Part shown: positions 1 to 64,000 of the stretch, piece after piece
Position numbering within the stretch: the first letter of the stretch is position 1
Layout of the letters: each line of letters begins with the position of its first letter
NCBI RefSeq assembly: GCF_009296025.1
Contig: NZ_CP045178.1
Coordinates: 7,006,001-7,070,000, forward strand
Direction of reading: 5' to 3'
DNA from: Streptomyces tsukubensis
Lineage (GTDB): Bacteria > Actinomycetota > Actinomycetes > Streptomycetales > Streptomycetaceae
Length of the DNA stretch: 64,000 nt
Made by a program: the position numbers and the translations under genes
The notes under the pieces: generated by a model
Seen by the model: the letters and a program-made list of their open reading frames with translations, nothing else
Databases searched by the model: none
Told to the model about the DNA's origin: nothing

Positions 1-29
1 CCTCGGGACGGCTGCTGCGCGCCCACTGA
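1..29 (+). CDS. C-terminal tail of a gene cut by the window edge, possibly allantoinase
   Basis: Reading the frame that starts at base 3 gives SGRLLRAH followed by TGA at 27-29. A GRLL ending is common at the C-terminus of actinobacterial allantoinases, and allantoicase follows directly, so an allantoinase tail is a reasonable guess. Only eight codons are visible, so the assignment rests on context. Confidence 0.3.
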
Positions 30-73
30 CCGCGCGCCCCCCCCACTGATCCGCGGGCCCCCAGTGGCACCGT

Positions 74-93
74 CGGCCCGCTGTCACGGGCCG
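74..93 (+). terminator. Stem-loop upstream of allantoicase
   Basis: CGGCCCG at 74-80 pairs perfectly with CGGGCCG at 87-93 around a six-base loop. It lies between the stop at 27-29 and the allantoicase start. It has no T-run, as is usual in high-GC actinomycetes, so it could be a terminator or a leader structure. Confidence 0.35.
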
Positions 94-124
94 TACGTCC
101 CGCGTGCGTCCCCGCACCACACCG

Positions 125-156
125 TTCCTGAGTTCCTGAGTACCTGAGTACCTGAA
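125..156 (+). repeat. Four tandem octamers in the allantoicase leader
   Basis: The unit TTCCTGAG occurs twice, then TACCTGAG, then TACCTGAA, back to back. The array runs straight into the purine-rich ribosome binding site AAAGGAAG (155-162). Confidence 0.7.
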
Positions 157-173
157 AGGAAGACCTCATCACT

Positions 174-1289
174 GTGAAGGCGACACCGAATTTCACCGGC
201 GATGCCCAGCCCTACGGGGGCGGCGACCCCTACGCCGACTACCGCACCGCCGACTTCCCCTTCACCCGGCACGCCAACCTCGCCGCCAGGGAGCTGGGCG
301 GCTCCGTGGTCGCCGCCAATGACGAGTTCTTCGCCGAGCGGGAGAACCTGCTGGTCGCCTCGCGCGCGGTCTTCGACCCCGAGCACTTCGGCCACAAGGG
401 CAAGATCATGGACGGCTGGGAGACACGCAGGCGCAGGGGCGCGGGCGCCGACCGGCCGCATCCCACCGAGGAGGACCACGACTGGGCCCTCGTCAGGCTC
501 GGCGCGCCCGGCGTCATCAGGGGTGTCGTCGTCGACACCGCCCACTTCAGGGGCAACTACCCGCAGGCCGTCTCCGTGGAGGCCACCGCCGTCGAGGGGA
601 CCCCCACCCCGGAGGAACTCCGCACGGGCGATGTGAAGTGGACGACTCTCGTCCCGCGCACCCCGGTCGGCGGCCACGCGGCCAACGGTTTCGCCGTCGA
701 TGTCGAGCAGAGGTTCACGCACCTGCGGGTCAACCAGCACCCCGACGGCGGTATCGCCAGGCTGCGGGTGTACGGCGAGGTCGTCCCCGACCCGAGCTGG
801 CTCGCCGCGCTCGGCACCTTCGACGTCGTGGCCCTGGAGAACGGCGGCAGGACCGAGGACGCCTCGAACCGCTTCTACTCCTCGCCCGACAACACCATCC
901 AGCCCGGCCGCTCCCGCAAGATGGACGACGGCTGGGAGACGCGCCGCCGCCGCGACCGGGGCAACGACTGGATCAGCTACGTGCTCGCCGGTCACGCGGA
1001 GATCCGTGCCGTCGAGATCGACACGGCTTACCTGAAGGGAAATTCGGCGGGCTGGGCCTCCCTCTCCGTCAAGGACGGTGACACGGGCGAGTGGCGGGAG
1101 ATCCTGCCCCGCACCCGTCTCCAGCCCGACACCAACCACCGCTTCCCGCTCGACGCCCCCGCGAGGGGCACCCACGCGCGGATCGACATCTACCCCGACG
1201 GCGGAATCTCCCGGCTGCGGCTCTTCGGCGCGCTGACGGACGAGGGCGCCGCACAGCTGGTCGCCCGCCACCAGGAGTTGGCCGGCTGA
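174..1289 (+). CDS. alc: Allantoicase
   Basis: Hydrolyses allantoate to ureidoglycolate and urea, a step of purine (ureide) catabolism in the cytoplasm. The 371-residue protein has the family's two-fold repeat. Each half carries a glycine/arginine motif (KIMDGWETRRRR near residue 78, RKMDDGWETRRRR near 248) and ends with a matching DGGI(A/S)RLR strand (near 200 and 345). Length and both repeats are typical, so it looks intact. The GTG at 174 is preferred because AAAGGAAG lies about 11 bases upstream. A perfect 16-bp hairpin follows the stop. The preceding gene is probably allantoinase. Confidence 0.95.
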   Translation: MKATPNFTGDAQPYGGGDPYADYRTADFPFTRHANLAARELGGSVVAANDEFFAERENLLVASRAVFDPEHFGHKGKIMDGWETRRRRGAGADRPHPTEEDHDWALVRLGAPGVIRGVVVDTAHFRGNYPQAVSVEATAVEGTPTPEELRTGDVKWTTLVPRTPVGGHAANGFAVDVEQRFTHLRVNQHPDGGIARLRVYGEVVPDPSWLAALGTFDVVALENGGRTEDASNRFYSSPDNTIQPGRSRKMDDGWETRRRRDRGNDWISYVLAGHAEIRAVEIDTAYLKGNSAGWASLSVKDGDTGEWREILPRTRLQPDTNHRFPLDAPARGTHARIDIYPDGGISRLRLFGALTDEGAAQLVARHQELAG

Positions 1290-1293
1290 TACC

Positions 1294-1333
1294 GGGCCGG
1301 CGGGCGGGGACACGCACCCCCGCCCGCCGGCCC
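1294..1333 (+). terminator. Strong terminator hairpin after allantoicase
   Basis: A perfect 16-bp inverted repeat: GGGCCGGCGGGCGGGG at 1294-1309 pairs with 1318-1333 around an 8-base loop, four bases after the allantoicase stop. It has no T-tract. Confidence 0.8.
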
Positions 1334-1539
1334 ACCGCGCGTCGGTCGGCCTCCCGTCGGTCGTCCGTCCGCCCGAGGACGGCCGACCCGCGGACATCGA
1401 ACTGCGGTACGCCCCGGTCGCCCAGGTGGGGGGATTCGAGAGGGTATGGGCGCGGTAGCGTCCCTGTAACGGGCAACGCACGGAAAATTCACCTGAGTTG
1501 ACATTGTGCGCACCGGTCTACGCGCGTCATCCTTGACCC

Positions 1540-1965
1540 ATGCGAATCCCCCCACGGATCACCTCACGCATCGCAGCCACCTTCGCCCTCGCCGCCGCAC
1601 TGCTGGTCGGCGGCCCTGTAGCGGGCGCCGCCACGGCCGCGCCCGCCGCGGTCACGGCCTCCGCGCCGCGGATCGCCGCGGTCGGTGACATCTGCCTCTC
1701 CGACCTCCCCGCCCAGGCCCACGACACCCTCGACCTGATCGAGGAGGGCGGCCCCTACCCGTATCCGCAGGACGGCACCGTCTTCCAGAACAGGGAAGGC
1801 GTCCTGCCCAGCCAGAGCAGCGGTTACTACCACGAGTACACGGTCGTCACCCCTGGATCGAGCGACCGGGGCGCCCGCCGCATCGTCACCGGTGACGAGG
1901 ACCGCGAGGACTTCTACACCTCCGACCACTACGAGTCCTTCGACCTGGTCGACCACACCTGCTGA
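1540..1965 (+). CDS. Secreted guanyl-specific ribonuclease, RNase Sa type (barnase/T1 superfamily)
   Basis: Secreted endoribonuclease that cleaves RNA 3' of guanosine. Residues 1-35 form a Sec signal peptide (basic start, hydrophobic core, AxA near 32-35). From residue 46 the mature part aligns without gaps to RNase Sa, with a constant offset of 45. The catalytic residues are present as E99 (in YYHEYTV), R110 and H130 (in SDHYESF). The single disulfide is predicted between C52 and C141, the last residue. An intact enzyme is therefore expected. No barstar-like inhibitor gene lies beside it, which is normal for an exported RNase of Streptomyces. There is no clear Shine-Dalgarno sequence. TTGACA at 1498-1503 could be a -35 element. 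A hairpin follows the stop. Confidence 0.93.
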   Translation: MRIPPRITSRIAATFALAAALLVGGPVAGAATAAPAAVTASAPRIAAVGDICLSDLPAQAHDTLDLIEEGGPYPYPQDGTVFQNREGVLPSQSSGYYHEYTVVTPGSSDRGARRIVTGDEDREDFYTSDHYESFDLVDHTC

Positions 1966-1978
1966 CCCCGCGAACCGA

Positions 1979-2016
1979 CCGCCACCGGCCCACACCCCGG
2001 GCCGGGCCGGTGGCGG
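1979..2016 (+). terminator. Terminator hairpin after the ribonuclease gene
   Basis: A 13-bp perfect stem (1979-1991 with 2004-2016) lies 13 bases past the RNase stop, between it and a convergent small gene. It may serve both directions. Confidence 0.7.
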
Positions 2017-2099
2017 CCCCACCACGTGGCCACGGAGCGCGGCCCCCCACCCACCTCCTGCTCCCCTCGGCCGGAGATCCGGTCGGACCAGCCCGAGAC

Positions 2100-2300
2100 T
2101 CAGTCGGAGTGCCTCCGCGCCACCGCGAACAGCGCGCCCGCCAGCACGATCAGTACGACGCTCGCGTAGACCTCGTAGCCGTCGAGCGGGCGGACGAACC
2201 CGAGCAGGCCCCCGCGCGACCAGCCGGTGTACTTGTGCACCAGGCCCATGACCCCCTGCGTCAGCAGCACTACGCCCGCGACCTCCAGTACCTTCTTCAT
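2100..2300 (-). CDS. Small two-helix membrane protein of unknown function
   Basis: A 66-residue protein with two hydrophobic segments, roughly residues 4-20 and 42-60, separated by a short polar loop containing HKYTGWSRG. A charged ARRHSD tail ends the protein. The ATG at 2298-2300 is chosen because GAGGA lies about eight bases upstream; a longer in-frame reading to 2360 has a Gly/Arg-rich N-terminus that looks like non-coding DNA. I do not recognise a family. It is divergent from the sensor kinase gene and convergent with the ribonuclease. Confidence 0.65.
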   Translation of the reverse strand: MKKVLEVAGVVLLTQGVMGLVHKYTGWSRGGLLGFVRPLDGYEVYASVVLIVLAGALFAVARRHSD

Positions 2301-2470
2301 GCCCGTGATCCTCGTCCCGGTCCCCCGAGCGGGAAATCGGCCGTGCGGAGAGGCCGGCACCTCCGAAGTCGCGCCCCGCGGGGCATCGGAGACCTTTTAG
2401 TAGCCTCCACGCCGACTTTGGTCGCGGCTACCGTCGTCGAGGGCCGTTAACTCGGCGGGGGCCCGTAGAT

Positions 2471-3748
2471 TTGTCGACCATGGGTGAGACACAGGTGGAG
2501 CACGGACCGGGCACGGAGCCCGGCAATCTATGGCTGCTTCCTTCGGCTGTCAGAGCATCCCTGGAACCGGAGACGCGAGCGAAGGGCGGAGCACGCGGCA
2601 GAAGGCCGCAGCGCACCGTGCGTGACTGGCTCGTGGACTTCACCGTCTTCTTCCTCGCCGTGGGGCTGGGCCTCGTCGCAGCGGACGGCGTCACAGGGAA
2701 CGCGCACATATCCGAGGGGCAGGCCGAACTCGACCAGGTGCTCGGCGCTCTCTCCTGCGCCGCCGTCTGGATCCGCAGACGGGCGCCGCTCGGCCTCGCG
2801 GTGGCCATGATCCCGGTCGGCCTGCTGTCCGACACGGCGAGCGGCACAGTCGTGCTCAGCCTCTTCACCCTCGCCGTGCACCGCCCGTTCAAGTACGTCG
2901 CCTGGGTCGGCGGAGCCTCCATGCTCCTCACGCCCATCATCTACGTGCTCCGTCCCCCACCCGACGTGTCCTTCTGGGCAGGGGTGGCGATCTCGCTCCT
3001 CATCGCGGCCGGCGTCATCGGCTGGGGGATGTTCGCCAGGTCGAGGCGGCTGCTCCTCGGATATCTCCGTGAACGCGCCCAACGGGCCGAGACCGAGGCC
3101 GCCCTGCGCGCCGACCGGGCCCAGCGGCTCGCGCGGGAGGACATGGCGCGCGAGATGCACGACGTCCTCGCCCACCGGCTGACCCTCCTGAGCGTCCACG
3201 CGGGCGCCCTGGAGTTCCGGCCCGACGCGCCGCCCCCCGAGATCCAGCGGGCCGCGGGGGTGATCAGGGACAGCGCCCACGACGCCCTTCAGGACCTGCG
3301 GCAGATCATCGGTGTCCTGCGCGCGAGCGGCCAGGACGAGTCGGGCGGCCGTCCGCAGCCCACCCTCGACGCCCTCGAACGGCTCGTCGAGGAGTCCCGC
3401 TCGGGCGGTATGAAAGTGCTGCTCGACAACCGCGTCACCGACCCCTCCGAGGTCCCCGCAGCCCTGGGTCGCAACGCCTACCGCATCGCGCAGGAAGCCC
3501 TCACCAACGCCCGCAAACACGCGCCGGGAGCCGAGGTCTCCGTCCGGGTGTCCGGTGCGCCCGGCGCGGAACTGGGCATCGAGGTGACTCACCCCGCGCC
3601 GCCGGGCGAGGTCACTCCCGTGCCCGGCTCGGGGCAGGGGCTGATCGGGCTGACCGAACGCGCCTCCCTTGTCGGCGGGCGGCTGGACCACGGGAGGACG
3701 GGTGACGGCGGCTTCCGTGTCGCGGCCTGGCTACCGTGGCCCTCATGA
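2471..3748 (+). CDS. Sensor histidine kinase of a NarL-type two-component system
   Basis: Membrane kinase of about 425 residues. The N-terminal half has four or five hydrophobic segments (about 60-200). It is followed by a HisKA_3 dimerisation helix with phospho-acceptor His230 in EMHDVLAHR. The ATPase domain has an N-box, NAYRIAQEALTNARKH (about 332-347), and a G-box, GQGLIGLTERA. This layout is typical of the DesK/NarX class that pairs with LuxR-like regulators. The TTG at 2471 has a GGCGGGGG block about ten bases upstream; the ATG at 2480 is the alternative. The stop overlaps the next gene as ATGA, so the two are translationally coupled. The input signal cannot be read from the sequence. 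Confidence 0.93.
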   Translation: MSTMGETQVEHGPGTEPGNLWLLPSAVRASLEPETRAKGGARGRRPQRTVRDWLVDFTVFFLAVGLGLVAADGVTGNAHISEGQAELDQVLGALSCAAVWIRRRAPLGLAVAMIPVGLLSDTASGTVVLSLFTLAVHRPFKYVAWVGGASMLLTPIIYVLRPPPDVSFWAGVAISLLIAAGVIGWGMFARSRRLLLGYLRERAQRAETEAALRADRAQRLAREDMAREMHDVLAHRLTLLSVHAGALEFRPDAPPPEIQRAAGVIRDSAHDALQDLRQIIGVLRASGQDESGGRPQPTLDALERLVEESRSGGMKVLLDNRVTDPSEVPAALGRNAYRIAQEALTNARKHAPGAEVSVRVSGAPGAELGIEVTHPAPPGEVTPVPGSGQGLIGLTERASLVGGRLDHGRTGDGGFRVAAWLPWPS

Positions 3749-4458
3749 ATCCCCTCAGGCTCCTGATCGTCGATGACGACGCCCTCGTACGCGCAGGACT
3801 CAGGCTGATGCTCGGCGGCGCGGAAGACATCGAGATCGCGGGGGAGGCGGCGGACGGCAGCGAGGTGGCCGCGCTCGTGGACCGCACCCGCCCCGATGTC
3901 GTACTGATGGACATCCGCATGCCCATCACGGACGGGCTCGCCGCCACCGAGGAGCTGCGCGCCCGCGCCGACGCCCCCGAGGTGATCGTGCTGACCACCT
4001 TCCACGCCGACGAACAGGTCCTGCGCGCCCTGCGTGCGGGTGCCGCGGGGTTCGTACTCAAGGACACCCCGCCCGCGGAAATCGTGGACGCCGTACGCAA
4101 GGTGGCCGCGGGCAGCCCCGTCCTCTCACCGACCGTCACCCAGCAGCTCATCGCCCAGGTCTCGGGGGCGGGCCCGTACGGCAGGAGGGAGCAGGCCCGT
4201 GAACGTCTCGCCGTCCTCGCGGAGCGCGAGCGCGAGGTGGCGCACGCCGTCGGCAGGGGCGGCTCGAACGCGGAGATCGCCGCCGAGCTCTACATGAGCG
4301 TGGCCACCGTCAAGACCCACGTCTCCCGGATCCTCGCGCGGCTCGGCCTGAACAACCGGGTGCAGATCGCGCTGCTCACGTACGACGCGGGGTACGCCGA
4401 CGGGACCGGCCCCGCGGTGGGGGAGAACGACGGGCCGCGGGGAGGCGCACACCGGTAG
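3745..4458 (+). CDS. LuxR/NarL-family response regulator
   Basis: Cytoplasmic transcription factor, partner of the preceding kinase. The receiver domain holds the acidic cluster in LLIVDDDALVR, phospho-acceptor Asp56 in VVLMDIRMP and the conserved Lys106 in FVLKD. The C-terminal third is a GerE-type helix-turn-helix (AEIAAELYMSVATVKTHVSR) preceded by LAEREREV. The ATG at 3745 overlaps the kinase stop as ATGA and gives a natural MNPLRLLIVDDD start; the GTG at 3736 is in frame but less likely. All phosphorylation residues are present. Its target genes are unknown. Confidence 0.94.
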   Translation: MNPLRLLIVDDDALVRAGLRLMLGGAEDIEIAGEAADGSEVAALVDRTRPDVVLMDIRMPITDGLAATEELRARADAPEVIVLTTFHADEQVLRALRAGAAGFVLKDTPPAEIVDAVRKVAAGSPVLSPTVTQQLIAQVSGAGPYGRREQARERLAVLAEREREVAHAVGRGGSNAEIAAELYMSVATVKTHVSRILARLGLNNRVQIALLTYDAGYADGTGPAVGENDGPRGGAHR

Positions 4459-4648
4459 TCGCGGTCAGTCACCGGCGGAAGTTTCCGGGCCGACGCGGAA
4501 AGGGGGTCCCGGGCGGCGGGGCGGCGGACTAGATTCGGGCCGTGGTTCTCGTACGGGCCGCCCGGCCCGGCCGGGGCCGGCGTTCCCCGGCATGTCCAGG
4601 GCCGGGGCGCCAGGGGCCGCGTCGGCAGCGATACGAGGAGGCCGCACC

Positions 4649-5071
4649 GTGACAGCCGTACCTTCTGCTCTCGCCTTCGCCCAGAAGGTCCTCGACGACC
4701 AGCCCTTCAGCAGGCTGCTCGGAACACGGGTCACCGCCTTCGGCGACGGTGTCGCGACCCTGGAGATCGACATCCGGGAGGAGTTGCACCAGCAGAACGG
4801 CCATGTGCACGGCGGTGTGCTGGCCTACGCGGCCGACAACGCCATCACCTTCGCCGCGGGCACGGTGCTCGGCCCCGCCGTGCTCACCGCTGGCGTCACC
4901 GTCCAGTACGTACGCCCCGCCAGAGGGGTCACCCTCATCGCCCGTTCCGAGGTGGCGCACGCCGGGCGCCGTCAGGCCGTCTGCCGGTGCGAGGTGTACA
5001 CACGGGACATCGCGGGCGAGCAGACGCTCTGCGCGCTCGCCCAGGGGACGGTGTCGCTGGCTCGTCCGTGA
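4649..5071 (+). CDS. PaaI-family hotdog-fold thioesterase
   Basis: A 140-residue single hotdog domain predicted to hydrolyse acyl-CoA thioesters in the cytoplasm. The signature HGGVLAYAADNAITFA, preceded by HQQNGHV, matches the PaaI/YbgC-like active-site helix. VTVQYVRPARG is the following central strand. The GTG at 4649 is chosen over in-frame upstream starts because GAGGAG lies nine bases before it. The last codons and stop lie inside the first unit of a degenerate repeat array, so the C-terminus may vary between strains. The substrate is unknown. Confidence 0.88.
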   Translation: MTAVPSALAFAQKVLDDQPFSRLLGTRVTAFGDGVATLEIDIREELHQQNGHVHGGVLAYAADNAITFAAGTVLGPAVLTAGVTVQYVRPARGVTLIARSEVAHAGRRQAVCRCEVYTRDIAGEQTLCALAQGTVSLARP

Positions 5072-5249
5072 CGTCGGGTGTTGCTGGTTTGTCCGTGACG
5101 TCGGGTGTTCGGGGGGACGGGTGTGGCTGGCTCGTCCGTGACGTCGGGTGTCTCTGGCCCGTCCCTGACGCCGGGAGTCCGAGGGCCGGGGCCGCCGGTC
5201 CATCCGTGTCGCCCGGCGTCAGCGGGCGGTGTCGCCGGTCCGCCCGTGA
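5064..5249 (+). repeat. Degenerate 18-bp repeat array between convergent genes
   Basis: Six copies of a core close to GTCCGTGACGTCGGGTGT occur at 5064, 5091, 5134, 5161, 5202 and 5232. The first three are identical and the later ones diverge. The spacing is 27, 43, 27, 41 and 30 bases. The array starts inside the thioesterase C-terminus and fills the gap to the convergent dehydrogenase gene. Confidence 0.8.
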
Positions 5250-5300
5250 CGCCCGGCGCCGTCCGGGGGGCCGCGCGGAACCACCGCCGGGGCCGCCCGT

Positions 5301-6404
5301 TCAGAGACCGGGGATCTCCGCCATCGCCACCGGCCGCCGCTCGCGGCGCGAGCGCTCGCAGGCCTCGGCGATCCGCAGGGCGTGCAGCGCCTCCCGCCCG
5401 TCGCACGGATTGTCGCGCCCGCCGCGCACCAGCTCGACGAAGGCCGCCAACTCCGCCTCGTAGGCCGGGGCGAACCGGGTCAGGAAACCGGACCACGGCG
5501 CGGAGGGCGCGGGCGGACCCCCGGGTTCCGTCGAGGTCATGGGGGTCCTGCCGTCCAGGCCCACCGCGAGTTGGTCGCGCTCGCCCGCCAGCTCCATCCG
5601 CACGTCGTAGCCCGCGCCGTTGCAGCGCGTGGCCGTGGCCGTCACCAGCGCACCGTCGTCCAGGGTCAGCAGAGCTGCGGCGGTGGCCACGTCGCCCGCC
5701 TCGCGGAACATGGCGGGCCCCGCGTCCGACCCCGTGGCGTACACCTCCCGCACCTCGCGTCCCGTCACCCACCGCACCATGTCGAAGTCGTGCACCAGAC
5801 AGTCCCGGTAGAGCCCGCCGGACAGCGGGAGGTACGCGGCCGGGGGCGGGGCGGGGTCGGAGGTGGTCGCGCGGACCGTGTGCAGCCGGCCGAGCCGCCC
5901 GGCCCGTACGGCGGCGCGGGCCGCCGCGTACCCCGCGTCGAACCGCCGCTGGAAGCCGAGCTGGAGCACCGTGCCCGCCGCCTCCGCCGCCCGCAGCGCG
6001 ATCAGAGTGCCCTCCAGGTCGAGGGCGATCGGCTTCTCGCAGAAGACCGGAAGGCCCGCCTCCGCCGCTCGGGCGATGAGCCCGGCGTGGGCCGAGGTCG
6101 CCGCGGTGATGACCACGGCGTCGAGCTGCGAAGAGAACTCCGGAGAGAAGAGGGTGTCCAGGTCCGCGACCCAGACCCTGGCGGCCGTCGCGGTCGCGGT
6201 CGCACCGGCCGCCACTCCGTCGGTGCCACTGGCCCCCGCCACCACTCCCGCTTCGGTCTCGGCCGTCTCCAGCCGCCGCGCGAGTTCCCTCGCCCTCCCG
6301 GGCTCCGCGTCGGCGACGACGAGCCCGCTCACCTCTTCGTGGCGACGGAGAACGGCGGCGTGGAATGATCCGATACGTCCGGTTCCGACAAGTCCGATGC
6401 GCAT
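5301..6404 (-). CDS. Gfo/Idh/MocA-family NAD(P)-dependent dehydrogenase
   Basis: A 367-residue oxidoreductase of the myo-inositol/glucose-fructose dehydrogenase family. The N-terminal Rossmann fold begins GLVGTGRIGSFHAAVL. The family EKP motif is present in FCEKPIALD, and a catalytic-type Asp/His pair lies in DCLVHDFDMVRW. An Ala/Thr/Gly-rich segment (about residues 48-75) interrupts the Rossmann domain between strands and is unusual for the family. The gene is divergent from a GntR regulator, with a palindrome between them, and lies beside a sugar ABC importer. A role in sugar or cyclitol oxidation is therefore inferred; the substrate is not proven. Confidence 0.9.
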   Translation of the reverse strand: MRIGLVGTGRIGSFHAAVLRRHEEVSGLVVADAEPGRARELARRLETAETEAGVVAGASGTDGVAAGATATATAARVWVADLDTLFSPEFSSQLDAVVITAATSAHAGLIARAAEAGLPVFCEKPIALDLEGTLIALRAAEAAGTVLQLGFQRRFDAGYAAARAAVRAGRLGRLHTVRATTSDPAPPPAAYLPLSGGLYRDCLVHDFDMVRWVTGREVREVYATGSDAGPAMFREAGDVATAAALLTLDDGALVTATATRCNGAGYDVRMELAGERDQLAVGLDGRTPMTSTEPGGPPAPSAPWSGFLTRFAPAYEAELAAFVELVRGGRDNPCDGREALHALRIAEACERSRRERRPVAMAEIPGL

Positions 6405-6443
6405 GGTCCCAACCTGCTGTGCCTCCGACGTCCTGTCAATCCT

Positions 6444-6455
6444 TTGTCAGGACAA
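6444..6455. promoter_or_regulatory. Candidate GntR operator palindrome
   Basis: TTGTCAGGACAA is a perfect 5-2-5 palindrome in the 101-bp gap between the divergent dehydrogenase and gntR-type genes. It overlaps a larger repeat, GTCCTG (6430-6435) and CAGGAC (6448-6453). Position and symmetry fit a site bound by the adjacent GntR/HutC-type regulator. Confidence 0.55.
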
Positions 6456-6505
6456 TCTGACTTCAGAACTTCCCGTCATCATTCCGTGGGGCTACCCTCG
6501 CCCCC

Positions 6506-7270
6506 GTGCCCAAACCAGTGATGGACCCGACCGTCTCGCTCCGTCTCAGCGTGGACCGAGGCAGCCCGGTCCCGCTCTACTACCAGCTCTCGCAACAGCT
6601 GGAAGCGGCCATCGAACGCGGCAGCCTCACCCCGGGCAGCCTCCTCGGCAACGAGATCGAACTGGCGGGACGCCTCGGCCTCTCCCGCCCCACCGTCCGC
6701 CAGGCGATCCAGTCCCTGGTCGACAAGGGGCTGCTGGTGCGCCGCAGAGGGGTGGGCACCCAGGTGGTGCACAGCCAGGTGAAACGCCCCCTGGAGCTGA
6801 GCAGCCTCTACGACGACCTCGAAGCCGCGGGACAGCGCCCCGCCACCCGGGTGCTCGGCAACACCGTCGAACCGGCCACCGCCGAGGTCGCCGCGGCCCT
6901 CGGAGTGGCAGAGGGCAGCGACGTACACCTGGTGGAACGGTTGCGGCTCGCGCACGGCGAGCCCATGGCGTTCCTGCGAAACCACCTCCCACCGGGACCG
7001 GCGCCGCTGGAGACGGAGCGGCTGGAGGCCACGGGGCTCTACCGGCTGATGCGGGCGGCGGGCGTCACCCTGCACAGCGCCAGGCAGTCGATCGGCGCCA
7101 CGACCGCCACCCAGGAGCAGGCCAGGCAGCTCTGCGAGGAGCCGGGGGCGGCGCTGCTGACCATGCGGAGGGTCACCTACGACGACACCGGGCGGGCCGT
7201 CGAGTTCGGCTCGCACATCTACCGGGCGTCGCGTTACTCGTTCGAGTTCCAGCTCCTGGTCAGCCGGTGA
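6506..7270 (+). CDS. GntR/HutC-family transcriptional regulator with UTRA ligand domain
   Basis: A 254-residue repressor-type protein. Residues 20-85 form the winged helix of the GntR family (LYYQLSQQLEAAIERG, then LAGRLGLSRPTVRQAIQSL). Residues 95-245 form the UTRA effector domain that usually binds a sugar or sugar phosphate. It stands between a divergent Gfo/Idh dehydrogenase and a downstream sugar ABC importer, so it probably controls both in response to the imported sugar. The GTG at 6506 has no clear ribosome binding site; an in-frame ATG at 6521 is possible, and a leaderless transcript is another option. Confidence 0.92.
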   Translation: MPKPVMDPTVSLRLSVDRGSPVPLYYQLSQQLEAAIERGSLTPGSLLGNEIELAGRLGLSRPTVRQAIQSLVDKGLLVRRRGVGTQVVHSQVKRPLELSSLYDDLEAAGQRPATRVLGNTVEPATAEVAAALGVAEGSDVHLVERLRLAHGEPMAFLRNHLPPGPAPLETERLEATGLYRLMRAAGVTLHSARQSIGATTATQEQARQLCEEPGAALLTMRRVTYDDTGRAVEFGSHIYRASRYSFEFQLLVSR

Positions 7271-7328
7271 CGCGGCCGTCTCGGGCCGCCGCTCCGGCGG
7301 ATGACGTGCGCCGGGCCGTGCACGCCCA

Positions 7329-7358
7329 TTGACTGCGCCATCGGCGCCCCGCTAGAAC
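7329..7358 (+). promoter_or_regulatory. Possible promoter of the sugar importer operon
   Basis: TTGACT at 7329-7334 and TAGAAC at 7353-7358 are separated by 18 bases and lie 42 bases before the first lipoprotein start. A small hairpin (GCCGCC 7365-7370 with GGCGGC 7375-7380) follows. Confidence 0.4.
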
Positions 7359-7399
7359 TCCCATGCCGCCAACCGGCGGCCCGAGACGAGGCGGTCGGC

Positions 7400-8392
7400 A
7401 TGGGCTCACCCGGCAGGCGCGCGGCCCGTGCGGCGGTGGCGCTCGTGGCGGTGGCCGCCGCCGGGGCCGCCTGCGGCGCGCGGGACGGCGACGCCACCCG
7501 CCGGGTTCAGGGGCCTGAGCCGGTCAGGACCCCCACCATGACTGTGGTCATGGTCACGCACGCCGGGGACGGCGACACCTTCTGGGACGTCGTGCGGCGC
7601 GGGGCCCGGGACGCGGCCATCAAGGACCGGGTGCGGTTCCGATACCGCCACAGCGAGGACGGGCCCGGTCAGGCGAGCCTCATCAGGGACGCGGTGCGGG
7701 AACGGTCCGACGGGATCATCACCACCCTCGCCAAACCGGCGGAGGTACGACCGGCTCTCACGGCGGCCGTCGACGCGGGCGTCCCCGTCGTCACCGTCAA
7801 CTCCGGCGCCCGGTTCTCCAGGGAGTACGGCGCCCTCGCCCACATCGGCCAGGACGAAGGGGCCGCGGGAGAGGCGGCGGGCGATGAGCTGAACAAGCAC
7901 GGGCTGCGCAGCGCCCTCTGTGTCCTGCACGAACAGGGCAGTGTCGCCCTTGAAGAGCGGTGCGCCGGGGTCAGGAAGGCCTTCAGGGGCACGGCGCGCA
8001 ACCTCAACGTGCGAGGCACCGATCTCTCCGCGACCCGGGCCGCCATCGCCGCGCGGTTGCGCTCGGACGGCCGTATCGACGCGGTGGTGACCCTCGGGGC
8101 GCCGTTCGCCGCGGCGGCGGTGGCCGCGAAGCACGACGCGGGCAGCCGGGCGCGCGTCGGGACCTTCGACCTGAACGCGGAGGTCGTCGGGCGGCTCGGC
8201 TCGGGTACGGTCGCCTTCGCCGTCGATCAGCAGCCCTACCTCCAGGGCTACCTGGCCGTCGACCAGCTCTGGCTGCACGCAAGAGGCGCCGGAGTCGTCG
8301 GAGGCGGCAGGCCGGTCCTCACCGGGCCCACCGTCGTCACCGGGAAGGAGGTACCGCGCCTGGACAAGTACGTCGCACGCGGTACCCGCTGA
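7400..8392 (+). CDS. Sugar ABC transporter substrate-binding lipoprotein (first of two paralogues)
   Basis: A 330-residue periplasmic-binding-protein type 1 (ribose/xylose-like) protein. Residues 1-25 form a lipoprotein signal ending in Cys25 (AAAGAAC), a weak lipobox because it lacks the usual Leu/Val at -3. The mature part shares long identical stretches with the next gene (GDGDTFWD, HIGQDE, LCVLHEQG, VVTLGAPFA, FAVDQQPYLQGY), so the two arose by tandem duplication. The ATG at 7400 is used because CGAGG lies at good spacing. The upstream in-frame extension contains the promoter region and is not coding-like. It probably feeds the single permease downstream. Confidence 0.88.
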   Translation: MGSPGRRAARAAVALVAVAAAGAACGARDGDATRRVQGPEPVRTPTMTVVMVTHAGDGDTFWDVVRRGARDAAIKDRVRFRYRHSEDGPGQASLIRDAVRERSDGIITTLAKPAEVRPALTAAVDAGVPVVTVNSGARFSREYGALAHIGQDEGAAGEAAGDELNKHGLRSALCVLHEQGSVALEERCAGVRKAFRGTARNLNVRGTDLSATRAAIAARLRSDGRIDAVVTLGAPFAAAAVAAKHDAGSRARVGTFDLNAEVVGRLGSGTVAFAVDQQPYLQGYLAVDQLWLHARGAGVVGGGRPVLTGPTVVTGKEVPRLDKYVARGTR

Positions 8393-8458
8393 ACGCGCGC
8401 CCGATCGTCGTGCACGATACTTGGGCGCCGGGCCCGGAGATGACGGCCCGGAGAACGC

Positions 8459-9493
8459 ATGGAGCACAGCGAGAAGGGCAATGGCCTCGTGGCACGGATT
8501 CGGACCTGGGTGAGCATCGCACTGGCGGGGGCGCTCGGCGTGACCCTGGCAGGATGCAGCAGCACCGGTGGCAAGCGCGCCGAGGACGCCAGGAAAGCCC
8601 AGTCCGCCCAGGGCAGGGCCGCGGTCGACACCCCCCGCTGGACCGTCGCGATGGTGACGCACTCCGGCGACGGCGACACCTTCTGGGACATCGTCCAGAA
8701 CGGCGCCAAGCAGGCGGCGGTCAAGGACAACATCAAGTTCCTGTACTCGCACAGCGACCAGGGGCAGCAGCAGGCACAACTCGTCGACGCGGCCGTGGAC
8801 AAAAAGGTCGACGGGCTGATCGTGACCCTCGCCAAGCCCGGCGCCATGAAGGCGGCGGTGACCCGCGCGGTCAAGGCCGGCATCCCGGTGATCACGGTGA
8901 ACTCGGGCTCCGAGGACTCCAAGAAGTTCGGCGCCATCACCCACATCGGCCAGGACGAGACCATCGCGGGTGAGGCCGTCGGCGACGAGCTGAACAAGCG
9001 CGGCGCCAAGAAGGCCCTCTGCGTCCTGCACGAACAGGGCAACGTCGGCCACGAGCAGCGCTGCGCCGGAGCGAAGAAGAACTTCGAAGGGAAGATGCAG
9101 AACATCTACGTCACCGGCACCAACATGCCCGACGTGCAGTCCTCCATCGAGGCCAAGCTCCAGTCCGACAAGAAGATCGACGCGGTCGTCACCCTTGGTG
9201 CGCCCTTCGCCGACGCCGCGGTGAAGGCCAAGACGGACTCGGGCAGCAAGGCCGAGGTGGACACCTTCGACCTGAACGCCAAGGTCGCCTCGTCCCTCAA
9301 GGCGGGCACCCTCGGCTTCGCCGTCGACCAGCAGCCCTACCTCCAGGGCTACGAGGCCGTCGACCTCCTCTGGCTCAACCGCTACAACGCCGACGTACTC
9401 GGCGGTGGGCGACCCGTCCTCACCGGGCCGCAGGTCATCACCGAGAAGGACGCGGCGGCGCTGGAGAAGTACACGAAGCGGGAGACCCGATGA
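8459..9493 (+). CDS. Sugar ABC transporter substrate-binding lipoprotein (second paralogue)
   Basis: A 344-residue binding protein with a canonical lipobox, TLAGC (Cys33), and a type 1 periplasmic-binding fold. It is much more Lys-rich than the upstream copy, yet the pocket-forming motifs are the same (THSGDGDTFWD, GLIVTLAKP, TVNSGS, HIGQDE, DQQPYLQGY). The ATG at 8459 has GGAG about six bases upstream; the GTG at 8489 would shorten the signal peptide. The stop overlaps the permease start as ATGA, so this copy rather than the first is translationally locked to the transporter. The likely ligand is a monosaccharide or cyclitol. Confidence 0.92.
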   Translation: MEHSEKGNGLVARIRTWVSIALAGALGVTLAGCSSTGGKRAEDARKAQSAQGRAAVDTPRWTVAMVTHSGDGDTFWDIVQNGAKQAAVKDNIKFLYSHSDQGQQQAQLVDAAVDKKVDGLIVTLAKPGAMKAAVTRAVKAGIPVITVNSGSEDSKKFGAITHIGQDETIAGEAVGDELNKRGAKKALCVLHEQGNVGHEQRCAGAKKNFEGKMQNIYVTGTNMPDVQSSIEAKLQSDKKIDAVVTLGAPFADAAVKAKTDSGSKAEVDTFDLNAKVASSLKAGTLGFAVDQQPYLQGYEAVDLLWLNRYNADVLGGGRPVLTGPQVITEKDAAALEKYTKRETR

Positions 9494-10548
9494 CCGCGCA
9501 GGCCCCCGCACCCGCCCCGACCGCGCAGCCCCCGGACGAACGGCTGCTGCGCACCTCACCGCTGCGCAAAGTACTGCGCCGCCCCGAGCTGGGCTCCGTC
9601 GTCGGCGCCGCGGCCGTCTTCCTCTTCTTCGCCGTGGTCGCGGACAGCTTCCTGCGGCCGACCAGCCTCGCCACCGTGCTCTACGCCGCCTCGACCATCG
9701 GCATCATGGCGGTCCCCGTCGCGCTGCTGATGATCGGCGGCGAGTTCGACCTCTCCGCCGGTGTGATGGTGACCAGCTCCGCGCTGATCTCCTCCATGTT
9801 CAGCTATCAGATGACCGCGAACGCGTGGGTCGGCGTCGTGGTCTCCCTGCTGGTAACCCTCGCCATCGGGTTCTTCAACGGGGTGATGCTGACCCGGACG
9901 AAACTGCCCAGCTTCATCATCACCCTCGGCACCTTCCTGATGCTGACAGGGCTCAACCTCGGTCTCACCAAGCTGATCAGCGGCACGGTCTCCACCAAGA
10001 CCATCGCCGACATGGAGGGCTTCCCCTCGGCGCGCTCCCTCTTCGCCTCGCAGCTCACGCTGGGCGGCGTCGACTTCAAGGTCACCATCCTGTGGTGGTT
10101 CGCCCTCATCGCCGTAGCCACCTGGATCCTGCTGCGCACCCGCGTCGGCAACTGGATCTTCGCCGCGGGCGGTGACGCGGACGCGGCACGGGCGGTCGGC
10201 GTGCCGGTCGCCAAGACCAAGATCGGCCTCTATCTGGGGGTCGCCCTCGGTGCCTGGATCTCCGGCCAGCACCTGCTGTTCTCCTTCGACGCCGTGCAGT
10301 CGGGCGAAGGCGTCGGCAACGAGCTGATCTACATCATCGCCGCCGTCATCGGCGGCTGCCTGATCACCGGCGGCTACGGCTCCGCGATTGGCTCCGCCAT
10401 CGGCGCCCTGATCTTCGGCATGACGAGCAAGGGCATCGTCTACGCCGAGTGGAACCCCGACTGGTTCAAGTTCTTCCTCGGAGCGATGCTGCTCCTCGCC
10501 GCCCTGCTCAACGCCTGGGTGCGCAAGCGAGCGGAGGCCACCGCATGA
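9490..10548 (+). CDS. Sugar ABC transporter permease (RbsC-type)
   Basis: A 352-residue inner-membrane permease of the BPD_transp_2 family with about nine or ten hydrophobic helices. Family markers include [13 protein letters not shown] near residue 78 and the EAA-like loop [18 protein letters not shown] near 230. It starts with ATGA overlapping the binding-protein stop and ends with ATGA overlapping the ATPase start, so translation of the operon is coupled. It is expected to homodimerise in the membrane with the downstream ATPase. Confidence 0.93.
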
Positions 10549-11468
10549 CTTCTCCCGTCTCACCTTCAGAGCCCGCGGGGACGCCCCGCGACGACGCGCC
10601 CGCGGGGGCGACCCGCGCGGACGCGGCCAAGGCCGCCGATCCGGGCGAGGTGCGGCCCCCGCTGGTCGAACTGGACGACGTCAGCAAGTACTACGGCAAC
10701 ATCCGCGCACTCGAAGGCGTCTCCCTGGAGGTCCACTCCGGTGAGATCTCCTGCGTCCTCGGCGACAACGGCGCGGGCAAGTCCACCCTCATCAAGATCA
10801 TTTCAGGGCTGCACCAGCACGACGCGGGCACCTTCCGCATCGACGGTACGGAGACCAGGCTCGGCTCCCCGCGCGACGCCCTCGACCGGGGCATCGCCAC
10901 CGTCTACCAGGACCTGTCGGTGGTCCCGCTGATGCCGGTCTGGCGGAACTTCTTCCTCGGCTCGGAACCCCTCAAGGGCACCGTGCCCTTCCGCAGGATG
11001 GACGTGCAGTTCATGCGCGAGACCACCCGCGCCGAGCTGCTGCGCATGGGGATCGACCTGCGGGACGTCGACCAGCCCATCGGGACCCTCTCCGGCGGTG
11101 AGCGCCAGTGCGTGGCCATCGCCCGCGCCGTCTACTTCGGCGCCAAGGTCCTCGTACTCGACGAGCCCACCGCCGCTCTCGGCGTCAAGCAGTCGGGTGT
11201 CGTCCTGAAGTACGTGGCGGCGGCCCGCGACGCCGGTCTCGGTGTCGTCCTCATCACACACAACCCGCACCACGCCTACCTCGTCGGTGACAGGTTCGTC
11301 CTCCTCAAGCGCGGCACCATGGCGGGCAGCCACCTGAAGTCGGAGATCGCCCTCGACGAGCTGACCCGCCAGATGTCGGGCGGCTCCGAACTGGACGAAC
11401 TCAGCCACGAACTGGAGCGCGCGGAGGTCCCCGCACACCTCGGCGGCCACCGGGGCGACCGGGCATAA
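10545..11468 (+). CDS. Sugar ABC transporter ATP-binding protein
   Basis: A 307-residue cytoplasmic ATPase with a single nucleotide-binding domain, unlike the double-domain RbsA/XylG proteins. Walker A is GDNGAGKST (Lys79). The signature LSGGERQC begins near 182. Walker B is [12 protein letters not shown] (Asp206, Glu207), and the switch His is in LITHNPHH. An Ala/Asp/Pro-rich 40-residue N-terminal extension precedes the domain. The start ATG at 10545 overlaps the permease stop. A strong hairpin at 11519-11551 ends the operon before the ROK gene. Confidence 0.93.
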
Positions 11469-11518
11469 CCGCGGTCCACGCCCGGGTACGGGGAAGAGGA
11501 CCAGGTCACACGTGTGGC

Positions 11519-11551
11519 GGTCGGCGGTGGCGCGGGGCGTCACCGCCGACC
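11519..11551 (+). terminator. Hairpin after the sugar importer operon
   Basis: GGTCGGCGGTG at 11519-11529 pairs perfectly with CACCGCCGACC at 11541-11551 around an 11-base loop, 51 bases after the ATPase stop and before the ROK gene. Confidence 0.65.
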
Positions 11552-11669
11552 TGCGGGGCGCGGGCCCCGTCCTCGCCGTCCGCGCGGCGGGGAATGGCAG
11601 AATCGAGGGTCGGTGGGCGCCGTCCGCCGTTGGCGACCGCCGCCGACCCCCGAGATGCACAGGGACCCG

Positions 11670-12806
11670 ATGAGCACGTATCGCGGCTCCGCCCGCGCCA
11701 CCGTCCTGCGTACGCGCACCGTCGGCACCCGCGAACGACGCTCACATCTGAGCGCTCCACGCGTCCCCACGGTCGGTATCGACATCGGTGGTACGAAAGT
11801 GATGGCGGGCGTTGTCGACGCCGACGGCGTCATCCTTGAGACCCTCCGCACCGAGACGCCCGACAAGTCCAAGAGTCCGAAGGTCGTCGAGGACACCATC
11901 ACCGAGCTGGTGCTCGACCTCTCCGACCGGCACGACGTGCACGCCGTGGGCATCGGAGCGGCCGGCTGGGTCGACGCGGAGCGCAACCGCGTCCTGTTCG
12001 CCCCGCACCTCGCCTGGCGCGACGAACCACTGCGCGACCGCCTCTCCGGCCGCCTCGCGGTACCCGTCATGGTCGACAACGACGCCAACGCCGCCGCCTG
12101 GGCCGAGTGGCGGTTCGGCGCGGGACGGGGCGAGGACCACCTCGTGATGATCACGCTGGGCACCGGCATCGGCGGCGCCATCCTTGAGGACGGCCAGGTC
12201 AAGCGCGGCAAGTTCGGCGTCGCCGGGGAATTCGGCCACATGCAGGTCGTGCCGGGCGGACACCGCTGCCCGTGCGGCAACCGAGGCTGCTGGGAGCAGT
12301 ACAGCTCGGGCAACGCCCTCGTCCGCGAGGCCCGCGAACTGGCCGCCGCCGACTCGCCCGTCGCCTACGGCATCATCGACCGCGTCGGCGGCAACATCTC
12401 CGACATCACCGGCCCCCTCATCACCGAGCTGGCCCGCGACGGCGACGCCATGTGCGTCGAACTGCTCCAGGACATCGGCCAGTGGCTCGGGGTCGGCATC
12501 GCCAACCTCGCCGCCGCGCTCGACCCGTCCTGCTTCGTGATCGGCGGCGGCGTCAGCGCGGCGGACGACCTGCTGATCGGCCCCGCCAGGGACGCCTTCC
12601 GCCGCCAGCTCACCGGCCGCGGCTACCGCCCCGAGGCCCGCATCGCCAAGGCCCAGCTCGGTCCGGAGGCGGGCATGGTCGGCGCCGCTGACCTGGCCAG
12701 GCTCGTCGCGCGCCGCTTCCGCCGTGCCAACAGGCGCCGTGTGGAACGCTACGAGCGTTACGCCCAGGCCAACCGCGCCACCCGCACCACCCAGGGACTC
12801 CAGTAA
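11670..12806 (+). CDS. ROK-family sugar kinase (glucokinase-like)
   Basis: A 378-residue ROK protein without an N-terminal helix-turn-helix, so a kinase rather than a repressor. The phosphate-binding loop is VGIDIGGTKVMAG (Asp38). The second nucleotide motif is TLGTGIGGAI. The zinc motif is C200-P-C202-GNRG-C207 with an upstream His in EFGHM. Together these indicate ATP-dependent phosphorylation of a hexose. A 30-residue basic N-terminal extension is extra. AGGGA lies just before the ATG at 11670; the ATG at 11655 is an alternative. Context suggests it phosphorylates the sugar brought in by the preceding importer. The stop TAA shares its last base with the next start. Confidence 0.9.
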   Translation: MSTYRGSARATVLRTRTVGTRERRSHLSAPRVPTVGIDIGGTKVMAGVVDADGVILETLRTETPDKSKSPKVVEDTITELVLDLSDRHDVHAVGIGAAGWVDAERNRVLFAPHLAWRDEPLRDRLSGRLAVPVMVDNDANAAAWAEWRFGAGRGEDHLVMITLGTGIGGAILEDGQVKRGKFGVAGEFGHMQVVPGGHRCPCGNRGCWEQYSSGNALVREARELAAADSPVAYGIIDRVGGNISDITGPLITELARDGDAMCVELLQDIGQWLGVGIANLAAALDPSCFVIGGGVSAADDLLIGPARDAFRRQLTGRGYRPEARIAKAQLGPEAGMVGAADLARLVARRFRRANRRRVERYERYAQANRATRTTQGLQ

Positions 12807-13381
12807 TGACCGTGCCCCGCCAGCCCCAGCCACCGGAAGACGGGGCGCACCCGGCCGAGGGCAGAAGCCGGATGATCCGCCGCAGAACGCTGACGCTCCT
12901 CATCATCGTCCTGCTCATCGGCGTGCCCGCCGGCTATCTGCTGATCTCCGCCGCGCAGAGCCGCGACAGCGGCCGTGACAAGGAGGACAAGTACTCCGCG
13001 ACCGGGCTGACCGCGGGCTGGCCCTCGAAGGTGCAGCGGCGCGTCTACGAGGTGCCGATCACCCACTACTCCAAATTCGTGGCGTACTACGAGACGAACA
13101 ACTGGAAGACCAGCAGGCTGTACGTCCAGTTCCAGACCAGCAACCACGGCCTGAGGCTGTTCCTCTCCCGCGTCGGCACCACCGAGGCCGCCCTGCACAA
13201 CGGCCGTATCACCATCAAGGACCGCGACAAGAAGATCACCGGCTGGGACTTCTCGGGGCCCGGCCCCTTCAAGGGCCTCACCCACGAGCAGAAGGACCCA
13301 CGTCCGACCCAGGACATCACCGTCGACCGCTCGGATCCGAAGCGGGCGATGGTCTACGTGGTGTCGGAGACGACCCCTTAG
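12806..13381 (+). CDS. Membrane-anchored extracytoplasmic protein of unknown function
   Basis: A 191-residue protein. A Pro-rich cytoplasmic start (1-22) is followed by basic residues and a single transmembrane helix (about 27-50, LTLLIIVLLIGVPAGYLLIS). The rest is a polar extracytoplasmic domain with many aromatic residues and Lys/Arg (HYSKFVAYYETNNW, FLSRVGTT). No family is recognised. The ATG overlaps the kinase stop (TAATG), so co-expression with the ROK kinase is likely. It could sense or bind something outside the cell, but nothing in the sequence shows this. Confidence 0.8.
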   Translation: MTVPRQPQPPEDGAHPAEGRSRMIRRRTLTLLIIVLLIGVPAGYLLISAAQSRDSGRDKEDKYSATGLTAGWPSKVQRRVYEVPITHYSKFVAYYETNNWKTSRLYVQFQTSNHGLRLFLSRVGTTEAALHNGRITIKDRDKKITGWDFSGPGPFKGLTHEQKDPRPTQDITVDRSDPKRAMVYVVSETTP

Positions 13382-13617
13382 CGGTTCCGAGACCGGCGCG
13401 GTCGTCCCTGCGGGCCCGGCGGGGGAGCGGTACGGCCGCCCGGCCGGGCGGTGGGGGGGGTGCTGCCGTCGGGCGTCCGTGATTGTCGTACCCCACCCGT
13501 AGAGTCGGAACGACCCCGCGCGAGTGCGTCGGGACACAACGCCGCTGTGTGTCGGGGAATGACACCAGGACGGCACGGGGACGACGGGATGAGGACGGAA
13601 GGCAGGTGAAGTCCGCG

Positions 13618-16530
13618 ATGCGTGAGACACCGCTCGGCACGCCGGACCACGCGCGCTCTTCCGCGCCCGCTCCGACGTCCACCACCGCCCCCCGCGCCAC
13701 CGGCGGCCCGCTCTCCGCGCGCCTCGCCGCCGTCTTCCTCCCCGCGCCCCTGCCCCGCGAAGGCAAGGTGGCGCTCTGGTCCCCCGACGGTGACCCGCTC
13801 CCCGAGGCCGCGCCGGGCGAGCCGACCGAGCTGACCGTCGTACGCGCGGGGGCCGGCGCGGACGTACGCGGCGCGGCCGTACCCGCCCTGCTGCTCTCCA
13901 TCGACGAGGCCCTGCCGCCGCTGGCGCGGGCCGGGCGCGAACCCCGCACCCACCACCCCGCCACCGCCTGCTGGGGTGCGGCGGCCCTGCACGCCCTCCG
14001 GCTGACCGCCCGCGGCCGGCTCCTTCCAGGACTCGCCGCGGACGACCTCGACGCATGGCGTGCCGGACCACTCGAATCCACCGACATCGACCACCTGCGG
14101 GCAGTCGCCGCTGCCCTCCCGCACGAAGGGTTCGCCACACCGCTCGCAGACCGCGTCCCCCTCCAGCTCCCTGAACCCGAAGCACTCGTCCGCGCCTTCC
14201 TCGACGCCGTCGCCGACACCCTGCCGCGCACCCCCGCCGCGCGCCACGTGTCGGGCGCTCCCTTCGCGGCCGGACAGCCCCAGCGGCTGCCCGGAGCCCG
14301 CGACTGGGCCGCTGAGGCGGCGGCGGGCATGGACACCGGGGTCAGGATCTCGCTCCGCCTCGACCTCGAAGCACACTCCCTCTTCGACGGCACGGGCGAG
14401 GACCGCCGGGGCGGCGCGGCGATCGTCCAGGTCCACAGCCTCGCCGACCCCACCCAGGTCATCGACGCCGCCGCCCTGTGGACCGGCGAGAGCGACGCCG
14501 GGTTCGGGCCCCGCGCCCAGGTGGACGCGGCGCTCGCCCTGCGCCGCGCCGCCCGCGTCTGGCCCCCGCTCGACCGGCTGGCCCAGATGGACGTCCCCAG
14601 CGTCCTCAGACTGTCCGAGGAGGAGCTGTACGACCTGCTCGGCCGCGCCGCCGCCCGGCTCGGCGACGCGGGAGTGGCCGTGCACTGGCCGCGCGACCTG
14701 GCGCAGGACCTCAGCGCGACCGCCGTGGTGCGCCCCGCCCCGGGCTCCGCGACGGACGGCACCGGTTTCCTTGAGACCGAGGCGCTGCTCCAGTTCCGCT
14801 GGCAGCTCGCCCTGCGCGGCGACCCGCTCAGCGAGGGCGAGATGGACATCCTCGCCGAGAGCCACAGGGCCGTGGTGCGGCTGCGTGACCAGTGGGTGGT
14901 CGTCGACCCCGAACTCGTACGCAAGGCCCGCAAGCGGGAGCTGGGCCTGCTCGACCCCGTGGACGCGCTCTCCGCCGCACTCACCGGCACCGTCGAGGTC
15001 GACGGGGAGAGCGTCGAAGCCGTACCTGTGGGCGCCCTGCGGACGCTGCGGGACCGGCTCACCGCGGGCGTCGTGCCCGCGCAGCCACCTCCCGAACTGC
15101 GCGCCACCCTCCGTGACTACCAACTCCGCGGCCTCGCCTGGCTCGACATGATGACCTCACTGGGGCTCGGCGCCTGCCTCGCCGACGACATGGGCCTCGG
15201 CAAGACCATCACCGTCATCGCCCTGCACCTGCGCAGGGCGGCACGCGACGACAGACCGGAGACCGGGCGCCCCGCCCGCCGTGCGGCGACCCTCGTGGTC
15301 TGCCCCGCCTCGCTGCTGGGGAACTGGCAGCGCGAGATCGAACGCTTCGCCCCGGGTACCCCCGTCAGGCGCTACCACGGCACCACGCGCAGCCTCGAAG
15401 AGCTGGAAGGCGGCTTCGTCCTCACCACCTACGGCACGATGCGATCGAGCGCCCCCCGGCTCGCCCAGGAGGAGTGGGGCATGGTCGTCGCCGACGAGGC
15501 CCAGCACGTGAAGAACCCGCGCAGCGCCACAGCGGTGGCGCTGCGTACCCTGACCGCCCCGGCACGGGTCGCCCTGACGGGCACCCCCGTCGAGAACAAC
15601 CTCTCCGAGCTGTGGGCCCTGCTCGACTGGACCACCCCCGGGCTGCTCGGACCGCTCGCCGCCTTCCGCTCCCGGCACGCCCGCGCCGTGGAGAACGGCG
15701 AGGACGACGATGCCGTCGAGCGGCTGGCCCGGCTGATCAGGCCCTTCCTGCTCCGCAGAAAGAAATCCGACCCGGGCATCGTGCCCGAGCTGCCGCCGAA
15801 GACGGAGACTGACCACCCTGTCCCGCTCACCCGCGAACAGGCCTCCTTGTACGAGGCGGTCGTCAGGGAGTCCATGGTGGCCATCGAAGAGTCGGAGGGC
15901 ATGGCGCGGCGCGGCCTCGTCCTCAAACTCCTCACCGCGCTCAAACAGATCTGCAACCACCCCGCGCAGTACCTGAAGGAAGGGCCCGCCCGTCTCACCG
16001 GCCGGTCGGGGAAGCTTGCCCTGCTGGACGAACTCCTCGACACCATCATGGCGGAGGACGGATCGGCCCTCGTCTTCACGCAGTACGTGGGCATGGCGAA
16101 GCTGATCTCCACGCATCTCGCGGCCCGCGCCGTCCCCGCTGAGCTCCTCCATGGCGCCACCGCCGTCCCCGAGCGCGAGAACATGGTGGACCGCTTCCAG
16201 AGCGGCCGTACGCCGGTACTCGTCCTCTCCCTCAAAGCGGCGGGCACGGGGCTCAACCTCACCCGTGCGGGCCACGTGATCCACTTCGACCGCTGGTGGA
16301 ACCCGGCCGTTGAGGAACAGGCCACCGACCGCGCCTACCGCATCGGCCAGACCCAGCCCGTGCAGGTCCACCGCCTCGTCACGGAGGGCACGGTGGAGGA
16401 CCGTATCGCCGAGATGCTCGCGGCGAAGCGGGCCCTGGCCGACGCGGTACTGGGCTCCGGCGAGGCGGCCCTGACCGAACTCACCGACCGCGACCTGTCC
16501 GACCTGGTGTCCCTGCGGAGGCAGACATGA
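13618..16530 (+). CDS. SNF2/SWI2-family DEAD-like helicase
   Basis: A 970-residue DNA-dependent ATPase. An N-terminal half of about 490 residues matches the bacterial SNF2 helicase-associated region. The C-terminal half has the two RecA-like lobes: Walker A DMGLGKT (Lys529), DEAQH box at 626-630, motif III-like LTGTPVENNLSELW, and the lobe-2 motifs FTQYVGMAKL, LSLKAAGTGLNLT and DRAYRIGQ. All catalytic motifs are intact. The ATG at 13618 has AGGTGA eight bases upstream; longer readings to 13483 cross a leader with no coding character. It overlaps the SWIM gene by ATGA, a pairing common in actinomycetes that suggests a DNA-remodelling complex. Confidence 0.94.
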   Translation: MRETPLGTPDHARSSAPAPTSTTAPRATGGPLSARLAAVFLPAPLPREGKVALWSPDGDPLPEAAPGEPTELTVVRAGAGADVRGAAVPALLLSIDEALPPLARAGREPRTHHPATACWGAAALHALRLTARGRLLPGLAADDLDAWRAGPLESTDIDHLRAVAAALPHEGFATPLADRVPLQLPEPEALVRAFLDAVADTLPRTPAARHVSGAPFAAGQPQRLPGARDWAAEAAAGMDTGVRISLRLDLEAHSLFDGTGEDRRGGAAIVQVHSLADPTQVIDAAALWTGESDAGFGPRAQVDAALALRRAARVWPPLDRLAQMDVPSVLRLSEEELYDLLGRAAARLGDAGVAVHWPRDLAQDLSATAVVRPAPGSATDGTGFLETEALLQFRWQLALRGDPLSEGEMDILAESHRAVVRLRDQWVVVDPELVRKARKRELGLLDPVDALSAALTGTVEVDGESVEAVPVGALRTLRDRLTAGVVPAQPPPELRATLRDYQLRGLAWLDMMTSLGLGACLADDMGLGKTITVIALHLRRAARDDRPETGRPARRAATLVVCPASLLGNWQREIERFAPGTPVRRYHGTTRSLEELEGGFVLTTYGTMRSSAPRLAQEEWGMVVADEAQHVKNPRSATAVALRTLTAPARVALTGTPVENNLSELWALLDWTTPGLLGPLAAFRSRHARAVENGEDDDAVERLARLIRPFLLRRKKSDPGIVPELPPKTETDHPVPLTREQASLYEAVVRESMVAIEESEGMARRGLVLKLLTALKQICNHPAQYLKEGPARLTGRSGKLALLDELLDTIMAEDGSALVFTQYVGMAKLISTHLAARAVPAELLHGATAVPERENMVDRFQSGRTPVLVLSLKAAGTGLNLTRAGHVIHFDRWWNPAVEEQATDRAYRIGQTQPVQVHRLVTEGTVEDRIAEMLAAKRALADAVLGSGEAALTELTDRDLSDLVSLRRQT

Positions 16531-19067
16531 GCCCGGAGGAACCGGACAAAGAGGAGCAGGCGGCGGGGGCTACGGAGGCGGAGTCCGGTCCTGCGGGAGG
16601 TGCGGAGGCGGAGTCCGGTCCTGCCGAGGGAGCCACGGCGGCCGGTGGTGAGCGCCCGGCCGACCGGGTACGGGCCCAGATCCGCGGGCTGCGGTCCGCC
16701 GAGCCGAGGAGTCCGCGTCCTGAGGACCGCCGTCGACCGGGCAGGACGGGGCCGGAGCGAGGCGAGCCGGAGAGTGACGCGGAGCTTCCGCGGACGCCGG
16801 CCGACCGGGTACGGGCCCAGATCCGTCGCCCCAAGGACGCCGAGAGGCTCGGGAGGGCCGAGAGGGCCGAGACGGCTGACGACGACGGGGTCGAGAGAGA
16901 CTCACCGAACTCGCCGAGCGCACCCGGTGAGTTGAAGGCTCCGAACACACCGACGCCCCCCGCGTCCGAAGGGGAGGCGGACTCCGGGCCCGGCCTCGCA
17001 GACAGGAGTGGCGCCTCGCCGGCTGAGGTGGCCGAGAGCCCCGCCGACCGGGTGCGCTCCCAGATCCGCGGCCTCCAGCGCACCGGAAGGCATCCCGAGC
17101 GGAGGGGGCACCGCCGGGGGAGGCGCGCGGCGGAGATCCTGCACCCGACGACAGGACCTCAGGCCAAAGAGGCCCCCGACGGCCTCTCCCGGGGCGACGG
17201 TGACGACGAAACGGGCGTCGCCGACGAGCGGCCGGACTCGGCCGACGCGCACGGTCCCGTGGGCCGGGCGGTCCGTGTTCCCGGGGAGGGAGCGGAGGCG
17301 GAGCCGTTCCCCGGTTCGGGTGCGACCGCCGCTGCGGGCTCCCGCGCCGGTGGGGGAGAGCCCCGTGAGGGGACCCGTGAAGAGGCCGCTGAAGGTGCCC
17401 GCGGTCGCGTCCGCCCCGGCGCCGACAGCCCCGCGGCTTCCGGCCCGGTGCGGTTGGGCGCCGCTGAGACCGCCTTGTCCCGCTGGCGAAGGAGCGACGA
17501 GCCCGATCCCTCTGATCCTTCTGATCGCTGTGACCCTTCTGCTCCCTCCGATACCGAAGCGGGCGCGGACGGCAGGGACCACGAGAACCAGGAGAACCAC
17601 GGGGACCACGGGGACCACGAGAACTACGGTGACCACGGGGACCACCCGGACGACCGGCGCGACCGTGACCGTCGTCGCTCCGACCGACGAACACCCGCCT
17701 TCGGCGGCGAGACCCCCCGTCCGGAGCGTCACAGTCCCTCGGCACCGGCACCGGCACCGGCACCCGCACCCGCCTCCGCACCCAAACCCGCCTCCGCACC
17801 CGCCTCGGTCTCAACAGCCGGGGACCTCCGCCGCACCTTCCCCGCCCCGCCCGCGGGGGACGGCGGACGGTCGGGCGAGGAGGCTGCCCGCACCTGGTGG
17901 GGGCGGGCCTGGGTCGATGCGCTGGAAGATCTCTCGACCGACGCGGGGCGTCTTGAGCGGGGCCGTGGCTACGCGGACGCGGGGCAGGTCGCGGCGATCA
18001 CCGTGACACCCGGGCAGGTGCTGGCCTACGTACACGGCGGGAGAGCACGGCCCTATCGCGCGAGGATCCGGTTGCGGACCCTCTCCGACGACGCCTGGGA
18101 CAGGTTCCTGGACGCCGTCGCCGAACGGCCCGCGCAGCTCGCCGCGTTGCTGGAGAAGGAGATGCCCCGGTCCCTGGCGACCGGCGCCGGAGCGGGACTG
18201 GCTCCGGGCCCCGGTGATCTGGACCCCGACTGCACCTGTCCCGACCCCGGAAGGCCCTGCAAGCACGCGGCCGCGCTCTGCTACCGCACGGCGGCGCTCC
18301 TCGACGCCGACCCCTTCGTACTGCTGCTGATGCGCGGCAGGGGGGAACACGACGTACTCGACGCCCTCGCCCGGCGCAACGCTCACCGGGCCGCCCGCCG
18401 CCAGGACGACAGTGCGGGGTTCCCCGGAGTGGGGGCGGCGGAGGCGCTCACCTCGCGGGTCCCCGGACCGTTGCCCGTGCCGTTGCCGCCGCTGCCGCAC
18501 CCGGAGCAGCCACCGGCCTACCCGGCCGCGAGCGGAGGCCCCGACCCGCTCGCCCTGGACCAGCTCGCCACCGACGCGGCCGCCCGCGCGTACACCCTGC
18601 TCACCACCGGGCAGGACCCCGTCGCGGGGCTTGACCTGTGGCGCGACGCGGTGCGGCTCGCCGCCGCGCGTCCCGGCTCAGGTCTCACCTCCGCGAGCCG
18701 CGCGCTGTACGGCTCCCTGGCCGGGGCGGCGGGCACCACTCCCAATGAACTGGCCCGCGCGGTCGCCGCTTGGCGCCAGGGCGGGCCCGCGGCCCTCGAC
18801 GTACTCGAAGAGAGCTGGGACCCGCCGGCGGGCCCCTTCGACCGGGCCCGTCCCGCGCTGCTCGCCCTCGGTCTCACGCCGTTCCGCCCCAGCCACAACC
18901 GCCTCACCCAGCCGGAGGGCCGGATACAGCTCAGGCTCGGCCGTGAGGGCCAGTGGTACGCGTACGAGTCGGAGCCCGGCAGTGACGACTGGTGGCCGCG
19001 CGGAACCCCCGACCCGGACCCGGCGGTGGCCCTGCGGGCCGTCACGGAGGCACCGGGGGACCGTTGA
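16527..19067 (+). CDS. SWIM zinc-finger protein with a long disordered N-terminus
   Basis: An 846-residue partner of the SNF2 helicase, coupled by an ATGA overlap. The SWIM finger is C569-T-C571-x6-C578-K-H580 and is followed by helices rich in Ala/Leu. The first 430 residues are disordered, Glu/Pro/Arg-rich and low complexity. Within them a short motif occurs three times almost identically: PADRVRAQIRGLR (44-56), PADRVRAQIRRPK (91-103) and PADRVRSQIRGLQ (172-184). A His/Asp-rich run with repeated GDH units lies near 350-375. The SWIM domain should bind DNA or protein. The repeated basic motif may be a docking helix; this is inference. Confidence 0.9.
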   Translation: MSPEEPDKEEQAAGATEAESGPAGGAEAESGPAEGATAAGGERPADRVRAQIRGLRSAEPRSPRPEDRRRPGRTGPERGEPESDAELPRTPADRVRAQIRRPKDAERLGRAERAETADDDGVERDSPNSPSAPGELKAPNTPTPPASEGEADSGPGLADRSGASPAEVAESPADRVRSQIRGLQRTGRHPERRGHRRGRRAAEILHPTTGPQAKEAPDGLSRGDGDDETGVADERPDSADAHGPVGRAVRVPGEGAEAEPFPGSGATAAAGSRAGGGEPREGTREEAAEGARGRVRPGADSPAASGPVRLGAAETALSRWRRSDEPDPSDPSDRCDPSAPSDTEAGADGRDHENQENHGDHGDHENYGDHGDHPDDRRDRDRRRSDRRTPAFGGETPRPERHSPSAPAPAPAPAPASAPKPASAPASVSTAGDLRRTFPAPPAGDGGRSGEEAARTWWGRAWVDALEDLSTDAGRLERGRGYADAGQVAAITVTPGQVLAYVHGGRARPYRARIRLRTLSDDAWDRFLDAVAERPAQLAALLEKEMPRSLATGAGAGLAPGPGDLDPDCTCPDPGRPCKHAAALCYRTAALLDADPFVLLLMRGRGEHDVLDALARRNAHRAARRQDDSAGFPGVGAAEALTSRVPGPLPVPLPPLPHPEQPPAYPAASGGPDPLALDQLATDAAARAYTLLTTGQDPVAGLDLWRDAVRLAAARPGSGLTSASRALYGSLAGAAGTTPNELARAVAAWRQGGPAALDVLEESWDPPAGPFDRARPALLALGLTPFRPSHNRLTQPEGRIQLRLGREGQWYAYESEPGSDDWWPRGTPDPDPAVALRAVTEAPGDR

Positions 19068-19133
19068 CGGGCCGGTGTCCCCCGGGCGCGGCCCAGGTGT
19101 GTCCACGCAAGGACCCCTCACAGGCGGAGCCGG

Positions 19134-20081
19134 TCAGGGGCGGCCGGTGAGGTAGCCGCCCATGGAGGTGAAGTACTCCGTGGCGGGCAACTCCCTGCCG
19201 CTCTCGTCGCGTACGCGTGTGATGGCGAGGCCGTGGTTGCGTCCGGTGCGGGCGTCGGCGCCCGCGACGATCACCACTCCCTCGCCCTCGCGGTAGAAGA
19301 CGCGGCCCGGCGTGCCTCCGTAGCGGTTCTGGGAGACCACGGCGGCGAGCACCTCAAGTCGCTTGCCCTTGTGGTAGGTGAAGGTGCTCGGGTACGGCGC
19401 GGACTGGGCGCGGACCAGCCGTTCGAGGTCCTCGGCCGGCCAGTTCCAGTCGATGCGGATGTCCTCCGCGGCCCGCTTGTGGAAGAAGGTGGCCTGTGAG
19501 CGGTCCTGCTTGGTGAACTCCGTCCGCCCCGAGGCGATGAGGTCGAGCGCGCCGATGGTGACGGGGGCGATGAGGTCGACGGTCTTGTGGAAGAGGTCGG
19601 TGGTGGTGTCCTTCGGCCCGACGGGAACCGACTCCTGCCTGACGATGTCTCCCGCGTCGAGTTCGTCGTCCATCATGTGCGCGGTGACGCCGACTTCGGG
19701 TTCGCCGTTGATCACGGCCCAGATCAGCGGGGAGAAACCGGCGTACTTCGGCAGCAGCGAGTCATGCACGTTGAGTGTGCCGTGGCGGGGGAGGCCGAAG
19801 ATGTGCGGGGGGATCCAGGTCCGCCAGTTGTTGGCCACGATGATGTCCGGGTCGGCCTCCTTGAGGCGCGCGAACAGCTCCTCGTCGTCAGGGCGGTTGC
19901 GGATCACCACGGGGACGCCGTGCTCCTCGGCGAGATCGGCGACGGAATCGCTCCAGATCTTCTCGTAGGCGTGCTCGCTCTTGGGGTGCGTCACGACCAG
20001 CACCACGTCGTGTTCGGAGTGCAGGAGGGCTTGCAGGGTGCGGTGCCCCCAGGTCTGGTAACCGAACATGACGACCCGCAT
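19134..20081 (-). CDS. cchA: Hydroxyornithine formyltransferase for coelichelin (CchA)
   Basis: A 315-residue formyl-tetrahydrofolate-dependent transferase that formylates N5-hydroxyornithine for coelichelin assembly. The catalytic triad context of the Fmt/GART fold is present: Asn and His in LNVHDSLLPKY, then the Asp loop MMDDELDAGDIV. A C-terminal Fmt-like domain follows (PYPSTFTYHKGKRLEV). The ATG at 20081 is chosen because GAGGA lies ahead of it; an upstream in-frame extension to 20147 would run over the iron box region. It is divergent from cchB, with two iron boxes between them, so repression by iron-loaded DmdR/IdeR is expected. Confidence 0.95.
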   Translation of the reverse strand: MRVVMFGYQTWGHRTLQALLHSEHDVVLVVTHPKSEHAYEKIWSDSVADLAEEHGVPVVIRNRPDDEELFARLKEADPDIIVANNWRTWIPPHIFGLPRHGTLNVHDSLLPKYAGFSPLIWAVINGEPEVGVTAHMMDDELDAGDIVRQESVPVGPKDTTTDLFHKTVDLIAPVTIGALDLIASGRTEFTKQDRSQATFFHKRAAEDIRIDWNWPAEDLERLVRAQSAPYPSTFTYHKGKRLEVLAAVVSQNRYGGTPGRVFYREGEGVVIVAGADARTGRNHGLAITRVRDESGRELPATEYFTSMGGYLTGRP

Positions 20082-20120
20082 GGGGGGTTCCTCTCGGAGC
20101 AGGGATTGATCGACCATCAG

Positions 20121-20139
20121 TAAAGCAAGGCTTACCTTA
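20121..20139. promoter_or_regulatory. Iron box (IdeR/DmdR site) nearer cchA
   Basis: TAAAGCAAGGCTTACCTTA matches 13 of 19 positions of the consensus TTAGGTTAGGCTAACCTAA. It is the weakest of the six boxes. It lies 40 bases upstream of the cchA start. Confidence 0.65.
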
Positions 20140-20224
20140 GTCTGCAACGGCCTGTCCGGATTCGTGAGTTGGCCGAGGTGCCGGAGTTCCGTCGTCCGGT
20201 TTGCCTATCGACAGCTTCACAGGA

Positions 20225-20243
20225 TTAGCTTAGGCTCACCTAA
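20225..20243. promoter_or_regulatory. Iron box (IdeR/DmdR site) nearer cchB
   Basis: TTAGCTTAGGCTCACCTAA matches 17 of 19 consensus positions. It lies about 86 bases upstream of the cchB ATG. Confidence 0.85.
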
Positions 20244-20328
20244 GTTCTTGCGCTGCTCCGTCGGCGTGCTCACCCTTCGTACCTTCCCCACGCCTGACAG
20301 GCGGCTTCCCCGCACGAATGGGAGTGAC

Positions 20329-21702
20329 ATGTCACAGGTTCTTCCTGGCGACGCACCACTGGTCCACGACCTCATCGGTATCGGCTTCGGCCCCTCCAAT
20401 GTGGCGATGGCGATCGCGCTCAGCGAGCACAACAAAGACGTCGGCAGGCAGGAGGCGGTCACCGCCCACTTCTTCGAGCAGCAGCCGAGTTTCGGCTGGC
20501 ACCGGGGCATGCTGATCGACGACGCGACCATGCAGGTCTCCTTCCTCAAGGACCTGGTGACGCTCAGGAACCCCGCCAGCGAGTTCAGCTTCCTCTGCTA
20601 CCTCCAGAGCAAGGGGAGGCTGATCGACTTCATCAACCACAAGAACCTCTTCCCGCTGCGGGTGGAGTTCCACGACTACTTCGAGTGGGCCGCGGCCAAG
20701 GTCGACGACATGGTCTCCTACGGCCACGAGGTCGTCGCCGTCACGCCGTACCTGCACGACGGGGTGGTGGAGTACCTGGACGTGACCGTCAGGTCCGGGG
20801 AGGGACTTGAGGTCCACCGGGCCCGCAACCTCGTCATCGGCACCGGACTTCGCCCCGTCATGCCGGAGAACGTGGAGCGCGGCGACCGCGTCTGGCACAA
20901 CTCCGACCTGCTGCGGAAGGTCGACGGGCTGGAGGGCACGGACCCCTCGCGGTTCGTCGTCGTGGGCGCCGGGCAGAGCGCCGCGGAGAACGTCGCCTAC
21001 CTGCACCGCCGCTTCCCCGGGGCCGAGGTCTGCGCGGTCTTCTCGCGCTACGGCTACAGCCCCGCCGACGACAGCAGCTTCGCCAACCGGATCTTCGACC
21101 CCGAGGCGGTGGACGACTACTTCGCCGCGCCCGACAGCGTCAAGGACCGGCTGATGGCCTACCACGGCAACACCAACTACTCCGTGGTGGACATCGACTT
21201 GATCGACGACCTCTACCGGCAGTCGTACCAGGAGAAGGTCCTCGGTACCGAACGGCTGCGCTTCCTCAACGTCTCCCGGGTCACCGAGGTCGAGGAGAAG
21301 CCGGACGGCGTCCGTGCCACCGTGAAGTCGCTCGTCACGGACGAGGAGACCTCCCTGGACGCCGACGTCGTGGTGTTCGCCACCGGTTACAGCCCCGCCG
21401 ACCCCCTCGGCCTCCTCGGCGAGGTGGGCGACCGTTGCCTGCGCGACGGCGAGGGGCGTCTGCGCGTCGAGCGCGACTACCGCATCGCGACCGACCCCGA
21501 GCTGCGCTGCGGCATCTACCTGCAAGGCGGTACGGAGCACACGCACGGGATCACGACGTCCCTGCTGTCCAACACCGCGATCAGGGTCGGCGAGATCCTG
21601 GACTCCCTGCTCGACCGGGGCGCCAAGCCGGCCGAGGACGCGCCCCGTCCGGTCGGCGGCGGCACGGGCGGCGCCACCCGCCAGGGCGTGTTTCGAAAGT
21701 AG
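20329..21702 (+). CDS. cchB: L-ornithine N5-monooxygenase for coelichelin (CchB)
   Basis: A 457-residue flavin enzyme that hydroxylates the side-chain amine of ornithine to give the hydroxamate precursor. The FAD motif is GIGFGPSNVAMA (about 17-28). The NADPH motif is VVVGAGQSAAENVAYL (about 208-223). A substrate-region block follows in SPADDSSFANRIFDP, and the C-terminal ATGYSP signature lies near 351. The ATG at 20329 has GGAG just upstream; an in-frame extension to 20164 would include the iron box and is rejected. The last codons (VFRK) and the stop lie inside the left arm of a palindromic element, so the native C-terminus may have been replaced. Confidence 0.95.
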   Translation: MSQVLPGDAPLVHDLIGIGFGPSNVAMAIALSEHNKDVGRQEAVTAHFFEQQPSFGWHRGMLIDDATMQVSFLKDLVTLRNPASEFSFLCYLQSKGRLIDFINHKNLFPLRVEFHDYFEWAAAKVDDMVSYGHEVVAVTPYLHDGVVEYLDVTVRSGEGLEVHRARNLVIGTGLRPVMPENVERGDRVWHNSDLLRKVDGLEGTDPSRFVVVGAGQSAAENVAYLHRRFPGAEVCAVFSRYGYSPADDSSFANRIFDPEAVDDYFAAPDSVKDRLMAYHGNTNYSVVDIDLIDDLYRQSYQEKVLGTERLRFLNVSRVTEVEEKPDGVRATVKSLVTDEETSLDADVVVFATGYSPADPLGLLGEVGDRCLRDGEGRLRVERDYRIATDPELRCGIYLQGGTEHTHGITTSLLSNTAIRVGEILDSLLDRGAKPAEDAPRPVGGGTGGATRQGVFRK

Positions 21703-21858
21703 CGTCGTCCGCCCGGAGGGCGGGGCCCGCGGCGTCTGGTGCGGTGCATCGCAAGGCGGAGGGTCGTCCGCGTACTGGGTGTACGTGGGCGATCCCGACA
21801 ACGCGGCGAGGTGCCGTGCCAGGCGTCGCGGGCCGGACGGGACTTTCGAAACACGCCC
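21684..21858. mobile_element. 175-bp MITE-like palindromic element between cchB and cchC
   Basis: GGGCGTGTTTCGAAAGT at 21684-21700 is the exact reverse complement of 21842-21858. Inside, a second pair of arms (about 21729-21755 and the mirrored stretch before 21830) is also largely complementary, so the whole element can fold into one long hairpin. It encodes no protein. From memory, elements with this terminal sequence occur repeatedly in Streptomyces genomes; that needs a search. The outer CA on both sides could be a 2-bp target duplication but is too short to rely on. Confidence 0.75.
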
Positions 21859-21979
21859 CAGGGCCGCCCCGAGTACCTGGGGGCGGGCCGGGCCACGCGC
21901 CCGAGCGGCATCGGCCCTCCCCCGGCCACGAAGGCGAGGTGCCCAAGTGGCCGCGCGTCGCCGGTAGAACAAAGGGATA

Positions 21980-23059
21980 ATGTACGTCGACATGAGCACG
22001 ACTGCAGTTGAGCGCCCCCCTCAGCCTCCGTCCGGGGGTGCGAAGGAAGCCCGTCGGCGCCGGGGCCTGGGGCTGGGGGTGCTCGTGCTGGTTCTCGTCG
22101 TCATGGCGGCGGTCTCCCTCGCCGTCGGGCCCCGCGCGCTGAGCCCCACCGAGGTGTGGCACGGGCTGTTCGCCCCGTCCGACCCCGACCGGCGGCTCAC
22201 CGAGATCAGGCTCATCGTGCGGACCGTGCGGGTCCCCAGGACGGTGCTCGCTCTGGTGGCGGGCGTCGCTCTGGGGGTCGGCGGGGCGCTGATCCAGGGG
22301 TACACCCGTAACCCCATCGCCGATACGGGGCTGCTCGGGGTGAACGCGGGCGCCTCGTTCGCCGTGGTGACAGTGATCGCGGTGTTCGGGTTGGCCGACC
22401 CCTTCCAGTACGTCTGGTTCGCCTTCGTGGGCGCCGCGGTCGCGGGGGTCGTCGTCTTCGGCCTCTCCAGTATCGGCCGGGGTGCGGGCAGCCCTCTGAC
22501 GCTCGCCCTGGCGGGGCAGGGGATCACCGTCTTCCTCGCGGCGATGACCACGGCGGTCTCGCTCTCCGACCAGAAGGCGCTGAACGCCCTGCGGTTCTGG
22601 AACGCGGGCTCCGTGGCCGGCGTCGGGTTCCACGTCATCTGGCCGGTCAGCGCGTTCATCGCCGCCGGGCTGGTGCTGGCACTGACGATGCTCCCTTCCC
22701 TCAACCTGCTCAATCTGGGCGACGACGTGGCGCGAGGCCTTGGCGTGAACATCGCGTTGAGCAGGACCGTCGGCATTATCGCCATCACCCTGCTCGCGGG
22801 CGCGGCCACGGCGGCCTGCGGTCCCATCGCCTTCCTCGGGCTCATGGTGGCCCATGTCGCCAGGTACCTGACCGGGCCCGACTACCGCTGGCTGGTGCCG
22901 TACGCGGGGCTGCTCGGCGCCCTCACGCTGCTGGTCTGCGACATCGTGGGCCGCTTGCTGGTGTGGCCGGGCGAGTTGGAGGCCGGGGTCGTGGTCGCCC
23001 TCCTCGGCGCCCCGTTCTTCGCGGTGCTGGTGTGGCGGGGAAAGTTCAAGAACGCATGA
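21980..23059 (+). CDS. cchC: Ferric-siderophore ABC permease (CchC)
   Basis: A 359-residue FecCD/BtuC-family inner-membrane permease with about nine or ten helices. Family markers are PRTVLALVAGVALGVGGALIQ, the NPIADTGLLGVNAGAS loop and the coupling region GDDVARGLGVN. It imports the ferric-coelichelin complex together with CchD, CchE and CchF. AAAGGG lies three bases before the ATG at 21980; an ATG at 21992 is possible but too far from it. No iron box lies directly upstream, so it probably depends on read-through from cchB across the palindromic element. The stop overlaps cchD as ATGA. Confidence 0.93.
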   Translation: MYVDMSTTAVERPPQPPSGGAKEARRRRGLGLGVLVLVLVVMAAVSLAVGPRALSPTEVWHGLFAPSDPDRRLTEIRLIVRTVRVPRTVLALVAGVALGVGGALIQGYTRNPIADTGLLGVNAGASFAVVTVIAVFGLADPFQYVWFAFVGAAVAGVVVFGLSSIGRGAGSPLTLALAGQGITVFLAAMTTAVSLSDQKALNALRFWNAGSVAGVGFHVIWPVSAFIAAGLVLALTMLPSLNLLNLGDDVARGLGVNIALSRTVGIIAITLLAGAATAACGPIAFLGLMVAHVARYLTGPDYRWLVPYAGLLGALTLLVCDIVGRLLVWPGELEAGVVVALLGAPFFAVLVWRGKFKNA

Positions 23060-24117
23060 ACAGGACAGACGTGAACCCCTCGATGGCGCCGGGTGTGCGG
23101 CTCGGCCATGTGTCGTTCGTCTGGCGGCCCTGGCTCGTCCTGGTCACGCTGGTGCTCGCGGCGGCGGTCTTCCTGCTGTTCTGCCTCTCCATCAGCATCG
23201 GGGACTTCCCCATCGGCCTGTCCCGGGTGATGGCCACCCTCCTCGGCAACGGCGAACAGGTCGACCGGTTCGTGGTCATGGACCTGCGGATGCCGCGCGC
23301 CCTGGCCGGGCTCGTCGTGGGGATCGCACTCGGGGTCTCTGGGGCCATCACCCAGTCCGTCGCGCGCAATCCGCTCGCCAGCCCGGACATCCTCGGCATC
23401 ACCGGGGGCGCCGGCGCCGTCGCGGTCTTCCTCGTGACGGTGTCGGGCGGGGCCGCCGCGGCGGTGGTCAGCTCCGTGGGCCTGTCGGCCGCGGCGCTCG
23501 GGGGCGGTCTCGGCACGGGGCTGCTCGTCTACTTCCTGGCGTGGCGGCGCGGGATCGACGGCTTCCGGCTGATCCTCATCGGTATCTCGGTGAGCGCCGT
23601 CATGGAGGCCCTCACGACCTGGCTGCTGGTCTCCGCGGACATCAAGGACGTGGCGAGGGCCCAGGCGTGGCTGGTCGGTTCGCTGGACGACAGGTCATGG
23701 GGCCAGGTCGAGGTGGCCCTCTGGTGCACGCTCGCCCTCATGGTCGTCGTGGCCGCCGCCGCCTTCCAGTTCAAGCCGCTGCACCTCGGCGACGAGGTGG
23801 CCGCGGGTCTCGGCGTCCGGTACACGCGGGTACGGGCGGTCCTGCTGCTGTGCGCGGTCCTGCTGGCCGCGGTGGCGGTGAGCGCCGCGGGACCCGTGCC
23901 GTTCGTCGCGCTGGTGGCGCCGCAGGTGGCGATGCGCCTGACGAGGTACCCGACCCCGCCGATGTTCGCCTCGGGGCTCGTGGGGGCGTCGCTGCTGATC
24001 GGATCCGATCTGGTCGCGCGGGCCGCGCTGCCGATCTCCCTTCCCGTAGGGGTGGTCACGGCGGCGATCGGCGGGCCCTTCCTCGTCTATCTCCTGGTAC
24101 GGGCCAATCTGAAGTAG
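23056..24117 (+). CDS. cchD: Ferric-siderophore ABC permease (CchD)
   Basis: A 353-residue second FecCD-family permease that forms a heterodimer with CchC. Markers are MPRALAGLVVGIALGVSGAITQ, ARNPLASPDILGITGGA and the coupling helix GDEVAAGLGV. The ATG at 23056 overlaps the cchC stop (ATGA), which fixes the start; an in-frame reading upstream to 22963 is antisense-like to the cchC coding pattern. An iron box at 24143-24161 follows, so cchE has its own promoter despite the short gap. Confidence 0.93.
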   Translation: MNRTDVNPSMAPGVRLGHVSFVWRPWLVLVTLVLAAAVFLLFCLSISIGDFPIGLSRVMATLLGNGEQVDRFVVMDLRMPRALAGLVVGIALGVSGAITQSVARNPLASPDILGITGGAGAVAVFLVTVSGGAAAAVVSSVGLSAAALGGGLGTGLLVYFLAWRRGIDGFRLILIGISVSAVMEALTTWLLVSADIKDVARAQAWLVGSLDDRSWGQVEVALWCTLALMVVVAAAAFQFKPLHLGDEVAAGLGVRYTRVRAVLLLCAVLLAAVAVSAAGPVPFVALVAPQVAMRLTRYPTPPMFASGLVGASLLIGSDLVARAALPISLPVGVVTAAIGGPFLVYLLVRANLK

Positions 24118-24142
24118 TGGTCGCGCCCGGGGTAGATGGTAG

Positions 24143-24161
24143 AAAGGTTAGGCGAACCTAA
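24143..24161 (+). promoter_or_regulatory. Iron box upstream of cchE
   Basis: AAAGGTTAGGCGAACCTAA matches 16 of 19 consensus positions and lies 13 bases before the cchE GTG, between cchD and cchE. Confidence 0.85.
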
Positions 24162-24174
24162 ACAAGGGGGGCTT

Positions 24175-25059
24175 GTGGCCGCTCAGTTCATCACCGAGAT
24201 CGACTCCGGCGTCGACGGCGGACCCGGAGCAGAGGGCGAACCACGGCTGACAGCCAGGGGAGTCAGCGTCGGGTACGGCGACAGGACCGTCATCGACGGT
24301 CTCGACGTGGCCATCCCGCCCGGGGTGATCACCACGATCATCGGCCCCAACGGCTGCGGCAAGTCCACGCTGTTGCGCACCCTGACCCGGCTGCTCAAGC
24401 CCAGCAAGGGCGCGATCGTGCTGGACGGCCAGGACATCGACAAGCTCAGGACCAGGGACGTGGCGAAGAAGCTCGGTCTGCTTCCGCAGGCGCCGGTCGC
24501 GCCCGATGGGCTGACCGTGGCCGACCTGGTCGCCAGGGGCCGCCACCCGCATCAGAGCTGGCTGCGGCAGTGGTCCTCGGACGACGCGGGCGTCGTGGAG
24601 CGCGCGTTGGCCATGACCGGTGTGGCCGACCTCGCGGCGCGCCCGGTCGACTCCCTCTCCGGCGGGCAGCGCCAACGGGTCTGGATCTCGATGACTCTGG
24701 CCCAGGGCACCGACCTGCTGTTGCTCGACGAGCCGACCACCTACCTGGACCTGGCGCACGCGATCGACGTACTCGACCTGGTGGACGACCTGCACGAGTC
24801 GGGCCGCACCGTGGTGATGGTGCTGCACGACCTCAATCTGGCCACGCGCTACAGCGACAACCTCATCGTGATGAAGGAAGGGTCCGTTCTCGCGCAGGGG
24901 CATCCGCGTGAGGTGATCACCGCCGAGTTGCTGTACGAGGCGTTCGGACTGACAGCCAGGGTGATCGACGACCCGGTGGGCGACCGGCCGCTCATCGTGC
25001 CGATCGGCCGTGCCCATGTGCGTCTCGATCAGATCCCGGCGAAGGAATTCTCAAGTTAG
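24175..25059 (+). CDS. cchE: Ferric-siderophore ABC ATPase (CchE)
   Basis: A 294-residue FepC-type cytoplasmic ATPase. All motifs are intact: Walker A GPNGCGKST, Q-loop in LGLLPQAPVAPDG, signature [10 protein letters not shown], Walker B LLLLDEPTTYLDL and the switch His in VLHDLN. It powers uptake through CchC/CchD. The GTG at 24175 has a strong AAGGGGGG ribosome site directly upstream; an in-frame ATG at 24136 would place the iron box inside the coding sequence and is rejected. The stop codon TAG lies inside the next iron box. Confidence 0.94.
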   Translation: MAAQFITEIDSGVDGGPGAEGEPRLTARGVSVGYGDRTVIDGLDVAIPPGVITTIIGPNGCGKSTLLRTLTRLLKPSKGAIVLDGQDIDKLRTRDVAKKLGLLPQAPVAPDGLTVADLVARGRHPHQSWLRQWSSDDAGVVERALAMTGVADLAARPVDSLSGGQRQRVWISMTLAQGTDLLLLDEPTTYLDLAHAIDVLDLVDDLHESGRTVVMVLHDLNLATRYSDNLIVMKEGSVLAQGHPREVITAELLYEAFGLTARVIDDPVGDRPLIVPIGRAHVRLDQIPAKEFSS

Positions 25060-25074
25060 GCTAGGCTGGCCTCA
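25056..25074 (+). promoter_or_regulatory. Iron box overlapping the cchE stop, upstream of cchF
   Basis: TTAGGCTAGGCTGGCCTCA matches 15 of 19 consensus positions. The cchE stop TAG (25057-25059) is part of it. It lies 82 bases before the cchF ATG. Confidence 0.75.
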
Positions 25075-25156
25075 CTTGGCTGGCAAGGTTTGTCCGCCCT
25101 CGGCCGGGCCTTCGGCCGGGGTCGCGGTGGGCAGCGTGAGAACAAGGGAATCCCGG

Positions 25157-26224
25157 ATGCTCTTCCACAGAACGACGAGAACGACGACGCTCCAGAAGCC
25201 GTGGAGGCGGCTGGCGGCGGCGGTGACCGCGGCGACTCTCGGCGTCGGCCTCCTCGCGGGGTGCGGTTCGGACTCGGCGGACGGGAAGAGCGACAGCGCC
25301 CCGGCCGCGGCCTCCGGCGCCTTCCCCGTCACGGTGGAGCACGCGTTCGGCTCCACGAAGATCACCAAGGCTCCCCAGCGCGTCGTCACCGTCGGCTACA
25401 CCGACGACCAGGCCGTCCTGGCGCTCGGCGTCAAGCCGGTCGGCATGGTCGACCAGTACCCGAACCCCGCGGGCAAGAGCCCCGACATCAACACCCAGTG
25501 GCCCTGGGTGAAGGACAAGTGGGGCGACACCCGCCCCCAGGTCATCATGGAGAACGGTGACTCGGGCCCCAACTACGAGAAGATCGCGGCCCTTCGGCCC
25601 GACCTGATCGTCGCCGTCTACTCCGAGATCGACAAGGCCGGCTACGACAAGCTCTCCAAGATCGCTCCGACGGTGGGCCGTACGAAGGGCGAGAAGGAAC
25701 TGTTCAGCGCCCCCTGGCAGGACAACGCGGTGCACATCGCCAAGGCGCTCGGCAAGCAGGACGAGGGCACAAAGCTGGTCAAGGGCATTGAGAACAAGCT
25801 CGACGCGGCCAAGAAGGCGCACCCCGAGTTCGCCGACAAGACCGCAGTCGCGCTCTCCTGGTACAAGGACTCGGTGGCTCCCTTCACCTCCATCGACGTA
25901 CGCGGACGGCTGCTCACGGGCATCGGGTTCAAGTACCAGACGAAGATCGACAAGGTCGCTGACGGTGACTTCTCCACCGAGCTCTCTCCGGAGCGCGTCG
26001 ATCTGGTCGACAGTGACCGCGTCTTCGTCATCAACGACAAGGCCGACCAGGAAGCACTGAAGAAGTTCAAGCTCTTCACCAACCTGGACGCCGTGAAGAA
26101 GGGCAACGTCTCCTACCTGCTGGACAGTGAGGGCCCCGCCGTCGGCGCGGCCATGTCCCAGGGGACCCTGCTGTCCCTGCCGTACGCGATCGACCAGCTC
26201 GTCAAGTCGGCCGACAAGAAATGA
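25157..26224 (+). CDS. cchF: Ferric-siderophore-binding lipoprotein (CchF)
   Basis: A 355-residue FepB/FhuD-type (periplasmic-binding type 3) lipoprotein that captures ferric coelichelin outside the membrane. The signal ends with a canonical lipobox, LLAGC (Cys36). The mature domain begins with the typical GSTKITKAPQRVVTVGYTDD block and continues with RPDLIVAVYSEID. A Lys-rich linker helix follows. AAGGGA seven bases upstream fixes the ATG at 25157. The stop overlaps an ATG in another frame (ATGA), which opens a 38-codon frame leading to cchG. Confidence 0.94.
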   Translation: MLFHRTTRTTTLQKPWRRLAAAVTAATLGVGLLAGCGSDSADGKSDSAPAAASGAFPVTVEHAFGSTKITKAPQRVVTVGYTDDQAVLALGVKPVGMVDQYPNPAGKSPDINTQWPWVKDKWGDTRPQVIMENGDSGPNYEKIAALRPDLIVAVYSEIDKAGYDKLSKIAPTVGRTKGEKELFSAPWQDNAVHIAKALGKQDEGTKLVKGIENKLDAAKKAHPEFADKTAVALSWYKDSVAPFTSIDVRGRLLTGIGFKYQTKIDKVADGDFSTELSPERVDLVDSDRVFVINDKADQEALKKFKLFTNLDAVKKGNVSYLLDSEGPAVGAAMSQGTLLSLPYAIDQLVKSADKK

Positions 26225-26337
26225 CGACAGAACTCCCCGCCGACCGGACCGATCTGCCGATCGAACTGCCGCGTGGCAGGCCCGAACGGCCCCGGACCGA
26301 ACCCTCTCGTGGCCGGACCGGGCCGGTCCGCGGGTGA
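26221..26337 (+). CDS. Possible 38-residue coupling peptide, or displaced N-terminus of CchG
   Basis: ATG at 26221 overlaps the cchF stop as ATGA and opens a 38-codon frame beginning MTTELPADRTDLPIELPRG. Its stop TGA (26335-26337) overlaps the GTG used for cchG (GTGA). The double overlap would carry ribosomes from cchF to cchG. The peptide is Arg/Pro-rich with no recognised domain. It may instead be the true CchG N-terminus separated by a frame change. Existence as a real product is uncertain. Confidence 0.35.
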   Translation: MTTELPADRTDLPIELPRGRPERPRTEPSRGRTGPVRG

Positions 26338-28121
26338 GCGCCGTCGACACGCCGGCGGCCAAGGCGACCCTGCGTACGGCGACGGGACGCGAGGCCACCC
26401 GGTGGGTCAGGGCGCACTGCCGCGAAGTCCCTTGGCTCGCCTCGACCACCGTGGTCAGCACGGTGGCCGGGGCGGCGCTCCAGATCGTCCCCGTACTCCT
26501 GCTCGGCCGGGTGGTCGACGGCGTGGTCGACAAGGAATCACGGTCGGTCCTGGTCGAGGTCGGGGTCCTGATGGTGGCCGCCGCGCTCCTCGGCGCCGCG
26601 GTCACCGGGCTGTCGACGTACCTGATCGGGCGGCTGGGCGCCGATCTCCTCGCACGGCTGCGGGAAGGCGCTGTCAGGGCGGTGCTCGGACTGCCGAGCG
26701 CCAGGATCGAACAGGTCGGCAGGGGAGACGTACTGGCACGGGTCGGCGACGACGTGGCCGTGCTCTCGAAGGGCATCAGGACGGCGATCCCCACGGTGTT
26801 CTCCGCGGGGGTGCTGGTCGCCATCGCCACGGCCGGGATGTTCGGACTCGACTGGCGGCTCGGCCTGGCGGGGGCGGGCGCGCTGCCCGCGTACGCCCTG
26901 GCCCTGCGCTGGTATCTGCCGCGCTCGGCGCCGCTCTACCGGAAGCAGCGGGTGGCCCAGGCCGACCGGGCGCAGGCCCTGATCAGCGGCCTGGACGGGA
27001 TCGACACGGTCCGGGCCTACCGGCTCGAAAGCGCCTTCGGCGAGAAGGTCACCCGTGAGTCGTGGCGGGTGCGCGAACTCGGCATCGAGGTGTTCAGGTT
27101 CTTCGGCCGGTTCGTCGGCAGGGAGAACCGCGCGGAGTTCATCGGCCTCGTGCTGATCCTCGTGGTGGGGTACGCGCTGCTGGAGGCGGGCGCTGCGAGT
27201 CTGGGTGAGGTGTCGGCGGCCCCGCTGATGTTCCACCGGCTGTTCACGCCGCTCGGGGCCATCATGTTCACCTTCGACGAGGCGCAGAAGTCGGGCGCGA
27301 GTCTGACCCGGCTGGTCGGTGTGGTGGGGGAGCCCGCGCAGGAGCGGCTGGTGGGTGACGCGTCGGTGGCGCCGGCGCGGGCCGTGCCGTATCAGGTGAC
27401 GGTGGAGGGACTGACCTTCGGCTACCCCGATACGGAGGAGCCCGTCCTGCGGGATGTCGGCCTGACGATCCCGGCCGGTGGTTCGCTCGCCCTGGTGGGT
27501 GCGACGGGGGCAGGCAAGTCGACGCTGGCCGCGCTCGTCGCGGGCATCGGGACCCCGCAGGCCGGTTCCGTGCACATCGGGCCGCACGACCTCGCGGAAC
27601 TCGACGAGGCCGGGGCGCGGGCCCTGGTCACCATCCTCACGCAGGAGACGCACGTGTTCTCCGGGCCGCTCGCCGACGACCTGCGGCTGTCCGCCCCGGA
27701 GGCGACCGACGCGGAGTTGAGGGACGCGTTGGGCACGGCGGGCGCCGCCGGATGGGTCGACGCGCTGCCCGAGGGGCTCCGGACCCTGGTCGGTGAGGGC
27801 GGTGAGCGCCTGGACGGCACCAAGGTCGCCCAGATCGGCCTGGCCAGGCTGGTGCTGAGCCGTTCGCCCGTGGTGGTGCTCGACGAGTCGACGGCGGAGG
27901 CGGGCAGCGAGGGCGCCGCCGAGTTGGAGCGGGCTGTGCTGGCCGCGTGCGCGGGGCGCACCACGCTCTTCGTGGCGCACCGGCTGACCCAGGCGATGGC
28001 GGCGGACCGGATCGCCGTGCTGGACGCGGGGCGCGTGGTGGAGCAGGGCACCCACGATGAGCTGGTGGCGCTCGGCGGCAGGTACGCGCGACTGTGGCGG
28101 GCCTGGCGCGAGGGCAGTTGA
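26334..28121 (+). CDS. cchG: Half-size ABC exporter, active-site half (CchG)
   Basis: A 595-residue protein with a type I exporter membrane domain (six helices, about 30-310) fused to an ATPase domain. Walker A is intact (GATGAGKST, Lys395), as are the Q-loop (ILTQETHVF), Walker B (VVVLDEST, Asp517, Glu518) and the switch His (FVAHRL). The signature that should read LSGGQ is LDGTK (493-497), so this half cannot complete a normal second ATP site. CchI shows the opposite pattern. It is likely to export coelichelin as a CchG-CchI heterodimer. The start is uncertain: the GTG at 26334 has a weak ribosome site. Confidence 0.9.
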   Translation: MSAVDTPAAKATLRTATGREATRWVRAHCREVPWLASTTVVSTVAGAALQIVPVLLLGRVVDGVVDKESRSVLVEVGVLMVAAALLGAAVTGLSTYLIGRLGADLLARLREGAVRAVLGLPSARIEQVGRGDVLARVGDDVAVLSKGIRTAIPTVFSAGVLVAIATAGMFGLDWRLGLAGAGALPAYALALRWYLPRSAPLYRKQRVAQADRAQALISGLDGIDTVRAYRLESAFGEKVTRESWRVRELGIEVFRFFGRFVGRENRAEFIGLVLILVVGYALLEAGAASLGEVSAAPLMFHRLFTPLGAIMFTFDEAQKSGASLTRLVGVVGEPAQERLVGDASVAPARAVPYQVTVEGLTFGYPDTEEPVLRDVGLTIPAGGSLALVGATGAGKSTLAALVAGIGTPQAGSVHIGPHDLAELDEAGARALVTILTQETHVFSGPLADDLRLSAPEATDAELRDALGTAGAAGWVDALPEGLRTLVGEGGERLDGTKVAQIGLARLVLSRSPVVVLDESTAEAGSEGAAELERAVLAACAGRTTLFVAHRLTQAMAADRIAVLDAGRVVEQGTHDELVALGGRYARLWRAWREGS

Positions 28122-28153
28122 GTGACCCTCAGGGGTAGTTAGGTGACCCTTGG

Positions 28154-28172
28154 TTAGGTTAGCCTAACTTTC
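28154..28172 (+). promoter_or_regulatory. Iron box upstream of cchH
   Basis: TTAGGTTAGCCTAACTTTC has a perfect first half of the iron box and a decayed last quarter (15 of 19, counting the central base as neutral). It lies 28 bases before the cchH ATG. A direct repeat GTGACCCT (21-base period) lies just upstream. Confidence 0.8.
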
Positions 28173-28200
28173 ACACCATGGAAGGGACGCTGAGTCTTCG

Positions 28201-31200
28201 ATGATGGAACCGAGCGCTCGTCTCGTACTGCTTTCCCCCACACACCTGGCCGACATACGCGGGCGGACCGGCGACCACGGCGACAGGACCATCGCGCAGG
28301 CGTGCGCCATCGGACTCGCGTACTGGGCGACGGGCCGGAGCCCCGAGGGGATCGAACTCGCCCCGGGCACCCTCTTCGCGGACGTCCTCGCCTGGGCGGC
28401 CAACGGCGGCGCCGGTACCGAGGGATGGCAGGCCGGCGAGGGCGGCGCGACCATCACCGTGCCCGAGGACGTCGACCCGGCCGAGGTGCGACTCGCCCTC
28501 GACGACCTGGCCGCCTTCCCCGACCGGCCCCTCTCCACCATCGGCCCCTTCACCGCCCGAGCCAGGATCGAAGCCCTGGCCGCGTGGAACGACACCCGCG
28601 CCGACCGGGACCGCCCCACCCTCATGGAGATGTTCCGCGAGCAGGCGCGCGCCAGGCCCGACGCCGTCGCGGTCGTGGACGAGAACCGGTCGCTGACCTA
28701 CCGCGAGGCGGCCGAACTCTCCAGCCAACTCGCCCACCACCTGATCGCACGCGGGCTCACCGCGGAACAGGTCGTCGGCATCTCGCTTGACCGGTCGGCG
28801 GAGATGGTCATCGGGCTGCTCGGCGTCCTCCAGGCCGGGTGCGCCTTCGTGCCGCTCGACCCTCGGTGGCCCACCGAGCGCAGGGCCGTCGTCATCGAGG
28901 ACTCCGGGGTCGTGCTGCAGTTGGGTGACACGGGCCGGAGCGCGGCCGGGGAACCCGAGGCCGTCGCGGTCGACCTGGACGACTGGAAGTTCGGCGCGCT
29001 CGCCTCCGGGGGCACCGGGATCACCGTCCCGGGCGACGCCCTCGCGTACGTGATCTTCACCTCGGGGTCGACCGGGCGGCCCAAGGGCGCGATGATCCGC
29101 CACAAGGCGATCAGCGAACGCCTGCTGTGGCAGGTGAACGAGATCCTGGGCTTCGGCCACGACGACGCCTCCCTCTTCAAGGCGCCGCTCTCCTTCGACA
29201 TCTCCATCAACGAGATCTTCCTCCCCCTGGTCTCCGGGGGCAGGCTGGTGGTCCTCAGGCCCGGCGGTGAACGCGACCCGCATCACCTGCTCGACGTGAT
29301 CGCCGGGGAGCGCGTCACCTTCACCTACCTGGTCTCCTCCATGCTGGACGTGCTGCTCGACATGGCGGGCGACTCCGGTCACCTCGACAGCCTGCGACAC
29401 GTGTGGTGCGGCGGCGAGGTGCTCACCCCCGAGCTGTACGAACGGTTCCGTACGCAGCTCGACATCCCGCTGTACCACGGGTACGGCCCGGCCGAGACGA
29501 CGATCGGTGTCTCGCACGTCATCTACCGGGGCGCCGCGGAACGCCTCTCCACATCGATCGGCAGGGCCAACCCCAACACCCAGCTGTACGTGCTCGACGA
29601 CGAACTGCGGCCCGTCCCCGTCGGTGTCGGCGGGGAACTGTACGCGGGCGGGCTGCTGTTGGGGCGCGGCTACGTCAACGCGCCGGCCCTGACGGCGTCC
29701 CGGTTCGTCGCCAACCCCTTCGCGGACGACGGCTCCCGGCTGTACAGGACGGGCGACCTCGCGCGGTTCGCCCCCGACGGATCCCTCGACTTCCTCGGCC
29801 GCGCCGACAACCAGATCAAGATCCGCGGTATGCGGCTGGAGATCGAGGACGTCGAGGTCGGACTCGCCGAGCACCCCCACGTACGGCACACCTGCGTCGT
29901 GGCGAAGAAGAACGCGGCGGGCGGCACCTACCTGGTCGGATACGCGATCCCCGCGGCGGGGAGCGACGAGCTGCGGGCCGACGAGGTCAAGGCGTGGGCC
30001 GCCGAGCACATGGTCGAGTACATGGTGCCCACCCACATCGTCATCATGAGGGAGTTCCCGCTCACCGCCAACGGCAAGCTCGACCGCGGGGCGCTGCCGG
30101 AACCCACCCGGGGGACGGGCTCGCTCCAGGCGCCCGTCACCGAGAACGAGCGGGCGGTATGCGCGGCCGCCGCGCGGGTGCTCCAACTCGAAGAGGTCGG
30201 CGTCGACCAGGACTTCTTCCAGCTCGGCGGCGACAGCCTGCTGGCCATCTCACTGCTGAGCGCGTTGCGCGAAGCGGGGCTCTACGTCACAGCGCGGCAG
30301 ATCTTCACCCACAGCGTCGTAGGGGCGCTGGCCGCCGTGGCCGGGCGCGAGGACCACTCCGCCGCGGACCACGACGACATCGCGACCGGGCCCGTCGTGG
30401 GATCGCCCATCGTGCGCTGGCTCGGCGAGACCACGGACGCCGTCGACGGCTTCGTACAGTCGGTGGTGGTGAACACCCCGGCGGAGCTGACCGGGGAAGC
30501 CCTCGACATCATCCTCACCGCCCTGACCGAGCGGCACGACATGCTCCGCGCCAGGCTGGTGCGCGGCCCGCGCTGGGGCTTCGACGTCCCGACGGGCCGA
30601 ACCGCGGAACCGGTGTGGCGGCAGAGCGACCTGCCGGTCGACGAGTGCGTCGCCCTCGCCACCGAAGCGCTGGACCCGGACGGCGGCGTGATGCTGCGTG
30701 CCGTCTGGCGCCGCGCGGAGCGGCAACTCGTCCTCGTCGTCCACCATGTGGTCATCGACGGAGTGTCCTGGCGGATCCTGCTGGAGGACCTGGCCACGGC
30801 GTGGGGACAGGTCTCCTCCGGGGTGCCCGTCCAACTACCGCGTGCGGGAACGTCGTTCAGGCGCTGGACGCAGCTGCTCGAACGTGCGGCGGCCGACGCG
30901 GACAGCGCGTACTTCAGCCGCCCCCTGCCGGGCCCGGACCGGCCCCTGGGCGGACGCGAGCTGACCGCGGCGGACACCGTGGCGCGGGAGCGGACCAGGA
31001 CCCTCGTGACCGATCCCGGGACCACGGCCGCGCTGCTGGGCGAGATCCCCGCGAAGTTCCACACGGGCGCGGGTGACGTACTGCTCACCGCGCTCGCCGT
31101 CGCCCTCGCCCGCCGCCGCCAGGACCTCGGCCAGGACCAGACCTTCGCCCACATCGAACTCGAAGGCCACGGCCGCGAAGGACGGTTCGTGGCGGACGCC

Positions 31201-34200
31201 GGGGGGTTCGAACCCGAACTGTCCAGGACCGTGGGCTGGTTCACCACCCTGTTCCCCGTGACCGTCGATCCAGGGACCGCCACCGATCCGACCGCGCCCG
31301 CCCACCTCGCCGCCGCGCTCAAGGCCGTCAAGGAAGACCTCGCCCGGGTGCCGGGCAACGGCCTGTACTACGGCGCCCTGCGCTACCTGACCGGCACCGC
31401 GTTCGACGCGCCCGCACCACAGGTCCTCTTCAACTACCTGGGCCGCTTCGACACGGCCACATCCGGGCAGTGGCAGCTCGCGGGAGCCACCGGGCAGTTG
31501 GGCGAGAAGCGCGACCCGAGGATGCGCCTGCCGCGCGCCCTGGAGTTCAACGCCATCGCGGAACCGTCCACCACCGGCGCGTACGCCCTCGTCACCACGG
31601 TCTCCTGGCCCGAAGGGATGTTCACCGACGAGGACATCACGACACTCGGCCGGTACTTCCAGGAGGCCCTGACCGGCCTCGCCCAACTCGCCGCACACGA
31701 GCAGGGCGGGCACTCCCCCTCGGACTTCGGCCTCGTGCCGCTCACCCAGTCCGACGTCGACGACCTGGAAGGGCCCGCGCTCAGGGACATCCTGCCGCTC
31801 ACCCCGTTGCAGGAGGGCCTGTACTTCCACTCGGTCTTCGACGGCGACTCCGCGGGCTCCTACGTCGAGCAGCAACTGCTCACGCTCGACGGCGAGGTGG
31901 ACGCCGGGCGGCTCGCGACGGCCGCCACCCGGCTGCTCGCGCTCCACCCGAACCTGGCCGCGCGGTTCGTGGCCCTCGCCGACGGCCGGGTGGTCTCCGT
32001 ACTGGAGGACGCGGTCACGGCCCCCTTCACCACGCTGGAGCGGCCAGGCATCACCGACGACGCGATACGGGAGCTCGCCGAGCGGGACCGCCGCGCCGGA
32101 TTCGACCTCGCCACCGGGCCGCTCATGCGGTACACGCTCATCCGTACCGGCGCGGGACACCAGGTCCTGGTGCAGACCGTGCACCACATCATCGCCGACG
32201 GCTGGTCGGTGCCGCCGATGCTGCGCGCCCTGCTCGCCGAGTACCACGCGCCGGGGACCGTGCACCCCGTCGGCGGCTTCCCCGACTACGTGCACTGGCT
32301 CGCAGGACGGGACGACGACGAGAGCGACCGCGTCTGGAGCGGGGAACTGGCCGAACTGACCGGACCCTCACTGGTCGCCGAGGGCCACACCCCCTCCGAG
32401 CTGTTCGCCGACATCGCGCAGGTACCGGCGGACGATCCCGAAGCCGCCGCCAGGTCGGCCGGTGTGCCGCTGAGCGTGGCCGTGCACAGCGCCTGGGCGG
32501 TGACGCTCGGCTCCGTCCTGCACGGCAAGGACGTGGTCTTCGGCTCCACGGTCTCCGGGCGCGACGCGGACGTGCCCGGCATCGGCGACATGGTGGGTCT
32601 GTTCATCAACACCATTCCTGTACGCGCCCGTTGGGGTACCGCCACCACCGCGCGCGAACTGCTCGCCTCCGTACGGGAACACCAGAGCGCCGTCCTGCCG
32701 CACCAGCACGTCTCGCTGGCGAGGATCGGCCGCCTGGCCAAAACCGGGTCCCTCTTCGACACACTGGTGGTGTTCGACGTCGCGGCCGACGTGGAGAGCC
32801 TCCGGGAGGCAGACCACGATCTCGTCGTCACCGACATCGTCAACGAGGGCGCCCCGCACTACCCGTTGACGCTGGTCGTCGAGCGCGCCCCCGACGGAGG
32901 CCCGCGCTTCAACCTGATCTACGACGGCGCGCTCCTGCGGGAGGCGAGCGCCCAAGCACTCCTGCACACGTTCACCCGGACCCTCACCGGGCTGCTCACC
33001 CGCCCTGACGCCCTGGTCGACGACCTGACACCAGAAAGCGCCCGGCGCCCCGCGCATGTCCCCGCGACGACCCTGGGCGAGCTGTTCGACGAGGCCGCGC
33101 ACCGCGACCCGGCCGCCACCGCGGTCACGCAGTGCGCCCTCGACGGCCGTTCCAGGTCCCTGACCTACGGTGAACTCTCTTACGCCAAGGCCGAACTGGC
33201 CACCGATCTGCGCGGGTCCGGGGTCGGCCCCGGCAGCCGGGTCGCCGTGGCCGTGCCCCGCTCCCTGGAGCAGGTGATCGCCCTTGTCGCCGTCGTCACG
33301 GCGGGCGGCGCTTACGTACCGCTTGACCTGGCCTACCCCGACGAACGGCTGGAGTACGTCCTCGCCGACGCCGACCCGCAGGTCGTCCTGGTCGACCGTG
33401 AGCAGCGCGAACGCCTCACGCGGCTCCTGGACAGGGCGGGCGTCCCGGCCCGCGTGCTCGTGGCGGGGGACGCGCCGCCGTCAGGGACCGGAGGGGCGGC
33501 GGAGCCGCGGGACGACGCCGCTCGCGGGGCAGGGCCGCACGACCTCGCCCCGCGGGACGACGCCCCGCGCGGGGCGGGGCCGCACGATCCCGCGTACGTC
33601 ATCTACACATCGGGGTCGACCGGCCGGCCCAAGGGCGTCGTCGTCCCGCACGCCGCCGTGGTGACGCTGCTGGCCAACACCCGCGCCGACATGGGGTTCG
33701 GACCGGACGACGTGTGGGTCCAGTTCCACTCGTTCTCCTTCGACTTCGCCGTCTGGGAACTGTGGGGCGCGCTGACGCACGGCGCTCGACTGCTCCTGCC
33801 GGAGTACGCGCTGACCCGCTCGCCCGTCGACTTCCACCGGCTGGTCCGCGAACGTGCCGTGACCGTCCTGAACCAGACCCCGTCGGCCTTCTACCAGTTC
33901 GTCGAGGCCGACCGGCACGCCACAGAACCGGTCACCGCCCTGCGCAGGATCATCTTCGGCGGCGAGGCGCTCGACCTCGGACGGGTGCGCGGCTGGGTCG
34001 AGCGGCACGGCGTCTCCTCGCCCGAGCTGGTCAACATGTACGGCATCACCGAGACCACCGTCCACGTCACCCACCGGGTACTGACCGTGGACGACTTCCG
34101 TCCCGGCGCCGACGCCAGCCCGATCGGTGGCCCCGTCCCCGGCCTGCGGATCCATCTCCTCGACGAAGCGCTGCGGCCCGTACCGCCCGGCCGGGTCGGC

Positions 34201-36852
34201 GCCATCTACGTCGCGGGCGACCAGGTCTCCCTCGGCTACCTCGGCAGGCCGGGGCTGACCGCCGGCCGGTTCGTGGCCGACCCGTTCGCCGGCGACGGCT
34301 CCCGCATGTACCACACGGGCGACCTGGCCCGCCGTACGCTCGACGGCGAGCTGGAGTTCGCGGGCCGCTCCGACGACCAGGTGCAGCTGAAGGGGTTCCG
34401 TATCGAGCTGGGCGAGGTGGAGTCCGCCGTCAGGGCGCTCGACGGCGTGGTCGACGCGGCCGTCACCGTGGCGGACAGCGCCGACCACCTCGTCGCGCAC
34501 ATCGTGGGGAACGCCCCCGGCGACCTCACCGCGCTGCTGGCCGCCGAGCTGCCCGCGCACATGGTGCCGGGCCTGGTGCTGCCGGTCGAAGCCCTGCCCT
34601 TGACGGTCAACGGCAAGCTGGACCGTCAGTCCCTGACCGAGCGCGCGGCGCGGGACACGGCACCGACGGCCGGGGTCGAGCACGTGGTGCGGGGCGCGGC
34701 CCCGGGGACCGCCGACGACTCCGCGCTCGCCGCACTGATCGACATCTTCGCCGGTACGCTGCCGGGCTCCGATCCGGACGCCGACACGGACTTCTTCGTG
34801 GCCGGGGGCGACAGCATCGTCGCCATCACCGTGATCCACCGGGCCAGGGCGCTCGGCCTGCCGATCGCACCGAGGGACGTGTTCCTCTTCAGGACACCCC
34901 GCGCACTCGCCGAGCACCTGGCGACGAGCACACCTCGGGCGGCGGAGACCGCGCCCGCCCTCCGCGTGGACGGCCCCGTGCCACCGACCCCCATCATCCT
35001 GCGGCAGCGGGAACTCGGCGGCCCGCTCGCCGGGTTCGCCCAGGCCAGGACGGTGGAGGCGCCCGAGGGCGTGGAGCTCGCCGACATCGAACGCGCCGCC
35101 CACACCGTCGTGGCCGCCCACCCCGCGCTCCGGCTGAGGCTCCGTGCCGAGCACGGGGTGTGGGCGCTGCGCACGGAACCCGCCCGCGAGGTCACCGTCG
35201 TGACCTCGGACGCGGCCGACGCGACAGCCGCCGCCAACGAGGCGGCCACCCGGCTCGACCCCGGGACGGGTCAGGTCATCGCTCTCTCGTGGCTCGCGGC
35301 GAGCAGGACGGTGGTGGTCACCGCGCATCACCTCGCCGTCGACGCGGTGTCCTGGCTGATCCTCCTCGACGACCTGGCCACGGCCCTGCGCGGGTCCGCC
35401 CTCGCGGCTCCGACCACGTCCTACGCCGAGTACGCGGAAGCCCTGGCGGTGCGCTCGGCGGAGGAGACCGACGGCCTCGGCCACTGGATCACCACGCTCG
35501 GGGCGCCGCCGCTGCTGCCCGCTGTCGAGGGGCGGCGCGAGACCACCGTCGTCCTGCCGCCGGAGGCGAGCGACCGGGTCACGCGCGAAGCGCCCACGGC
35601 GCTCGGCGTCGGCCTCACCGAGCTGCTGTGCGGCGCACTGCGTACCGCGCTCACGCGGATCCAGTCCGACCCCACCGACCTCGCGGTCGAGCTGGAGCGG
35701 CACGGCCGGGTCCCCGCAGGGGAGCACCACGACTACACCCGCACCGTCGGCTGGTTCACCTCCATCGCGCCCGTGCGGCTCACCCCGCACACCGACCCCG
35801 TCGCGGCCGCCCGCGAGGTCGAGGAGCGCCAGCAGGACGAGGCGGGGCACACCGCCTACGGCCGCCTCAGGTACCTCAACCCGCAGACGGCCCCACTGCT
35901 CACCGCCCAGCCCCAGGTCCTCTTCAACTACCTGGGCCGCGGCGGCGAGTCGCAGGCTCCCCGCATCACGGGCGCCGACCGGCCGAGCCCCTACGCCGTC
36001 GAGGTCAACGCCTGGACCGACGACGCCACCGGCTCCCTGCACGCGGCCTTCACACTCGCCGACTCCGTCCCCGACGAGATCACTGACGGCTGGCTGAGGG
36101 CGCTGGAACACGTCGCCGACGCCGCCACGACAGCCGAGCGCACGGCCCCCGTCACCCCGCTCCAACGCGGCCTGTTCTTCCAGGCCCAGATGGCGGGAAC
36201 GGCGGGACACTACGTAGCCCAGAGCTACTTCACCTTCGACCGGCGCCTCGACACCGACGCCCTGGCCGACGCGATGGCGTACGTGATCGCGCGCCACCCG
36301 GTCGTCGGCGCCGGTTTCACCACGGACGACACGGGAAACCCCGTCCAGGTCCTGAAGGCGGGCCGACGGGTCGACGTCCGTACCATCCATGTGCCGACCG
36401 AGGCGGCGGTCGAGACCCTGCGCGCCAGGGACCGCGACACGGGATTCGACCCGGCGCGGCCCCCGCTGGTCCGGCTCACCGTCGTGCGGCTGCCCAACGG
36501 TGGCGACGGGCTGCTGCTCAGCTACCACCTGCTGCTGTGGGACGGCTGGTCGCGCGAGATCGTCCTGCGTGACCTGTTCGACGCCTACCGCGCCGTCCTC
36601 GCGGGCGAGCCGCTCGACGCCTCTCCGGCGACGCCGGGCTTCGAGGAGTACGCGAGGAGGCTCGCCGCCAAGGATCTCGCCGTATCGGAACGCTTCTGGG
36701 CGGAGCACCTGACGGGGCTGACCGGTCCGACCCTGCTCGCGGGGGCGCGGCCCTCCCTCTCGGACGAGCTGCCGCGCGCGCTCGTGCACACCCTCTCCGC
36801 CGATCAGTCGGCGCTGCTGGGGACGCGGCCAAGAACCACGGTGTCACCCTGA
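28201..36852 (+). CDS. cchH: Coelichelin non-ribosomal peptide synthetase CchH, 5' part (modules 1, 2 and half of C3)
   Basis: Domains: about 130 leading residues; A1 (about 135-635), T1 (Ser679), E1 (730-1170, HHVVIDG at 848-854); C2 (1183-1610, HHIIADG at 1328-1334), A2 (1620-2145), T2 (Ser2205), E2 (2255-2640, HH at 2376-2377); C3 from about 2650. The pocket codes are DINYWGGIGK for A1 (formyl-hydroxyornithine) and DFWNIGMVHK for A2 (threonine), as established for S. coelicolor CchH. The two epimerisation domains predict D residues at the first two positions. The frame stops at 36852 within C3, while the homologous sequence continues in another frame from 36822. One missing G in the run 36819-36822 explains the break. 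Start: ATG 28201; an 8-codon frame at 28178 overlaps it. Confidence 0.94.
33505..33594 (+). repeat. In-frame 45-bp tandem duplication inside the CchH A2 domain
   Basis: Two 45-base units (33505-33549 and 33550-33594) encode [15 protein letters not shown] and [15 protein letters not shown] directly before the A3 core motif [11 protein letters not shown]. The insert lies on a surface loop of the A domain and keeps the frame. Confidence 0.85.
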
Positions 36853-39200
36853 ACGCCGTACTGACCGGCGCGTTCGGTCTCCTTCTCGGGGCGTGGACGG
36901 GCCGGGGCGACGCCGTGTTCGGCGTGACCGTCTCGGGCCGCGAGGGCGAGGGCCTCGCCGAGATCGTCGGCGTACTGCTCAACACCGTGCCCACGTGGAC
37001 GCGGCCACGGCCGGGCGACTCGGTCGGCGCGTACCTGGCGGGCATCCAGTCGGCCAGGATCGAAGCGATGGACCACGAGCACCTCGGGCTCGGCGAGATC
37101 CAGCGGGCCAGCGGACACGACACGCTCTTCGACAACCTGTTCGTGCTCCAGAACTTCCTTGACATGGACGCCTTCGCGGAGATGAACGCCACACACGGCA
37201 TCACCTCGGTCAAGGCCGACGACTCCACGCACTACCCGTTCACCTGGGTCGTCACCCCCGGCGAACAGCTCACCGTCAAACTGGAGTACCGCGACGGAGA
37301 CCAGGAGAACGCGCACCGCCTGCTCGACGGCTACCTGAGCCTCCTGGAGGAGCTGGCCCGTACGACAGGACCGGTCGGAGCGCTGCGCGGGGTGGCACCG
37401 GATCCCGAGCCCGTCGAACGCACCGACATCGGCACGGACACCGTCGTCGACCGGTTCGACCTGGCCGCCGACCGTGACCCCGACCGTGTCGCGCTCGTCG
37501 CCCACGGGTCGACCATGACCTTCGGGGAACTGCGCGACCGCAGCCGCGTGTTGGCCGGTGTACTCGCCGGGCGGGGCGTCGGGCCCGAGAAGGCCGTCGG
37601 GCTCGCGATCCCACGCTCCCTCGACTCCATCGTGGCCCTCTTCGCCGTACTGCGCGTCGGCGCCGCGTACGTACCGCTGGAGCTGGACCACCCCGACGAG
37701 CGGATCGCCGCCATCGTCGCGGACGCCCGCCCTGACGTGACCCTCACCGTGAGCGCGGTCTCGCCCCGGCTGACGGGCGACACCATCGAACTGGACCGGC
37801 CGTTGCCCGGGGCCGAGCCCTTCGTGACGTTCGCGCCGGACGACAAGGACCGCCTGCGGCACCCCGCCTACACCATCTACACCTCGGGCTCGACCGGGAA
37901 GCCCAAGGGCGTGGTCACGGAGTACGCCGGGCTCACCAACATGCTCGTCAACCACCAGCGACGGATCTTCGAACCGGTCCTCGCCGACCACGGCCACAGG
38001 ACCTTCCGCATCGCGCACACCGTGTCGTTCGCCTTCGACATGTCGTGGGAGGAGCTGCTGTGGCTGGCCGACGGCCACGAGGTGCACATCTGCGACGAGG
38101 AACTGCGCCGTGACGCGCCCCGGCTGGTCGAGTACTGCCTCGACCACGGCATCGACGTCATCAACGTGACACCGACCTACGCACAGCAACTGGTGGCCGA
38201 GGGGCTGCTCGACGACCCCGCCCGGCGCCCCGCTCTCGTACTGCTCGGCGGCGAGGCGGTCACCCCCGCGCTGTGGCGGCGGCTGGCGGAGACCGAGGGC
38301 ACCGCGGGCTACAACCTGTACGGACCGACCGAGTACACCATCAACACCCTCGGCGTCGGCACCTTCGAATGCCAGGACCCGGTGGTGGGCGTGGCGATCG
38401 ACAACACCGAGGTGTACGTACTCGACCCGTGGCTGAGGCCACTGCCCGACGGCGTCCCCGGCGAGCTGTACGTGTCGGGCGTCGGCATCGCGCGCGGCTA
38501 CCTCGGGCAGAGCGCCCAGACCGCGCACCGCTTCGTCGCGTGCCCGTTCGGCCGGCCCGGCGAGCGCATGTACCGCACGGGGGACCTGGTGGTCCGCCGC
38601 CCCGACGGGAACCTGACCTACCTGGGCCGCACCGACCAGCAGGTCAAGATCCGGGGGCACCGGGTCGAACTCGGCGAGGTGGAGGCCGCTTTCGCCGCCC
38701 ACCCCGCGGTGCGGTTCGCCGCCGCGGTCGCCCAACGCGACCCGCAGGTCGACGGGGCCTACCGGCTGGCCGCCTACCTCGTCCTCGAAGGGGCGGGGCT
38801 GGCGTCGGTCGCGACGGAGGCGGGCGCGGCACTCCCCGACTTCCTGCGCCCGACGCACTACGCCCAGGTCGACACCATCCCGCTGACCGTGAACGGGAAG
38901 GCCGACACCAAGGCGCTGCCCGAGGCCAAGCCGCTCGGCGCGCTGACGACGGCGGCGGAGCGCGGTCCGGAGACCGCGACGGAGACCGCCGTGTGCGCGT
39001 TCTTCGCCGAGGCACTGGACCTGGACGACGACGAGGTGAGCGCGGTCGGCGACTTCGTCTCCCTCGGCGGACACTCGATGCTGGCGGTACGGCTGATCGG
39101 ACTGCTCCGCCGGGAGTACGGTCCTGTGGTCACCATCCGCGATCTGTTCACCCTGCGAACCCCGGAAGCGATTGCCCGCCACCTCGATGACAACTCCTGA
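36822..39200 (+). CDS. cchH: Coelichelin synthetase CchH, 3' part (rest of C3, A3, T3)
   Basis: This frame continues the C3 domain exactly where the 5' part loses it ([12 protein letters not shown], then the conserved [15 protein letters not shown] block). It goes on to A3 (about 37440-38960) and T3 ([10 protein letters not shown]). The A3 pocket code DMENLGLINK fits hydroxyornithine. No thioesterase domain follows, as in known CchH; release is attributed to CchJ. Restoring one G at 36819-36822 gives a single protein of 3666 residues, close to the S. coelicolor length. As written there is no good start; the first in-frame GTG is at 36915. The end overlaps cchI by 14 bases. Confidence 0.92.
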
Positions 39201-40890
39201 CACCCAGCGGCCCCGACCGGGGTCCCACATCCTGCGCACCGCTCTGCGCCGCAACATCGCCGCCATGGCCTCGGGCACCGTCCTCATGGGCCTCTACCAG
39301 GCGGGGGAGACGGCCTTCCCCATCGCGCTCGGCCTCATCGTCGAGCACACCTTGCGGGGCGACCGGAACCTCGGCTCGCTCGGCCTGTCGATCGCCGCGC
39401 TCGCCGTGATCATCACGACCGTCTCGCTGTCGTGGCGGTTCGGCATGCGCGTCCTGCAGAAGGCCAACACCACCGAGGCGCACCGCTGGCGGGTACGGGT
39501 CGCCGCGTGCGGACTCCAGCCGGTGGCCAGGGACGTCGACCTCAAATCCGGCGAGGTGCTGACCATCGCCACCGAGGACGCCGACCAGACGGCCGACATC
39601 ATCGAGGTGGTGCCGCTGCTGATCAGCTCCCTGGTCGCGGTGGTGGTCGCCGCGGTCGCGCTCGGCATGGCCGATCTCCGGCTCGGCCTGCTGGTGATCG
39701 TCGGAACCATCGCGATCCTCTCGGTCCTGAGCGTGATGTCCGAGCGGATCGGCAGCAGCACCCGCGAACAGCAGGCCAGGGTGGCGCGGGCGGGCGCGAA
39801 GGTCGCCGACCTGATCACGGGACTGCGCCCGCTGCACGGCTTCGGCGGCAACCACGCCGCGTTCCTCTCCTACCGCGAGGTCAGCACGGAGGCCAAGCGA
39901 CAGGCGGTCACCGTCGCCAAGGTGAACGGCGCCTACGCGGGCGCCGCACTGGTCCTCAACGCGGTACTCGCCGTCGCGGTGACCCTGACGGCCGGCTGGC
40001 TGGCCTTCACGGGCCACATCACCGTGGGGGAACTCGTCATGGCCGTCGGCCTCGCGCAGTTCATCATGGAACCGCTCAAGATGTTCTCCGAGATGCCGAA
40101 GTACGTGATGGTCGCGCGGGCGTCGGCGCAGCGCATGGCGCTCGTACTGGCCGCCCCGCCCGTGACCGCCCCGGGCGCCGGGCGTCCGGCGGCGGGCGGG
40201 GAACTGGAGATCGACTGCCTCAGATACGGGAGTCTGCGCGGCCTGAAGTTCCAGGTGGGAGCGGGGGAGTTCGTGGCGATCGCCGCCTACCAGCCACGCG
40301 CGGCCACCGACCTCGCCTCGATCCTCGCCGTGAACGTCCCGCCGGAAGCGTACGAGGGCGCGGTACGGGTCGGCGGACAGGAGGTCGCCGCGCTCGCGGT
40401 GGCGGCGGTACGCGAGCACATGCTGGTCAACCCCTACGACGGGGAGATCTTCGCGGGGACCCTGCGCACCAACATCGACCCCTCGGGCACCAGCGGATCG
40501 GTCCCCGAGGCCGTCGAGGCGTCCATGCTGACCGATGTCGTCGCCCTCCACCGGGAGGGGCTCGACTACGCCGTCCGCGACCGAGGGGCCAACCTCTCCG
40601 GCGGGCAACGCCAACGCCTCTCCCTGGCCCGCGCTTTGGCAGCCGACACCGACGTCCTGGTCCTGCGCGATCCGACGACGGCTGTCGACGCGGTCACGGA
40701 ACAGATCATCGCCCGCGAGGTCGCCAAGGTACGCCAGGGACGCACCACCGTCGTGATCACCAGCAGCCCGGCCCTCCTCGACGTCGCCGACCGTGTCCTC
40801 GTCCTGGACGACGGCGTCATCATCGCCGAGGACACCCACCGCAACCTCCTCGCCACCGACGAGGACTACTGTCTGGCCGTGGCTCGGTGA
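39187..40890 (+). CDS. cchI: Half-size ABC exporter, degenerate-site half (CchI)
   Basis: A 567-residue type I exporter half with six membrane helices (about 25-310) and an ATPase domain. Here the signature LSGGQRQR (470-477) is perfect. Walker A is gone ([15 protein letters not shown] in place of GxxGxGKST), Walker B reads [10 protein letters not shown] (Arg494-Asp495 instead of Asp-Glu), and the switch His is Ser (VITSSPALL). It therefore cannot hydrolyse ATP alone but can donate its signature to CchG. The ATG at 39187 overlaps the end of cchH; an upstream in-frame start at 39172 is possible. It lies at the 3' end of the cchH transcript, before a terminator hairpin. Confidence 0.92.
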
Positions 40891-40904
40891 GCGACCGCTG
40901 AGCG

Positions 40905-40944
40905 GTTCCGCCCGGCCGCACGGGGACGCGGCGCCGGGCGGAAC
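40905..40944. terminator. Bidirectional terminator between cchI and cchJ
   Basis: GTTCCGCCCGGC at 40905-40916 pairs perfectly with GCCGGGCGGAAC at 40933-40944 around a 16-base loop, in the gap between the convergent cchI and cchJ. Confidence 0.75.
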
Positions 40945-41003
40945 GCGGCGGGGCTCGGACGCCCCGGGCGCGTAGCGTTCAGGCAGGCCCCGGCGCGTAC
41001 CGT

Positions 41004-42107
41004 TCAGCCGAGCGCCCAGGCGACATCCGTCAGCAGGGCGCCTCGCCAGCCGGCCCGGTCGTGGTCCGACGCCGTCCGTGAGACCCGCACCGTCGCGCCG
41101 GCCTGTTCGGCGAGGGCCTCGGTGATCTCGCAGTGGGGCAGCATGCGCTTCTCGTGCTCCCCGACGGTGAACGCGGCCCGCAGACCGGACAGGTCGGGGC
41201 GCTCGCGCAGGCGCGCCGCGATGGTGCCGCCGACCGGACCGCCGAGGGGGTCCGCCCGGCTCGGCGCCTCGGGAGTCCACCAGAACGACGGGGACTGGCA
41301 GGCGATCCTGGTCACCAGGTCGGGGTGTTCGAGCGCCGCGTACATCGCGCTGAGCCCGCCGAGGCTCTGCCCGGCCACCACCAGCCTGTCCAGGTCGGCG
41401 ACGACGTCCGCCTCGGCCACCAGCGGAAGCAGTTCGTCACGGACCGCCTCCCAGAGCCCGGGTTCGCACCCGAATTCGCCCTCTCTGTCCTTGGCCGGGA
41501 GGAAGACGAGGGTGACGGGCTCCATCTCGCCACTGGCGACGGCCGAGTCGAAGGCGGTCACGGCGGGATGCAGGTACAGCCAGTCGTCCCCGTCGAGCAG
41601 CAGCACCACAGGGCCGCCACCGCCCGCCGGGTGGATCCGTACGGTGCGACGTCCGCCGAGCCGGGTGCTGGTCCAGCGGAGCCGGGTGCCGGGGACGGGA
41701 AGGACGTCGTCGGCGCCGACGAGGGGCCAGTGCGGCTGGGCGGGGGCGTCCGGGGTCGCGGCGACGGACCGGTCACCGCCCGCGCCCGCCGGGTTGAACG
41801 GGTCGGATCGGGCCACGCCGTCCACGACGAACTGGTAGGTGAAGCGCAGCCGTTGGGGCGTGCGCACCTCCGCGTACCAGCAGTCGGTCGCGCCCCACCG
41901 GCGCAGAGGCACCGGCGGGGACCAGCTCTCGAAGTCGACGGTCGCCGCCGAGCCGCGCCACAGGAACAGGGTCATCCAGCCACCGTCGGTGTCGCTCGCG
42001 GACAGAAAGGCGGGTGTCCGCGCCGCCTCCCAGAACGCGTCGGTACCGGCTCCGCCTGCCAGGCCGTACCGGGCGAAGGGGCTCTCCGTGTCGGCCGCGG
42101 GGCGCAT
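41004..42107 (-). CDS. cchJ: Coelichelin esterase (CchJ), Fes/IroE-like alpha/beta hydrolase
   Basis: A 367-residue protein with an N-terminal Ig-like enterochelin-esterase domain (about 10-145) and a C-terminal alpha/beta hydrolase. The nucleophile elbow is AGQSLGG (Ser248). The likely catalytic His is His349 in SDHDRAGWR. In the coelichelin pathway it is thought to release the tetrapeptide from CchH, which lacks a thioesterase, or to hydrolyse the ferric complex. AAGGAG lies six bases before the ATG at 42105-42107, which decides between two adjacent ATGs. Its promoter region holds a 17/19 iron box at 42155-42173. Confidence 0.94.
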   Translation of the reverse strand: MRPAADTESPFARYGLAGGAGTDAFWEAARTPAFLSASDTDGGWMTLFLWRGSAATVDFESWSPPVPLRRWGATDCWYAEVRTPQRLRFTYQFVVDGVARSDPFNPAGAGGDRSVAATPDAPAQPHWPLVGADDVLPVPGTRLRWTSTRLGGRRTVRIHPAGGGGPVVLLLDGDDWLYLHPAVTAFDSAVASGEMEPVTLVFLPAKDREGEFGCEPGLWEAVRDELLPLVAEADVVADLDRLVVAGQSLGGLSAMYAALEHPDLVTRIACQSPSFWWTPEAPSRADPLGGPVGGTIAARLRERPDLSGLRAAFTVGEHEKRMLPHCEITEALAEQAGATVRVSRTASDHDRAGWRGALLTDVAWALG

Positions 42108-42154
42108 GAACATCTCCTTGTGAGACGGGAGTCGAAGAGCTAAGCTCGCCAATA

Positions 42155-42173
42155 TTAGGGGAGCCTAACCTAA
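42155..42173. promoter_or_regulatory. Iron box between cchJ and cchK
   Basis: TTAGGGGAGCCTAACCTAA matches 17 of 19 consensus positions (central base neutral). It lies 47 bases upstream of cchJ and 193 bases upstream of the divergent cchK, so it may control both. Confidence 0.88.
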
Positions 42174-42366
42174 TTGAACCCTCTCCTTCCATCCCCCTCC
42201 AACCCTGATCCGCCGGGCACAACAGCCCGCAGGGACGCTCACGGGCCGCCGGTGCGGACCGGTGCCCCGACTCGCCGCGCACCCGACCCCGGCCAAGGGT
42301 GCGGGACTGACACAGATTCCCGACGGCACCACCACTGGCTCGTCGGGCCCGAGGAGGCAGTGACCC

Positions 42367-42579
42367 ATGAGCACCAACCCGTTCGACGACCCCGAAGGCC
42401 GTTTCCTGGTCCTGGTGAACGGGGAGGGGCAGCACTCCCTCTGGCCGTCCTTCGCCGAGGTGCCCGGGGGATGGACGGTCGCCCTCGGTGAGAACTCACG
42501 AGAGGTGTGCCTGGAGTTCATCGAGGCCAACTGGACCGATCTGCGCCCCCGGTCCCTCTCGGCGTCAACGGAATCCTGA
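42367..42579 (+). CDS. cchK: MbtH-like protein (CchK)
   Basis: A 70-residue MbtH-family chaperone that binds adenylation domains and activates them. The family pattern is complete: NPFDD near the start, [22 protein letters not shown], then [18 protein letters not shown] with the three conserved tryptophans. The expected partners are the A domains of CchH. A GGAGG site lies nine bases before the ATG. It is the last gene of the coelichelin locus. Confidence 0.96.
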
Positions 42580-43117
42580 GCTCGCACGGCGGAGCGGCCG
42601 ACGGGGTCCACTTGCCCGTGCACCCTTCGTCGCCCCGGACGCGCCGCTCCGGACGCGCCGCTGTGGCGGGGCCTCGGCTGCTCTCGCCCGGCGGCCGGAA
42701 GGCGGTCCGGCGGCCGGAAGGCGGTCCGGCGGCCAGATGGTAGCCCAACGACCGGAAGGTGGCCGTCCGTTCCTCGTGTCCGGCGTCGTGTCCGGCATCG
42801 CGCACGGCATCGCGCCGGGTTCCGCGCAGGGCGACGGCTCCCCGTGGACCGGGACGGTCAGGTCGTCGACCGTCAACACCCGTGCGGACGCTGACACGTT
42901 CGGCGTATGCCGTGCGTGGCGCGCATCAACCACGCTCGGTGTGGAATGCATCACCCCATGCGATCGTGCGCCCTGCCGGGGCCGGGGCCGCTCGTGAACG
43001 ATGAGGCAGGTGCACCCCATGGGCCGGTCTCCAGTGGCCTCCGCGCGGTGCGGCCGGCCTCCGTGTGGTGCGGCCGCGCCGGACCACCTCACACCAGAAG
43101 GCGGGGCTGACCCACCC
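42580..43117. other. Non-coding gap between the coelichelin locus and the P450 operon
   Basis: About 540 bases with no convincing gene. Possible frames here are short or have atypical composition. It holds a 19-bp tandem repeat (42690-42735) and many GGC/CCG-rich direct repeats. An in-frame upstream extension of the P450 gene to 43001 adds an Arg/Ala/Pro-rich stretch without P450 similarity, so I treat it as leader. Confidence 0.6.
42690..42735. repeat. 19-bp tandem repeat, 2.4 copies
   Basis: The unit GGCGGCCGGAAGGCGGTCC occurs at 42690-42708 and 42709-42727, followed by a partial copy to 42735. Confidence 0.8.
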
Positions 43118-44395
43118 ATGCAGACTCGGCCGGAGCCGCTGGCGTACCCCTTCGAGCCGGGCACCGGGCTCGAACTGAACCCCTTGTACGCGGAGTTGCG
43201 TGAGCGCCCGCTGGCCCGCGTGCGAATGTCCTACGGAGACGACGCCTGGCTGGCCACCCGCTACGCCGACGTGAAGACGGTGCTGTCGGACGCCCGCTTC
43301 AGCCTGGCGGAAGCCGTGGGACAGAACCAGCCGCGGACGCAGGCCACGGCCTGGGACCAGGTCGGACTGACGTCCCTGGAGCCGCCCGAGCACACGAGGT
43401 TGCGCGGCCTGCTGGCCAAGGAGTTCAGCGCGCGCCGGGTCGAACGGCTCCGCGTCCACGCACACGAGGTCGCCGACGAACTGCTCGACCGCGTGGTGGA
43501 GTCGGGGCCCTCGGCCGATCTGGTGGAGCAGTTCGCCATCCCGCTGCCCACGACACTCAACTGCGAGCTGCTCGGAGTGCCCCGCGAGCACAGCCGTATC
43601 TGGGCCTGGGTCGAGGCCAACCTGTTCGGTGCGGAGCCGGACCAGTCAGGAGAGGGAGCAGCCGAGTTCTACTCCCACATGGCGGAGCTGGTGGAGCTGC
43701 GGCGCCGGAAGCCGGGCGAGGACCTGCTCAGTTCCCTGCTGCGTGCCTGCGACAGGGACGGCCTGATCACCGAGGACGAACTGCTGGCCCTGGTGGGTGA
43801 CCTTCTCGTCGCGGGCTTCGTGACGGTCGCAGGACAGATCGCGACCTCCGTCTATCATCTGCTGACCCGCCCCGAGGAAGTGTCGAGGCTCCGTGAGCGA
43901 CCCGAGCTGATTCCCAGGGCCGCGGAGGAGCTGTTGCGGTACGTGCAGCTCATCGACTTCACCGCACCCCGCTACGCCACCGAGGACGTCGAGCTGGGCG
44001 GGGTCCTCGTCCGCGCGGGTGAACCCGTACTCGCGGCTCTCGCGGCTGCCAACAGGGACCCTGCCGTCTTTGCCGACGCCGACGATCTGGTCCTCGACCG
44101 GTCGGGGGCCGCACACCTCGGGTTCGGGCACGGTGCGCACTTCTGCGTCGGGGCCCAACTGGCCAGGCTGGAACTCCAGGTGGCCCTGGAGACGGTGTTG
44201 CGACGCCTGCCGGGGTTGCGGCTGGCCGTACCCGAGGACGGGCCGCGCTGGAAGACAGGGGGCATCGTCAACGGCCTCCATGGCCTGCCCGTCACCTTCG
44301 ACACCGCGTCGGGCGCACAGCCGCAGACCACGCCCGCCGCCCTCGCGCGGCTCTCAGTCCAACGCACACAGACAAGGCACACGCATGAAGCTTGA
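43118..44395 (+). CDS. Cytochrome P450
   Basis: A 425-residue soluble bacterial P450 (CYP107-like in general pattern). Heme motif FGHGAHFCVGAQLAR with ligand Cys343; K-helix ExxR in EELLR; PPEHTRLRGLL in the C-helix. The I-helix, normally (A/G)Gx(D/E)T, reads AGFVT (232-236): the Thr is kept but the acid is Val235, so proton delivery to oxygen may differ from ordinary P450s. The ATG at 43118 is chosen because family similarity begins there; the ribosome site is weak. The stop is 11 bases inside the next gene, so the downstream reductase is coupled. The substrate is unknown. Confidence 0.93.
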   Translation: MQTRPEPLAYPFEPGTGLELNPLYAELRERPLARVRMSYGDDAWLATRYADVKTVLSDARFSLAEAVGQNQPRTQATAWDQVGLTSLEPPEHTRLRGLLAKEFSARRVERLRVHAHEVADELLDRVVESGPSADLVEQFAIPLPTTLNCELLGVPREHSRIWAWVEANLFGAEPDQSGEGAAEFYSHMAELVELRRRKPGEDLLSSLLRACDRDGLITEDELLALVGDLLVAGFVTVAGQIATSVYHLLTRPEEVSRLRERPELIPRAAEELLRYVQLIDFTAPRYATEDVELGGVLVRAGEPVLAALAAANRDPAVFADADDLVLDRSGAAHLGFGHGAHFCVGAQLARLELQVALETVLRRLPGLRLAVPEDGPRWKTGGIVNGLHGLPVTFDTASGAQPQTTPAALARLSVQRTQTRHTHEA

Positions 44396-45440
44396 GAAAT
44401 GGGTGGTACGGGAGCATGCCGAGGGCGTGCCCGAGATCGGCAGGGTCTACGAGAAGGTGGTCGAAGAGGTCGGCATCACCCTCAGGGACGACGAGATGCT
44501 GCTCAAGACCCGGTACGTGTCGCTGGACCCCTTCCTGAACGGGCTCACGCAGGTGACGCCCCTCGGCCAGCACGCGCCCGGCCTGTCCATCATGGAAGTG
44601 CTCGACGCCGGGCCGGACGCGCCCTTCAGGTCCGGCGATCTGGTGGAGGGGTTCGGCGGCTGGCGCACCCACGCCGTCACTGACGGCAAGGCCTACGTAT
44701 GGGACACGGGGCAGTTCCACTTCGACGTCCCGCCCTTCCGCAGGCTGTCCCCCGAGCTCTACGACGACGCCCTGCCGATCACGACGGCACTGGGCGTCAT
44801 GGGCGTGGCCGGGCTGACCGCCTGGGGGACCATGACGAAGTTCTTCACGGTCGAGCCCGGCGACACGGTCGTGGTCAGTGGTGCGACAGGCCCCATCGGA
44901 TCCCTGGTCGGCCAGCTGGCCAAGCGTGCGGGTGCCCGCGTGATCGGCACGACGAGCACCCCGGAGAAGGCCGCGTATCTCACCGAACTCGGCTTCGACG
45001 AGGTCCTCCTCTACCGGCAGGGCGACGAGGCCGACGGGGTGCACGCGGTACTCAGCGAGGCCGCGCCCGACGGTATCGACAAGTACTTCGACAACATGGG
45101 CGGCGCCTTCACCGACGCGGTCTTCACCATGTTGAACCGGTACAGCCAGGTGGCGGTGTCGTGGCAGTGGGACACCACGGTCGGGGGAGACTCGGTGGGC
45201 CCGCGCCTGCTGACACACATCATGCGCCCGCGCACCACCATCCGTGGCATCTACGCCCAGGACTGGCGCACCGAGGAGGACTTGGCCGCCCTCCACGACG
45301 AACTGGGCGGGATGATCCGGCGCGGCGAGATCAGGTACAACCAGACAGTCCATCAGGGTTTCGACAGCATCCCCGAGGCGTACCAGGGCCTGTACGTGAA
45401 CAGGGCGGCGAGCCGGGGGAAGTTGATTGTCGAGGTGTGA
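44385..45440 (+). CDS. NADP-dependent medium-chain oxidoreductase (leukotriene B4 12-hydroxydehydrogenase-like)
   Basis: A 351-residue zinc-independent MDR enzyme of the alkenal/prostaglandin reductase group. The N-terminal GroES-like part has SLDPFLNG. The Rossmann motif is VVVSGATGPIGSLVGQLAK. The family tail YVNRAASRGKLIVEV ends the protein, and the DKYFDNMGG block is typical. It probably reduces an alpha,beta-unsaturated carbonyl using NADPH. The start overlaps the P450 by 11 bases, so the two act in one operon, perhaps on the same substrate. It converges on the methyltransferase gene with a three-base gap. Confidence 0.92.
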   Translation: MKLEKWVVREHAEGVPEIGRVYEKVVEEVGITLRDDEMLLKTRYVSLDPFLNGLTQVTPLGQHAPGLSIMEVLDAGPDAPFRSGDLVEGFGGWRTHAVTDGKAYVWDTGQFHFDVPPFRRLSPELYDDALPITTALGVMGVAGLTAWGTMTKFFTVEPGDTVVVSGATGPIGSLVGQLAKRAGARVIGTTSTPEKAAYLTELGFDEVLLYRQGDEADGVHAVLSEAAPDGIDKYFDNMGGAFTDAVFTMLNRYSQVAVSWQWDTTVGGDSVGPRLLTHIMRPRTTIRGIYAQDWRTEEDLAALHDELGGMIRRGEIRYNQTVHQGFDSIPEAYQGLYVNRAASRGKLIVEV

Positions 45441-45443
45441 ACC

Positions 45444-46499
45444 TCACTCGGCTTCCTCGGTGGCCGGCACGCACTCGAAGACGTGGTGTCCGCCGGCCAG
45501 CCGCTCGACGTGGACGGGGACCAGACCTGCCCGCTGAAGGAGCCGGCGTACGTCACTCTCGCCCAGCCCTCCCGCGTCCTTTCCGCACATCACCATCTGG
45601 AAGAGCACATGGGCGGCGTCGGGCTCCCGGTCCAGCAGGGGCTCAAGCACAAGCAGCCGGGGAGGGGCGAGGCCGGGCTCACGCGCTTCGATGGTGCGGC
45701 GCATCGCCCTGCCGATGGCGGTGAGGACACGGACGCACATCTCCGGCGACCAGTCGTGCAGGACGTTCTTCAGCAGGTACCTGTCGCCGCCCGCCGGCAC
45801 CTCCTCGAAGATGTCCGCTGGATGGAAGGTGACCCGCCCGACGGCCCGGTGGCCGGGGCCGGCGCGCAGTGACTCTTCGGCCCGTGCGCACACGCTCGTA
45901 CGGTCGACGCACACTCCCGTCAGGTGCGGATGCCGGGCAAGGATCCCGGCCAGCACGGTGCCGTCGCCGCCACCGACATCCACCACTGTCCGCACGGCGG
46001 AGAAGTCGTGGCGCTCCGTGAGTGCCGCCACCACGGGCCTGGCCAGCTCGGACATGGCTCCGTCGAAGATCCGTCCGGCCTCCGGCTCGGTCTCCAGGTA
46101 TTCGTAGAGCGGTACGCCGAACACGTGCCGGAATCCGGACTCGCCGGTCCTGACCGTGTGCGGCAGCGCGCCGAAGGCGTCGTCGTACATCTCGCCCATC
46201 AGGATGCAGAAGTTGCGCAGGGAGCGGGGGTGGTCGGCGCGCAACGCCGTGAACGCCTCGGTCATCGCGAAGGCGCCGTCCTCGTCACTCTCCACGACGC
46301 CGCCCATGGCCAGCACCTGCATGAGCCGCAGCATGACATCCGGATCCGAGCCGGTGCGCTCCGCGAGGGTGCGGTGGGGGAGCGGGCCGCCGTCCATGAT
46401 GTCGGCGATGCCGAGTCCTGCGGCCGTCGCGAGGGCTCTCGAAAGGCAGCCGCCCGCCGCGATCCACGCGATCTGCATCTGGTTCGGTAGCGCTTCCAT
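45444..46499 (-). CDS. SAM-dependent O-methyltransferase (plant COMT-like class)
   Basis: A 351-residue methyltransferase with an N-terminal winged-helix dimerisation domain (about 10-95) and a Rossmann SAM-binding domain. Motif I is VVDVGGGDGTVLAG. The catalytic His is in LKNVLHDWS. C-terminal elements GGLGESDVRRLLQRAGL are typical of secondary-metabolite O-methyltransferases. All motifs are intact. It probably methylates a hydroxyl on a small aromatic or polyketide-like compound. The gene follows a TetR gene on the same strand after a 150-base gap. Confidence 0.92.
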   Translation of the reverse strand: MEALPNQMQIAWIAAGGCLSRALATAAGLGIADIMDGGPLPHRTLAERTGSDPDVMLRLMQVLAMGGVVESDEDGAFAMTEAFTALRADHPRSLRNFCILMGEMYDDAFGALPHTVRTGESGFRHVFGVPLYEYLETEPEAGRIFDGAMSELARPVVAALTERHDFSAVRTVVDVGGGDGTVLAGILARHPHLTGVCVDRTSVCARAEESLRAGPGHRAVGRVTFHPADIFEEVPAGGDRYLLKNVLHDWSPEMCVRVLTAIGRAMRRTIEAREPGLAPPRLLVLEPLLDREPDAAHVLFQMVMCGKDAGGLGESDVRRLLQRAGLVPVHVERLAGGHHVFECVPATEEAE

Positions 46500-46649
46500 G
46501 TGACGCCATCACCCTTCGTGGGAACCCGACTTGACCGGTGGCCCGTCCTGATCCACCCCTGCGGCCATCGGGGTGAACTGCCCAACGAGTCCGCGCCACA
46601 AGGGAAACGGCACCGCGTGTACTCCCACAGGTGGACAGCCCGGTCGCGC

Positions 46650-47339
46650 TCAGGGGCGGTGGTCGGGGGTGCGCAACCCGGTCAGTAGAACGTCGAGCAG
46701 GTGCTCGGCCCGCCGGGGAGGGGGGTGGCCCGTGCGGGTGAGCAATTGGTAGAGCACGGAGCCGATGAGGGCGTCGGCGACCGCTTCGAGGTCGGCGTCG
46801 GCCCGGAACTCACCGCTGGTCACTCCGGAGCGCAGACAGTCCACGATGATCTCGTACTGCGCGCGGGTGTGGTGCTCGTAGAGGTTCCTGGCGTCGTGCG
46901 GACTCTCGGCCGCCGCGGCGATCAGGGCGAGGATCATGGCCGCGTGGTGCGGATCGCCGACGGACGTGGCGTAGGCCCGGAACCAGACGGTCATTTGGTG
47001 GCTGGTGCTGGTGCTGGTGCTGGTGCTGGTGCTGGTGCTGGTGCTGGTGCTGGTGCCGGTGCTGGTGCCGGTGTCGGTGGCGTGTTGCTGTCGTCCTCCT
47101 GCCGGGGCGATCTCCGGCGCCGCAGCGAGGAAGCTGTGCAGGACGGCGTCGGCGACGAGAGTGGCCTTGGAGGACCAGCGGCGGTAGACCGTGGGCTTAC
47201 CGACCCCGGCCGCGGCCGCGACCTTCTCCATCGTCAGCCCGGCGTAGCCGTCGCGCAGGAGGACCTCCCGTACCGCTTCGAGGATGGCCTCATGCCTCGC
47301 TGAGTCCCGGGGTCTTCCCGGCCGCCGCACCTCGTCCAT
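46650..47339 (-). CDS. TetR-family regulator with a Thr-Ser repeat tract
   Basis: A 229-residue repressor. The N-terminal helix-turn-helix is clear (RHEAILEAVREVLLRDGY, then MEKVAAAAGVGKPTVYRRW). A TetR C-terminal domain with ligand helices follows. Between them lies a run of alternating Thr and Ser encoded by a (GCTGGT)n repeat on the plus strand, unusual inside a TetR protein. The ATG at 47339 is preferred; a GTG at 47366 is in frame. The gene is divergent from an SDR gene, with palindromes in the gap, so it most likely represses the SDR and itself. Confidence 0.9.
   Translation of the reverse strand: MDEVRRPGRPRDSARHEAILEAVREVLLRDGYAGLTMEKVAAAAGVGKPTVYRRWSSKATLVADAVLHSFLAAAPEIAPAGGRQQHATDTGTSTGTSTSTSTSTSTSTSTSTSHQMTVWFRAYATSVGDPHHAAMILALIAAAAESPHDARNLYEHHTRAQYEIIVDCLRSGVTSGEFRADADLEAVADALIGSVLYQLLTRTGHPPPRRAEHLLDVLLTGLRTPDHRP
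47001..47078. repeat. Hexanucleotide microsatellite inside the TetR gene
   Basis: GCTGGT occurs nine times without error (47001-47054), followed by four imperfect copies to 47078. Because the unit is six bases, changes in copy number add or remove Thr-Ser pairs and never shift the frame. Confidence 0.9.
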
Positions 47340-47367
47340 GGCAGCCCATCCTAGGGGTAGACTCACA

Positions 47368-47389
47368 TTACGAAACGCACCGTAACGTT
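47368..47389. promoter_or_regulatory. Candidate TetR operator
   Basis: Two interleaved inverted repeats lie in the 64-base gap between the divergent TetR and SDR genes: TTACG-N8-CGTAA (47368-47385) and AACG-N8-CGTT (47374-47389). The arrangement ACG/CGT with an N8 spacer fits TetR-type sites. Confidence 0.5.
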
Positions 47390-47403
47390 AATGAGGAGTG
47401 TTC

Positions 47404-48234
47404 ATGGGCGCGAACGTGGCTGTCGTCATCGGAGTGGGCGGGATGGGGCAGGCCATCGCCCGTCGCCAGGGCCCCGGAAACAAGGTGCTGCTCGCCGACT
47501 TCGACGAGGAGACGCTCTCCACCGTCGCCGAGGTACTGCGGGGGCAGGGCCACGACGTCGTCACGCGGGCCGTCGACGTGGCCTCACCGTCCTCGGTCGC
47601 CGCCCTGGCAGACACGGCGGCCGGTCTCGGCCCCGTCACGCAGGTCGTGCACACCGCGGGCCTCTCCCCCGTGCAGGCCACGGCCGCCGACGTCCTGAAG
47701 GTGGATCTGCTGGGCACGGCGTTGGTCATCGAGGAGTTCGGGCGGGTCATAGCCCCGGGTGGGGCGGGGCTGGTGATCGCCAGCATGGCCGGTCACATGC
47801 TGCCGAACCCTCTGACCGCGGACGAGGAGGCGGCCCTCGCGCACACGCCCGCCGATGGTCTGCTCGATCTGCCCTGCACGGATCCGGAACTCCTGGGGAA
47901 GGGCGCCTACGGCCTTGCGAAGTACGGCAACCGGCTGCGGGTGCAGGCCGCCAGTCTCCTCTGGGGTGCGCGGGGTGCGCGGATCAATTGCGTCAGCCCC
48001 GGTGTGATCGCGACCCCCATGGGGCTGCGGGAACTGGACGGGGAGAATGGCGGGCAGATGCGGGCGATGATCTCCGCGTCGGGAACGGGCCGACTCGGCA
48101 CCCCTGACGACATCGCCGAGGCCGCCGCTTTCCTGCTCGGCCCCGGAGCGACCTTCATCACCGGCAACGACCTGCTTGTCGACGGCGGTACGGTGGCGGC
48201 GATCCGCGCCGGGCGTATGGCGCGGGAGGCCTGA
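47404..48234 (+). CDS. Short-chain dehydrogenase/reductase
   Basis: A 276-residue SDR. The cofactor loop is GVGGMGQAIAR, a variant of TGxxxGxG. The second strand ends LLADFDE, which suggests NAD(H). The catalytic Tyr-Lys pair is in AYGLAKYG, and the following NCVSPGVIATPMG and TGNDLLVDGG are family standards. GAGGAG lies five bases before the ATG at 47404, which beats the GTG at 47398. It is divergent from, and probably repressed by, the adjacent TetR. A partial copy of its 3' half lies 160 bases downstream. Confidence 0.92.
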   Translation: MGANVAVVIGVGGMGQAIARRQGPGNKVLLADFDEETLSTVAEVLRGQGHDVVTRAVDVASPSSVAALADTAAGLGPVTQVVHTAGLSPVQATAADVLKVDLLGTALVIEEFGRVIAPGGAGLVIASMAGHMLPNPLTADEEAALAHTPADGLLDLPCTDPELLGKGAYGLAKYGNRLRVQAASLLWGARGARINCVSPGVIATPMGLRELDGENGGQMRAMISASGTGRLGTPDDIAEAAAFLLGPGATFITGNDLLVDGGTVAAIRAGRMAREA

Positions 48235-48392
48235 CCCGGCCCTGACTGTCGGCCGACTGGCCCCACAGGGAGGGTCATGGAGCCCCGACTGGTCGTCAGC
48301 AGGGGGCCCTTTGGGCCCTGGATCGGTCAGCCTCGCGTCTTGACGGACCCAGGAAGGGGTGGAGGCGGCTCAAAGCGGGATCGTAGCCCTCG
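48235..48392 (+). other. Intergenic stretch with a small hairpin
   Basis: No gene is seen. GGGCCC at 48304-48309 and 48313-48318 around TTT forms a short hairpin 70 bases past the SDR stop, possibly a terminator. The duplicated SDR fragment begins at about 48393. Confidence 0.4.
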
Positions 48393-48629
48393 CTGGATCT
48401 GCCCCGCACGGATCCGGAACTCCTGGGGAAGGGCGCCTACGGGCCGGCGAGTTACGGCAATCGGCTGCGGGTGGGGGCCGCCAGTGTCCTCCGGGGTGCG
48501 CGGGGTGCGCGGATCAATTGCGTCAGCCCCGGTGCGGGCGCGGCCCCCATGGGGCTGCGGGAGCTGCACGGGGAGAGTGGCGGGCAGATGCGGGCGATGA
48601 TCTCCGTACCGGGAACGGGTATTCGCTGA
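48393..48629 (+). pseudogene. Partial duplicate of the upstream SDR gene
   Basis: The bases match 47863-48085 of the SDR gene almost continuously. The frame reads LDLPRTDPELLGKGAYG and later ARINCVSPGAGAAPMG, then stops at 48627-48629. It has no start region or cofactor-binding half, and the catalytic pair YGLAK has become YGPAS, so Lys is lost. Copy divergence is moderate. It is a dead remnant of a tandem duplication. Confidence 0.85.
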
Positions 48630-48630
48630 C

Positions 48631-48672
48631 GGCCCCTGTCGCCTGCTATCCCGGTGGGAGGCGACAGGGGCC
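48631..48672. terminator. Strong hairpin between the SDR remnant and the monooxygenase
   Basis: GGCCCCTGTCGCCT at 48631-48644 pairs perfectly with AGGCGACAGGGGCC at 48659-48672 (14 bp, 14-base loop). It sits between convergent genes and probably terminates in both directions. Confidence 0.8.
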
Positions 48673-48748
48673 CTGTGCGTGAGCGTGTGACGGGGTCATG
48701 TCGACCCTTCGGCCTGCGCCTTCTCACGCATGTGTGCTGGTGTCCGAG

Positions 48749-50548
48749 TTAGACCTCCTTCGCCCGCAGAGCCTCGCCGATCGACTCCTCGCGCCACCGC
48801 GCCAGTAGCTGGTGGAAGGCGACGGCGCCATGGGGGTAGGCGGTCGGGCCGTTCGGTCGGCCGAGTCCCTCGCGGTTGTAGTAACCGGGGGTGCACTCCG
48901 CGTGGAACCATTCGTGGTCCGGGGCGTCCTTGGCCATCACGGCGAGCCAGGCGTCCTCGGCCTCGGGGGAAGGTTCGATGACGGCGTGTTCGGCTTGGGC
49001 CGCCGCGACGAGGGCGGCGGCGTGGACGGCCTGCTCATCGAGTATGTGCGTGTAGTTGACGCTGCTGGCGTTGTGCAGCGATCCCATCCGTATCAGGTTC
49101 GGGAAGCCGTTGCTGGTGAAGCCGTGCAGCGTCCGGGGGCCACGCTGCGCCCACGCGTGCAGCAGTTGGGTGCCGCCCCTGCCGTGGACGGGGAGCTTGC
49201 CCGACTGGACGCCGGAGACCCCGACGGAGAATCCCGTGGCGAAGATCAGGCAGTCGAGTGCGTACGTGGTGCCCCCGACGACGACGCCGTCCTCGGTGAT
49301 CCGCTCGATGCCGTGGGTGTCCGCCGTGTCGACCAGGGAGACGTTGTCACGGTTGAAAGCCGCGTAGTACTTGTCCGAGAAGGTGGGGCGCTTGCAGGCG
49401 TACCGGTACCAGGGCTTGAGCTTCTCCGCCGTGTCCGGGTCGGTGACGTCCAGCTCGACGCGGGTGCGCAGTTCGTTCATCTTCGCCGCGTCGGCCACCT
49501 CGTAGGCGGATTCGAAGGACGGCCCCCCGTCCTCGCGGCGGAAGCTCGGCAGGAGCTTCTCCAGGAGGGCGGCCGAGGAGGTCCACCTGTCCGCCACCAG
49601 GTCCTCGTCGGCCGTCTCGCCGGAGACGATGCGCAGGAAGTTCTCGCGCCGCTCGCGGGCCCAGCCGTCATGGTCGGCGCGCACATCCTCAGCGGTGGTG
49701 CGGCGGTTGCCGCGTACGTCCACGCTGGAGGGGGTGCGCTGGAAGACATAGAGGTGCGACGCGTCCTCGGCCAGCATCGGAATGACCTGGACGCCGGTGG
49801 CGCCGGTGCCGACGATGCCCACCCGCTTGCCCGCGAGGCCGGTCAGGCCGCCGTCCGGGGTGCCGCCCGTGTAGGCGTAGTCCCAGCGAGAGGTGTGGAA
49901 GGTGTGGCCCTGGAAGGTCTCGATGCCGGGGATTCCGGGCAACTTGGGCTCGGTCAGGGTGCCGGTGGCGGTGACCACGTACGTGGCGCTGAACGCGTCG
50001 CCCCGGTCGGTGGCCACGATCCATTTCTCAGTGTCCGCGTCCCAGGTGAGCGAGGTGACAGAGGTGGAGAACAGGGCGTCGGGGTAGAGGTCGTACATCT
50101 CCGCGATGCGCATGGCGTGGCGGCGGATCTCCTCGCCGGGAGAGTACTTCCACTCCGGTACGTAACCGGTCTCGTCGAGCATCGGCAGGTAGACGTGCGA
50201 TTCGACGTCGCAGTGGATACCGGGGTAACGGTTCCAGTACCAGGTTCCCCCGAAGTCACTGCCCTCGTCGACGATCCGGACGCGTTCCACACCCTGCTGC
50301 CGCATACGGGCCCCGGTGAGAATTCCACCGAACCCGCCACCGACCACGGCGACGTCGACGGTGTCGTGCAGCGGGTCGCGCTCGGCCGTTTCCTTCGCGT
50401 AGGGGTCAGCGGCGTAGTAGCCGAACTCGGCCTCGGTGGGGCGGTACTGGCCGGCGCCGTCGGGCCGTACGCGCCGTTCGCGTTCGAGGGCGTAGCGCTG
50501 CCTCAGCTCGGCGAGTTCACCGGAGTCCGGCAGTTGAGTGGTCGTCAT
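48749..50548 (-). CDS. Baeyer-Villiger-type flavin monooxygenase
   Basis: A 599-residue FAD/NADPH enzyme predicted to insert oxygen into ketones (cyclohexanone or phenylacetone monooxygenase type). Two Rossmann motifs are present: VVGGGFGGILTG near 69-80 and VGIVGTGATGVQ near 245-256. The Baeyer-Villiger fingerprint FQGHTFHTSRWDY lies at 212-224 (consensus FxGxxxHxxxW). The ATG at 50548 has GGAG nine bases upstream. A longer in-frame reading to 50728 would cover the divergent promoter and is rejected. It is divergent from a lipoprotein gene. The substrate is unknown. Confidence 0.92.
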   Translation of the reverse strand: MTTTQLPDSGELAELRQRYALERERRVRPDGAGQYRPTEAEFGYYAADPYAKETAERDPLHDTVDVAVVGGGFGGILTGARMRQQGVERVRIVDEGSDFGGTWYWNRYPGIHCDVESHVYLPMLDETGYVPEWKYSPGEEIRRHAMRIAEMYDLYPDALFSTSVTSLTWDADTEKWIVATDRGDAFSATYVVTATGTLTEPKLPGIPGIETFQGHTFHTSRWDYAYTGGTPDGGLTGLAGKRVGIVGTGATGVQVIPMLAEDASHLYVFQRTPSSVDVRGNRRTTAEDVRADHDGWARERRENFLRIVSGETADEDLVADRWTSSAALLEKLLPSFRREDGGPSFESAYEVADAAKMNELRTRVELDVTDPDTAEKLKPWYRYACKRPTFSDKYYAAFNRDNVSLVDTADTHGIERITEDGVVVGGTTYALDCLIFATGFSVGVSGVQSGKLPVHGRGGTQLLHAWAQRGPRTLHGFTSNGFPNLIRMGSLHNASSVNYTHILDEQAVHAAALVAAAQAEHAVIEPSPEAEDAWLAVMAKDAPDHEWFHAECTPGYYNREGLGRPNGPTAYPHGAVAFHQLLARWREESIGEALRAKEV

Positions 50549-50706
50549 GTGCGGGGCGCTCCAATCGGCCGGCCGCCTCGGATTGAGCAGCCTTCCGCTA
50601 CGGTAGCAAGCACCGGACAGTGTTGTCCGGTTGTGGGGTGGGTGAACCAGGACACCCGTGCGGGGTCCTCCCCGTGCCTCCGCACCACCACAGAGGCCCA
50701 CCAAAG

Positions 50707-50744
50707 TCACCCACCGCAGATCACCCACCGCAGATCACCCACCA
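50707..50744. repeat. 14-bp tandem repeat upstream of the lipoprotein gene
   Basis: TCACCCACCGCAGA occurs at 50707-50720 and 50721-50734, with a third partial copy to 50744. It lies in the gap between the divergent monooxygenase and lipoprotein genes, so it may affect either promoter. Confidence 0.75.
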
Positions 50745-50766
50745 CTGACAGGAAGTGCGGCCCCTC

Positions 50767-51789
50767 ATGCGACGTTTCCCGGTCCGATCCCTCGCCGTGC
50801 TCGCTGCCGTCGGCACGTTGGCACTCACCGGATGCGGTACGGAGGCAGCCGGCCGCGTCGGCGGTGTCGCGGCCACCGCCGACGCGGAGAGGACGATCCG
50901 CGCACAGAAGGTCATGCGGCTGACCGAGGTGCACGAGGAGACCGGGATGACTCTGCTCGAAGGTCCCACCTTCGACAAGAACGGCGACCTGCTCGTCGTC
51001 GACGTCACCGCACCCGAGGGAAGCCCGAAGGTGATCCGCGTCGACGTGCGGAAGAAGGTGTCGCGGGGGATCCGTACGGACGGCCGGGGCGCGTACACCT
51101 CGGCGCAGTTCAGCCCGTACGACGGACGGATCTACCTGACCGACTACGCGCACGGTGAGGTCGTCAGTCTGGCCCCGGACGGCAGCGATCCGCGCACCTT
51201 CTTCGCCGGTGAGGTCGACGGAGCGCTGATGAACCCCGACGACATCGCCTTCGACAAGGAGGGCAACCTGTACCTCAGTGACGCACGCAGTCTGTCCGTG
51301 GGCGACGCGCACGGCCGGGTGGTGCGGATCGACCGCGACGGCGAGAAGGCCACCGTCCTCGCCGAAGGGCTGGCCTCGACCAACGGGATCTCGTTCGACA
51401 AGGACTACCGGGGGCTGTGGATCAGCGAACTCACACAGAACCGGATCTCCTACCTCGGCCTCGACGGGAAGGGAGAGGTGGCCTCCCAGCACACCGCCGT
51501 CCGCGTCGACGGCGGGATCGCCCAGACCGACTCGATCGCCGTGGACGCGGACGGCAACCTCTACCAGGCGCTGCACGGCCGGGCGGCGATGGTCGTGTAC
51601 GACCAGCACGGCGAGCGGCTGGCCACGGTCGAACTCCCCGCATCCGCAAAGGGGCTCGAATCGGCGACGAATGTGGCGATCACACCCGGCGGCACCAAGG
51701 CCTACATGACCGTCAGCGGGCCCGCGGGCGGATACCTGTACACCTTCGACGCGCTGGCGAAGGGCACCCGTCAGTCGAACGGCGGGTGA
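50767..51789 (+). CDS. SMP-30/NHL-type beta-propeller lipoprotein
   Basis: A 340-residue secreted lipoprotein. The signal ends with lipobox LTGC (Cys23). The rest consists of repeated beta-blades, each with a DG/NGDL(L/Y) turn (FDKNGDLLVVD, FDKEGNLYLSD, VDADGNLYQAL, ITPGGTKAYMT). This matches the gluconolactonase/SMP-30-like six-bladed propeller. NPDDIAFDKEG and STNGISFD contain candidate metal ligands of that family, so lactonase or sugar-binding activity is possible. GGA lies 12 bases before the ATG at 50767; a GTG at 50755 sits too close to it. It is divergent from the monooxygenase; a lactonase beside a Baeyer-Villiger enzyme would make biochemical sense. Confidence 0.85.
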   Translation: MRRFPVRSLAVLAAVGTLALTGCGTEAAGRVGGVAATADAERTIRAQKVMRLTEVHEETGMTLLEGPTFDKNGDLLVVDVTAPEGSPKVIRVDVRKKVSRGIRTDGRGAYTSAQFSPYDGRIYLTDYAHGEVVSLAPDGSDPRTFFAGEVDGALMNPDDIAFDKEGNLYLSDARSLSVGDAHGRVVRIDRDGEKATVLAEGLASTNGISFDKDYRGLWISELTQNRISYLGLDGKGEVASQHTAVRVDGGIAQTDSIAVDADGNLYQALHGRAAMVVYDQHGERLATVELPASAKGLESATNVAITPGGTKAYMTVSGPAGGYLYTFDALAKGTRQSNGG

Positions 51790-51820
51790 CGGCGGGTGAC
51801 GGCGGGTGACGGCGGGTGAC
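51781..51820. repeat. Decanucleotide repeat at the lipoprotein stop
   Basis: GGCGGGTGAC occurs four times in a row. The lipoprotein stop TGA (51787-51789) is in the first unit. Each unit carries TGA and the period of ten shifts frame, so the array holds stops in all three frames. Confidence 0.85.
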
Positions 51821-52004
51821 GGCGGGCGGCTCTACCGGGGATGGCCGTCGGTCAGCCCCACGGGGGCCGTGGCCGGTCGGTCACACGCGCCAGTCACACG
51901 CGCCGGTCACACGCACGGGGGCCGGTCCGGGCGGTCCTGAGGCGGTCGGCACCCGTTGATCGGCCCGGACCCGGCCGGCCTGGTCTGCGCCCCGATGCCG
52001 CTGC

Positions 52005-52628
52005 CTACCGCTCCGCCCCTCGCTCCTCGTAAGGCCGTACCGGCCCCACCTCGACGCCGAGCAGCCGCCAGGCTCCGGCCGCTCGATGTTCCCGCACCTC
52101 GCGGGTGGGGCCGGTGACGGCGCCCGAGACCATGGCGACAGCCAGCATGAGGTCCTCGCCCGCGCTCAGCCGGTGCCCCTCGGGCAGGTGCTTGCGCAGG
52201 GCACGCTCGACCCTGTCGGAGAGAGCCAGGGCGTGCACGATGGTCTCCGTCGTATCCGTGGTGTCCGTGCGGCCGGTGACCCCGTGCGCGTGCAACAGGC
52301 CGATGAACGCGGCCGACTTGGTCAGGTGCCAGGTCAGCACACCGAGAACGTCGGCGAACCTTGCGCCCTGGGTGGCCGCAGACTGTTCCACCTGCCACAC
52401 GTTCTCCTCCAGCACCGCGTTGGCCACCGCCGTACGGTCGGGGAAATGCCGGTACAGAACGCCCTGTCCGACCCCTGCCCGACGGGCGATGGCGGAGAGC
52501 GGGGCATCCAGCCCGTGCGTCGCGTAGATCTCTCGTGCGGCGGCGATCAAGGCGGCCCGGTTGCGGGCGGCCACCTTCCGTCCGAGATTCGCGGGCTGCC
52601 GCTCGTCGGGCATAACGGGCTGGGTCAT
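52005..52628 (-). CDS. TetR-family transcriptional regulator
   Basis: A 207-residue TetR protein. The helix-turn-helix is in AALIAAAREIYATHG and LSAIARRAGVGQGVLYRHFPDR. A helical effector domain follows (AFIGLLHAHGV, VSGAVTG). The ATG at 52628 is used because TetR similarity starts shortly after; an ATG at 52613 is possible. Longer in-frame readings to 52958 are Arg/His-rich and not coding-like. It is divergent from the SorC-type regulator. No adjacent target gene is obvious. Confidence 0.88.
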   Translation of the reverse strand: MTQPVMPDERQPANLGRKVAARNRAALIAAAREIYATHGLDAPLSAIARRAGVGQGVLYRHFPDRTAVANAVLEENVWQVEQSAATQGARFADVLGVLTWHLTKSAAFIGLLHAHGVTGRTDTTDTTETIVHALALSDRVERALRKHLPEGHRLSAGEDLMLAVAMVSGAVTGPTREVREHRAAGAWRLLGVEVGPVRPYEERGAER

Positions 52629-52994
52629 CTCGAAAGGGTACCGGGTGGGTCGGGCGGGACGCCGAACCAGGTGAATCGGGGCGGACCGGGCCGCCCCCTG
52701 TTCTGCCCTGCCTCGCCGACCCCCACTGAGCTGCCCTGACTCTCCGCCCAATCGTTTCTCCGCTGTCCACCTGCGGGCCACCCCAGAGGCCTCGGTAATT
52801 CGAGAGCAAGATCCACGATCTTGTGGCTGGTGCGAGTCGTGGTCCGACTCGTGGCGCGAGTCGTGGTGTGGCTGGTGGGGCGGCTCGTGGGTTCGGCCGG
52901 TGGTGCGTCGTCCGTGTCGTCTCGTGGGTGGACCACCACTGGCCCGGGACCGCACCACGAATCCGCTGCGAAGCGGCTACGACAGGAGAGAGCG
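52629..52994. other. Non-coding gap between two divergent regulators, with a palindrome
   Basis: About 365 bases without a credible gene. CAAGATC-CAC-GATCTTG (52807-52823) is a perfect 7-3-7 inverted repeat and could be an operator for either regulator. Right after it, 52830-52880 holds degenerate copies of GAGTCGTGG in both orientations. Confidence 0.6.
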
Positions 52995-54263
52995 GTGCCC
53001 GAGCGGGACCACTTCACGTACCCACGCGGGACATCTGCCGCCGCCCGCCCTCGCCCTCGTCCACGCACGGCCGTGACGTACGACTCCGAGGAAATGGGCG
53101 AGCTGGTCGATGGCCGGTCCGACGTGGGCCCGCTGGCGCGGTCGCGAGCGGGTGACACCGGGGGCGGACACCGCGAGGCAGAGGCCGCCCACGGGCAGAT
53201 CGACGAGCTCCTCGCCGCTTCCGTCGCCAGACGCTTCTACCTGGAGAACCAGTCGAAGGTGGACATCGCCGGCGAGTTCGGCATCAGCCGCTTCAAGGTG
53301 GCCCGTCTCCTCGACGCCGCCGTGACCCGTGGCATCGTGCGCATCGACATCACCGTTCCTGTGGAGATCGATGCTCCGCTCGCCCGGACGCTGGCCGCAC
53401 GCTTCGGGCTCAGCCACTGCGTCGTGGTCAACCTGGCCGGGAGCGACGGTGGCTCGGCGGCCCCGCGGGACCAGCGTCACGTGCACCGCTGGCTCGGGAC
53501 GGCGGCGGCGCGGCTGCTCACGGAGATCACGCGGGACGGCGACGTACTCGGACTCGACGGCAGCCGTCAGGCGGAGGCGGTCAGTGAGGCGGTGGGCCGA
53601 CTGCCTTCCTGCGAGGTGGTCCAGTTGACGGGGGTGCGCGGTCCCGACCTCGCCAATGACTCGGCGGTCGCCGCGGTCCGTCGTACCGCCGAGGCCGGAG
53701 GAGGCCGGGCCTTCCCCCTCCACGCTCCGTTCGTCCTGCCGGACGCGCGGACCGCCGCCCTCTTCAGGAGCCAGCCGGCCACCACCGAGACACTGGACCG
53801 ATTCGGGTGGGTGACCAAGGCCGTCGTCGGCGTCGGGGCGTGGGATGCCACCCCCGCGACGGTGTACGACGCCTCTACGGAGCGGGAACGCGACACGTAC
53901 CGGGCGCTCGGCGCCTGCGCGGAAGTGGCGGGTCACCTTCTCGACCCGGCCGGCCGGGTGATTCCCACCGAACTCGACGCTCGCACCATCTCCATGAGCG
54001 CCGGACAACTCCGCGAGGTGCCGGAGCTGATCGGTCTCTGCGGTGGCGCGCGGAACGCCGATGCCTTGCTCGCCGTCCTGAACTCCGGCCTTCTCACCGG
54101 GGTCGTCGTGGACGCGACGGCCGCCCGCCGCCTCCTCCGGTCCGACGGCCCCGACGACGGCGTACTGGGGGCGCGTGGGCGTGGGTGCGTCGGTGCTGCC
54201 GGGGAGCGCGCTGCCCCCGGCGGTGCGGCCCCCCGGCCCCCGAGGTCGTACCCGGCTGTCTGA
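52995..54263 (+). CDS. SorC/DeoR-type sugar-sensing transcriptional regulator
   Basis: A 422-residue regulator. An N-terminal Arg/Pro-rich stretch of about 65 residues precedes a helix-turn-helix (ARRFYLENQSKVDIAGEF, GISRFKVARLLDAA). A SorC C-terminal sugar-phosphate-binding domain follows (DVLGLDGSRQAEAVSEAVG, KAVVGVGAW, GHLLDPAGRVIP, GLCGGARNADALLAVL). AGGAGAG just before the GTG at 52995 supports that start. The last 45 residues are Gly/Ala/Pro-rich and extend beyond the family. It may act as a tetramer responsive to a phosphorylated sugar. No sugar operon lies nearby, so the target is unknown. Confidence 0.87.
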   Translation: MPERDHFTYPRGTSAAARPRPRPRTAVTYDSEEMGELVDGRSDVGPLARSRAGDTGGGHREAEAAHGQIDELLAASVARRFYLENQSKVDIAGEFGISRFKVARLLDAAVTRGIVRIDITVPVEIDAPLARTLAARFGLSHCVVVNLAGSDGGSAAPRDQRHVHRWLGTAAARLLTEITRDGDVLGLDGSRQAEAVSEAVGRLPSCEVVQLTGVRGPDLANDSAVAAVRRTAEAGGGRAFPLHAPFVLPDARTAALFRSQPATTETLDRFGWVTKAVVGVGAWDATPATVYDASTERERDTYRALGACAEVAGHLLDPAGRVIPTELDARTISMSAGQLREVPELIGLCGGARNADALLAVLNSGLLTGVVVDATAARRLLRSDGPDDGVLGARGRGCVGAAGERAAPGGAAPRPPRSYPAV

Positions 54264-54646
54264 AGGTCGTCGTGCGGGGGGCTTCCCGCGGGGAAACTTT
54301 TGGGTTCTCCGTGGAGACCGGTGGATTCTCCGTGGACACCGAATGTTGAGTTCGGCTTCCCTCCGGCGAAACGAAAGAGGGGACGGTGGCCGGTCCGTCC
54401 CGTCGAATACAAGGCGCCGCTCAAGTGAGCGGCGTGAATATCCGGGGAATGCTCAGAGGAGCCACAAGGCCGGGAGTTGGTTGCCTCGGACCTGATCGAG
54501 TCTGATTGCAGAGCGAGTTGTGGCGTGTTTAGTATTTGACAACCCCATGACCCGGCACGCCGGTGTGCGATCGCAGGGTCCCCTGTCTGCCCGCAGGTGG
54601 TGTGGGGCCCACAGGTCGGTGTCTCACGCCGAAAGGGAGTTCTCTC
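54264..54646 (+). other. Non-coding leader of the type VII substrate locus
   Basis: About 380 bases, visibly richer in A+T than the flanks after 54340. A 21-base direct repeat starting TTCTCCGTGGA occurs twice near 54305-54345. No gene is seen. Confidence 0.55.
54506..54535 (+). promoter_or_regulatory. Possible promoter of the WXG100 genes
   Basis: TTGCAG (54506-54511) and TAGTAT (54530-54535), 18 bases apart, in an A+T-rich stretch 112 bases before the first small gene. Confidence 0.45.
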
Positions 54647-55000
54647 ATGGCCATACAGCAGTCGGAAGAACAAGCAACTCGTAGTGGGATCATGGCGCTG
54701 GAGCAGGCGTTCGCCACTGTTCAGAGGTGCCAGCAGGACGTGCGGTCCACGTCGGACGATCTCGCCTCCAGATACGGAGGTTCGGACGGCGGGAAGTTCA
54801 CCTCCCTGCTGGTGCAGTGGGACGGGCACGTCGACACGGTCCTGGTCAATCTGGACCGCATGGTCGACGAGCTCAACGGCACGCTGAAGGAACACGGCCT
54901 GGTGCGGGGTTCGTCGAACGAAGCGATCGATGCGCAGTATTCGCTCTCCACATCCGTGTTCGACGAGTTGAACGGCACCAATCTCTCCGCCGGCCCCTGA
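54647..55000 (+). CDS. WXG100/ESAT-6-like type VII secretion substrate
   Basis: A 117-residue mostly helical protein of ESX-substrate size. Two long amphipathic helices (about 8-40 and 50-82) are joined by a turn RYGGSDGGKF (42-51), where YGG takes the place of the usual WXG. QWDG follows at 57-60. A flexible C-terminal tail ends the protein. The ATG at 54647 has AAGGGAG seven bases upstream. It probably pairs with the next gene's product as an EsxA/EsxB-like helical hairpin dimer exported by a type VII system. No secretion ATPase gene is in the window. Confidence 0.75.
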   Translation: MAIQQSEEQATRSGIMALEQAFATVQRCQQDVRSTSDDLASRYGGSDGGKFTSLLVQWDGHVDTVLVNLDRMVDELNGTLKEHGLVRGSSNEAIDAQYSLSTSVFDELNGTNLSAGP

Positions 55001-55063
55001 CCGCGGGTCCCCCGATGATCGAACCGCCCACACCACCGTACTCGCGGCGAATCGAGGATTCTG

Positions 55064-55384
55064 ATGAATTTTTCTGACGGCTATATCTATGTCGATTACC
55101 ACCATGCCGAGGGCGCCGCCGAGGATTTGGGCGGCCAGTCGCAGACCATCATGAGCGCTCTGGCCAACTTGGAAATGGAGCTGAGTGATCTCAGGAACAG
55201 CTGGATCGGCGACGACAAGGACGTCTACAGCGACGTCCAGGCCAAGTGGGACAGCGAGGTCGAAAAGATCAAGGAACTGCTCGCCACCCACTCCACTCTG
55301 CTGACCGACATCTCCGCCAACTACCGGCGCACGGAGCGGAATCTCTCGCAGCGGTGGGGGGAGATCAAGGCCGGTAGTCGCTGA
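55064..55384 (+). CDS. WXG100-family type VII secretion substrate
   Basis: A 106-residue helical hairpin with WIG at 47-49 in the turn between helices, which is the WXG motif. The second helix ends with YRRTE (87-91), matching the YxxxD/E export signal of type VII substrates. Together these make it the clearest ESX-type protein here. GAGG lies about ten bases before the ATG. Codon use is less GC-biased than in neighbours at the 5' end. The upstream small gene is the likely dimer partner. Confidence 0.85.
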   Translation: MNFSDGYIYVDYHHAEGAAEDLGGQSQTIMSALANLEMELSDLRNSWIGDDKDVYSDVQAKWDSEVEKIKELLATHSTLLTDISANYRRTERNLSQRWGEIKAGSR

Positions 55385-55401
55385 CCGGGCGCGAGGCCGG
55401 G

Positions 55402-55599
55402 GTGGAGCAACAGCGGGAACGGGCCGGACCAGAGGCCGTGACGGAGAAGCAGCAGGCCCGGCTGGACTCCGAGCACGCCAAATCCGAGGCAGAGGCCGAG
55501 TACGAACTGCCCGACCGCTCGCCCCGCTCATCCTCGGACCTCGGCCCGGTGACGATGTCGACGGCGTACGCGGAGCCTACTTTCCCGAAGGGGCAGTGA
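55402..55599 (+). CDS. Small hydrophilic protein in the type VII locus
   Basis: A 65-residue frame starting with GTG at 55402, behind GAGG. It is rich in Glu, Gln, Ser and Arg, with a charged helical first half (QQARLDSEHAKSEAEAEYE) and a Pro/Ser tail. There is no recognised domain. The stop lies against the ribosome site of the following gene (TGAGGAG), so it could serve to couple translation. It may not be expressed as a protein. Confidence 0.5.
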   Translation: MEQQRERAGPEAVTEKQQARLDSEHAKSEAEAEYELPDRSPRSSSDLGPVTMSTAYAEPTFPKGQ

Positions 55600-55609
55600 G
55601 GAGAGCAAG

Positions 55610-56107
55610 TTGAGTGAGTCGATGGACGACCGCGTGGCCCGCGCCGTGGCCCACCTCAAGGCGACGGAAGAGGCCGTGGCACGGGCACAGGGCGAACTGA
55701 ACGCGTCCTCGGTGACAGCGCGCTCGGGGGACAGATCGGTCCGGGTGGTTGTCGGAGCCAAGGGGGAAGTGACGAACCTGGAGTTCCTCGACGGCAAATA
55801 CCGCACCATGGCCGCCGCGCAGCTCTCCACCTCCGTACTGGAGGCCATGAACGCGGCACGCGCGGAGATGGCACGCCGGGTCGTGCACACCCTTGACCCC
55901 CTGACCAGGCTCACCTCCAGGGGGATGGCCCCGGAGCGTACGGGGGTCGACTGGGGTTCGATCTTCGGGTCGCTGATCGAAGAGACCTCGGTGGACAGGC
56001 AGCCGACGGCGATGAGCAGGCTCCGCGACGAGATCCACGAGGACGACGAGGAGACCGCCGCCCCCGCCGGTCGTGGCGGGGAAGACCCGAGACGGGGGTG
56101 TGAGTAG
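55610..56107 (+). CDS. YbaB/EbfC-like protein of type VII loci
   Basis: A 165-residue protein. Residues 10-95 match the YbaB fold: a first helix (VARAVAHLKATEEAVARAQGE), beta-strands with VVGAKGEVTNLEFLDG, and a closing helix (TSVLEAMNAARAEMARR). Such proteins often accompany WXG100 genes in Streptomyces. The last 60 residues are acidic and disordered. The start is TTG at 55610, because AGGAG lies six bases upstream; the in-frame ATG at 55622 is 18 bases away from it. It may act as a chaperone or chromosome-binding factor; this is not shown. Confidence 0.8.
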   Translation: MSESMDDRVARAVAHLKATEEAVARAQGELNASSVTARSGDRSVRVVVGAKGEVTNLEFLDGKYRTMAAAQLSTSVLEAMNAARAEMARRVVHTLDPLTRLTSRGMAPERTGVDWGSIFGSLIEETSVDRQPTAMSRLRDEIHEDDEETAAPAGRGGEDPRRGCE

Positions 56108-56109
56108 CG

Positions 56110-56454
56110 ATGGCCGGTGAGTACGCGGCGAACGTGTCGGGCGTCATGGCCGGTTCGAAACACATGGACGACGCCGTACGGGGCGCGGAGGAACTCGGGC
56201 CCAGATTCGAGACCAACTGGGACATGACCGAAGGCTGGTGGGGCGAAGAGGGGAGCGACGACTTCGCCGACCAGATCGGCCCGCAGTGCAGGGAGGAGAA
56301 GGAACGGGTGGTAAGGACGGCCAAGGACATCGTGGCCGGTTTCCTCGCCCTGGTCGACGCCGTGGCCCAGGAGGCCGTCAACGTCCAGCGTCCACAGTTC
56401 CAGGCGCTTGAGGACATTCAGACGCAGCACGTGGAAAGCGAAACGCGGCGCTGA
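56110..56454 (+). CDS. WXG100-like partner of the giant protein
   Basis: A 114-residue helical protein with WWG at 43-45 in the turn EGWWGEEGSDDF, a variant of WXG. Long helices lie on both sides (up to 33, and 58-100). It ends two bases before the start of the giant open frame. Small WXG-type proteins in this position usually act as the secretion partner or chaperone of a large toxin-like substrate. Confidence 0.8.
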   Translation: MAGEYAANVSGVMAGSKHMDDAVRGAEELGPRFETNWDMTEGWWGEEGSDDFADQIGPQCREEKERVVRTAKDIVAGFLALVDAVAQEAVNVQRPQFQALEDIQTQHVESETRR

Positions 56455-56455
56455 A

Positions 56456-59400
56456 ATGGCGATCGACTTCCCGCCCGGCCTGCGGGACTTCATCGAGATC
56501 TGGGTGGGCGGGAACGTCGCCACCGGAAATGAGGACAAGGGCTTCGAGAGCCGTTCCTCCTTCACTCGGCTGGCGGACGACATCAGCGCACTGTCCGAAG
56601 CGATGAAGGGTGCGATCGACACGGCGGGAAGCGCCCTTCCGCCGGAGATCGCCCGGGAGTTCACCGCCGCCGTCAACACTTTCGTGGACGACTCCGGACA
56701 GAACCATCTACAGAATTTCTCGGACGAGCTACGGAACATGGCCTCCCGTCAGGTGGACCGTTCGATGAACCTCGGAGAGGCCAAGTACCAGATCCTCATC
56801 GAGTTCATCATGATGAACCTGGAACTCGCGCTGATCGCCGCTCTCTCCGTCTTCACCGGCGGGACATCACTGACCGAGACAGCCATGGCGAAGGCGCGTA
56901 CCGCCCTCGCCATCCTGCTGATCCTCCAGAGGATGGGACGCGCCGTCCCGACGCCGCTCTCAACGATCCTCGAAGCGATCCAGGAGGCGTTCGTCACGTT
57001 CACGGCGCAGGTCATCTCGATGACCGCGCCGGACGACCCGGATCGTCGGCGCACGAAGTTCGACTGGAACGACATCGGGCAGTCGGCGGTCGCGGGCGCC
57101 CTGGCGGGTGCGTTCGGAGGTATCTTCTCGCAGTTCGCCGGGCCGATCGTGAAGAAGATGTTCAAGGACAGCCCGGCGTGGAAGGAGGCGGCCGAGCTTC
57201 CGTTCACCTTCATCAACGAGGGACAGGCGGAGACCCTCGCGGAGGCCTTCACCAAACTCTTCTACACCGGAACGTTCTCCATCAACCCAGGGACCTTCTT
57301 GAGCGCCGGCACCAGCGGGCTCCTCTTCGAAGGAGCTTCCGACATCGCCGGACACGGCGGGAAATGGCTGAACGACAAGTTCTTCCGGAACCTTGCCTTC
57401 GGCCCGAATGCCATGAACGGCGTCGGCGATGTGAACGGCGTCAATGACATGAGCGGCGTCAATGATGTAAACGGTGTCACAACGGGCGGTGGTGGTGCCG
57501 GTGGCGGTAACAGGACCCGTCCAGACACCCTGACACGGGACGTGAGCAGCGAGTCCGTCTTCTCCACGCTCAACTCCGCCGGGACGCCGCCCCCGGGGGA
57601 CTCGCCCGCCGATATGGTGCCGGACGCCGCCACTGGGGGCGGTTCCGCCTCCGCCGCCACTCTCGGCCCCATCCCCACCTCCATCCCCACCTCCATCCCC
57701 ACCTCCATCGTCATTCCCGGCCCGATCTCCGCTCCCGTCTCCGTTGCTGCTTCCACTTCCGCTCCTGCCCCTGCGGTGCCGTCGTTCACTGGGACCACAG
57801 GGCCGTCGGCTGCGGCGACCACCGACCTCCACCCTGACGAGCCCGTACGGCCCGAGCCCGTACGGCCCGAGCCCGTACGGCCCGAGCCCGTACGGCCCGA
57901 GCCCGTGCGGCGACGGACGGCCGACGGCGGCCAGGCGACAACGTCCGACGAGGATGTCCCGGCGGCCGCGGCCCCTGCCCCTCAGCAGCCGCCAGACCTC
58001 AGCACGCCCACTCCCGAGCCCCCGAACATCAACAGCACCCACCCGACCTCGGCCCCGACTTCGGCCCCGACTTCGGCCCCGACCTCTGGGCCGGCGCCGA
58101 CGCCCCGCACCGGTTCAGCCGATCCCGCGGAGCAAGCGGGCACGGTGACCGAACCGGGCCACGCAACGGATCTGGCCCCGGACACCTCCGGCCCTACCAC
58201 CACCCCCGAGAGTGATACGGCGGTCCAGAAGGCCCCCCACCTCAAGACCGGCCAGGGGGAACAGCCGTACCTGACCGTGCGGACCGAGTCCGAATCCATG
58301 CTGACCGACACGGGGGGCCGTACCCCGTTCGGTGGCGCACCGGGGGAGTACTTCAGCTCCTCGGGGTCGGCCGGTATGGACGCGGACGACAACAGCGCTG
58401 TGGACGACATCAGCGACTGGGACGACACGGACGACATCGACGCGTCCCCGAAGGCGCGCCCCCTCACCGCCGAAGAACTCCAGCATCACCAAAGGCTGTT
58501 GGCAGGTGCTTTCGGTGACGGCATCACGTCGAGCCACCTCTACCCGGACCTGCGCGCGACCACCGCCCACCTCGATCGGCTCCGGCTGCTCGACCGGGGC
58601 CTGCGGGACGGCCCGCTCGACCTGGACGCCGTGACCCGTGTGGTGCTCGGTCTCGGCAGCGCCGCGCCGGTGACCGGCGACCAGCACGGCGACCTCTTCC
58701 GGGTGGCGATGGACGAAACGGTGCAGGACGCGGGCAGCCTGGCCACGCTGGCCGCCCTCCACCTCCAACTACGCGGTGCGCTGGCCCCCTCCCGCGCGGT
58801 GACCGCCGCCGACGGCGCCGTCCTGGGCCGCAACTGGACGGACACAGTGATCCCTGACCTGGACGCGACGACGGTCGGGAGCCTTGTCCGGCGACCCGAC
58901 GGCACGGTCGCGCGCGTCGGCGTCCGTAACGCTCCCTGGCACCGGTCCGGCGGCCCGGAACCGTACGTGGTGGTCGCGTCGGGCACGCACGACCATGTCG
59001 TGGTACGAGGCTTCGACGGCGCTCCGCACACCGTGCCGATCGACGTGTTCGCCGAACTCCTCGCACGTGACCCGGCGTTGTCCGCCCTCCCTGCCGACGT
59101 CCCCGTCGTCCTGCTGATCCCCGGAGCGGGCGCCAGGGGCCTGGATCTGCCACGCCGGGCCGCGGACCGGATCGACAGGGATGTCTGGTCGGCCTTCGGC
59201 GGCGTGCACCTGTCCCCGCCGCAGGAGCAGCACGAGCCGCAGGAGCAGCACGAGCAGCACGAGCCGCAGGAGCAGCTGAAGCGGCAAGAGCGGCAGGGGC
59301 AGCAGGAGCAGCGGGGTCCATCCCTGCCGTACGCCATCGCCACGTCGTCCAGCGGCCACCCGCCGCGCGTCGAGTGGATCCGCAGCACTCCCGGCCAGGT

Positions 59401-62400
59401 CCTCCACCCCGACGCGTACGAGGCCGCCCCGGTCTGGGAGAGCGAGATGCTGTCCCACACCATCGTCACCGAGAGCGGGCAGATCGGCCGGGGTGTGTTC
59501 GACGACGCCGAGGCTCCGGCGAAGCTGGAGGCTCTCCGGCACGCGACAACGGCGACGGAACTCTGGCACAGGAACCCCGCCACCGAGGTCTGGACCAAGG
59601 ACGACCAGCCCGTTCCGTTCGCCGGAAAGCCTGTGTACGTCTTCGCCGCGCACGCCTGGCCGGGCCGCACGCACCTGCCGACCGAGGGGAACAGAGTCAC
59701 GGTCGCCAGGAGGCGGGATGTCGGCGGCATGCTGAAGCGGCGTCCGAGTCTGGCCCAACTCCCCGAAGAACACGGCGTATTGATGGAGGCGTGCTGGGAT
59801 GCGGCCCCGGAGGGGCTGACCCGCGTCCGCGGGGACGCCCGTGACGCCTTCGTCCCTGACCCGCTGGCCGTCATCAGCGACGGACAGCAGGCGTCGAATG
59901 TGACCGGCCGTACCGTCTACGGCAGCACCCGGACTGTCGGCATCGCGTACCTACCGGGGCGTGGCTGGGTGCACGTCTCTCTGACCGACGCGCGGGGAAG
60001 GCGCGGCCGGTGGGTGGAGTTCCGGCCGGAGCCCACCGGTGACGTGCTGGACGACCGTGCCCGCGCGGCCGGACTGCACACAGGACCGGGCCCGGTTCCG
60101 GCGGGGACCCGCGAACGCACGCTGCGACTGGTCCGCGCCCTCCGCCTGGCTCTGGGAGTGACCGTCGAGGACGACAACGGGTACCCGGAACTGCTCCGTG
60201 GGATCGGCGATTTGGAGCTGATGCGCCAAGCCGATCCACTGCTCGGCCACTTCGGACCGTTCACCATGGACCTGCTCGATCGCGCGGCCCGCGCGGACAG
60301 CGTGCGGCGGCACGGCGTGGCGGCGGGCGGCCCGGACCACGACACGGGCCGCGCCCCGGCTCCCGGCCCCGACGCCTACCGTGACCTGCTGACCGCGGCG
60401 GCCAAGAACGCCACCCGCCGACCGGGCACCGCGCTGAGCGATTTCGTCGCCCTTCCACAGGTCGTCGCCACCGCCCAACGGCTGGTCGGCCTCGCCGACC
60501 TGAACGCCGAGACCGTCACTGTCCTGCGCCTGGACGGGGGCTCGCGAGCAGTGGGGGAGGCCGAGCGGTCACGGCTGTTCTGGGCGACGGCCAAAGCGCT
60601 GGAATGGGAGAACAGGACCTCCGACCTCGACTCCCTCACCGCGAAGGTCCTCCACCTGGACCGGCCGGACCCGGCCACGCGCGCCGAACTCCTCCGCGTG
60701 GCCGTACAGGCGGCGGCCGTAGGACGCGACCTCGACAACGCGACGGAGCTGGCCGCGTTCCATCTTGAGCTGCTCGGGGCCCTGTCCGGGGAGACCCAGC
60801 TCCTGGGTGTCGACGGCGAGTCGATCGGCCGGCAGTGGGCACGGCCCGCGCCCGACGTGACGGTGGACAGGGACCGTGTCCTCGTCACCGCGCCGAAGCA
60901 GGGCGGGGGTTTGCACCCCGTGGGGGAGGAACAACCGCCCTGGAACGCTCCGGGCCGCCCTGAGCCGTACATGGTGTGGGCAGGGGGCGGGCCCGACCAC
61001 CTGCTCATGATCCTGCCCGGCGGCTTCCGGCGCCCGGTGCCCTACGACGAGGTGGCGGAGCTGCTGTCGCGGGACCCCGTGCTGTCCGACCGCCGACTGG
61101 ACGTCGATGTCGTGCTGGCCGTATCGAAGGTGCTGCCGACGCGGGCGGTGGACCCCGCCGCACCCTCCGACGCCCCGAACGCCCTCCAGGACGTCCTCCG
61201 GAACACCCGCCCTGGAGCCCTTGTCAGTGCCGCGACCGGCCGGGGCACCTGGGTCTCACGGGGCGGTGTGGGTCTGGCGGGCGTCGGGCCCGCGAAGCCC
61301 TACGTCCCTGCCCTGCTCCCCACCGTGCGGGGGCGTCCCGCGGCGGCCGACTGGGAAGTCGTACGACCGGGCGACCTCATCGCACCGGCCGCCGCTTCCG
61401 CCACCACGACCGCTTCCACTGCCGTGGGCAAGCCCACCGGGACCGTCACCTTCGCGGAGGCGGAACCCCGTACCGCCCTCACCCCTCCCACACCCGCCCC
61501 CACTCCCACCGCCACGCTCATCCCCACGACACCGAACCCGACAACGGCCCTCACCCTCACCCCCACCCCCACCGAACCGGACCCATCTCCTCCGGACCGC
61601 CCGCGCCTCGACGACACCATGGCACCCCCACGGAAACGCCGAGCCCCTGCCCGGTTCGAGGACGGCAGGCGGATACCCAAGTACGTCGACGACCTCCAGT
61701 CGCTGCTGCCCTCCTGGCTGACCGCCGCCGAGCGTGCACAGCTCCTCGACAGTCCCAGTACCTTCGGCCAGAGCACCGTCGTTCTGAGGGGCTTCGACCT
61801 GGCTGTGGACGCGATCGACCGTGAACTGCGGCACCGGCCGGATGCCAGGCCGGCCGAGGGCGACACGCGGCTGCTGGCCGATCTCCGGCAGACGTTCAGG
61901 GACAAGCCGAAGACGCTGGCGGACGGCGAGGGGCGCCCGTTCCCGTACCTCAACGCGGCGGGAAAGGTCCGTGTCCTGTACGTCAGGGCGCGCCACTACG
62001 GCAACTGGTCCCCGTACGACGACGGCATCGGGTCCGCTTCGAAGATCGACAGCATGCACCGGGGAGCGGCCACCTTCGGGCTGACCAAGAACATCCAGGC
62101 CAACTCGCAGTACGGCCTCGGCGGACCGATCGGCCCCGCTGGCAGTGCGGCCTTCGGCGGCTTCGGTCGGCTCGCCCTGCGGTTCGGCTTCATCGACAAG
62201 GTCGGCTACACGCTGACCGACCAGCGCATGAACCAGATGGAGACCAGGACGCTGGACAAGTCGCAGTCGTTCCTTGACGACATCTACTTCGAGATACGCG
62301 TCACCGACACCGAGGGACGGGTCGTCACCGGCCCCGACAAGGGCACCGGCACCGGCCCCCGCCCCGACAAGGGCACCGGCCCCCGCACCGAGAACGCCTC

Positions 62401-64000
62401 GCCCGCGCCCGCCAGGTTCGCCTTCGGCATCCGCAAGGGGCTCATGGTGCGCTTCCCCGACAGCGCGACGAAGGTGCCGGCGCCCGGCCGGATTCCCCGG
62501 TCGATCGACCTGGACAGGAACTCCCAGTACCGTTTCGTCCGTATCGAGGGATTCGGGCCCGTCGCGGCGATCCGTGACTGGGCGGCGGGGCGGATCGGAG
62601 CCCGGCCCGGCAGCTCCGCCTGGACCGAGCTCGATGTCTTCTTCTCCGGCGACAGCTTCCAGCGGCACGGAGGCACGATGGCGCGCGGCCGTATCACCAC
62701 CCCGCCGCTCTTCGCCGACGACACCAAGAAGTCACCGCTCGGCGTCTTCGTGGTGGAGGAGTTGATCCCTCTGGGAGCGGTGCTCGTCGGGGAGACCGAC
62801 CAGGCCGAGATGCGGGACATCAACGTTTCGACGGTCCGCAGCGAGCGGAGCAGGGCAACAGGCAGAAGCCTGCTTCTCCAGGCCGTCGCGGGACCCGCCT
62901 TCAACTTCTTCGATCCCGGCACGGCCCCCTTCGACCTGCGGCTCCAGGCCGGGCCGACCGCACAGTACTCGTACGCGAGGACCTGGACGGCCGGGCTCGG
63001 CGGGGCCGGCACCCTCAAGTCGGCCGGGCAGGTGAAGGGCCCCAGGACCGCGCTCTACCTGGTCACGAAGTCGGTGCGGGTACGGCGGGCCGGTGACAAC
63101 GCGCCGCCGAAGCGGTTCCTCACGTGGAGCCTGGACCGGATGACCAGCTCGGAGGCGCGGCGGCTCGCGGGCTGGGACGACGGGACCATGACCGCCCTGC
63201 GCCACGGCGGCGCCCCGCCCTTCGTCCCCGCCTATCTGACCGTGGACCGCCCGCGGACCCTCGGCATGCACCGGGTGAAGGAGTTCACCTTCGACGACGG
63301 GCTGCGCACCCGTGTCACCCAGGACGCGGCGGACGGCGTCGGCCGCACGCTGCTCGACGCGTTCGCCGACGGTGTGGTGAACGCCCTCGCGTATCAGCGC
63401 CAAGGGCTGGTGGTGCCCCTCGACCAACTGCTGCCACCCCACCTGCCGAAGGGATGGCGCGCACGTTTCGACGACGCGCTCACCCACCGGCCGGAGCAGG
63501 TGCTCAGGGCGGCGGAGAGCCTGCCCATGCCGTCCCGGTGGACCGATCCCGTCAAGTACAGGATCGCGCTCCAGAACACCCTTCAGGTACTCGGGGTGCT
63601 GTCCCAGCAGAACGTCACCGCGAACCTGGAGGCGCTGACCACCATCGGTCTGCCGATCAGACTCACAGACCCCGGTTCCGTCGGACAGACCTACTACACC
63701 GTCCGGGTCCACGGGACGCTGACCGGGCGGAGGTACGAGGGCAAGGACATCCACGAGGGGATGCGCTTCAGCGCGCAGGGCGTGGACCGGCTCGACGGCC
63801 GGACGAGTACGAAACGGGGCCTGGACCTGGGCTTCGAGGGTACGTTCTCGGGCCGCGACATCAACGACGACAGCGCGGGGCTCCCGCAGAACACGCTGGG
63901 GCTGACCCTGGGCGCGCGCCAGTGGTGGCAGTGGGAGACGGAGACCGGCTTCGGCTCGACGGTCACCAACGAGCCGATGTCGGTGAGCAACCAGCCCACC
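56456..64000 (+). CDS. Giant type VII-associated protein, 3' end outside the window
   Basis: The frame is open for at least 2515 codons with no stop before the window ends. Residues 1-310 are helical with a hydrophobic stretch (111-138) and resemble the CpnT-like/WXG100-type N-terminal domain of exported toxins. Residues 314-625 are low-complexity Pro/Thr/Ser linker with EPVRP, IPTS and APTS repeats. Two homologous regions follow (nt 58615-59190 and 60622-61250), both with GALxxxxxx-GR-W and a PEPY(V/M)V...AELL(A/S)RDP core. Between them lies a Cys domain with C1113 in LMEACWDA followed by DPLAV. That order recalls NCBI's 'lonely Cys domain' proteins; I recall the name, not a characterised function. 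The region from 61680 on is unassigned. Confidence 0.85.
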   Translation, partial: MAIDFPPGLRDFIEIWVGGNVATGNEDKGFESRSSFTRLADDISALSEAMKGAIDTAGSALPPEIAREFTAAVNTFVDDSGQNHLQNFSDELRNMASRQVDRSMNLGEAKYQILIEFIMMNLELALIAALSVFTGGTSLTETAMAKARTALAILLILQRMGRAVPTPLSTILEAIQEAFVTFTAQVISMTAPDDPDRRRTKFDWNDIGQSAVAGALAGAFGGIFSQFAGPIVKKMFKDSPAWKEAAELPFTFINEGQAETLAEAFTKLFYTGTFSINPGTFLSAGTSGLLFEGASDIAGHGGKWLNDKFFRNLAFGPNAMNGVGDVNGVNDMSGVNDVNGVTTGGGGAGGGNRTRPDTLTRDVSSESVFSTLNSAGTPPPGDSPADMVPDAATGGGSASAATLGPIPTSIPTSIPTSIVIPGPISAPVSVAASTSAPAPAVPSFTGTTGPSAAATTDLHPDEPVRPEPVRPEPVRPEPVRPEPVRRRTADGGQATTSDEDVPAAAAPAPQQPPDLSTPTPEPPNINSTHPTSAPTSAPTSAPTSGPAPTPRTGSADPAEQAGTVTEPGHATDLAPDTSGPTTTPESDTAVQKAPHLKTGQGEQPYLTVRTESESMLTDTGGRTPFGGAPGEYFSSSGSAGMDADDNSAVDDISDWDDTDDIDASPKARPLTAEELQHHQRLLAGAFGDGITSSHLYPDLRATTAHLDRLRLLDRGLRDGPLDLDAVTRVVLGLGSAAPVTGDQHGDLFRVAMDETVQDAGSLATLAALHLQLRGALAPSRAVTAADGAVLGRNWTDTVIPDLDATTVGSLVRRPDGTVARVGVRNAPWHRSGGPEPYVVVASGTHDHVVVRGFDGAPHTVPIDVFAELLARDPALSALPADVPVVLLIPGAGARGLDLPRRAADRIDRDVWSAFGGVHLSPPQEQHEPQEQHEQHEPQEQLKRQERQGQQEQRGPSLPYAIATSSSGHPPRVEWIRSTPGQVLHPDAYEAAPVWESEMLSHTIVTESGQIGRGVFDDAEAPAKLEALRHATTATELWHRNPATEVWTKDDQPVPFAGKPVYVFAAHAWPGRTHLPTEGNRVTVARRRDVGGMLKRRPSLAQLPEEHGVLMEACWDAAPEGLTRVRGDARDAFVPDPLAVISDGQQASNVTGRTVYGSTRTVGIAYLPGRGWVHVSLTDARGRRGRWVEFRPEPTGDVLDDRARAAGLHTGPGPVPAGTRERTLRLVRALRLALGVTVEDDNGYPELLRGIGDLELMRQADPLLGHFGPFTMDLLDRAARADSVRRHGVAAGGPDHDTGRAPAPGPDAYRDLLTAAAKNATRRPGTALSDFVALPQVVATAQRLVGLADLNAETVTVLRLDGGSRAVGEAERSRLFWATAKALEWENRTSDLDSLTAKVLHLDRPDPATRAELLRVAVQAAAVGRDLDNATELAAFHLELLGALSGETQLLGVDGESIGRQWARPAPDVTVDRDRVLVTAPKQGGGLHPVGEEQPPWNAPGRPEPYMVWAGGGPDHLLMILPGGFRRPVPYDEVAELLSRDPVLSDRRLDVDVVLAVSKVLPTRAVDPAAPSDAPNALQDVLRNTRPGALVSAATGRGTWVSRGGVGLAGVGPAKPYVPALLPTVRGRPAAADWEVVRPGDLIAPAAASATTTASTAVGKPTGTVTFAEAEPRTALTPPTPAPTPTATLIPTTPNPTTALTLTPTPTEPDPSPPDRPRLDDTMAPPRKRRAPARFEDGRRIPKYVDDLQSLLPSWLTAAERAQLLDSPSTFGQSTVVLRGFDLAVDAIDRELRHRPDARPAEGDTRLLADLRQTFRDKPKTLADGEGRPFPYLNAAGKVRVLYVRARHYGNWSPYDDGIGSASKIDSMHRGAATFGLTKNIQANSQYGLGGPIGPAGSAAFGGFGRLALRFGFIDKVGYTLTDQRMNQMETRTLDKSQSFLDDIYFEIRVTDTEGRVVTGPDKGTGTGPRPDKGTGPRTENASPAPARFAFGIRKGLMVRFPDSATKVPAPGRIPRSIDLDRNSQYRFVRIEGFGPVAAIRDWAAGRIGARPGSSAWTELDVFFSGDSFQRHGGTMARGRITTPPLFADDTKKSPLGVFVVEELIPLGAVLVGETDQAEMRDINVSTVRSERSRATGRSLLLQAVAGPAFNFFDPGTAPFDLRLQAGPTAQYSYARTWTAGLGGAGTLKSAGQVKGPRTALYLVTKSVRVRRAGDNAPPKRFLTWSLDRMTSSEARRLAGWDDGTMTALRHGGAPPFVPAYLTVDRPRTLGMHRVKEFTFDDGLRTRVTQDAADGVGRTLLDAFADGVVNALAYQRQGLVVPLDQLLPPHLPKGWRARFDDALTHRPEQVLRAAESLPMPSRWTDPVKYRIALQNTLQVLGVLSQQNVTANLEALTTIGLPIRLTDPGSVGQTYYTVRVHGTLTGRRYEGKDIHEGMRFSAQGVDRLDGRTSTKRGLDLGFEGTFSGRDINDDSAGLPQNTLGLTLGARQWWQWETETGFGSTVTNEPMSVSNQPT
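57839..57910. repeat. 15-bp repeat encoding EPVRP in the giant protein
   Basis: GAGCCCGTACGGCCC occurs four times exactly (57839-57898) and a fifth time with changes, encoding EPVRP repeats in the linker. The unit is a multiple of three, so length changes keep the frame. Confidence 0.9.

What the first reader, a model, noticed from the sequence alone, without database searches (positions are those of the whole stretch)
36814..36852. cchH reading frame broken by an apparent one-base loss in a G run
In frame 1 the sequence reads CTG CTG GGG ACG and stops at 36852. From 36822 the next frame reads GAC GCG GCC AAG and continues the condensation domain with [10 protein letters not shown], the expected homologous sequence, through to the end of the synthetase. 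Five G instead of four at 36819-36822 would give one 3666-residue protein, close to the known CchH length. Either the base is a sequencing error, or the strain has lost or conditionally controls coelichelin synthesis. All the rest of the pathway looks intact, which favours an error or a recent mutation.
Basis: partly seen in the sequence, partly recalled or inferred. Interest (0 to 1): 0.8.

Follow-up and report, generated by a model that had tools for sequence, protein, structure and literature searches.

The report
Broken coelichelin synthetase gene, uptake intact
A Streptomyces carries the genes for the iron scavenger coelichelin, but its main assembly enzyme is cut short by one missing DNA letter (a recent mutation or an assembly slip), and some relatives have lost that enzyme entirely while keeping the import genes.

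Summary
The break is in the sequence as described. The cchH frame from 28201 ends at TGA 36850-36852; the homologous frame resumes at 36822, and GC phase switches at the same place. All 84 relatives inspected cross this spot unbroken (one, L057, has its own frame change upstream). 'One G lost from a G run' is not supported: 83 of 84 relatives have an arginine codon here and none has more than three Gs, so the missing base most simply separated two shorter G stretches.

Error or mutation cannot be settled from the assembly. Two stricter comparisons found 0 frameshifts in about 232 kb of this genome's core, the gene has no second lesion, and selection looks unrelaxed. I put recent mutation at 0.50 and error at 0.44.

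Wider context: of 392 Streptomyces genomes, 87 have the CchF receptor and 83 of those have cchH. The other four lack cchH and CchJ but keep cchC-D-E-F-G and cchI; a CchI tree needs three changes. Loss of synthesis with uptake kept therefore recurs. Retention of CchG/CchI in all four makes an import role for this exporter-fold pair a testable idea.

The parts
28201..36852 (+). cchH, 5' open frame: 2883 residues, modules 1 and 2 and the first half of the third condensation domain
   Evidence: cch names recalled from S. coelicolor
36817..36825 (+). site of the missing base (CTG GGG ACG where relatives read Leu-Arg-Glu/Asp)
36850..36852 (+). premature TGA stop
36822..39200 (+). cchH, 3' part in the other frame: second half of the third condensation domain, then A and T domains
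36100..36819 (+). first half of the third condensation domain (PF00668 positions 2-214); the second half resumes at position 243
19134..20147 (-). cchA-like formyltransferase
20164..21702 (+). cchB-like ornithine monooxygenase (listed start probably too early)
21980..24117 (+). cchC and cchD, FecCD permeases (ORFs 21980-23059 and 22963-24117)
24136..25059 (+). cchE-like ATPase (start uncertain)
25157..26224 (+). cchF-like ferric-siderophore binding lipoprotein
26127..28121 (+). cchG-like ABC half-transporter of exporter fold (start uncertain)
39187..40890 (+). cchI-like ABC half-transporter; its ATG overlaps the end of cchH by 14 bases
41004..42152 (-). cchJ-like esterase
42367..42579 (+). cchK, MbtH-like protein
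20225..20243 (.). iron-box-like site near cchA/cchB
   Evidence: consensus recalled
24143..24161 (.). iron-box-like site near the cchE start
28154..28172 (.). iron-box-like site just upstream of cchH
42155..42173 (.). iron-box-like site between cchJ and cchK

Best explanation
The strain's cchH carries a genuine, recent one-base deletion in the third condensation domain. Shown: the reading frame ends inside that domain, so the first product is 2883 residues long and lacks the second half of the domain and the last A-T unit. Inferred: no coelichelin is made, because module 3 cannot load or join its hydroxyornithine; cchI, whose start overlaps the end of cchH, may also be less translated. The receptor and permease genes and the iron boxes are intact, and the genome has three other IucA/IucC-type siderophore synthetase genes. 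The cell would then be a coelichelin non-producer that can still take the siderophore up from neighbours, an early step of a loss that other Streptomyces have completed.
For: One lesion in an otherwise clean gene. 0 frameshifts in 115,910 bases (99 genes, G005 queries) and 0 in 116,160 bases (115 genes) of the same genome's core, so it is not an obviously error-rich assembly; the same method finds a frameshift in G005 with queries from two genomes. The missing base is not a homopolymer base in relatives. Loss of cchH with uptake kept occurs in other genomes: 4 of 87 with CchF have no cchH, three changes on the CchI tree. Other siderophore synthetase genes are present (3 PF04183 matches).
Against: No raw reads and no second isolate: the closest listed full-length protein is 82% identical and one search shows no near-identical 3' fragment among its 120 listed of 4026. 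No sign of decay beyond the one base: dN/dS to the 14 closest of 70 relatives is 0.297 against 0.278 (sd 0.022) among them upstream, and 0.165 against 0.147 (sd 0.024) downstream, which fits an error equally well. 77 of 83 cchH in the survey are open at full length, so breakage is rare. The 95% upper limit on errors (about 1 per 77 kb) still allows 0.14 in this 11-kb gene.
Confidence: 0.5

Rival explanations
1. Assembly or sequencing error: the real chromosome has an unbroken cchH and the strain makes coelichelin.
For: A single one-base difference in 11 kb, no other lesion, no relaxed selection, and all other cch genes and iron boxes intact. The site is G+C-rich. Three other assemblies (G195/L273, L062, G363/L057) also show breaks in cchH that could be assembly faults.
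Against: 0 frameshifts in about 232 kb of this genome's core in the two stricter screens. Relative to relatives the missing base is not one of a homopolymer. Looser screens left 3 frameshift rows and 13 stop places in G000, which I set aside, 5 of the stop places unexamined.
Confidence: 0.44
2. Programmed or conditional expression: ribosomes slip back one base on the four Gs, or transcripts slip, so some full-length protein is made.
For: Four Gs at 36819-36822 would let a glycine tRNA re-pair one base back (from the sequence).
Against: No X XXY YYZ heptamer; no unusual downstream structure (z -0.54); 84 of 84 relatives have an unbroken reading here and none has four Gs.
Confidence: 0.02
3. The gene is now two cooperating proteins, the second started inside the old gene.
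For: The break falls between two parts of the C domain (PF00668 positions 214 and 243). In-frame starts exist at 36915 (GTG) and 37068 (ATG, with AGGA upstream).
Against: Those starts lie 31 and 82 codons into the second part, so some of the domain would be missing; intact relatives are fused.
Confidence: 0.03

Closest known systems
CchH, coelichelin synthetase (SCO0492 of Streptomyces coelicolor), and its cluster
   Same: Gene content, three-module make-up and expected length; PMC5932044 passages give A(orn)/T/E-C/A(thr)/T/E-C/A(orn)/T and 3,644-3,666 residues for relatives.
   Different: The window's reading frame is broken in the third C domain.
Siderophore non-producers that keep uptake (for example pyoverdine cheats of Pseudomonas, PMC5583256, listing and abstract start only)
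   Same: Synthesis lost while receptor and permease stay intact.
   Different: Here it is inferred from sequence only, in a Gram-positive with several siderophores; uptake of coelichelin by non-producers was not measured.
Exporter-fold siderophore importers IrtAB and YbtPQ (PMC10246721, PMC10967856, abstract starts only)
   Same: CchG and CchI are two ABC half-transporters of exporter fold that stay with the uptake genes when synthesis is lost; entry 6p6i, recalled as YbtPQ, is among the matches of CchG.
   Different: True exporters match as well or better; direction of transport is untested.

Membership tests
Coelichelin biosynthetic cluster (cchA-K) | formyltransferase, ornithine monooxygenase, FecCD permeases, ATPase, binding protein, two ABC half-transporters, NRPS, esterase and MbtH together | tested here: met
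Coelichelin biosynthetic cluster (cchA-K) | NRPS close in sequence to the coelichelin family along its whole length | tested here: met
   in two frames
Coelichelin biosynthetic cluster (cchA-K) | one unbroken NRPS frame of about 3640 codons | tested here: not met
   the frame ends after 2883 codons
Coelichelin biosynthetic cluster (cchA-K) | coelichelin produced | not testable with these tools
   needs mass spectrometry
Programmed -1 frameshift gene | slippery heptamer with a downstream stimulating structure, conserved in relatives | tested here: not met
Siderophore non-producer with uptake kept | synthesis gene inactivated | tested here: inconclusive
   broken in the assembly; error not excluded
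Siderophore non-producer with uptake kept | receptor and permease genes intact and iron-regulated | tested here: met
   regulation inferred from iron-box-like sites
Siderophore non-producer with uptake kept | uses siderophore made by others | not testable with these tools
   needs cross-feeding
IrtAB/YbtPQ-type importer (for CchG/CchI) | two exporter-fold half-transporters that import a ferric siderophore | tested here: inconclusive
   fold by Pfam and PDB sequence matches; kept with uptake genes in 4 of 4 loci without cchH; direction not tested

The most novel reading that the evidence does not exclude
The coelichelin system of Streptomyces repeatedly decays into an uptake-only state, by point lesions as in the window and by clean removal of cchH and cchJ elsewhere. 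The ABC pair CchG/CchI, of exporter fold, stays with the receptor in each such locus seen because it works in import or handling of ferric coelichelin, like IrtAB or YbtPQ.
Probability: 0.3. Interest if true: 0.6.

Novelty: new member of a known kind. Interest (0 to 1): 0.35.

Why it matters
The lesion itself is ordinary: a frameshift in a probably dispensable synthetase gene, real or not. If real, the strain is a natural coelichelin non-producer with its uptake system intact. The genus-wide pattern (4 of 87 receptor-bearing genomes have no cchH and 3 more have it broken inside a contig, of which at least one, G363, may be an assembly fault; none of 83 has cchH without the receptor) makes siderophore cheating in Streptomyces testable, and gives a genetic reason to test in which direction CchG/CchI transport.

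Tried and rejected
G-run loss (five Gs before the loss): rejected as the simplest reading, because 0 of 84 relatives have Gly or four Gs here. A change to G followed by loss of a G would need two steps.

Programmed frameshift and split protein: see the rivals.

Frameshift-ridden assembly: not supported. The first, looser screen was noisy because antisense and over-extended ORFs served as queries. In one search G000 showed 3 frameshift rows and 14 stop rows (13 places) over 146,573 bases. The frameshift rows were set aside: at 195746 a G005 query crosses in one frame; 72516 and 348400 recur with the same G009 query in G005, so they look like features of the query. Of the 13 stop places 8 were looked at: several lie near an alignment end, where a query start may be over-extended, others on a frame overlapping another matching gene; these explanations are inferred. 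Five were not looked at. In the stricter run the G009 queries still show those 3 frameshift rows and 4 stop rows in G000, while the G005 queries show none. The 4 stop rows lie within 11 residues of an end of the query or alignment.

A second 400-kb pair shared almost no genes; the G009 part later matched another part of G000. The alignment mixed strands and was replaced. One search stopped on a script error and was rerun.

The first tree table compared only missing and damaged cchH rows and was uninformative; one search compares missing with all others.

L057 was first read as lacking the 5' part of cchH. On checking, cchF and cchB of the same genome (G363) lie on another contig, C6, cchF within 10 kb of its low end, and the 3' part of cchH lies on C1 beside unrelated sequence. 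A mis-join or rearrangement is as likely as decay, so it is not counted as firm.

Paper searches for a report of coelichelin non-producers or uptake-only cch loci showed none in titles and abstract starts. Only passages of PMC6780079, PMC5932044 and PMC13293324 were seen (of the last, 12 of 23 places). This is not proof of absence in print.

Full report
WHAT IS THERE. The window lies in an 8.6-Mb, two-contig genome (C2:7006001-7070000). Its best DNA matches around the site are four genomes of the same genus at 82-85% identity. Contig lengths of G007 and G009 equal those listed with P0080 (S. ferrugineus) and P0053 (S. coeruleorubidus), so the genus is Streptomyces; the species was not identified. 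The cluster is a coelichelin cluster: formyltransferase, ornithine monooxygenase, two FecCD permeases, ATPase, binding protein, ABC half-transporter, NRPS, second half-transporter, esterase, MbtH (cch names recalled). Iron-box-like sites lie at 20225, 24143, 28154 and 42155 (6 matches at 4 places, none in 100 shuffles; consensus recalled).

THE BREAK. The NRPS frame from 28201 ends at 36852; the homologous frame continues from 36822 to 39200. Piece by piece against an intact relative there is one frame change and no stop. GC by codon position changes phase at the same place, with GC3 of 0.92 on both sides. The break splits the third condensation domain between PF00668 positions 214 and 243, so the first product lacks the second half of that domain and the last A-T unit.

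WHICH BASE. In 119 protein relatives, the listed part of 2221 found, the residue is R in 118 and K in 1. The four Gs of the window therefore look like two shorter stretches brought together by loss of the base between them.

ERROR OR MUTATION. Genes of relatives were aligned to stretches of the same genome. G005 genes gave 115,910 bases from 99 genes with no frameshift or stop. A second set gave 116,160 bases from 115 genes with no frameshift and four stop rows close to an end of the query or alignment. Against this, G009 queries gave 3 frameshift rows and 4 stop rows in the first stretch, which I set aside for the reasons given under Tried and rejected, and five stop places of the looser screen were not examined. 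The method can see frameshifts: one gene of G005 shows one with queries from both other genomes. With 0 in about 232 kb, the 95% upper limit is about 1 per 77 kb, or 0.14 in an 11-kb gene. Between the window and the 14 closest of 70 relatives dN/dS averages 0.297 upstream and 0.165 downstream, within one standard deviation of the relatives' mutual values (0.278, sd 0.022; 0.147, sd 0.024), so a loss would be recent. I put mutation at 0.50 and error at 0.44.

HOW COMMON IS BREAKAGE. Among the 80 named loci, 70 cchH are open over at least 3500 codons, 2 are not (L057, L062), and 8 run open to the end of the stretch held, two of them already beyond 3600 codons. Among 392 Streptomyces genomes, 83 have the cchH 3' part at E <= 1e-280; 77 of these have a full-length open frame. 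The six short ones: G000 (875 codons), G363 (897) and G195 (2021) end inside contigs; G123 and G337 correspond to L051 and L063, which run off their contigs; G253 (1405) was not resolved. G363 is L057 (same coordinates); its cchF and cchB lie on another contig, so a mis-join or rearrangement is possible, besides one frame change. L273 (G195) shows three frame changes and L062 one. Any of these may be assembly faults.

UPTAKE WITHOUT SYNTHESIS. CchF (E <= 1e-100) occurs in 87 of 392 genomes: all 83 with cchH, plus G031, G090, G178 and G322. In these four, 20-kb stretches hold cchC, D, E, F, G and I at 80-91% identity, nearly full length and without stops, and no cchH, J or K. The distance from the cchG stop to the matched cchI start is 110, 109, 207 and 1,434 bases. 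Whole-genome searches found no CchJ in them (0 of 4 at E <= 1e-20, against 3 of 3 in G195, G363 and G009). CchB at 88% was found only in G090; G031 and G178 have a 61% relative elsewhere. The best-scoring NRPS matches are 44% identical and none listed exceeds 48%. The TAG that one search reports in CchF of G322 lies at the end of the match, since one search shows an open 349-codon CchF there; my notebook entry that calls it in-frame is superseded. Iron-box-like sites lie upstream of cchF in G031, G178 and G322 with 2-3 mismatches, and weakly in G090 with 5. On a CchI tree of 83 rows the four loci need three changes, also when only starred branches count; quick method, and the rows with cchH were chosen by closeness to the window's cchH, so the sample is biased. 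Loss of synthesis with uptake kept therefore recurs, and CchG and CchI stay with uptake in 4 of 4. That is odd for a dedicated exporter and natural for an importer of the IrtAB/YbtPQ kind (abstract starts). PDB sequence matches do not decide. A rival reading, that these loci serve another siderophore made elsewhere in the genome, is not excluded.

WHAT IT MEANS FOR THE WINDOW. If the base is really missing, the strain has taken a first step on a path that relatives have completed. Three other IucA/IucC-type synthetase genes in its genome would soften the cost. If the base is an error, the strain is an ordinary coelichelin producer and the comparative pattern stands without it.

Noticed in passing
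L274 (G031), L275 (G178), L276 (G090), L277 (G322), 20 kb each: Coelichelin uptake loci (cchC-D-E-F-G and I) without cchH, cchJ or cchK; cchG and cchI lie next to each other.
   Followed up: partly
window 26127-28121 and 39187-40890: CchG and CchI have exporter fold but stay with the uptake genes where synthesis is lost, which suggests an import role.
   Followed up: partly
window, CchH residues 2775-2782 (third C domain): The motif reads YHLLLWDG where the first two such domains have VHHVVIDG and VHHIIADG; 116 of 119 relatives have exactly YHLLLWDG. The second, usually catalytic, histidine (recalled) is replaced across the family.
   Followed up: no
L062, L057 (= G363), L273 (= G195): cchH of three other assemblies also reads as broken, at other places: one, one and three frame changes. 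Decay or assembly fault was not decided.
   Followed up: partly
proteins P0124, P0132, P0140, P0148, P0155: C-terminal CchH fragments of 589-1295 residues on contigs of 48-418 kb, possibly further broken cchH genes (P0140, S. tendae, has 19 members).
   Followed up: no
G000:C2:4460001-4860000: 400 kb beside the core that shares almost no genes with the G009 and G005 stretches held (1-2 orthologues per query set).
   Followed up: no
window 56408-64000 +: Very long open frame (over 2,500 codons) running off the window's end, preceded by several small ORFs on the same strand. Not analysed.
   Followed up: no
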